From Methanomicrobiales archaeon (GTDB lineage: Archaea > Halobacteriota > Methanomicrobia > Methanomicrobiales > Methanospirillaceae), in NCBI GenBank assembly GCA_025358115.1, contig JANYKQ010000079.1, positions 1 through 34,554 on the forward strand: a stretch of 34,554 bases of DNA, given 5' to 3'. The position numbers and the translations under genes were made by a program. Position 1 is the stretch's first letter, and every line of letters begins with the position of its first letter. The notes under the pieces were generated by a model that was not told the origin of the DNA, did no database searches, and saw nothing but the letters and a program-made list of their open reading frames with translations. Shown in pieces: positions 1 through 34,554 of this stretch.

Positions 1-1
1 C

Positions 2-2509
2 AAGGATGAAAAGACCATCCGGCTCTACCGCGACCTGTACAAGGTACCGCAGAACGTGCTGGATGAGTTTGTCGATCCGCTGACCATTGTCCGGCACTTT
101 GCCGGCGAATACCAGCGGGTCATGACGGCCTGCGGGCTCTCTATCGACTGGCGCAGGCGGTTTACCACGGTCGACCCGACCTACAGCAGGTTCATCGAAT
201 GGCAGTGGAAACATCTCTTTGAGGCGGGCCACGTCATCAAGGGCGTGCACCCGGTCCGGTACTGTACCGTGGATGACAACCCGGTCGGCGACCACGACCT
301 GCTCGAAGGGGACAAGGCCGAAGTCGTCAAGTTCACCCTCGTGATGTTCCGGTACGGCGATGCCTTCATCCCTACCGCAACTCTCCGCCCCGAGACCATC
401 CATGGCGTGACCAATCTCTGGGCCAACCCAACCGTTACTTACGTAAAGGCGCTCGTTGACGGCAAGGCCTGGATCGTATCCAAAGAAGCAGCCGAGAAAC
501 TCGCCCTCCAGGACCACACTGTTGAGATCAGGGAAGAGATCCCCGGAAAGGATCTGATCGACAAGAAGGTCTCCCACCCGCTCTGCGGTGAGATCATCAT
601 TCTCCCCGCGGAGTTCGTGGACCCCGACATGGCCAGCGGTCTCGTCATGAGCGTTCCCGCCCATGCACCGTTTGACTACATTGCGCTTCGCGACCTCCAG
701 CAGGCCGGAAAATATACTCAGATCAAGCCGATACCGTTGATCAAAGTCGAAGGCTATGGCGAGTGCCCGGCCCAGTTTGCCGTAGAGAAAGCCGGCATTG
801 CCAACCAGATGGACAGCCGGATGGATGCCCTCACGCAGGAGATCTACTCCGCAGAATTCTCGAAAGGCAAGCTCTTCGAGAAGTACGGCGGAAAGCCGGT
901 CCGGGTTGCCCGGGACGAAGTCGGCCTCCTCATGATCGAGAAGTACGATTCGGCTATCATGCACGAGTTCGACCAGCGGCCCGTCATCTGCCGGTGTGGC
1001 AACAAGGTACGGGTCAAGATCCTGCACGACCAGTGGTTCCTGAAGTATAGCGACCCGGCCTGGAAGAAACAGGTGAGCGACCACCTCGGGGATATGTCTC
1101 TCGTGCCCTCCGAAGTCCGGACCGAGTTCGATCGCACGGTGGACTGGCTCAAGGACTGGGCCTGCACCCGCCGCGTGGGACTCGGCACCCGCTTCCCGTG
1201 GGACACCACCCAGCTGATTGAGCCCCTCTCGGACTCGACTATCTACATGGCGTACTACACGATCGCCCACAAAATCCGCGAGATCGATCCCAAGCTCCTC
1301 ACGCCCGAAGTCTTCGATTACATCTTCCTCGGGAAAAAATCCGATGACCTGCCCGAGAAGAAGAAACTCGATGTGATGCGCAACGAGTTCCTTTACTGGT
1401 ACCCGTACAATTACCGGTTCTCGGCCAAGGATCTCATCTCCAACCACCTCACCTTCCAGATCTTCCACCATGTCTCGATCTTCCCGAAGGACAAACTCCC
1501 GGCGGGCATGGTTGTATTCGGCATGGGTCTTTTGAACGGGGCCAAGATGTCCTCGTCGAAAGGCAACGTCTTCCTGCTCGAGGATGCCGTGGCAGAATTC
1601 GGTGCCGATACCGTGCGGATGTTCCTCATGGGCAGCGCCGAGCCGTGGCAGGACTTTGACTGGCGCAATGAACTGGTCATCTCGACCAAGAAGCAGATCG
1701 AGCGGTTCTATTCGACCATTATGGAGATGAAGGATGCCGGAGGCGAACCGCACGATATCGACAAGTGGCTGGTAAGCCGGCTCCAGTCGCATATCGAGCG
1801 GACCACCGATGCGCTCAACAACTTCCAGACCCGGCAGGCACTCCAGGAAGCCTACTTCGGGATCGAGACCGACCTGAAGTGGTACCGCCGAAGGTTACCG
1901 GAGAACTGCGATGGCAGCCGGGAACTCCACACGCTCTGCTCGGTCTGGATCCGGCTCCTTTCGCCGTTCATCCCGTTCACGACCGAGCACCTGTGGAAGG
2001 AGATGGCAGGAGAAGGACTTGTCTCGTTCGCCCCCTGGCCGGTTGTGGACAAGAAACTCTTCAGCCCCCGGGTCGAACTTTCCGAAGAACTCCTCTCCCG
2101 CACGGTAGAGGATATCGAGTCGATCATGAAGCTGATCCAGATCACGCCCAAGGCCATCACGATCGCTCTTGCGCCGGAATGGAAGCACAACATCTTCCGG
2201 ACGATTGCCACAGCATCGGATCGCACCACCGTGATCAAGGAGATCATGAAGGATGACTCCATGAAGAAGCGGGGCAAGGATGCAACAGATGCCGCCAAGC
2301 AGTGCACCACGCTCATCCACCGCCTGCCTCCGCAGGTTGTTGCACCACTGGCTATGGACCCGATCAATGAGCGGGACGTATTCGAATCTGCCCGGGCTTT
2401 CCTCGAACAGGTCTTCGGGGTGCCGGTCCATATCACCGATGCTGAAGATGGTGTGCACCTGAAAGCTGCAACCGCATTGCCGTTCAAGCCGGCTATTATT
2501 ATTGAATAA
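2..2509 (+). CDS. leuS: Leucyl-tRNA synthetase, 5'-truncated by window edge
   Basis: Cytoplasmic class I synthetase that charges tRNA-Leu and edits mischarged tRNA. The frame is open from base 2, so the N-terminus, including the HIGH signature, lies before the window; 835 codons are visible, and archaeal LeuRS usually has about 930-970 residues. The CP1 editing domain is recognisable by the threonine-rich TLRPETIHGVTNLWANP segment near nt 380-430. The catalytic KMSKS loop appears as KMSSSKGN near nt 1545-1566, followed by the typical FGADTVRMFLMGSAEP and WR elements. An anticodon-binding helical domain and an archaeal C-terminal extension follow, ending in ALPFKPAIIIE. The stop is followed at once by a T-rich tract that probably terminates transcription. 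Diverged copies of this tail recur downstream at 5590 and 13391. Identification is firm; only the start is unseen. Confidence 0.97.
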   Translation, partial: KDEKTIRLYRDLYKVPQNVLDEFVDPLTIVRHFAGEYQRVMTACGLSIDWRRRFTTVDPTYSRFIEWQWKHLFEAGHVIKGVHPVRYCTVDDNPVGDHDLLEGDKAEVVKFTLVMFRYGDAFIPTATLRPETIHGVTNLWANPTVTYVKALVDGKAWIVSKEAAEKLALQDHTVEIREEIPGKDLIDKKVSHPLCGEIIILPAEFVDPDMASGLVMSVPAHAPFDYIALRDLQQAGKYTQIKPIPLIKVEGYGECPAQFAVEKAGIANQMDSRMDALTQEIYSAEFSKGKLFEKYGGKPVRVARDEVGLLMIEKYDSAIMHEFDQRPVICRCGNKVRVKILHDQWFLKYSDPAWKKQVSDHLGDMSLVPSEVRTEFDRTVDWLKDWACTRRVGLGTRFPWDTTQLIEPLSDSTIYMAYYTIAHKIREIDPKLLTPEVFDYIFLGKKSDDLPEKKKLDVMRNEFLYWYPYNYRFSAKDLISNHLTFQIFHHVSIFPKDKLPAGMVVFGMGLLNGAKMSSSKGNVFLLEDAVAEFGADTVRMFLMGSAEPWQDFDWRNELVISTKKQIERFYSTIMEMKDAGGEPHDIDKWLVSRLQSHIERTTDALNNFQTRQALQEAYFGIETDLKWYRRRLPENCDGSRELHTLCSVWIRLLSPFIPFTTEHLWKEMAGEGLVSFAPWPVVDKKLFSPRVELSEELLSRTVEDIESIMKLIQITPKAITIALAPEWKHNIFRTIATASDRTTVIKEIMKDDSMKKRGKDATDAAKQCTTLIHRLPPQVVAPLAMDPINERDVFESARAFLEQVFGVPVHITDAEDGVHLKAATALPFKPAIIIE

Positions 2510-2520
2510 TTTTCTTTTTT
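2468..2520 (+). repeat. leuS-tail direct repeat, copy A (in leuS)
   Basis: This is the last 13 sense codons of leuS, the TAA stop and the following TTTTCTTTTTT tract. By eye it matches copy B (5590-5642) at about 42 of 53 positions without gaps, and copy C (13391 onward) at a similar level over its shorter span. Copies B and C read as the same peptide in translation. The T-tract is also the likely leuS terminator. Confidence 0.75.
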
Positions 2521-2727
2521 TTTAGACAGATGACAGATAAGCCAGACTCATTGTTTTTTCAAAAATAGAACCGGTAAATTCTGGCCATATTTTTCTCATG
2601 AATATGAATCCGGATTAATTGATGCAGGAATGATTTCCGCAGGTTAAAATATAATCAGACTGAAAATATTTGATTATACCATATTGACAAGACGAGATGC
2701 CGAATATGTTTCCGTTTTGATTAAAGG

Positions 2728-5583
2728 ATGATCGTCTTGATTTCCCAACGGGTTTTTTTATTTCATGTCGTGATTTTAATATTTTTATTAGTTAGCATAA
2801 CAACACCGGTATCGGCAGCCATCCATACCCTGAACCCCGGGGATTCGATCCGCCAGAACATTACCGATGCAACAGCCGGAGATACAATCATCCTGAACCC
2901 GGGGACCTATACCGAGAATGGGATCACGGTTGACAAGAACATCAGGATACAGGCCAACACTTCATACAGTCATACGGCTGCCGAAACTATTATTGATGGT
3001 GGAAATCACCAGATCATGACCGTATCTGGCGGTGTCAACCTGGTCATAGACAGCCTGACCCTGCAGAACGGATTGAGCGTAAACGGGGGGGCTATCGCTA
3101 ATTCCGGCACCATCACCATCTCTGATTCTGTATTCACCAGCTGCTCGGGGGCCAATGGCGGCGCGATCTTTAACAACAATGGTGGAACCCTCATCATCTC
3201 TTCCACCACATTCTCTGACGGTTCAGCAACCAATGGAGGTGAAATATTTAATAACGGTGGCACCCTCACCATCTCGTCCACAACATTCTCCGACTGCACT
3301 GCAACCAACGCTGGCGGTGCGATCTACAACGATGCCGGTACTCTCACCATATCCTCCACAACGTTCTCCGGTTGCTCGTCTGTCGCTGGCGGTGCGATCT
3401 ATACCGATGCCGGCACTCTCATTATCAGCACTACAACGTTCTCCGGTTGCTCGGGCGGCAATGGGGGTGCAATCTTAAGTATATCGGGTTCACTGACCAT
3501 ATCATCCACTGCATTCATCAAATGTTCAGCTGATGTGGATGGTGGTGCAGTCTATGCTTCCACATCCACACTCCTCGTAGATCATTCTTCAAGCTTCAGA
3601 AACTGCACAGCCGCAGCGGGGAGAGGCGGTGCAATCAAGTATGCCGGAACCAGCTTTACCATTAACTCCGCTGACTTTGTCAACTGCTCAACATCATTAA
3701 GCGAGGGGGGGGCGATCTTTGCGAATAAAGGCAGCATCACTTCTGCTACATTCACCGACTGCTCAGCACCAACTGGTGGAGGCGCGATCTTTTTCAACGC
3801 AGGAACCAGCACCCTGGACAAATGTATTTTTACCAGATGTTCAGCAGTCTCCGGTGGAGCGGTCTTTAATAACTGGAGCAAACTCACAATCTCGGATACT
3901 TCATTTATTTCCTGCTCTGGTACCAATGGCGGTACAATTTTTAACAATGGCAGCACCCTCATCATCTCCTCTTCCACCTTCACCAACTGTTCAGCAACCA
4001 CTGATGGCGGAGCAATTTATATTGGATCTGGTGGGATCGGTGTGACCATCACATCATCAACATTCACTGGCTGCACGGCAGTAAACAGCGGTGGTGCAAT
4101 CTATTCTGTTGCTCCGGCCGCCAGTATGAGCACCGTTGTGAACTTCTCCCGGTTTTACCAGAACACAGCAGGTTCGGGTGCAGCCATATACAACACCGGT
4201 GGCGTCAGCGCTTCGTACAACTGGTGGGGTACAAATACCATCCTTCCAGCGTATGTAAGTGGAACCGGAACAACAACCTCCGGCCCATATCTTATGCTCA
4301 GCACCACAACAACCTCACCATCCATCACTTCGGCCCAGACATCCCTGATAAAGGCATATCTCACGTATGATTCGACTGGCATCAATACTCGTACGGAGGG
4401 CCATATCCCGAACGGCACCCCGGTAATGTTCACTATCTCCAGCGGCCCCGGCTCACTCTCAGCGGCTGCCAATACCACGACGCTCGGGGCTGCCGAGACC
4501 ACGTTCATTCCTGACGGTGCCGGCACCACCGTCATCAACGCAATCGTTGACGGTCAGACGGTCAACACCACGGTCACGGTGCCCGGGCCGGTATTCACCG
4601 GCACGCCCAGGTCCGGTACCGCACCGCTCTCGGTCACCTTCACCGACGCCTCGGTGGGATCGCCGACCATGTGGAACTGGTCGTTCGGCGATGGGCAGTG
4701 GTACAACACAACGGTTGCCGCAAACCCGGTGCATACCTATACGGGTGCCGGGACGTACACAGTGAGCCTGACAACAACTATCAGCGGGACACCCTGCACG
4801 CACTCCCGGGCCGGATACATCAGCGTGTCCAACCCCTCCCCCGCGTTATCATCATCCGGCGGCGATGACGCACCGGGCGGGACATCCGGCACCGGCAATA
4901 CCGGACACCAGCAGCTCGCTCCCCTGGAGAATGGGGTGAACGTCAACGTGGGCGGGAACTCCGGGATCACCAGTGTCCTTGTCATCGGTAATGGTCTCGA
5001 TAACCTTATCGTCACCGGTACCGTGCGGCCTGGGCCGGGCACGGGTGTTTCACCGGCACCTGGAACCACATACCAGTACATCGACCTCGTCCCGGCCCAG
5101 TTCACCTCCATTGACGGTGCAACAATCACCTTCACCATCCCGGTCTCGTGGCTGGAAGAACACCACATTCTTCCGGAGAGTATTGTATTATACCACTTCA
5201 TCAACGGAGCCTGGGTAGCTCTCCCGACAACCGTTGTAACAACCGCAAACGGGATGTTTACGTTCGCTGCAACCACCCCTTCGTTCTCGCTCTATGCAAT
5301 CAGTGGCATGCCACATGCCGCTTCCACCTCAAACCAACAGGTCCAGACCTTTGGCGATCTTGCAGGAGCACCCGCAACCAGCCCGGCACCGGCCAGGCTT
5401 GCACCACCGGAACCGCAGACCACAACCGTGCCGGCACCGACCGTGAAACCTGACGGGGGATTCCCGGTTCCGGTCCTTGTAATTGCCATTGCCGGTATCA
5501 TCATCGTTGCTGCCGGCGGATTTATGGTCCGGCGCTGGTGGATCCGGAGGCAGAACCCGGCGCTTTTCAAGGAGTATGACTGA
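2728..5583 (+). CDS. Secreted Pmp-repeat/parallel beta-helix, PKD, anchored surface protein
   Basis: A 951-residue exported protein of unknown specific function, probably a cell-surface adhesin or S-layer-associated protein. Residues 1-30 form a signal peptide ending PVSA. Residues about 119-500 contain 14-15 tandem units of the form GGAI(F/Y)NxxGTLTISxxTFxxC, which match the GGAI repeat of chlamydial-type polymorphic outer membrane proteins and predict a right-handed beta-helix; the stretch closes with the NosD-like YNWWGTN. A Big_1-like Ig domain (about 525-612) follows, then a PKD domain (about 619-704, with WNWSFGDG). Next comes a region like the PGF-pre-PGF domain (about 735-865), a Pro/Ala/Thr linker, and a membrane segment (about 912-935) with an RRWWIRRQ stop-transfer tail ending NPALFKEYD. 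Start ATG has AAAGG close upstream. An A/T-rich TATA candidate lies near 2644-2655. A leuS-tail repeat begins seven bases after the stop codon. Confidence 0.9.
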   Translation: MIVLISQRVFLFHVVILIFLLVSITTPVSAAIHTLNPGDSIRQNITDATAGDTIILNPGTYTENGITVDKNIRIQANTSYSHTAAETIIDGGNHQIMTVSGGVNLVIDSLTLQNGLSVNGGAIANSGTITISDSVFTSCSGANGGAIFNNNGGTLIISSTTFSDGSATNGGEIFNNGGTLTISSTTFSDCTATNAGGAIYNDAGTLTISSTTFSGCSSVAGGAIYTDAGTLIISTTTFSGCSGGNGGAILSISGSLTISSTAFIKCSADVDGGAVYASTSTLLVDHSSSFRNCTAAAGRGGAIKYAGTSFTINSADFVNCSTSLSEGGAIFANKGSITSATFTDCSAPTGGGAIFFNAGTSTLDKCIFTRCSAVSGGAVFNNWSKLTISDTSFISCSGTNGGTIFNNGSTLIISSSTFTNCSATTDGGAIYIGSGGIGVTITSSTFTGCTAVNSGGAIYSVAPAASMSTVVNFSRFYQNTAGSGAAIYNTGGVSASYNWWGTNTILPAYVSGTGTTTSGPYLMLSTTTTSPSITSAQTSLIKAYLTYDSTGINTRTEGHIPNGTPVMFTISSGPGSLSAAANTTTLGAAETTFIPDGAGTTVINAIVDGQTVNTTVTVPGPVFTGTPRSGTAPLSVTFTDASVGSPTMWNWSFGDGQWYNTTVAANPVHTYTGAGTYTVSLTTTISGTPCTHSRAGYISVSNPSPALSSSGGDDAPGGTSGTGNTGHQQLAPLENGVNVNVGGNSGITSVLVIGNGLDNLIVTGTVRPGPGTGVSPAPGTTYQYIDLVPAQFTSIDGATITFTIPVSWLEEHHILPESIVLYHFINGAWVALPTTVVTTANGMFTFAATTPSFSLYAISGMPHAASTSNQQVQTFGDLAGAPATSPAPARLAPPEPQTTTVPAPTVKPDGGFPVPVLVIAIAGIIIVAAGGFMVRRWWIRRQNPALFKEYD

Positions 5584-5589
5584 GCAGGG

Positions 5590-5642
5590 GCAATGGCACT
5601 GACATTCAGGCCGGCGATCATCATCAAATAATTTTCTTTTTT
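5590..5642 (+). repeat. leuS-tail direct repeat, copy B
   Basis: A diverged copy of the 3' end of leuS lies just after the 951-residue protein's stop. Read from 5590 it translates as AMALTFRPAIIIK-stop, against ATALPFKPAIIIE-stop in leuS. Many of the differences fall in third codon positions (the three Ile codons ATT to ATC, and GCT to GCG), with Lys to Arg among the changes. The stop and the T-tract are retained. The copy is in frame with the preceding gene but separated from it by the stop. It has no start codon of its own that would suggest independent expression, and it may act as a terminator. Confidence 0.75.
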
Positions 5643-6077
5643 CCGTAACCTCCGGGTTTAACACCGGTTTTTCAGTAAGATCAGGATGTGTCCCAGACAT
5701 CAGACCGGGTTGTTTTCCCCATGACTGACGATCCCAGGCACGCAGGATTACCAGGGGGGGAAGACACCGGGTTACCGCAAAAAAAACGAAATTAATCTTT
5801 CATTTCAAAACCTTAAAACTTATTTTAACCGCGTATCGTTCATCCCCGGCAACACAGAAGATATAATTTCGTTTTGCAAAAAGTGCAATACCGGGAAAAA
5901 TATATTTCAATCGCCATCCGGAAAAATGCCCATCATGGTATGATGCCCCCGGTGTGATACCATGACGGGTGAATAAGATGAAGGACATTTTCTCCATTGG
6001 TTTTGCCCGATCGTTGTTCTCCCGATAACTGTCATCCCAGTGTATGGCATCCCTGAGAACAACCAAGGAGTGATTCT
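5643..6077 (+). promoter_or_regulatory. Intergenic leader with TTGCAAA-type motif and TATA box
   Basis: No gene is supported in this stretch. It holds the motif TTTTGCAAAAAGTGCAA (5872-5888), followed about 8 nt later by a TATA-like AAAAATATATTT (5896-5907). That would place transcription start near 5930 and leave a leader of about 145 nt before the next gene. Similar TTGCAAA motifs lie near the promoters of other surface genes in this window. A short minus-strand open frame (5800-6066) has no protein-like features. Confidence 0.5.
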
Positions 6078-7418
6078 ATGAAAGAAACAAAAAAAAGGAC
6101 AGGAAAACTTTTCTCTGTGGTTTTTACCATAGCAGTGATCTGCCTGATGGCTGCCGCGATAATTCCCGGCGCTGAGGGCGCTTCGAACGTAAATCTTGGA
6201 ACATCTGGTAATTTCGTGATTCTGTCACAATCAGGAATCACCAATATTCCTACATCTGCTCTTACCGGAGATGTTGGGACGAGTCCTATCACCGGTGCAT
6301 CAATTACCGGATTAAGTTGTACAGAAGTGACCGGGACAATATATACGGTCGATGCTGCCGGCCCGGTATGCCGGGTGATAGACCCGTTCTTACTGTCAGT
6401 GGCTGTAGGGGACATGCAGACCGCGTACACGGATGCCACCGGGCGACCGATGGAATACCTTAACATTGGAGCTGGTGGAGAAATTGGCGGGCTGACACTC
6501 GCTCCGGGTACGTATACGTTTACTACTCCCGTGACAATATCGACAGACCTCACCCTTGCGGGAGGCCCCAATGATGTATGGATATTCCAGATACCCGATA
6601 CTCTCAATATTGCCTCCGGGGGTGTCGGCACGGGTAAGCAGGTTATCCTCAGTGGTGGCGCACAGGCAAAGAACATCTACTGGCAAGTGGCTGGTGCAAC
6701 GACACTGGGAACATACTCTGTGTTCAATGGAAATATTCTGGATAAAACAATGATTGCGCTACAAACCGGTGCAACCTTACACGGAAGAGCATTGGCGCAG
6801 ACCGCGGTTACCATGGACCAGAATACATTGACTATCCCGGAAATTATTCTTCCGCCAACACCGACACCTACCCCGACTCCAACACCAACACCAACACCCA
6901 GACCAACACACACACCAAAGCCCTGCAGTGATTTCATTACCGGTGGCGGATGGATCAATGACAAAGCAACCTTCGGCGTCTCCGGTGGCATCAAGAACGA
7001 CAAGCCCTGGGGTGATCTCTCCTTCAATGACCATAATGGTGTGAAGGTCAAGAGCACGAGCGTAACCGCTTACAGCGTAATCGATCCCGTGACACGTAAG
7101 ATCGAAGGTATTGCCAGGGTCAATGGTAAAGGATCCTTCGCTTACACGGTGATTGTTGCTGACAATGGCGAGCCCGGCCGCACCAGGGACACCTTCAGTC
7201 TGCAACTCTCGAACGGTTACAGCGCTTCAGGCACCTTAAAGGGCGGCAACATCCAGCTCCACAAGGAATGCGGAAGGCCGTATGATCACGACGACAAAGA
7301 GAGATATGATGATAAAAATGAGAGAGACGGTCATAATAACTGCGGGAACGATCGTTTGAATGAGAGGGATCTCTTTGACCAGTTCCACAACAATAACAAT
7401 GACCGGAACAACCACTAA
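6078..7418 (+). CDS. DUF3494 (ice-binding-like) secreted adhesin with charged tail
   Basis: A 446-residue exported protein. A signal peptide covers about residues 1-36, after a KETKKRTGK basic start. Residues about 38-255 match the DUF3494/ice-binding-like fold, with LGTSGNFVILSQSGI, the TGDVGTSPITGASITG element, the VGDMQTAYTDATGR motif and the terminal GATLHGRALAQTAVTMDQNTLT. This fold binds ice in cold-adapted microbes but is widespread as an adhesin domain in organisms not exposed to ice, so ice binding is not claimed. A (Pro-Thr) repeat linker leads to a second domain starting CSDFITGGGWINDK (about 282-395), a beta domain found in many secreted proteins. The last 50 residues are rich in Asp, Asn, Arg and His. 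No C-terminal membrane anchor is visible. GGAGTGATT lies 5-6 nt before ATG, supporting the start. It is paralogous to the next gene. Confidence 0.9.
   Translation: MKETKKRTGKLFSVVFTIAVICLMAAAIIPGAEGASNVNLGTSGNFVILSQSGITNIPTSALTGDVGTSPITGASITGLSCTEVTGTIYTVDAAGPVCRVIDPFLLSVAVGDMQTAYTDATGRPMEYLNIGAGGEIGGLTLAPGTYTFTTPVTISTDLTLAGGPNDVWIFQIPDTLNIASGGVGTGKQVILSGGAQAKNIYWQVAGATTLGTYSVFNGNILDKTMIALQTGATLHGRALAQTAVTMDQNTLTIPEIILPPTPTPTPTPTPTPTPRPTHTPKPCSDFITGGGWINDKATFGVSGGIKNDKPWGDLSFNDHNGVKVKSTSVTAYSVIDPVTRKIEGIARVNGKGSFAYTVIVADNGEPGRTRDTFSLQLSNGYSASGTLKGGNIQLHKECGRPYDHDDKERYDDKNERDGHNNCGNDRLNERDLFDQFHNNNNDRNNH
6855..6918 (+). repeat. Pro-Thr coding microsatellite (CCNACN repeats)
   Basis: Tandem CCA/CCG/CCC-ACN hexamers encode the (Pro-Thr)n linker between the DUF3494 domain and the FITGGGWI domain. 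Such tracts are prone to length change by slippage and probably act as extended spacers. Confidence 0.8.
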
Positions 7419-7595
7419 AAACTACTATTTTTTTTTATTTTCCCTCTTTGTAAGATCATTGAAAAATATTGGCGGAGATCGCTGGCAGCAGGACCCGGCC
7501 CCCACGGCCGACACCACAGCCTCTTTTCACTGCACAAAGGTGTTGTTCTCCCGCCGGAAATATTTCACCGGAGATCCTAAACAAGGGGTCTGGTC

Positions 7596-7631
7596 ATTGC
7601 AAAAAATGGAATAATCCGGGGAGTATATCTC
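7596..7631 (+). promoter_or_regulatory. Candidate promoter of the second DUF3494 gene
   Basis: ATTGCAAAAAATGG (7596-7609), a relative of the TTGCAAA motif, is followed about 12 nt later by a TATA-like GAGTATATCTC (7621-7631). The start codon at 7670 is about 40 nt further on. The arrangement resembles those at 5872-5907 and 11061-11036. Assignment is by eye. Confidence 0.4.
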
Positions 7632-7669
7632 CCGGTCCAGCATTAAGAGTGACCATTGACGAGTATCCC

Positions 7670-9394
7670 ATGGCCATGATTAAAAAAAGGACCAGAAAAA
7701 TACCCACGGTTGTTTTTACTCTAGCCCTGCTTTTTCTGATGGCCGGCTCAATAATTCCCGGCGTGAATGGCGCAGACCCGGTGGATCTCGGGACTGCCGA
7801 AAATTTTGCGGTCCTGGCCAAATCGGCGATCACCGATACCTTATCATCATCTGTTATTTCCGGCGATGTTGGACTGAGTCCGACTACCGGTGCAGCTATT
7901 GTCGGATTTGATTCATGTACACAAGTGTCCGGGGCCGGGAAGATAATTTACAAGGTCGATGCTGCGGGCCCGGTATGTGCTACGAACAACCCAGCGTTAG
8001 TGGGCACCGCGGTAGCCGATATGGAAACCGCGTACTCAAATGCCAATTCAGGAACAGCCGATTTTCCGGTCATCGGTGGCGCAGATCTCGGCGGGCGGAC
8101 ACTCATCCCTGGGAACTACTCATGGACGGGGGCCGTGACCATAGGAAACGATGTCACGCTGGACGGCCAGGGCGATGCGAATGCGGTCTGGATCATCAGG
8201 ACAGCAGGTGCTCTCACACTGGGCGCGGGTAAAAAGATTATCCTCATAAACGGTGCACAGCCAAATCACGTATTCTGGACAACCGCCGGCTATACGGAAC
8301 TGGGAGCCGATTCTGTTTTCAACGGGAATATCCTGGCGGCCGGGTATATTACTGTCAACAATGGCGCAACCCTGAATGGAAGAGCATTGGCCCAGACAGC
8401 AGTTACCCTGGAAAAGAATACGGTGTCCGTCCCCGTGCCGAGAGTGGGGCCGGGTGTGGATTTCACCTACACGAACCATACCGGGACTGCACCTCTCACG
8501 GTGGCCTTTACGGATATTTCCAGTCATGATCCAACTGCAACGATAACCAGCTGGGCCTGGGACTTCGATAATGACGGTACTGTTGACAGCACCCTCCAGA
8601 ACCCGGTCTACCTGTACGATACGGCAGCAATATACACACCAAACCTGACCGTTACTGATAGTTACGGGGCAGTAGCTTCAAAGATCGATACAGTTACCGT
8701 GTACCAGGCCCCGGTGGCAGATTTCTCATCGAGTCCTGCAAGCGGACCAACATATCTTACTATTTCATTTACCGATCTCTCCACAACGGATCCTTCTGCA
8801 ACAATAACAAGCTGGGCATGGGATTTCGACAATGATGAAATTATTGATAACACCACCCGGAACCCGCAATACATGTTCTATACCGTAGGAGATCATCCGG
8901 TGAACCTGACCATCACAGATAGTAACGGGGCAACGAGTACCAAAATCGATACAATCACCGTGACTCCGGCAGTAGTGGGAATAACGGTCACAAACGTGCC
9001 CTTTACCCTGGCACTTAATCCGGATATGACCTCAACAAGTACCGATATCCAGTTCTATGTCAATAGTACAACAAACTGGCAGGTTGCAGCCTATGATGCA
9101 GATCCCACCACCAGTGGATTTATGACACACTATGTGACGAATCCAGCGCCGGGGTACGTAATCCCGGCAGTGCACCTCACCCGGCCCTTTATGGTTCGGC
9201 ATAATTTCAATGATCTGTATGAAAATCTCCCCGCCGGCAGCGGTTCAGCCACCCTGATACAATCCGGTACTCCGGAAGAATCCGGCACTGCATACCTGTT
9301 AGGGATCCAGCAGGATGTTACCATGGAAGATTCTGTTCTTCCCGTGAATAATGTCTACCGCATCGTGGTGACACTCACGGTCAGCAGTACCTGA
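7670..9394 (+). CDS. DUF3494 adhesin with two PKD domains and C-terminal WxL-like domain
   Basis: The frame is open from 7469, but the signal peptide (MIKKRTRKIP... ending NGAD) places the start at ATG 7670 or 7676, giving about 574 residues; 7676 would align best with the paralogue upstream. Domains in order: signal peptide (about 1-35); DUF3494 ice-binding-like domain (about 38-235), closely similar to the previous gene (VDAAGPVC, ADMETAY, NGRALAQTAVTLEKNT); two PKD domains (about 250-420), each with a WDFDND signature; and a final domain of about 140 residues ending YRIVVTLTVSST. That domain corresponds in shape to the small minus-strand protein at 11152-11688, with NWQVAAYD matching its WSIAVSD. 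It has no transmembrane anchor, so attachment may go through the C-terminal domain, as in large WxL proteins. Expected location is the cell surface. Confidence 0.88.
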   Translation: MAMIKKRTRKIPTVVFTLALLFLMAGSIIPGVNGADPVDLGTAENFAVLAKSAITDTLSSSVISGDVGLSPTTGAAIVGFDSCTQVSGAGKIIYKVDAAGPVCATNNPALVGTAVADMETAYSNANSGTADFPVIGGADLGGRTLIPGNYSWTGAVTIGNDVTLDGQGDANAVWIIRTAGALTLGAGKKIILINGAQPNHVFWTTAGYTELGADSVFNGNILAAGYITVNNGATLNGRALAQTAVTLEKNTVSVPVPRVGPGVDFTYTNHTGTAPLTVAFTDISSHDPTATITSWAWDFDNDGTVDSTLQNPVYLYDTAAIYTPNLTVTDSYGAVASKIDTVTVYQAPVADFSSSPASGPTYLTISFTDLSTTDPSATITSWAWDFDNDEIIDNTTRNPQYMFYTVGDHPVNLTITDSNGATSTKIDTITVTPAVVGITVTNVPFTLALNPDMTSTSTDIQFYVNSTTNWQVAAYDADPTTSGFMTHYVTNPAPGYVIPAVHLTRPFMVRHNFNDLYENLPAGSGSATLIQSGTPEESGTAYLLGIQQDVTMEDSVLPVNNVYRIVVTLTVSST

Positions 9395-10044
9395 TAGTCC
9401 CTTTTTTACCGTCAAAAAATACCGGGATGAAAAACCAGTGTATTTTGCAACCGTGAGGATTGGTGCATCAGACCGGGAAAATTTCCCGGGTACGCCTGTT
9501 CGCGAAAGGGTCCAAAACACCCGGGAATTTATTTGAGGGGGTATTTTTTCCCGGGGTGCATGAAGATTCCCACCCGGTAATATGAGTAATAAGCATCTTT
9601 GCATCAGGGGTCCGCTTCCTGGCGTGAGGTTTTCTCAGGACCTTGTCTTTTCAATACCGGGTATTTTATTGAATTCAAACCATCGGCAGCACTGCGGGAC
9701 CCGATCCCGGAACACCACGACGGGACAGGGTAATGACTCCAGTTCCAACGACCATTGCCCTGGGGACAAGGAGCCGGGGTTACCGTCCGATCCTTTACGG
9801 GCGTTTAAGTGCTGTTGCGGGACGGGGGATTTTGCGTCTTGCAAAGGGAAGCGATTACTCCGACTGACTGATCAAAAGAATGCCTCTTTTCGTGGCCGGT
9901 TGCTGGTTTTGGGCATGGATCCAATTACAAAAACAACACCCGGTAAAACAGATCGTGGAGTAATTGCCTTTTTTAATATATGACCGCAGAAAACTCCCCG
10001 GAAAAAATGAGGGAAAGACTTTCCCTGCACATAAAAAAATGGTT
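9395..10044. other. Gene-free 650-nt stretch between convergent surface genes
   Basis: I see no supported gene. Open frames here (for example 9582-9983 plus and 9299-9604 minus) lack a ribosome-binding site, recognisable motifs or a protein-like composition. The stretch is G/C-rich up to about 9900 and ends with T/A-rich runs near 9968-10041 that could terminate the minus-strand gene. Its length suggests decayed coding DNA, which I cannot identify. Confidence 0.5.
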
Positions 10045-11001
10045 TTATTCGTTCTTTCTCTTCCAGGTCCCAAAGATTACGACCATCATACCCAGAGCGA
10101 GAAGGATCGTTGTGATAGGAACGGGGGCAGGAGCACTTCCGTATTCTCCACTGGTAACGGTAACCTGCGTTGGGGCCAGGGAGGGGCTTTTCACTTCCAC
10201 CAGCGAGGTAGCTGAGTCGAGGAGTGCTCCATTCTCAAGGCTTACTTCCGATTTCACGCTATAAGTTCCCGGAGACAGGGACTTGCCAAGCGAAACATCA
10301 TAGGTAACCGTATTTGTGGGGATAATGGCAAAGACCGACGGATCGGTGCTGGCGGTAGCGGTCACGTTTCCCCCGCTATCCGATACGGTCACGGTATTTC
10401 TGGTGCTATAGTACAGGACATTGCCGGTATTTTTTAAGGAGGTGATAATATGGAGGGGTTTTCCGATAATCGGTTCCGAGGCTTTGATTTCTGATATCGT
10501 ACCTGTCTTCTGGAGATTGGAATTGGCAATGGTGATCATGACCGGGACAGATATTGCGGTAACGTATGCCGTTGTCCCGCTCATGGCGGGGGCATTATGA
10601 AGTGAGATCATGGCATAGCGCCCGCCATCCCCGACATCTTTTGGTATAACGATTGTCGCCGTGATCTTTTTGGATTCCCCGGGGTTCAGGTGAAATGATC
10701 CGGTGTCGAGCGTGATAAAATTCCGGGCAGAGTACGGGCTGGTATCATCTGCCGGGGACAGGGAGGAATAACTCTGATCTGCAGTCTGTCCAAAACCCAG
10801 GACATCGATGGCGATATCCATAGGTACATCGGTCGCCGTTGTACTAACCGTAATGGTATGAGTTACGGTATCCCCGGCATTGACCGTTCCCATATACTTT
10901 GCTCCCACAACATTGATGGCTGATGCCGGACCCGGGCAGACAACCATCAAAAGCAGGATACCCAGCAGGAACAATGGATAAAATCGGTTCATAGTGTACA
11001 T
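10045..11001 (-). CDS. Membrane-anchored DUF916/DUF3324-like (WxLIP-like) surface protein
   Basis: A 318-residue exported protein. The signal peptide (MYTMNRFYPLFLLGILLLMV...ASA) is followed by a beta-sandwich domain (about 29-150) with VNAGDTVTHTITVSTTATDVPMDIAID, HLNPGESKKITATIVIP and GGRYAMISLHNA, which resembles DUF916. A second domain (about 155-265) with GKPLHIITSLKNTGNV and SLSPGTYSVKSEV resembles DUF3324. The protein ends in one membrane helix (PITTILLALGMMVVIFGTW) and KRKNE. In Firmicutes this architecture is the WxL-interacting protein that sits beside WxL proteins; here the small WxL-like gene lies directly upstream. The start was chosen at ATG 11001 because AGGTGAT (11012-11006) is a strong archaeal Shine-Dalgarno four bases upstream; GTG 11010 and ATG 10992 are alternatives. 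Family assignment is by pattern, not by search. Confidence 0.85.
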   Translation of the reverse strand: MYTMNRFYPLFLLGILLLMVVCPGPASAINVVGAKYMGTVNAGDTVTHTITVSTTATDVPMDIAIDVLGFGQTADQSYSSLSPADDTSPYSARNFITLDTGSFHLNPGESKKITATIVIPKDVGDGGRYAMISLHNAPAMSGTTAYVTAISVPVMITIANSNLQKTGTISEIKASEPIIGKPLHIITSLKNTGNVLYYSTRNTVTVSDSGGNVTATASTDPSVFAIIPTNTVTYDVSLGKSLSPGTYSVKSEVSLENGALLDSATSLVEVKSPSLAPTQVTVTSGEYGSAPAPVPITTILLALGMMVVIFGTWKRKNE

Positions 11002-11035
11002 GCTCATCACCTAGAGTTGTCCTATTTGAGAAATT

Positions 11036-11074
11036 ATTTATATAATTCTGCTGTGTCCTGGCAAAATTTGCAAA
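11036..11074 (-). promoter_or_regulatory. Promoter with TTGCAAA-type operator
   Basis: Read on the minus strand, TTTGCAAATTTTGC (11074-11061) is followed by a TATA box (ATTATATAAAT, about 11046-11036) and, about 35 nt later, the start of the WxLIP-like gene. The same sequence forms a perfect palindrome at 11824-11842. This implies the gene can be transcribed independently of the upstream 178-residue gene. Confidence 0.5.
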
Positions 11075-11151
11075 TAGTTTTTTAAAAAGGACTCATGCAG
11101 GAATTTCTTTTAAGAGGACAACACCCTGCGAAATGCGATAAAAAAAAGAGA

Positions 11152-11688
11152 TTATGTTGCTGAAACAGTAAATGTGAGTACTGTCCGGTAGAAATGACCG
11201 CTCCCCACACGGGTATCGGCCGCTTCAATAGTCTGCTGGAAGTAGGGGTAATTGTAAGTGATTCCAGCAATGCCGGTGAACAGTCCATGCGAGGCATCAG
11301 TATTGAGCCACGTTGCCCCATCATTACTTACCTGAAATACATCAGTCAGAATCTTTCCGCCGGCAGTATAGCCAGCCCCATCCCATTCAGCCATTTTTCC
11401 TAATGCGGCAGGGTTGGGTTTTCCCGTCGTGGATGCATCAGAGACAGCGATAGACCAGGGCGCATTGGTTGTCACTTTTGTTTGTACCGTATTGGATGTC
11501 GTGTTTACATTCACTCCATTTACCATATCCCCGAATGGATTGGATCCACTTACCTCAAGACCGAGAACCAGCGCGGGATTCCCGGACACATCTGCGGTTC
11601 CTGAGTCGGCAGCAAGCACTCCCGGGGCAAACAGAAGTATGCTGAGCAGCACACTACTGAGAATTAGAATTTTTTTTACCGTTATCAT
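11152..11688 (-). CDS. Small secreted WxL-like domain protein
   Basis: A 178-residue exported protein: signal peptide MITVKKILILSSVLLSILLF...LA, then one beta domain. The frame extends to 11751, but GTGAT four bases before ATG 11688 copies the spacing seen at the partner gene and gives a clean signal peptide, so I chose that start. The mature part begins ADSGTADVSGNPALVLGL. WSIAVSD (Trp78) matches the proximal W-x-L/I-x-V motif of WxL domains. The C-terminus, YRTVLTFTVSAT, occupies the place of the distal Y...WxL motif with FTV instead of WTL. The protein therefore looks like a degenerate small WxL protein. In bacteria such domains bind cell-wall polymers, but the archaeal ligand is unknown. 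It pairs with the DUF916-like gene 150 nt downstream and shares its last domain with the adhesin at 7670-9394. Confidence 0.82.
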   Translation of the reverse strand: MITVKKILILSSVLLSILLFAPGVLAADSGTADVSGNPALVLGLEVSGSNPFGDMVNGVNVNTTSNTVQTKVTTNAPWSIAVSDASTTGKPNPAALGKMAEWDGAGYTAGGKILTDVFQVSNDGATWLNTDASHGLFTGIAGITYNYPYFQQTIEAADTRVGSGHFYRTVLTFTVSAT

Positions 11689-11777
11689 CTTCATCACTTC
11701 TTTTCTCATCCTTCCCCTTTTGAAAGACATGCCACTGTCATTGTTGGACATAATAAACCGGTTCCTGTAAAATAAAA

Positions 11778-11842
11778 TTTATAATAAAAACAGATAATTC
11801 TAAAAACAAATTGTGCAACACGTGTTTGCAAATTTTGCAAAC
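11778..11842. promoter_or_regulatory. Divergent control region with perfect TTTGCAAA palindrome
   Basis: GTTTGCAAATTTTGCAAAC (11824-11842) is a perfect inverted repeat of nine bases around a central T. TTGTGCAA (11811-11818) lies next to it. On the minus strand a TATA box (TTTTTATTATAAA, 11790-11778) serves the 178-residue gene. On the plus strand GTATTTTTACG (11852-11862) could serve the PKD gene starting at 11914. The palindrome is the likely binding site of a dimeric regulator shared by both directions. Confidence 0.5.
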
Positions 11843-11913
11843 GGGCAGCCGGGTATTTTTACGCAGATTTTCTACTAGACTAGTACTACTGTTCGCAATT
11901 TAGGGCTGGCATT

Positions 11914-13386
11914 ATGAAGAATAAACCGGTATCCCATTGGATGAAGACAGGCGGGCTCCAGAAGCAGATCCTTTTAATGGGAATTCTTGCTTTGCTTATC
12001 ATACCCCAGTTGGTTTCCGGGGGAACTACCGGCACTGCAGACATCATTGGAAATATTATCCAGGCCCCCGTTGCCCGGTTCACCGCAAATATTACCGGGG
12101 GAATTGCCCCCCTTGTTGTACAATTCACCGATCTCTCCGACAGGGATCCTTCATCCTGGAACTGGGAATTTGGGGACGGGATAACATCCACCCTCCGGAA
12201 CCCGACTCACACGTATGCAAGCGGGATATATACCGTTAACCTGACCGTGTCAAACGCAGCAGGGAACTCCACGCGGGTATCGTTCCATTACATAACCGTG
12301 CTCCCGGCTCAGGCTGGTTCTCCGCAGTCCCCCTCATCATCACCCGGGGGAAGCAGTGGCGGGGGATTCCAGGTACCTGGCCGGTTAAGTCCCCCGGCAC
12401 AGGTTGTCGTGCCGGAACAAAACCCACCGGGAGGCGTTCAGCGTGCACCGGTACAGATCAGCCAGGGATCACCGACCATTGATCTCTCCCCCTACAGCCA
12501 GTTTATGTATACTGATCCCTCATGCAGGCCATACGCAATTATCCAGAGAATCCTGGCGGAACGGACGGGAGCCATCATCTCAGTTTCCGGAAAAACTATT
12601 CAGATCATCCGCCCTGATTTTACCCTGAGCATAACTGCTGCATCCATCACCGAGACAGACGGGATCATCAGGGCGGACAATATCCAGTCAATCCTGATTG
12701 TATCGGCACCCTTTGAAGCCGATATAAATGGTGTGGGACGGGTTACCTCATCGTTCACTGCTGATATCGCATCCTGGCCTTCGGATGCTTGGCTTACGGT
12801 GACCTTTGACGACCCGGTAAACCCCGTTGTGGCTGAAACATTCCAGCGTGCAGTAGCCCACGAGGGTGGGGAAATTCAGGCTATTGCATATACACTGACG
12901 GTCCAAAAAACAAACATGGTTTCGACTGCGTGCAGTTGCTCCTATTCACTGGGCGTCTATACGCTGAACATTCAAAAAACAGATAGCACGGCGATACACT
13001 CCGCAACCATAACGATGAGTGCCCCCGCTGAATGGGTGAATGCACACGGCGGCATCAATGCCATCGTGATCGGCAGGATTGGCGATGATCAAAAATGCAC
13101 AATCCTGAAAACCTCTTTTTCAGGATATGATCCGAACGGGAACATGAAATTTGTTGCTGAGTCTCCTGAAGGGCTCTCGGTATTTGGCCTCATTGCAACC
13201 AGGACGCCACTTCAAAGCCCGGGCACGAATGGCATGTTCAACCCGGTCGGGGGATTCGGATTCGCAATCCTGGTTCTCCTTATCGTTATGCTCATAACCG
13301 GTTACCTTATCTGGAGAAAACGAAGAACCCAGCGTAAAGATACCTCACCACCAGCAGAAAAAAGTAATAATCTCCTGAAGCGGTAG
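11914..13386 (+). CDS. Secreted PKD-domain surface protein with C-terminal membrane anchor
   Basis: A 490-residue exported protein. The signal segment (about 14-36) is preceded by a basic region. The mature N-terminus, GTTGTADIIGN, echoes GTADVSGN of the small WxL-like protein. A PKD domain covers about 50-130 (WNWEFGDGITSTLRNPTHTY). A Ser/Gly/Pro-rich linker follows (about 135-190), then a long beta-rich region (about 195-435) whose last third resembles the PGF-pre-PGF type domain of the 951-residue protein (TITMSAPAEWVNAHGG, FGLIATRTP). A membrane helix (about 450-470) is followed by WRKRRTQRK. It is divergent from the small WxL-like gene and shares its TTTGCAAA palindromic control region. 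Its function is unknown; it is probably a surface or cell-envelope component. Remnants of other genes lie directly downstream. Confidence 0.87.
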   Translation: MKNKPVSHWMKTGGLQKQILLMGILALLIIPQLVSGGTTGTADIIGNIIQAPVARFTANITGGIAPLVVQFTDLSDRDPSSWNWEFGDGITSTLRNPTHTYASGIYTVNLTVSNAAGNSTRVSFHYITVLPAQAGSPQSPSSSPGGSSGGGFQVPGRLSPPAQVVVPEQNPPGGVQRAPVQISQGSPTIDLSPYSQFMYTDPSCRPYAIIQRILAERTGAIISVSGKTIQIIRPDFTLSITAASITETDGIIRADNIQSILIVSAPFEADINGVGRVTSSFTADIASWPSDAWLTVTFDDPVNPVVAETFQRAVAHEGGEIQAIAYTLTVQKTNMVSTACSCSYSLGVYTLNIQKTDSTAIHSATITMSAPAEWVNAHGGINAIVIGRIGDDQKCTILKTSFSGYDPNGNMKFVAESPEGLSVFGLIATRTPLQSPGTNGMFNPVGGFGFAILVLLIVMLITGYLIWRKRRTQRKDTSPPAEKSNNLLKR

Positions 13387-13390
13387 AGCC

Positions 13391-13442
13391 GCGATGGTAT
13401 TGCCGTTCAGGCCGGCGATCATAATCGAAAAATCCTCTTTTT
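13391..13442 (+). repeat. leuS-tail direct repeat, copy C
   Basis: A third copy of the leuS tail begins four bases after the PKD gene's stop, in another frame. Read from 13391 it gives AMVLPFRPAIIIEK. The leuS stop TAA is changed to AAA, so the frame runs on into TCCTCTTTTT. It is closer to copy B than to leuS in several codons (ATG, AGG, GCG, ATC). Confidence 0.72.
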
Positions 13443-13444
13443 CA

Positions 13445-13483
13445 GGCAGGTAGAATCCGGTGCTGTTTCTGGAGTACGATTGA
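13445..13483 (+). pseudogene. C-terminal remnant of a Pmp-repeat-type surface protein gene
   Basis: Codons 13448-13483 read R-stop-NPVLFLEYD-stop and align with RQNPALFKEYD-stop, the extreme C-terminus of the 951-residue protein. CAG has become TAG and most third positions differ. Only about 12 codons remain. The order here, leuS tail and then gene tail with the body missing, fits an internal deletion of a once complete second copy. Confidence 0.6.
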
Positions 13484-13811
13484 CCTTCAGAACAGGTACC
13501 AGGAATTTATATTTTGTTTATATCCTGCTGGGGATATAATCCGGAAATCCGATCACGATTGCAGCATGGAAACCGGTGGCAAACCGGTGAAAAACCCCGG
13601 ATAACCGCTCAACACTTCCGGAGAGCAGCGATAGAAATTCTGCTGATTCCGTTTCCATTCTAGTCAGCAGGGCCAAATCCGGTGTTGCTAAAAAAATGTT
13701 GTATCACCATTCTGGCATGCAATTTTTATCAGATAATTCCGGATAGCCCGGTACCTTTTTTCATCCACAAGCAAGATATTCTCATACCGATCATCATTGT
13801 TGGAGAAGAAC
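13484..13811 (+). other. Gene-free leader of the beta-propeller gene
   Basis: No gene is supported. The stretch contains A/T-rich segments (TTTATATTTTGTTTATATCC near 13506-13525, and GCAATTTTTATCAG near 13720-13733) that could be TATA elements. It also contains a short direct repeat of AAACCGGTG. The ribosome-binding site GGAGAAG precedes ATG 13812. Confidence 0.4.
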
Positions 13812-15080
13812 ATGCCAGCGGGATTTCGGATTTACCTTGCGATCACTGCACTGCTTTTGGTCAGTTGCCTGGCGGGAGGAGTTTCCGCCGCCAGTATCGG
13901 CACCGAATGGAAAGAACGCGTACCGGTTGAGGGTTCATTATTTTCAGGTGTCATGCTCTCAACGGACAGTTCAAAGGTTTTTACCGGGGGCAATAATATG
14001 TATTTCCGGAGCTGGGACGGTGAACAGCACTGGGGTGGGCGAACCGGGTTTATCTCTACCATGAGCACCGATGGCAATTATGTAGTGTACGGGGAGGGGA
14101 AAACTCTGGTGTTGCTCGATAAATACGGTGTAGAGATGTGGTCCCGAAACATGGGGTACCAGGTTCGTGCAGTGGCAATTTCCGCAACCGGCTCCTTTGT
14201 CATCTCTGCAGACGATCAGGGGAATATCAATACGTGGACAAATAACGGTGAGTTTTACGCAAGGAACAAAACGGACCTGGTAAAACAGATCGCTATATCA
14301 CCAATCGATACGCTGGTAGTTACCACAACCGAGAGCGGGCTGAAATTTTTTACACCAACCCTTGATCCCGTCTGGTCGGACACAAAAAATGGCAGTGTTG
14401 ATTCCGATATTATCTTTTCCAGGGATGGTTCCACCATCATCACTTCCGGAGGAAAACGGGTCTCTTCACACACAAAGAGCGGACAGATCAACTGGATGAA
14501 CGACATAACCAAAGAGGCGATCACCGGCACGGCCTGCTCAGATGACTGTTCTGTTATTGTAACGGGCAGCCAGGACGGCAGGGTCACGGCCATTGACCGG
14601 TACGGCAATGTCCACTGGACATATCCGGCGGGACAATGGACAAATGCAGTTGCGATCTCGCGGGATGCCCGCGTCATTGTTGCAGCAGGAATAGACAAGA
14701 ACCTCTATGTCCTGGATCATGCGGGAAAACTCCTGGCTGAAAAACAGATGAATACGATCATCCATCCCCGTTCACTCGCAGTAAGCGCTGACGGCATGCG
14801 CATTGCGGTTGCCGATGAAAATGCCCTCAACGGGCTGACACTGTCTCTTGAAGATAGTGGCGACCAGGTAACCCTGATACCGAGAACATCGGCAAGAATT
14901 ACTGAGACCCCGGCACCCTTACCTGCAACCGGGACAATTGTAATTTCACCATCGCTCACGTCGCTGCCGACAACATCTGTACCGGTAACTCCGACTCCCC
15001 GATCATCTCCTGGCCCGGTCACGGCAATCCTTGCAATGGGAGTCGGGGTATCACTGGTGATGTGGGGAAGAAAATTCTAA
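13812..15080 (+). CDS. Exported WD40/PQQ-like beta-propeller protein, membrane-anchored
   Basis: A protein of 422 residues. The signal peptide (MPAGFRIYLAITALLLVSCLAGGVSA) is followed by about seven repeated four-strand blades covering residues about 30-355. They are marked by motifs such as VFTGGNNMYFRSWDG, VAISATGSFVISADDQGNINTW and VIVTGSQDGRVTAIDRYGNVHW, typical of WD40/PQQ-like propellers. A Thr/Pro linker (about 365-400) leads to a final hydrophobic helix (ITAILAMGVGVSLVMW) and GRKF, which anchors the protein. GGAGAAG upstream of ATG 13812 fixes the start; a TTG five codons earlier is less likely. Such propellers usually act as interaction scaffolds, and no enzyme motif is visible. It converges with the zinc-ribbon gene, whose stop is 23 nt away. 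Confidence 0.85.
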   Translation: MPAGFRIYLAITALLLVSCLAGGVSAASIGTEWKERVPVEGSLFSGVMLSTDSSKVFTGGNNMYFRSWDGEQHWGGRTGFISTMSTDGNYVVYGEGKTLVLLDKYGVEMWSRNMGYQVRAVAISATGSFVISADDQGNINTWTNNGEFYARNKTDLVKQIAISPIDTLVVTTTESGLKFFTPTLDPVWSDTKNGSVDSDIIFSRDGSTIITSGGKRVSSHTKSGQINWMNDITKEAITGTACSDDCSVIVTGSQDGRVTAIDRYGNVHWTYPAGQWTNAVAISRDARVIVAAGIDKNLYVLDHAGKLLAEKQMNTIIHPRSLAVSADGMRIAVADENALNGLTLSLEDSGDQVTLIPRTSARITETPAPLPATGTIVISPSLTSLPTTSVPVTPTPRSSPGPVTAILAMGVGVSLVMWGRKF

Positions 15081-15103
15081 ATTTTGTTAAAAAAGGACAT
15101 GAA

Positions 15104-16495
15104 TCAGAATAGTTTTATCCGTACCCCGCCGGCACGGAAGTACCCAAAGGGCATATGCATCCTGTCACCATATGCGGTTTTGAGAATATTGACGAAACGA
15201 TCATCCTCACCAATATGGAACTCAAATTTCCCGTCAGCGGACTGGACGGTCATGATGAATTCATGATATTCCAGTGAGTCATTATGAGTGGATTTGTCTT
15301 TCATATTGACCGCTGTGATCCGCACATTCTCGACAGCCCGGTTTCCCTTCGTCTCGCCAAGGGCAACCTCGGGCGGCAGGGTCTCATACCTCTGGCAGTA
15401 CTGAAAGGCAACCGACATCTGGTGGGCCATCTGTTCCAAAAATCCCTTGCCCTCGGCCTTTGCCCTTTCGGCGGCTTCCTTGTAAGCAGCATTGAGCATA
15501 TCTGCAGTAAGCTGTGCCATAATCAGGCGTCGGTCGGTGACAACCAGTGCATAGGTATCCCACGAAGCACCCAGCATCTTCATCTTCCGGGCATTACCGA
15601 TCACCCCAATCACCTGTTCTCCACCCGGTATCCCTGCGGGTGCAGCACCTGTATATGAGGCGGAAGGAGTTACTTCGGCGGGACGAAAGGATGCACCAGC
15701 AGGTGCTCCACACCCCCCGCAGAATTTTGTGGTCTCACTGATGGGAGCTCCGCAGGCTTGACAGGTTTTCTGAACGGGGCGGGGTTGGGGTTGTGCGGGT
15801 GCAGGAACGCGGGCTGCCACAACAGGGGCCCCGCAGATACCGCAGAACTTTTCCGTGCCGGTGATCGGACTGCCACACGATGCGCAGACATCGGTCCCGG
15901 GAGCGGCGGTGGGGGAAGGGGGAAGGGGAGTTGGGACGGGCACTGTGGCCGCAGGTGAGGCTGCCTGCGGGGGGTTATCCCGCACAATGGCAAGACATTT
16001 ACTGCAGTACTTATCGCCGGGTTTGATCATATTTCCACAGGAGTTGCAGGTACGCACACCCGATGGGGAGCCCATAACCGGCATAGGGGAACCGGCCGGT
16101 TGGGGGGCAGGAACTGCTGCGGGTGCCGGAATGGGAGCAAATACCGGGGCTGCAGGAGAGGTGGGGGTCGGAGCAGACTGCCCTGCACGTGCCCCACAGA
16201 TACCACAGAACTTCTCTGAAGGAGAGAGGGGGCTCTGGCACGAACTGCAGAGGGTTTGGACAACCGGCTGGGCAGTAACCTGTGGGGGTGCAGGCGGGGC
16301 CCGGGGGGGTTGAACCGGGGGTGCTTGCACCGGTGCGGAGACGGGTACCGGGGGCGGCGCCGTTACCGGTGCCACCACGGGTGCAGTCACCGGCACGTCC
16401 ACTGACAGGGCATCATCCAGCTGGGATGCCCCACAGTTCCGGCAGAATTTTGCTTTCGCGGCTACGGGTTTTCCACATTCAGGACAGAAGGTCAT
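15104..16495 (-). CDS. Protein with five zinc ribbons and C-terminal PH-like domain
   Basis: A 463-residue cytoplasmic protein of unknown function. Five double-CxxC zinc ribbons are separated by Pro/Ala/Val-rich linkers: FCPECGKP..FCRNCGA at the start, then LCSSC..FCGICGA, TCNSCG..YCSKCLA, VCASCG..FCGICGA and TCQACG..FCGGCGA. Each would bind one zinc ion. The last 180 residues (from GGEQVIGVIGNARKMK) form a beta/alpha domain with VVTDRRLIMAQLT, reminiscent of bacterial PH-like domains, followed by a charged helix (AAYKEAAERAKAEGKGF) and a C-terminal beta part. There is no signal peptide or membrane segment. The downstream minus-strand neighbours are on the same strand, 93 nt upstream, and also carry a zinc ribbon and a similar domain. 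Repetition of the ribbons suggests a multivalent binding scaffold (inference). Confidence 0.85.
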   Translation of the reverse strand: MTFCPECGKPVAAKAKFCRNCGASQLDDALSVDVPVTAPVVAPVTAPPPVPVSAPVQAPPVQPPRAPPAPPQVTAQPVVQTLCSSCQSPLSPSEKFCGICGARAGQSAPTPTSPAAPVFAPIPAPAAVPAPQPAGSPMPVMGSPSGVRTCNSCGNMIKPGDKYCSKCLAIVRDNPPQAASPAATVPVPTPLPPSPTAAPGTDVCASCGSPITGTEKFCGICGAPVVAARVPAPAQPQPRPVQKTCQACGAPISETTKFCGGCGAPAGASFRPAEVTPSASYTGAAPAGIPGGEQVIGVIGNARKMKMLGASWDTYALVVTDRRLIMAQLTADMLNAAYKEAAERAKAEGKGFLEQMAHQMSVAFQYCQRYETLPPEVALGETKGNRAVENVRITAVNMKDKSTHNDSLEYHEFIMTVQSADGKFEFHIGEDDRFVNILKTAYGDRMHMPFGYFRAGGVRIKLF

Positions 16496-16588
16496 AGTGA
16501 TCAGTAATGAGTCTTTGAACGTGGTACATTAAGAGCATTTCATTTCATCCAGGTTAAATCCGTACAGGACTCCCGGATAAATAAAAGA

Positions 16589-17281
16589 TCAAATACGGGC
16601 CGTTGCTATGGCAGGAGCATATTTTTTTACCATGGCTAAAATCTGGGGGAAATTTTCATCAGTACAGTAGAGAACTACAGGACTGATCAGATATTTTGAC
16701 CGGAACACAACACTCCGAACGCTGCGGTACACAGATACATACCGCACCTCATCCCAGACAAGAACATTGTTCTCCTGCGACATTGCAAGGAGCCCGGCCC
16801 CGGTTCCGGACAGAGAGCCGAGCACAGCCGAACCACCGGCAGACACCCGGTCGAGAGTCCGGGTTGTGCCGCCTGCTTTGTGGGCTACTCCCTCATCACT
16901 GATGAAAAATTCCGTCTCAAGACCGCCCCCCGTGATAACCTGGAGCACCAGCATGATGAGGAGCATCAGGACACCAAGCCCGGCACCGATGATGAGCATC
17001 ATGATGAGCAGGTCCCATTCTCCCCCGGTTATGAGGGAAAGGAAACTTCCCATAACGATTCCTATGCCCAAAGGTATGAAAATGCATTGCAGAACAAGCC
17101 AGGGATTGGTGATCAGCGGAATCTTCCGGCTCCACGAAACAAGTCCACCGGGTTTTTTCGGGAGCCTTTCTATGGTCCCGGTACCGGATGCGTGGGGAGG
17201 CGGGTTGAGAACTGCTCCACAGGATGTACAGAAGGCATTGCCTGCCGCTACATCCCTGCCGCACGCTTCACAGGTAACCAT
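16589..17281 (-). CDS. Zinc-ribbon membrane protein
   Basis: A 230-residue protein with an N-terminal zinc ribbon (CEACGRDVAAGNAFCTSCGA, residues 4-23). Two strongly hydrophobic segments follow, about 60-85 (NPWLVLQCIFIPLGIGIVMG) and 92-117 (LLIMMLIIGAGLGVLMLLIM). A cytoplasmic C-terminal domain (about 125-230) contains TEFFISDEGVAHKAGG and VRYVSVYRSVRSVVFRSKY, which looks PH-like. The function is unknown. It starts 7 nt after the end of the 106-residue gene, so the two are probably co-transcribed, with the five-ribbon gene next. Confidence 0.83.
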   Translation of the reverse strand: MVTCEACGRDVAAGNAFCTSCGAVLNPPPHASGTGTIERLPKKPGGLVSWSRKIPLITNPWLVLQCIFIPLGIGIVMGSFLSLITGGEWDLLIMMLIIGAGLGVLMLLIMLVLQVITGGGLETEFFISDEGVAHKAGGTTRTLDRVSAGGSAVLGSLSGTGAGLLAMSQENNVLVWDEVRYVSVYRSVRSVVFRSKYLISPVVLYCTDENFPQILAMVKKYAPAIATARI

Positions 17282-17288
17282 GAGAATA

Positions 17289-17609
17289 CTAGTCCTCTGC
17301 CACGGAACTCTTCGCCCGCTTAATTCGTTCCTTTGAAGAGAAACCGGTAATAGTGTCGAGATATTTCCTGAAGCGCTTGTTCGTGTCGATGATCACCTCA
17401 TCGCTCACGCCCATGTCCGACTCGGTATCAATGATAACCGACTTCCCGTCCGCACCCATGGTTACATCGAGCCGCTTGAGCGCACCGAACTTAATCCGGT
17501 AACCTTTGGCATTCTTTTCCGGTTCGAGGCCGAAACAGCTTTTGAGTTCAGCAACGATCCGGGTTTCGAGATCTTTTGTCATCCCGCGTTTGATTGGGTA
17601 CTCCTGCAT
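17289..17609 (-). CDS. Conserved archaeal protein, DUF5611-like
   Basis: A 106-residue cytoplasmic protein starting MQEYPIKRGMTKDLE and ending in a Lys/Arg-rich helix. The pattern resembles the small methanogen family DUF5611, whose function is unknown; this is from memory of the family and not searched. The central part, RIKFGALKRLDVTMGADGKSVIIDTES, predicts beta strands, and the last 35 residues predict a helix (TNKRFRKYLDTITGF). It heads a minus-strand set with the two zinc-ribbon genes and is divergent from the PAC2 gene, with only a few dozen bases between them. Confidence 0.75.
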   Translation of the reverse strand: MQEYPIKRGMTKDLETRIVAELKSCFGLEPEKNAKGYRIKFGALKRLDVTMGADGKSVIIDTESDMGVSDEVIIDTNKRFRKYLDTITGFSSKERIKRAKSSVAED

Positions 17610-17643
17610 ACTATTTTTTAGGTAGTGCGTGTATGTTAATCTA

Positions 17644-18441
17644 ATGACGAAAAACGCCCCTGAGTCTCAAGCTGAGATCGTTTCACGTCTCGATACTATT
17701 CGTAATGACCTTATTGAGATGATACCGAAAAAAGATATCAACGTCATATCCAAACCGCTTCCCCCTGACATTACTTCTGTGCTGATTGGTTTTCCCGGGA
17801 GCGGTCTTGTCGGTACCATCGCACTGCAGTATATGGTCGATCAGCTGGAGTTCGAGCAGATCGGCACCATGACTTCAAAGTTTTTCCCCCCGCTCGCGAT
17901 GATGAACAAGGGGGTAATCAATGACCCGGTCAGGATCTATCTTAAAAACAATATCGCAGCCATTGTCGCAGACATCCCTATCCACCCCATGATCTGCTAC
18001 GAGACCTCACGCGACATTGTCAACTGGCTCGAACCGTTCCACCCCAAAGAAGTGCTCACGATCGCCGGTATCATCACCAACGAACCCGAGAAACGCGTAT
18101 TTGGGGTTGCCACAACAACCGAGGCACTCAAGCGGATCGAAGAACACACCCTGTTGCTGCCGATAGGAAGCATATCGGGAATTGCATCCAGCCTCCTGAC
18201 GGAATGTAAAGCCCGGGGGATTCCGGGATATGGCCTCCTGGGAGAGACCGTAAATGCCCCCGATCCGCGTTCATCGGCTGCCACCATCGAAGTGCTCAAC
18301 AAGATGTACAATCTCAGCCTCGATATGCAGCCACTCATCGACCAGGCGGTAGAGATCGAGCAGAGCATGCAGAAGATCTCCGATGAAGTACAGCAGTCTT
18401 CTGAACAATCGCCGAAAAAAGATCTCATCATGTACGGGTGA
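17644..18441 (+). CDS. PAC2-family proteasome assembly chaperone-like protein
   Basis: A 265-residue protein of the PAC2/COG1938 family. Archaeal members (PbaA type) are homologous to proteasome assembly chaperones, and some interact with proteasome-related complexes; the role here is inferred. Visible family features are VLIGFPGSGLVGTIALQYMVDQL, FFPPLAMMNKG, the IVADIPIHP stretch, LTIAGI, and GYGLLGETVNAPDPRSSAATIEVLNKM. A C-terminal helix is rich in Gln and Glu. ATG 17644 was taken as start; an upstream GTG at 17629 with AGGTAG three bases before it is a real alternative. The gene overlaps no neighbour, and six bases separate it from the DUF473 gene, so they form an operon. Confidence 0.9.
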   Translation: MTKNAPESQAEIVSRLDTIRNDLIEMIPKKDINVISKPLPPDITSVLIGFPGSGLVGTIALQYMVDQLEFEQIGTMTSKFFPPLAMMNKGVINDPVRIYLKNNIAAIVADIPIHPMICYETSRDIVNWLEPFHPKEVLTIAGIITNEPEKRVFGVATTTEALKRIEEHTLLLPIGSISGIASSLLTECKARGIPGYGLLGETVNAPDPRSSAATIEVLNKMYNLSLDMQPLIDQAVEIEQSMQKISDEVQQSSEQSPKKDLIMYG

Positions 18442-18447
18442 CTGAAA

Positions 18448-18846
18448 ATGAGATGTGCTGCTTTAACCGGAATCTCTCCTGAAATTATCAAGGATCTCAA
18501 AAGCGGAAGGCCCCGCACGATCGAACTGCAGAGCGCCCATAATATCGTGACCATAGCCACCGTAGAACCCGGCCCGGAAACCCACCTGTTCATGACTTCG
18601 ATCGATCTCGCAGACTTAAGTCCCGGCGATGCCGGGATCTGTGTCTATGTGCTCTCAACGGCAATCTCAATGAAACGGATCGTGGAGTTCAACCACGGTT
18701 CGTTTTTTGAAGAACGGGAACGCATGTCGGCCCGGGTGCAGGTCAAGTACTGTGCATCATCAGTGATCAAAGAAGTATTCCACGAAGGGCTCATGCTACC
18801 AACGGAAGTAGAAGTGCTCAAGTCATCCTGCTACCACGCAGGATGA
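18448..18846 (+). CDS. DUF473 family protein
   Basis: A 132-residue cytoplasmic protein of the archaeal DUF473 family, recognised by MRCAALTGISPEIIKDL and the RPRTIELQSAHNIVTIATV block. The function is unknown. It starts six bases after the PAC2 stop codon, and GGGTGA spanning that stop serves as a ribosome-binding site, so translation is probably coupled. The region after it (18847-19102, no gene) holds several short A/T-rich runs. Confidence 0.88.
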   Translation: MRCAALTGISPEIIKDLKSGRPRTIELQSAHNIVTIATVEPGPETHLFMTSIDLADLSPGDAGICVYVLSTAISMKRIVEFNHGSFFEERERMSARVQVKYCASSVIKEVFHEGLMLPTEVEVLKSSCYHAG

Positions 18847-19102
18847 ACAATGATTTTTTTCATCAAAAACTGGTGAAGTTTTTTTTAATCGCGATCACCG
18901 TCCCGGGTATTATCGCAACCCGCAATAAGACCTATAACCCGATTTTCGGGTGATTTCATAATTACGATAATTTTTCCCCGGAAAAATCGGTTATTTGTTA
19001 ATAACCCGTAACCCTGCTCCTTGTTTATCGACGCCCTGAAGAGATACTGCGAACTGTTACAGGTCAGAGAAAAAACCTGATTTCAAATTCAAAAAAGGGG
19101 GT

Positions 19103-20764
19103 CTATTTTTTCCTGAGTACAATGAGCCCTGCACCTACCGCACCAAGGATCGCAAGGATACCTACGGAAGAGGCCGGGGTTGGAGTCGCTGTCGGCCAGG
19201 GGGTCGGGGTTTTTAGCGTGGACTTCTTTGTGGTTTTCACGGTTGATATGGTTGTTTTGGGAGCGGTTGTCGTAACGGTCGTTACATCAGGAGCAAGAAC
19301 CAGCGAGGCCGTTACATAGGAAATGTTCCCTGCTGTTACGGCAACACTCTCGGAATAGTCATTGTATCCTGCGCTGCGTATCATCACCGTGTAGGTATTG
19401 GGGGTGATATTATCGAGCGTCAGCGGGGTATATCCCTGGTAGACAGAATTCAGGAATACCTTGGAGATTGAGGGGTTGGATTTGATATTGATGGTGCCGT
19501 TCGCCGTGGATCCGACCGAATAGACAGTGAAAGTCGGGCTGCAGGTTTTACTCGCTTCTGTCCCGTCGGGAAGTACACATACACTATAGGAACCGGGGGT
19601 AGCCTGATACAGGTTGAATGTACCCGTCAGCTGGGTTGTTGAACCGCCGGAATTAACTGAACCGCCAATATAATTTCCATTTTTGTACAGGCGGATTTTT
19701 GCAGAACTGGCAACAAAACCAGTTCCGGTTATTGTCGTTGACACGGTGGTATTGACTGTCCCGCTTGTCGGGGATATCGACGTTACGGTTGACGATGTCG
19801 CACTATTGACGGTAAACGAACGGGTTATTGTTCCCCCATCGGAATTCAGGATGACGAGAGTCCAGGTACCGGAAGCGATTCCATTCAGGTTAAAATTCCT
19901 GCTGAGGGTAGTCGCGGTATCCGTACCGACAGCAACACCGGTAACGGTTGACTGTCCGGTTTGTGTCAGGGTGACTGTTGCTCCACTAATAAAACCTGTC
20001 CCGACAACATCAATGGTCTGCGAACCGCTGTTGCTTGCACTGGCAGGGGTTACGCTCGTGATAGTGGGAGTCGATGCGGAAGAAGTGCCGGTTGCGGTAA
20101 AAGTCACCGGAGAACCCACGAGGGATCCGCTTGTTGCGGTCATAGTGTTCGATCCGGCCGTTGTGCCCAGAGTCCAGCTCCCGACAGTAGCTACACCATT
20201 CGAACCCGTTGTTGCGGATAAGCCCGTTGCCGAGCCCCCACCGGAAAATACGACAAAGGTAACACCCTCCCCGCTCTTTGGATTGTTATATGCATCTTTC
20301 ACAATAACGCTTGGTAACGTTGTAACAGCTGTACCCACCGGGGCTGACTGGCTGGTTGCCGAGTTCGCTGCAATCTGGGTTGCGGTTCCGGCAGTACCGG
20401 TCGCGGTGAATGTCACCCCGGTGACCGTGTCGGCAGTTGCATCCAATGTATTCGATCCAGCTGTTGTACCCAGAGTCCAGCTGCCAACGGTAGCTACACC
20501 ATTCTCATTAGTTGTTTGTGTCGCTCCGGTAATGGTGCCACCTCCGGAGGTTATGGTAAAGGTGACCAAAACACCAGTGCTCACCGGGGTTTGATTCTCG
20601 TCATACCTAATAACGACACTGGGCGGAGTAGCTACTACCGTGCCAACGGGGGCTGACTGACTATTTCCCGTATTCATCGTGATTGTATATGCCCCCACCG
20701 GGACAACCAAAAATGCCACAGTCAGGAAAAACACCAGACATACCAATAAAGAGATTCTTTTCAT
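19103..20764 (-). CDS. Modular surface adhesin: Big_1, IPT/TIG, PEGA domains, anchor
   Basis: A 553-residue exported protein. Domains: signal peptide (1-25, ending VGAY); two Big_1/invasin-type repeats (about 32-125 and 127-226), each with the near-identical NGVATVGSWTLGTTAGSNT; two IPT/TIG domains (about 233-320 and 325-415) marked by ITSVTPASASNSG and TSISPTSGTVNTT; and a PEGA domain (about 423-490, INIKSNPSISKVFLNSVYQG...YTV). A Thr/Lys-rich linker (491-531) with PTPWPTATPTP follows, then a final hydrophobic segment (ASSVGILAILGAVGAGLIVL) and RKK. The Thr-rich linker, single helix and basic end resemble archaeosortase-type anchors, but no PGF motif is present. The start ATG at 20764 fits the signal peptide. 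It is probably an adhesin, ligand unknown. It lies between the DUF473 gene and the polymerase operon and points away from the latter. Confidence 0.88.
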   Translation of the reverse strand: MKRISLLVCLVFFLTVAFLVVPVGAYTITMNTGNSQSAPVGTVVATPPSVVIRYDENQTPVSTGVLVTFTITSGGGTITGATQTTNENGVATVGSWTLGTTAGSNTLDATADTVTGVTFTATGTAGTATQIAANSATSQSAPVGTAVTTLPSVIVKDAYNNPKSGEGVTFVVFSGGGSATGLSATTGSNGVATVGSWTLGTTAGSNTMTATSGSLVGSPVTFTATGTSSASTPTITSVTPASASNSGSQTIDVVGTGFISGATVTLTQTGQSTVTGVAVGTDTATTLSRNFNLNGIASGTWTLVILNSDGGTITRSFTVNSATSSTVTSISPTSGTVNTTVSTTITGTGFVASSAKIRLYKNGNYIGGSVNSGGSTTQLTGTFNLYQATPGSYSVCVLPDGTEASKTCSPTFTVYSVGSTANGTINIKSNPSISKVFLNSVYQGYTPLTLDNITPNTYTVMIRSAGYNDYSESVAVTAGNISYVTASLVLAPDVTTVTTTAPKTTISTVKTTKKSTLKTPTPWPTATPTPASSVGILAILGAVGAGLIVLRKK

Positions 20765-21031
20765 GTAAGACTTCCCAGTTCTTCGATCGAATGAAATTAA
20801 TTTGGCACCTTCATTTGATAAATTTTATTAAATCGCTTTTGTTGAATAAAGAAAAAGGATCCACTATTTTCATTTTGATCTTTTTTCCTATGATTCATTC
20901 CCAATCGAGATGCTTACTTGACGATTACAAGAACATTGGAATGGTTGAAAAACCTTTTTTTAGTTATGTATATTCGGCAGATCATGAATCATATTAATTA
21001 TCCTGTAGAACGTAGTTATCAGGCATCAAGT

Positions 21032-21106
21032 GGGCTTGTGGCTTAGCTTGGACATAGCGCCGGGCTTCTAACCCGGATGTCGGGGGTTCAAATCCCTCCA
21101 AGCCCG
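21032..21106 (+). tRNA. tRNA-Arg (TCT)
   Basis: Acceptor stem GGGCTTG pairs with CAAGCCC (21099-21105), discriminator G. Anticodon stem CCGGG/CCCGG closes the loop CTTCTAA, giving anticodon TCT at 21067-21069. The T-arm is GGGGG-TTCAAAT-CCCTC. No CCA is encoded, and T-runs follow. No intron is visible. Confidence 0.95.
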
Positions 21107-21524
21107 TTTTGTTTTTTTTATCCTGTTATATGAGGATTTAGTCGGTTGCCTTTTCCCGAGCGGCCTTGTGATTCATAATTCTTCATTCCGCAACACGGGA
21201 TGCATCCACACGAATGCTGAACCTTTATGGGTTACTGTTTTGCAGAATGATACTTCACCCACAAAGCACCATCTTTTGAATTATATTACACGGCTCCATG
21301 CTCATGATGATGATGTGCAGTTAGAATAAACACAGTGCCCATCGAATCGTCAATCCCCAAAATCTGCATGAATCCCTCCCGGTTGGAGAGGAACAAAGGT
21401 ATGCAAAACAGGGTTGGGTATGATACTAAGGCTTTCTCCGGCAGGGATAAGAGAAAGACCAGCATTGAGGCAGCAGGAATAAATGAGAATCCGGGGATCA
21501 CACCAAAAGAGCGAAAAAAGAATA
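21107..21524. other. Stretch between tRNA-Arg and nusA
   Basis: This 418-nt stretch lies where many archaea have rpsL and rpsG following nusA. I see no trace of either gene. The only candidate is the small minus-strand frame listed at 21286-21501. T-runs after the tRNA (21107-21120) probably terminate it. Confidence 0.5.
21286..21501 (-). CDS. Possible small protein with histidine-rich tail
   Basis: A frame of 71 codons starting at GTG 21501, with a hydrophobic first half (MIPGFSFIPAASMLVFLLSL) and the C-terminus ILTAHHHHEHGAV. A minus-strand TATA-like TTATAATATTC near 21531-21521 lies about 25 nt upstream of the GTG, which would suit a leaderless transcript. I do not recognise the family. 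The His cluster could bind metal. It may equally be chance open frame. Confidence 0.3.
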   Translation of the reverse strand: MIPGFSFIPAASMLVFLLSLPEKALVSYPTLFCIPLFLSNREGFMQILGIDDSMGTVFILTAHHHHEHGAV

Positions 21525-22007
21525 TTATAAGTGAGACTGCTGGTCAGCCGGCTGATCATCCATCTCTTTCTGGAGGATCTGCACATCAGCGATATCATAC
21601 TGGCGCTGGGCGAGCTTCTTTGCCTTGAAGATGTTCTTCCCGTCCTTTCCAATCGCAATGCCCCGGTCTTCGTCCCTGACTTCGACCTGAACGGTCTGCT
21701 CTCCGGATCCGGCTTCCCCTTCAAAGAGGAGGGAAGTAACCTGCGCAGGCAGGAAACAGTTCTTTAGGAACTGCTCCACGTTGCTGTTGTACTCGACGAC
21801 TTCGATCTTCTTGCCCATCACTTCGGAAGCCTTCTTGATGGAGGCTCCTTTCTTACCGATAGCAAGACCCATGTCGCCGGGGTTAATCACAAAGATGAGA
21901 CGGGCATTCCGGTCATCCATCACACAATCGCGGCTTCCCGCACCGGTCAGGCTCTCGAACTGGGAGATCAGACGCATACAGTCTTCAGTAAGTTTTACTT
22001 CGACCAT
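21525..22007 (-). CDS. nusA: NusA-like KH-domain transcription factor
   Basis: A 160-residue archaeal NusA homologue, lacking the N-terminal polymerase-binding and S1 parts of bacterial NusA, as usual in archaea. Two KH domains are visible from their GxxG loops: IGKKGASIKKA (about 65-75) and IGKDGKNIFKAKKLA (about 122-136). It binds RNA and is thought to act in termination or ribosomal operon transcription. The C-terminus (QILQKEMDDQPADQQSHL) is acidic and Gln-rich. It is the last gene of the polymerase operon here, and starts one base after the L30e stop codon. Confidence 0.93.
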   Translation of the reverse strand: MVEVKLTEDCMRLISQFESLTGAGSRDCVMDDRNARLIFVINPGDMGLAIGKKGASIKKASEVMGKKIEVVEYNSNVEQFLKNCFLPAQVTSLLFEGEAGSGEQTVQVEVRDEDRGIAIGKDGKNIFKAKKLAQRQYDIADVQILQKEMDDQPADQQSHL

Positions 22008-22008
22008 A

Positions 22009-22299
22009 TCATGCCCTCTTCAGGGACAGGATATCTGACTCGCCCGGGCTGACGATGGCAAGCGTGCTGACCATGAACGGCTTTCCGCAGGCTTTTCCGA
22101 GCGCCATGCTGGAGCCTTCAAAGGTGTGGATGAAGAGATTCTCTGTGGCTGCAACCTTTGCCTTGAAGGCCGCAGGGCAGTTACCCGCAATAACAATCAT
22201 CTGGGCTTTGCCCTCTTTGACGCATTTTTCGGTGTTGTTCTGGCCAAGAATTACATTACCGGTCTTTATGGCTCTTCTGAGTGATGCATTAAAATCCAT
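22009..22299 (-). CDS. rpl30e: Ribosomal protein L30e
   Basis: A 96-residue L30e protein of the L7Ae/L30e fold, a component of the large subunit; the match is LRRAIKTGNVILGQNNTEKCVKEGKAQMIVIAGNCP and the SMALGKACGKPF motif. GAGGA about eight bases before ATG 22299 supports this start over TTG 22305. It sits between rpoA'' and nusA, its normal place in archaeal polymerase operons. Confidence 0.94.
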   Translation of the reverse strand: MDFNASLRRAIKTGNVILGQNNTEKCVKEGKAQMIVIAGNCPAAFKAKVAATENLFIHTFEGSSMALGKACGKPFMVSTLAIVSPGESDILSLKRA

Positions 22300-22323
22300 G
22301 TACAATTCCTCGTGTTTTTAAGT

Positions 22324-26138
<3,815 letters not shown>

Positions 26139-26139
26139 T

Positions 26140-27954
26140 TTACACCACGTCCTGTAATTTCAATCTGGGTGCAATTCCCATACTCTTCATCTCATCTAAC
26201 AGGAGCTTGAATGCATAGCTCATCTCGACCGAGTAGATATCGGTCTCGTTCCCACATGCAAGGCAGCGGGTCATGTTGCGTTTGCGGTCAAGCATTGCAA
26301 CCATACCGCAGTGCGCGCAGACATATTCCATCACCTTGTCTGACTCATCGAGCAGACGCTCTTTCAATGCCATTGCAGCACCGTGTCCGATCATGACATC
26401 TCGTTCCATCTCACCAAACCGGAGACCCCCTTCACGGGCACGGCCTTCAGTTGGCTGACGGGTGAGCACTTGCACAGGACCACGGGAGCGGGCGTGCATC
26501 TTTGCCGATACCATGTGGTAGAGTTTCTGGTAGTAGATCACACCGATGTAGACATCTGCCTTGAACTGCTTGCCGGTAATACCGTCATACATGATCTCGC
26601 GGCCGTTGTGTGAGAATCCGAGATTCTTTAACGAACCGCGTATATCTGCCTCGCTCTCGCCACCAAATGCGGTGCCGTTGATACGCCTTCCTTCGAGCGA
26701 CCCGACTTTCCCACCGATCATCTCAAGCATATGACCGACAGTCATACGGCTCGGGATTGCATGGGGGTTGATCACAAGGTCAGGACATTGTCCGCTCTCG
26801 GTAAAGGGCATATCTTCCTGCGGGGATATCAGCCCGATAACACCTTTCTGTCCGTGTCGGGATGCAAACTTGTCGCCAACTTCCGGTACACGGAGATCTC
26901 TTGTCCGCACCTTGACGAGCCGGGAGCTGTTCTCACCTTCGGTGATGATCACAGTGTCGACAATGCCGTGCTCGTTGCTGCGCATAGTAACTGAGGTATC
27001 GCGGCGCTTCTCTACAGCAATCAGTTCACCTGTCGGTTCTTCAAGGAACCGTGGCGGGGATGTCTTTCCTATCAACACATCTTTCTCAGCAACAACTGTC
27101 TCGGGATTGATGACACCGTCTTCGTCCAGGTTTTTGTAGGACTCGGCACCATGGGCACCGGCAACTTCCTCTTCAGGTACTTCAATACGGTCAATCTGAC
27201 CACCGGGATAACGGCGTTCTTCACCTTCATAGGTACGGAAGAAGTGAGACCGTCCAAGGCCACGCTCGATAGATGCCTTGTTAAAGATGAGCGCATCTTC
27301 AATATTGTAACCTTCATAGGAGATGATCGCAACGACAAAGTTCTGTCCTGCGGGCCGGTCATCCGAGCCAATCAGCTCGGAAGTCTGGGTGTGGGTGAGC
27401 GGTTTTTGCGTATAGTGGAGCAGGTGCCCACGGGTGTCGGGGCGGAGCTTCATATTGGCGCATCCAAAACCGAGCGCCTGCTTGACCATTCCTGCACCCA
27501 TCGTTACACGCGGACTGGCATTGTGCTCCGGGAACGGAACGTGTGCTGCACCAATACCAAGGATCAGGGAGGGGTCGATCTCAAGGTGTGTGTGAGCTGG
27601 TGTGATCTTATCAAAGTGCATGGCAATGAGAAGATCCTCTTCTTCTTCAGCATCGAGGAACTCTATCATACCGCGCTGGACAAACCACGAGATATCGATC
27701 TCTTTTCTGGCCAGCTTCTGAAGATCGGCATCGGTGATGATCGGTTCACCGTTTTTTAAGACAATCAACGGGCGCCGGGCCCGGCCCTGGTCGGTAAGTA
27801 TGACAACATCGCCATTGTATTCTTTATGCGAAACATTCACTTCAGAAGCAATCTCGCCCTTACGGCGCATAGCCCGTATATCAGTGACCAGTTTTTTGGG
27901 GTCATTGTGAAGTCCGACAAGTGCACCATCAACAAACACGCGTGATTTCTTCAT
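26140..27954 (-). CDS. rpoB1: DNA-directed RNA polymerase subunit B'
   Basis: A 604-residue C-terminal half of the second-largest subunit. Signatures: [43 protein letters not shown] (substrate side of the active site), [21 protein letters not shown] and [15 protein letters not shown]-terminal zinc ribbon is formed by CAHCG and CLACGN. The start ATG overlaps the end of rpoB'' (ATGA), indicating translational coupling. Confidence 0.98.
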
Positions 27955-29510
27955 CTTGACTCTCCCTTGATCGGTTCAACGTCAAGGTTGTGCAGGATTT
28001 GCAGGATCTGTTCTTCGTTATCTACACCTTTGCTGATCTCAACCATCTGGGCAAAGTTCTTGACAAGCCCACAATTCGGACCTTCAGGTGTTTCACTCGG
28101 GCAGATCCGACCCCACTGAGTCGGGTGCAGATCACGCGCTTCGAAATGCGGCTGTGAACGTGAGAGTGGTGAGATCACGCGGCGCAGGTGGGAGAGCACA
28201 GCCATGTGATCGATACGATCGAGGAGTTGTGATACACCCGTCCTTCCGCCAACCCAGTTTCCTGTGGCAAGCGGGTGGAGCAGACGTTCAGTCAGCACAT
28301 CGGCTCGCACGGCCGTTCCTATCGAGAGATCGCGGTGACGCATGCTTGCGCGTTCGAGCTGGTACTTTATATCACGGGTAAGCCGGTTTAAGGAGATACG
28401 GAAGAGATCTTCCATTAAATCTCCGGCAAGTTTTAACCGCTTGTTGGAGTAGTGGTCTTTGTCATCGATCCTGCGCTTGTCCAGCACGAGATCGAAACAA
28501 GCCTCAGCCATGCGCCCGAGGAAGTGACCCTTTGCAAGCCGGACAGAGAGAACCATTTCGTGGTATCCCTCGTCGCCTTCCTTTAAAGTTGCTGGCATCG
28601 AGTAGTTGAGGTGTGGCAGGAGATAATTGTCCAGCACGAACTCAGCCCGCTTGCGCTGGTAATCCCTTGTCTGGTTGGGTGCCAGTTTCTTACCAACATA
28701 CATGATACCCCCATCAACGGAGTCGCATTCACTCTCTTCGAGATTCTGCATCATGAACGTCAGGATATCTTCATCGGTCGAGACCGCGTTGACAACTTCC
28801 TGGTCATTGATCATGCCCAGTGCGCGCATCAGGTCGACAAATTTCAGGTGACCTGCAACTGAAGGGAACGAGACTTCAAGCAGGTTCTTCTTGTTGCGTT
28901 CAACAACCACCAGTGCACGGTAGCCCCTGAACTGCGAGAACACTTTTGCTACATAGATGGGCTCATTGTACCTCTCGGTGGACTCGGTCATGATCTTGTT
29001 AGACGCAAGGTCTTCTAAGGTCATGAGCACACGCTCTGTACCGTTAACAATGAAATATCCGCCTGGATCGAATGCATCCTCACCTCTAGCTACTCGCTGC
29101 TCATCATTCATACCATAAAGGTTGCATGATGTCGAGCCGATCATGACGGGGAGCTGCCCGATCGTAGTGACGATGGGTTCCTGCCTGTCTTCACCATGTA
29201 CAAGGGTTAATCCCAGCTGGATTGGAGCAGCATACGTAAGGTTGCGCAGCCGTGCCTCGCAGGGATAAAGTTCACTCTGCGAACCATCCGCTTCCCGAAC
29301 GAGCGGCTTTTTTACCGTTATTTCGCCGAGTTCCACCCAGACTGCTTCATTGTTCTTGCCACGGTTTTCAATATCAGTCTCTATGATCTGCGTTTCTTTT
29401 ACCACTTTTTGCAATTTGTACTTCAGAAAATAGTTATAGGAGTCAAGCTGGTGGCGCGCAACATGCTCCCGTGAAAAATATGCCCTCGATAAAATACTTC
29501 TGTCAATCAG
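27951..29510 (-). CDS. rpoB2: DNA-directed RNA polymerase subunit B'' with non-canonical start
   Basis: The N-terminal half of the second-largest subunit, about 519 residues. Conserved segments are [26 protein letters not shown] and [24 protein letters not shown]. The first canonical start in frame is TTG 29414, but clear family sequence continues upstream ([19 protein letters not shown] and YK), in the same frame, to a stop inside the end of rpoH. In that extension there is no ATG, GTG or TTG. CTG at 29510 (giving [13 protein letters not shown]) or ATT at 29507 is the most likely start. A G7 run lies eight bases upstream of the CTG, in the place of a ribosome-binding site. The 5' end is uncertain; a sequencing error in the G7 run is possible, although no frame there offers a start codon either. 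Confidence 0.9.
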
Positions 29511-29529
29511 ACTTAAAACCCCCCCGGAT

Positions 29530-29781
29530 TTATTTCTTGGGTCTCTTTACCACGAGACGGTACGATTCGGCCCTACCGGCTGTATGGCTTACACGGATAA
29601 TTCGAATCACATTATCGGCTTCTGCGCCGATCGATTTGACCGCTGGATCGTCATGGAATACTTTTGGTAATTGTTCGGTAGTGATGTTGTAAGTGGTGAG
29701 AAGCGCAGAAACCTCCTCCTCACTCATGATTTCATGGTCTGGCACCATATCGTGCTTCAACACATTAAGTTTGGTGCTCAA
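29530..29781 (-). CDS. rpoH: DNA-directed RNA polymerase subunit H
   Basis: An 83-residue homologue of the C-terminal domain of eukaryotic Rpb5: [36 protein letters not shown] and [17 protein letters not shown]. It uses a TTG start at 29781, supported by GGGAGGGG about seven bases before it. It is the first protein gene of the polymerase operon. tRNA-Lys lies 76 nt upstream on the same strand. Confidence 0.95.
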
Positions 29782-29857
29782 TGAAAAAACCCCTCCCGGA
29801 TAAACATATTTCCTCTCAGATGTATCACCGCAAAAAACCCACGATTGCTCGTGGAAA

Positions 29858-29931
29858 CGGGCCCGAAGGGATTTGAACCCTTGACCACCTGGTTAAAAGC
29901 CAGGCGCTCTACCGAACTGAGCTACGAACCC
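29858..29931 (-). tRNA. tRNA-Lys (TTT)
   Basis: On the minus strand, acceptor GGGTTCG pairs with CGGGCCC (two G-T pairs), discriminator G. Anticodon stem CCTGG/CCAGG closes the loop CTTTTAA, giving anticodon TTT (29897-29895). The T-loop is TTCAAAT. No CCA is encoded and no intron is seen. It precedes rpoH on the same strand. Confidence 0.95.
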
Positions 29932-29973
29932 AATATGGAGTAAGATGTACAGCATTATAACAATGTAGGAAAA

Positions 29974-29986
29974 CTATATAAATATT
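29974..29986 (-). promoter_or_regulatory. TATA box upstream of tRNA-Lys/rpo operon
   Basis: On the minus strand AATATTTATATAG (29986-29974) is a good archaeal TATA box. Initiation about 25 nt downstream would fall near 29950, just before tRNA-Lys at 29931. The rpo operon may be served by this promoter or by one of its own in the 76-nt gap. Confidence 0.55.
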
Positions 29987-30018
29987 TTCCTTGTTTTCAT
30001 TCGATTTAGTGGAACACA

Positions 30019-30648
30019 TCATCCCACTTTTACAAACATCTCATGGATCTCTTTTAAGCGGATCTCGTCTCCCTTAACCTTCTTTTCGAGTTTGTTGATA
30101 GACTCAAGATCCTCTTCAGGCACAACATGGCCGGGGATATTCATGCCGCTCGAATTTTTTAAAACCTCAAGAAGGTTTTTATCAACTTCTATACTTTTCC
30201 GCAGCGCGGAGTATTCGTCGATGATTACTGCATCCTGACCGGCATCCTTTGCTACCCCAGCCTCCAGTTTCACATTGCTGCGGCGTTCAAAAATCTGTTT
30301 AATAGAGTTGAGAAGCTGAGCGGGATTGACCGGCTTTGAGACAAAATCCTCAATATTTAAGCTGTGTTCCTGCGCCTCTTCTGGTGTAATCTTTTTTGCC
30401 GAGAACATGAGAACCGGAATATCACGGGTATCCGGATTGGCCTTGATCTTATCCAGCGTCTCCCATCCATCCATAGGCTCCATCATAATATCCAGCAGTA
30501 TGAGGTCGGGTTTATTGGAAGAGAGGAGGGATATGGCTTCATCCCCGCCGTGAGCTGCTATCGGTTTGAAACCTTTTCTTTTTAAGAGTACTACAAGACC
30601 ATCTACAATGTAAGAGCTGTCATCAACAATGAGAATTGAATCATTCAC
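30019..30648 (-). CDS. CheY-like response regulator with helical C-terminal extension (2)
   Basis: A 209-residue protein. Receiver domain residues 1-120: acidic pair D9/D10 (ILIVDDSS), phosphorylated D53 (LILLDIMMEPMDGWE), S83 (MFSAKK) and K105 (VSKPV), all conserved. The remainder (about 125-209) is a helical, coiled-coil-like tail rich in Lys and Glu, without a DNA-binding or enzymatic output domain. It is paralogous over its full length to the next receiver gene (shared DIMMEPMDGWETL and a Lys-Ser-Ile tail motif). It lies 134 nt downstream of that gene, on the same strand. No histidine kinase lies nearby. Confidence 0.9.
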   Translation of the reverse strand: MNDSILIVDDSSYIVDGLVVLLKRKGFKPIAAHGGDEAISLLSSNKPDLILLDIMMEPMDGWETLDKIKANPDTRDIPVLMFSAKKITPEEAQEHSLNIEDFVSKPVNPAQLLNSIKQIFERRSNVKLEAGVAKDAGQDAVIIDEYSALRKSIEVDKNLLEVLKNSSGMNIPGHVVPEEDLESINKLEKKVKGDEIRLKEIHEMFVKVG

Positions 30649-30782
30649 GATAATGGTCCCTCATACTCTTCAAATTAAATGGCGGATTGTCATCAATAAC
30701 AGGTAATCTCTGATATTTGGATGCCGTATAATATTATTCCCTATAGTATTCATAGTTTAATGTAAATAATCCGGGGAGCGGA

Positions 30783-31418
30783 TTATTTTTTTGCTGAAGT
30801 ACCAGAGAGTTCGCCTTTTATCTGCTGGAGCCGGCTGTCCTGGAATTTTATGTTCATCTCCATGCTCTTTATCGCACGGGATATTTCGTCGCTGACCCTG
30901 ACTTTTGAATCATTGAAGTTATAGGTAGTTTCAAGGATCTTCATTAAGCGCTTGTTCACATCGATGCTCTTGCTAAGCCGGGCATATTCGGTGATGATCT
31001 CTGAATCGAAACCAGACTCTTTTGCCATATCCATATCAGATTTTATTGACTGCCGGCGATTGAGTACATGTTCAATTGCTTCGTAGAGTTCGCGGTGAGT
31101 GATGGGTTTTAAAACGTAATCTTCAATATATATACCATATTCCTGGGCTTCTGAAGGGGTCAGCTGTTTTGCCGTGAGCATGAGTACAGGGATCTCTTTT
31201 GTCGCCGGATTTTCCTTGACCTTTTCAAGCGTCTCCCACCCATCCATAGGTTCCATCATGATGTCGAGCAGGATCAGATCGGGAGTCACCGTCTTTAAAA
31301 TCTCCAGGCACTCCTCACCCCCATATGCAGCAACAGTGCGGTATCCGCCACGCTCCAGCATGGTAACAAAGACATCGACAATAAATGGGCTGTCATCAAC
31401 TACAAGTATTGTAAACAT
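30783..31418 (-). CDS. CheY-like response regulator with helical C-terminal extension (1)
   Basis: A 211-residue protein with receiver residues D8/D9 (LVVDDSP), D52 (ILLDIMMEPMDGWE), T82 (LTAKQL) and K104 (LKPI). The C-terminal extension (about 125-211) is helical (EYARLSKSIDVNKRLMKIL) and matches the paralogue in the previous entry. The ATG overlaps the stop of the roadblock gene by one base (TAATG), so the two are translationally coupled and probably work together. It has no output domain, so it probably acts through protein-protein contact. Confidence 0.92.
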   Translation of the reverse strand: MFTILVVDDSPFIVDVFVTMLERGGYRTVAAYGGEECLEILKTVTPDLILLDIMMEPMDGWETLEKVKENPATKEIPVLMLTAKQLTPSEAQEYGIYIEDYVLKPITHRELYEAIEHVLNRRQSIKSDMDMAKESGFDSEIITEYARLSKSIDVNKRLMKILETTYNFNDSKVRVSDEISRAIKSMEMNIKFQDSRLQQIKGELSGTSAKK

Positions 31419-31777
31419 TACATAACCTCCCCAATCTGCTTGGCGATTGCATACATCTCTGTATGCACTTTGTCAGCATCCGTTTTATGTCTGACTATTG
31501 CAGTGATAAGGAAATTTTCCCCGGCACCCATCACGATGACGAAGGTGTCCTGGGTTCGGATAGTTACAGACTCCATGGTCTTTAACTTGATCAAACTCCC
31601 TACAGACTCACCCGAGGCGAGGATAGTTGCAGACAGAGCACCAAACCAGGGTTCATTCATTTCCTGATCAAAAAATTTTCCTGCTATGATCCCATCACGA
31701 GACACGAGGGCACATGCTGAAACCCCTTCAATCGCCTTAATCTTATTGATAAATTCAGAGATCTTCTCTTTCAACAT
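31418..31777 (-). CDS. Roadblock/LC7 domain protein
   Basis: A 119-residue protein with the roadblock/LC7 fold: an N-terminal helix, INKIKAIEGVSACALVSRDGIIAGKF, a central helix (FGALSATILASGESVGSLI), VTIRTQDTFVIVMGAGENFLITAI and a C-terminal helix. Bacterial MglB and archaeal relatives act as regulators of small GTPases or as dimer scaffolds; no GTPase lies in this window. It is coupled to the receiver gene by TAATG. The promoter is divergent from that of minD. Confidence 0.88.
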   Translation of the reverse strand: MLKEKISEFINKIKAIEGVSACALVSRDGIIAGKFFDQEMNEPWFGALSATILASGESVGSLIKLKTMESVTIRTQDTFVIVMGAGENFLITAIVRHKTDADKVHTEMYAIAKQIGEVM

Positions 31778-31829
31778 GAACCGGCTCCTGTTTCACTACC
31801 CTTATCTAATTGATAATACCTGATAGAAG

Positions 31830-31840
31830 CATAAATACAT
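31830..31840 (-). promoter_or_regulatory. TATA box for roadblock/receiver operon
   Basis: On the minus strand ATGTATTTATG (31840-31830), with the start of the roadblock gene 53 nt beyond. It is divergent from the minD promoter. Confidence 0.4.
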
Positions 31841-31990
31841 ATTGTTTTTCTTTAGCAATGATACAACATTTCCCGGTAAAGATATTGGGATTTCCCTGAA
31901 TTTAATCCAATAAAAGTTGTCCTGCTTTACCTTGATTTTTCCATATGTACATATACACGATTCTTGGTACTGGGTGCACTGCAATAAACA

Positions 31991-32000
31991 TATATAAATA
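31991..32000 (+). promoter_or_regulatory. TATA box for minD-type gene
   Basis: TATATAAATA is a strong archaeal TATA element. Initiation about 25 nt downstream would be near 32018-32024, leaving a leader of only 12-18 nt before ATG 32036. No good Shine-Dalgarno sequence is present in it, so translation may not depend on one. Confidence 0.55.
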
Positions 32001-32035
32001 TGACTTCCCCCAACCAGTGCAATTAAGAATTTCTG

Positions 32036-32815
32036 ATGATTCGTGCATATACCATTACTTCTGGAAAAGGCGGTGTGGGAAAGACCACTCTCACAGTGAA
32101 CCTGGGGATATCACTCGCCCTTCTGGGTCGAAAAACCTATATTCTCGATGCCGACATCGGTATGGCAAACATGGCACTGGTCATTGGCATGGACGATATA
32201 CCTGTCACACTGCATGAGGTGCTTGCCGGAAAAGCAGATATTGAAGATGCAATTTATGATGGCCCCGGGGGTGTGAAAGTTGTGCCGAGTGGCATTTCCC
32301 TCCAGGGATTCCAGCAGGCTGATCCCGATAAACTCCGTGACGTGATGCACAGGCTTGTCGACAGGTGCGATTACCTCTTGATCGATGCCCCGAGCGGGAT
32401 ATCCAAAGAAGGTGTGGTGCCACTCTCGGTTGCCGATGAAGTCATTCTCGTAGTCAACCCGGAACTCGCTTCAATGGCAGATGCATTAAAGACCAAGATT
32501 CTCTGCGAGGTGATGGGGGGGCGCGTGTACGGTGCGATCCTGAACCGGGCCGGGCTTGAGCATACGGAGATCCGTTCAAATAGTGTAGAGGATGTTTTGG
32601 GAGTCCGGGTGATCGATGTTGTTCCCGAAGACGCAAATGTCCGCAGGGCAGCTGCTTACAAAAACCCTTGCGTGCTGAAATATCCCAAAACGGATGCTTC
32701 ACGGGCATTCAAGCGAATAGCCGCGCAGATATCCGGAGTTGTGTACGAAGATTCTGAAGGAGAGCCAAAAGCTGAGAGTTTTGTTGACAGGCTCGCCAGG
32801 TCAGTGTTCAGGTAA
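32036..32815 (+). CDS. minD: MinD/ParA-family P-loop ATPase
   Basis: A 259-residue protein with the deviant Walker A motif SGKGGVGKTTL (about residues 9-19), DADIGMANM, switch II/Walker B DYLLIDAPSGIS and LNRAG. MinD-type ATPases bind membranes and position cell machinery, such as division septum or surface organelles in archaea. The C-terminus is an amphipathic helix candidate (SFVDRLARSVFR) as in MinD membrane-targeting tails. Eighteen bases separate it from a small membrane protein gene; it is divergent from the roadblock/receiver genes. The link to polarity or motility is an inference from the neighbours. Confidence 0.9.
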   Translation: MIRAYTITSGKGGVGKTTLTVNLGISLALLGRKTYILDADIGMANMALVIGMDDIPVTLHEVLAGKADIEDAIYDGPGGVKVVPSGISLQGFQQADPDKLRDVMHRLVDRCDYLLIDAPSGISKEGVVPLSVADEVILVVNPELASMADALKTKILCEVMGGRVYGAILNRAGLEHTEIRSNSVEDVLGVRVIDVVPEDANVRRAAAYKNPCVLKYPKTDASRAFKRIAAQISGVVYEDSEGEPKAESFVDRLARSVFR

Positions 32816-32833
32816 TACCATTACGGGAGGATA

Positions 32834-33031
32834 ATGGCGTACGAAGGATACATGCTGGTGCTATTTGGCGTTGTTATCATAACCCAGCAGTTCATCCTTT
32901 ATCTGATGTACGTGCGTATCCAGCAATTATTAAAAGAGATTAGCACGGTTGATGGCAAGATCAGGATCACTGATACGGAACTTGAAAACCTCATCACGAG
33001 AGTTATGGAATTCAAACGGGGCAAGATCTGA
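32834..33031 (+). CDS. Small single-pass membrane protein with coiled coil
   Basis: A 65-residue protein with one membrane segment (about 5-27, MLVLFGVVIITQQFILYLMYV) followed by a charged helix (IQQLLKEISTVDGKIRITDTELENLITRVMEFKRGKI) on the presumed cytoplasmic side. GGGAGGA is close upstream of ATG 32834. It follows the MinD-type gene by 18 nt and could be its membrane partner. I do not recognise a named family. Confidence 0.8.
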   Translation: MAYEGYMLVLFGVVIITQQFILYLMYVRIQQLLKEISTVDGKIRITDTELENLITRVMEFKRGKI

Positions 33032-33278
33032 AACGAGAAAAAAAACTTACCACTCTTTTGTTATGAACACGGACATGATACAAAAGGGCCACAAGCATAC
33101 ATAATGAAAATTCCAGGGAGATTTTAATATTAAATTTGGAAATCTTCCGACGATAGAGCGGACAAATAGTTATTGATTTTGGACAGCAAAATCTCATAGA
33201 TGTGGTACGAAACCTTTGGCATCACATGGGTTTTTTACAACAAGTTACATAAGGAATCTCGTCCTACATTATGAGAAC

Positions 33279-33352
33279 GGGGCCATAGGGTAGCCTGGCC
33301 ATCCTAGGAGACTGGGGGTCTTCTGACCTGAGTTCAAATCTCAGTGGCCCCA
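33279..33352 (+). tRNA. tRNA-Pro (GGG)
   Basis: Acceptor GGGGCCA/TGGCCCC, discriminator A. Stem GGAGA/TCTTC closes the loop CTGGGGG, giving anticodon GGG (33314-33316) with G37, as usual for Pro. T-arm CTGAG-TTCAAAT-CTCAG. D-arm GGGT...ATCC resembles other archaeal tRNA-Pro. No CCA is encoded. Confidence 0.92.
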
Positions 33353-33379
33353 TTTTATTATTGTTTTTAAGGCATTGTC

Positions 33380-34237
33380 ATGAAGATTATCGGCACCTGT
33401 ACAGATTGTCTCATATCCCGTGTGCGCCTGGAATGCACATTATGCAATGCTACGGATGCAAAGACTGCTGAAGCGGTCACTCAATGCACGGCTCTGTTAG
33501 AAGAAATCCGCAACGCACCGTTAAGCCATCCACAGATCGCAAGCCGGATTCACCGCAGGGCATATGAAATTCTGGGAACTTCAGATCCGTTTGCAAAACT
33601 AAAACGGGAAGGCAACAACCAGGCAATCGAAGTCTGCAAAAAAGTGCAGGGCGATCTGGTTACGTTTCGGGATCATGTGCTTGCAGCAGTCATTGCCAAC
33701 ACTTTTGATTATGGCGTGAAGGGGCATAAAGTTGCAGAAGATTTTTCCCAGTTTTTCGAACGGGAGTTTGAGAAAGGTTTGACAATTGATGATACGGATG
33801 CGATACTCCCGCTCTGCACCCGCGTAGTGTACTTAAGCGACAATTGTGGCGAGATTGTTCTTGACCGGTTGCTCATCAAATACTTAAAATCCCATGGGGC
33901 TCATGTGACGCTTGCAGTCAAGGATGCCCCTGCCCTTAACGATGCTACACTTGAGGATGCATGGGATCTTCATCTCGATTTCATTGTGGACTGCCTCACC
34001 ACAACCGGGGGAGGGGCAGAGATCGGCATCTGCATGGAAAACATACCCGGTGACTTAAGGAACGCGATTAAGCACTGTACAATTATCATTGCAAAAGGCA
34101 TGGCCAACTTCGAGTCACTTTCTGAGATGGAGAACCTGCCTCCAGTCGCTTACCTGATGGCAGCAAAGTGCGGGCCGGTTGCACAAGAGGCGGGCGGAGT
34201 GGCGGTTGGTTCAAAGATCGCAATGCTGCGGAAATAA
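33380..34237 (+). CDS. DUF89 family metal-dependent phosphatase (ARMT1-like)
   Basis: A 285-residue protein of the archaeal DUF89/COG1578 family. Members are metal-dependent phosphatases thought to remove damaged phosphometabolites. Conserved features: N-terminal cysteines CTDCLISRVRLEC..C (C7, C10, C19, C22), VVYLSDNCGEIVLDRLLI with the catalytic DNxGE motif, AVKDAPALNDATLEDA and KGMANFESLSE. Length fits the short archaeal subfamily. It starts 27 nt after the tRNA-Pro gene, on the same strand, and may be co-transcribed with it. The cysteines suggest an additional metal site, as in other archaeal members. Confidence 0.9.
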   Translation: MKIIGTCTDCLISRVRLECTLCNATDAKTAEAVTQCTALLEEIRNAPLSHPQIASRIHRRAYEILGTSDPFAKLKREGNNQAIEVCKKVQGDLVTFRDHVLAAVIANTFDYGVKGHKVAEDFSQFFEREFEKGLTIDDTDAILPLCTRVVYLSDNCGEIVLDRLLIKYLKSHGAHVTLAVKDAPALNDATLEDAWDLHLDFIVDCLTTTGGGAEIGICMENIPGDLRNAIKHCTIIIAKGMANFESLSEMENLPPVAYLMAAKCGPVAQEAGGVAVGSKIAMLRK

Positions 34238-34330
34238 TTTTTGAGCACTCCTCTGAATGCCCACTTCATGTCGCGGTGTAAGTTGACGAAATGGATTTTT
34301 TATTGATAAATTCCGGTTTGCAGTTCACCG

Positions 34331-34492
34331 TCAGCTGTATAGTACGAGTCTGTAGATTAGCGCCCCTCCCCGTGCCTGCCGGTTAATTTCATCTGCAATC
34401 CCTGGTTTTAATTCATTGAGCCCGTCCAATCTAGGGTTTAGCATATAAACCCCTAACCCATTTTCGTGAAGCAGTGAACCCACAGGCAGCAA
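34331..34492 (-). CDS. Possible 53-residue protein or structured RNA
   Basis: A minus-strand frame from TTG 34492 to TGA 34331 gives 53 residues of protein-like composition (LNPRLDGLNELKPGIADEI). GAGTGAT lies near the TTG, and a minus-strand TATA candidate lies at 34530-34521. The same DNA contains the perfect hairpin GGGTTTA-GCATA-TAAACCC (34434-34452), which could instead mark a small structured RNA. I do not recognise a family. The rest of 34238-34330 shows nothing else. Confidence 0.3.
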   Translation of the reverse strand: MLPVGSLLHENGLGVYMLNPRLDGLNELKPGIADEINRQARGGALIYRLVLYS

Positions 34493-34500
34493 TTATCACT

Positions 34501-34530
34501 CTGCCGATACAAACCGGCAGCTTTATATAG
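34501..34530. promoter_or_regulatory. Inverted repeat next to TATA box at window end
   Basis: CTGCCG...CGGCAG (34501-34520, eight-base spacer) directly precedes TTTATATAG (34522-34530). An ATG at 34549 lies about 25 nt beyond the TATA box, which would suit a leaderless gene running out of the window. The box also reads as CTATATAAAG on the other strand. Confidence 0.45.
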
Positions 34531-34554
34531 TTTCCAGACTGCCTCCCATGGTTT

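Follow-up and report, generated by a model that had tools for sequence, protein, structure and literature searches.

The window, a stretch of 34,554 nucleotides from a Methanomicrobiales archaeon, opens with leuS, followed by surface-protein genes and by sequences that repeat the leuS 3′ end (Table 1). A repeat search within the window returned one repeat family with three members, at 2464–2519 (the leuS end), 5586–5641 and 13387–13442, the last two each being 77% identical to the leuS end over 56 nt. Homology starts around 30–45 nt ahead of the leuS stop codon and includes that codon and the T-tract. The earlier note had described three such stretches, and both direct reading and the repeat search bear out their positions. 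The recurrence is more than chance: a 22-nt core with at most 3 mismatches matched three times in the window, against a shuffle mean of 0.04, and none of 100 shuffles gave three matches, so that the similarity far exceeds that of shuffled sequence. With R1, a calibrated 61-nt sequence model made from 16 sequences without structure, the leuS end, copy 2 and copy 3 scored 64.0, 57.0 and 55.5 bits (E <= 1.3e-16), scores that are not independent because all three stretches are in R1. Across the genome of the window (70% complete), the 22-nt core matched the same three sites plus one 3-mismatch site on another contig, and the reversed control pattern did not match.

Table 1. Features of the window, listed from left to right
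Feature	Position	Strand	Evidence
leuS (leucyl-tRNA synthetase; 5′ end cut by window start), insertion target	2..2509	+	NCBIfam leuS_arch 2e-268; Pfam
leuS 3′ end, stop and T-tract (duplicated segment)	2463..2521	+	R1 64.0 bits
Unit 1: PKD-domain surface protein, 951 aa, C-terminus RRWWIRRQNPALFKEYD	2728..5583	+	Pfam
Copy 2, displaced leuS 3′ end	5587..5643	+	Repeat search, alignment, R1
Unit 2: ice-binding-like protein	6078..7418	+	Pfam PF11999 4.5e-63
Unit 2: ice-binding-like protein with PKD domains, start codon uncertain	7469..9394	+	Pfam; repeats D5, D7, D13
Unit 2: ORF without Pfam family	10045..11010	-	Clusters with island ORFs of G056, G067
Unit 2: ORF without Pfam family	11152..11751	-	Clusters with island ORFs of G056, G067
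Unit 2: PKD-domain surface protein, 490 aa	11914..13386	+	Pfam
Copy 3, displaced leuS 3′ end	13386..13443	+	Weight matrix, alignment, R1
Unit 3 remnant: NPVLFLEYD-stop	13454..13483	+	Direct reading
Copy 4, strongly decayed leuS 3′ end (oldest, as proposed)	~13707–13742	+	Anchored alignment, G043 and G062 leuS ends
Beta-propeller protein, right neighbour of leuS	13797..15080	+	Pfam; synteny

The alignment of copy 2 to the window's own leuS starts 6 nt past the stop of unit 1, and copy 3 starts between 4 nt (weight matrix) and 12 nt (alignment) after the preceding stop. The genes preceding these copies both encode PKD domains, with different ends, and the two ice-binding-like genes of unit 2 are paralogues. 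The short reading frame after copy 3 looks like the last codons of a surface-protein gene, similar in type to unit 1, that has otherwise vanished. Further downstream, CCATTCTGGCATGCAATTTTTATCAGATAATTCCGG is a decayed leuS end that lies directly before DNA matching the post-leuS DNA of relatives. This fourth tail occupies the ancestral junction of leuS and its neighbour, as predicted by synteny with relatives whose site is empty. Against the leuS ends of G043, G062 and G052, none of 300 shuffles attained its alignment score, and against that of G064, 14 of 300 did; R1 placed it at 13719–13739, the fourth-ranking match in the window, which is weak alone (E 0.41, the fifth match having E 0.83). 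Copies 2 and 3 have similar R1 scores, and decay has gone furthest in the outermost tail. Judging from copies 2–4 and from the unit 3 remnant between copies 3 and 4, the window appears to record at least three insertion events.

Scanning 108 genomes of the family for a pattern led to the leuS loci of 40 relatives (41 loci with the window); leuS orthologues were present in all 40. A weight matrix built from leuS ends gave 13 forward matches above the maximum of 11.0 bits seen in reversed and complemented control sequence over 1.22 Mb, and a single reverse match (11.1 bits, G040). We counted 11 of the 13 forward matches as copies, those in G036 at 8650 (14.7 bits) and in G023 at 15121 (12.6 bits) being doubtful. 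The counted copies fall in 7 of the 41 loci (three in G071, two each in the window and G036, one each in G040, G047, G056 and G068), and each of the 11 is located downstream of leuS and shares its strand. Among 76 leuS loci examined in a separate collection, three scored at least 52, all of them Methanoregula loci already counted, and the highest score among the others (34) did not reach the reverse-strand maximum (41).

Over the 39 genomes of the genus (Methanoregula), R1 matched in 37, with 52 matches in all. It added G052, in which a contig apart from that of leuS carries a copy and continues into the usual right-hand neighbours of leuS. Extra tail copies linked to leuS were thus found in 8 of 39 genus genomes, all with the orientation and on the side of the leuS downstream flank. 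Only 5 of the 52 matches lay away from the leuS end or a known island; one of these, on G047 contig C136, is real, another, on G052 contig C32, is leuS flank, and three weak ones (G064 twice, G042 once; E 0.0017–0.0065) were not counted. The real one is a decayed leuS tail (alignment score 64, shuffle maximum 25) beside a DUF2114 gene, which three complete genomes (G068, G034 and G035) have at a great distance from leuS. We counted it against repeated insertion at leuS, as we did the orthologous island of G067, in which no tail copy was detectable. On a leuS tree, the 7 copy-bearing rows gave 7 label changes against a shuffled mean of 6.6. Because copy-bearing genomes scatter in this way, the insertions were presumably repeated, transferred or often lost.

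Filled sites were compared with empty ones. In G068, a complete genome, the copy is followed by DNA that aligns from its first base with the post-leuS DNA of G069 (69% over 620 bp); with that of G070 the alignment starts at base 50 (70% over 566 bp). Both G069 and G070 are without the 485-aa TIG gene inserted in G068. The same G069/G070 DNA is matched over 112 bp by the flank of the G071 copy at 6341, and the flank of the G071 copy at 11096 matches the post-leuS DNA of G065 (64% over 481 bp). The window from 13739 on, 307 nt past copy 3, matches the post-leuS DNA of G062 (72%) and G043 (68%), which in these genomes starts 3–12 nt after leuS. The right flank is therefore found directly at the leuS end in relatives, both for G068 (in G069 and G070) and for the window (in G043 and G062). 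Nine of the 41 loci, including the empty sites of G043 and G062, have the beta-propeller gene as the first ORF behind leuS, and beyond the first ORF most longer leuS loci have further conserved genes. Since empty sites exist and the cargo is unrelated, the arrays point to insertion and not to tandem duplication.

The copies were compared in their borders and in the genes that precede them. The tail starts 3–33 nt past the preceding gene's stop in 8 of 11 copies (3–12 nt in six, 25 nt in one, 33 nt in one), and 62, 128 and 195 nt after it in the other three, the nearer of two alignments being taken; the value of 195 belongs to the third G071 copy, whose preceding gene is unclear. For the 62-nt case, inspection by eye reveals a second in-frame gene end, DFEEYD-stop, around 4 nt before the tail. 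Left borders of the leuS tails lie mostly at about -31 to -45, but also at -89 (G047) and at -100 and -252 (G036), and one G071 fragment can be aligned to leuS just from -19. Such varied borders (about -31 to -252 at leuS, -72 to -179 at valS) seem unlike one fixed crossover site. Most copies are followed by a T-rich tract.

Each interval between leuS and a copy, or between two copies, holds one gene or a few. Surface proteins of the PKD, ice-binding, TIG or FG-GAP-repeat kind make up cargo in the window, G036, G040, G056, G068 and G071, and several of them have in common the C-terminus RRWW.RRQNPALF. Other cargo includes a Fic protein in G036 and an AIM24-family protein in G047. According to Pfam, none of the 7 ORFs of the window units and 17 ORFs of relatives (those of the G052 and G070 units excluded) has a recombinase domain; a 198-aa ORF of G071 matched a transposase domain below the curated cut-off and would be a weak remnant. 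Among the scanned cargo proteins of the window and relatives there was neither an integron-type integrase nor a member of the Cas1 family that marks casposons, and the repeated segment of around 40–250 nt differs from the short target duplication of a casposon. Genes matching PF00589 occur in 33 of 39 genus genomes, a widespread one encoding a protein of ~307 aa; none of the matches in the 39 genomes is close downstream of leuS, which rules out, among these matches, a tyrosine integrase next to the gene. The leuS contig of G053 has two PF00589 matches, the nearer one around 6 kb upstream of the leuS start. A virus or plasmid carrying the tail was also considered, and one strict degenerate pattern of the leuS tail gave 0 matches over viral contigs.

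We further analyzed whether other gene ends behave like that of leuS. In 1.6 Mb of G068, the last 60 nt of each of 1362 ORFs were sought within 10 kb downstream, and the best same-strand repeats were those of valS (43/60) and leuS (41/60). The control on the opposite strand gave none at 40/60 or above (best 39), and the upstream control gave two (60 and 53). When the nine best downstream matches were inspected, several proved to be paralogous or repeated genes; three are not so explained (368694–371814, a long gene; 613316–613817; 297639–298278). The valS tail of G068 (around 165–185 nt) has its second copy 0.84 kb downstream, 26 nt past an 80-aa ORF. This ORF, which is without a Pfam family and follows a DUF4258 gene, looks by eye like a zinc-finger antitoxin.

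Second valS ends downstream on the same strand were found in G061, G068, G069 and G070, that is, in 4 of the 27 genomes with a match. When 11 valS loci were aligned, these four scored 120–275 (reverse strand 25–27) and the other seven 24–33 (reverse strand 23–39). G069 and G070 have the same ORFs here, which in the G069 insert encode a histidine kinase together with a response regulator. In G061, the ORFs ahead of the valS copy, an HTH gene among them, lie on the opposite strand, and this was counted against repeated insertion. The flanks after the valS copies gave no clean empty-site match. With 207-nt gene ends searched by one method in the 39 genomes, 34 genomes had a match for leuS and 6 of them a nearby second end; the valS figure by this method is the 4 of 27 given above, and nearby second copies were found in 0 of 18 for ileS, 0 of 37 for metG and 0 of 34 for aIF2-gamma. 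Second matches of 21–31 nt located 0.9 Mb away or on other contigs (ileS in G070; metG in G046, G049 and G051) were not counted. These counts are lower bounds, the 207-nt leuS query at the threshold used missing the copies of the window and of G052, and ileS is the weaker control because its query matched just 18 genomes. The identities of all five genes were confirmed by NCBIfam; leuS and valS are both class Ia aminoacyl-tRNA synthetase genes.

The copies, their strand bias, the empty sites at leuS, the recurrence, the parallel at valS and the absence of nearby second copies at the three control genes were observed. Taken together, these data make it probable that small gene units were inserted repeatedly at the 3′ ends of two genes, leuS and valS, in Methanoregula, in a manner resembling a single crossover. 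Units of around 1–8 kb, often with one gene, would bring along a tail that matches the last ~40–250 nt of leuS and would enter there as this tail and the gene end recombine in what is in effect a single crossover. leuS would stay intact, and a second tail, made of gene end, stop and T-tract, would remain beyond the new DNA; a single crossover with a unit-borne tail explains both the whole gene and the tail on the far side. Repeated insertion would stack the units, the newest adjoining leuS and the oldest being outermost. The window would accordingly be ordered as leuS, unit 1, copy 2, unit 2, copy 3, unit 3 remnant, copy 4 and ancestral neighbour, and valS would be used likewise as an insertion site. 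We infer that the incoming unit carried its own tail, that events followed this order and that a recombining agent took part; a recombinase that acted in trans or was later lost is about as likely as homologous integration of the RadA type. The earlier note had proposed that the surface-protein island was assembled by adding units at the leuS 3′ end, and the empty sites, the recurrence in 8 of 39 genomes and the valS parallel speak in its favor.

How the units entered can be read in two ways, to each of which we give somewhat less than an even chance. Site-specific integration would make the gene ends att sites of a tyrosine or serine recombinase that acts in trans or has been lost. It agrees with the preference for leuS and valS over ileS, metG and aIF2-gamma, and with the regenerated gene, the fixed orientation and the tandem stacking. 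Many leuS tails, starting from about -31 to -45, also come near the 40–50 bp att sites that the available text of a review gives for archaeal suicidal integrases (PMC8371274), and PF00589 genes do occur elsewhere in most genus genomes. However, the scanned cargo provided no recombinase domain, no PF00589 match is close downstream of leuS, some borders lie at ~-100 and ~-250, and the one strict pattern found nothing in viral contigs. Homology-driven integration, by which DNA of a relative with a gene beside leuS recombines at the common gene end, either in a Campbell-type event or with one side joined by homology and the other illegitimately, needs no special enzyme and explains the variable borders. 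It would make site preference a matter of history, as cargo already linked to leuS moves via leuS homology. The G036 copies are closest to the leuS of G036 itself, most clearly in the 3′ part. By itself, however, it does not explain why the junction lies so often a few bases past a stop codon, nor why the ends of ileS and metG are untouched.

Tandem duplication of a segment consisting of the leuS tail and a gene, followed by divergence and loss and involving no imported DNA, had been offered in the earlier note as an alternative. Copies in G036 and G047 have residues in common with their own leuS (IMIE; KASTALPFKPAIVIE), and the G040 genes on either side of the copy have a similar C-terminus, as such a process would leave. 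But the inserted gene is absent from relatives with an empty site and cargo differs between species, which makes this origin quite unlikely. It is highly improbable that the tail is a functional terminator-like repeat, selected behind genes in need of it and spread by gene conversion. The T-rich tract after most copies would suit this role; nevertheless, coding-frame tails of up to ~250 nt are unnecessary for termination, the outermost tail has decayed, and the matches away from the leuS end or a known island are few (5 of 52, in 37 genomes). Both the own-genome and the genus scans place the motif almost exclusively at leuS, and a common genome-wide repeat, against which the earlier note had cautioned, is thus set aside. 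A bolder version of repeated insertion, which we regard as rather unlikely, holds that species exchange cassettes tagged with leuS or valS tails, and that a recombinase in trans stacks them at these two genes in an integron-like manner. If true, this would be a form of cassette capture without known parallel, diversifying the cell surface and anchored on essential genes.

The proposed insertion at leuS and valS can be set beside known systems. Integron cassettes, in which a gene is directly followed by a recombination site, form arrays, and their attC sites are structured. The leuS arrays resemble them in that a gene precedes a sequence like a recombination site, but here the sites are gene ends and no integron integrase was seen. 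Minimal mobile elements of Neisseria are variable cassettes between conserved genes, without mobility genes, exchanged by crossovers in both flanks; unlike the leuS units, they are not known to have a duplicated gene end. Prophage e14 of E. coli has its own integrase. In icd, as the available part of one account describes, e14 supplies a new gene end and the displaced 163 bp end becomes a pseudo-copy on the far side (PMC6379469). The leuS and valS units differ from this 15-kb prophage in being around 1–8 kb long and stacked, in having no recombinase found and in their site at archaeal synthetase genes. Archaeal integrases also target protein genes, including those for HMG-CoA reductase, a cation efflux protein and an AsnC regulator, and the words “leuS” and “synthetase” are absent from the review's text (PMC8371274).

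Islands in tRNA and tmRNA genes (Islander, TIGER/Islander) are, in the descriptions available, similar to leuS in their regenerated target, displaced fragment at the ends and tandem arrays. In the TIGER/Islander database, 43.4% of islands lie in protein-coding sequences, an integrase gene is required and islands <2 kb are excluded (PMC12424338); because of these two requirements, the leuS and valS units would be passed over. Among systems without an integrase, gene swapping anchored on vgrG of Pseudomonas appears closest in spirit. As far as the accessible part of that report goes, conserved vgrG 3′ ends serve, like leuS, as a homologous anchor for the exchange of the next gene, but homology-facilitated illegitimate recombination replaces genes there, whereas at leuS they accumulate with tail copies (PMC11751169). 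No report of leuS or valS gene ends as archaeal insertion sites was found in the literature searched. What is new here is the presence of small stacked units, with no recombinase found, at two synthetase genes of a methanogen genus. One-gene units without an integrase are invisible to island finders that need an integrase or a minimum size, and the tail of a core gene may serve as a record of successive insertions. This suggests how the variable surface-protein islands of Methanoregula are assembled, and the preference for leuS and valS makes the responsible enzyme directly testable.

The earlier note had suggested that the copies might stem from the leuS of another lineage. Identity to relatives does not show such an origin; it does not separate foreign from native ends and does not show imported ends in general. 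The present gene ends look native rather than imported, a point counted against repeated insertion. Two leuS ends are candidate mosaics, which were counted in favor of it: that of G067, from -57 to -38, and that of G071, whose last ~60 nt are like those of G068 and G056, a pattern that could alternatively reflect a change in G069/G070.

A second valS 3′ end lies 0.8-3.8 kb downstream of valS in four genomes of the genus (G061, G068, G069 and G070). The copied tail is preceded by a DUF4258 gene and an 80-aa ORF in G068, by two-component genes in G069 and G070, and by an HTH gene and others in G061. G068 also carries a 1040-codon gene (G068:C1:368694-371814) that by eye looks like a restriction-modification gene. 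A repeat of its 3′ end follows a 333-aa ORF about 2 kb further downstream, an arrangement similar to that at leuS.

Loci of the valS duplication and of the surface-protein tail in the window and in relatives' genomes
Feature	Location
valS 3′-end duplication	L084-L085 (G068:34081-35295), L163, L164, L165
RRWW.RRQNPALF tail	window 5520-5583; L037, L041, L049, L053, L062-L066, L075

In G047, a decayed leuS 3′ end of 114 nt was observed at a site away from leuS (contig C136; L076:6295-6401). The altered bases at its start, GGCAGGTGTCCGG, are the same in copy 3 of G036, which hints that the two may have had a mobile ancestor in common. The genome bin G012 contains two differing complete leuS genes (L067 and L068); since they belong to separate clades, this suggests a mixed bin.

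Many surface proteins of the genus share a common C-terminal end, RRWW.RRQNPALF after a membrane helix, which is possibly a sorting or anchoring signal. The methanogen island in the window also encodes two tandem ice-binding-like (PF11999) surface proteins (6078-7418 and 7469-9394), which are mutual paralogues.
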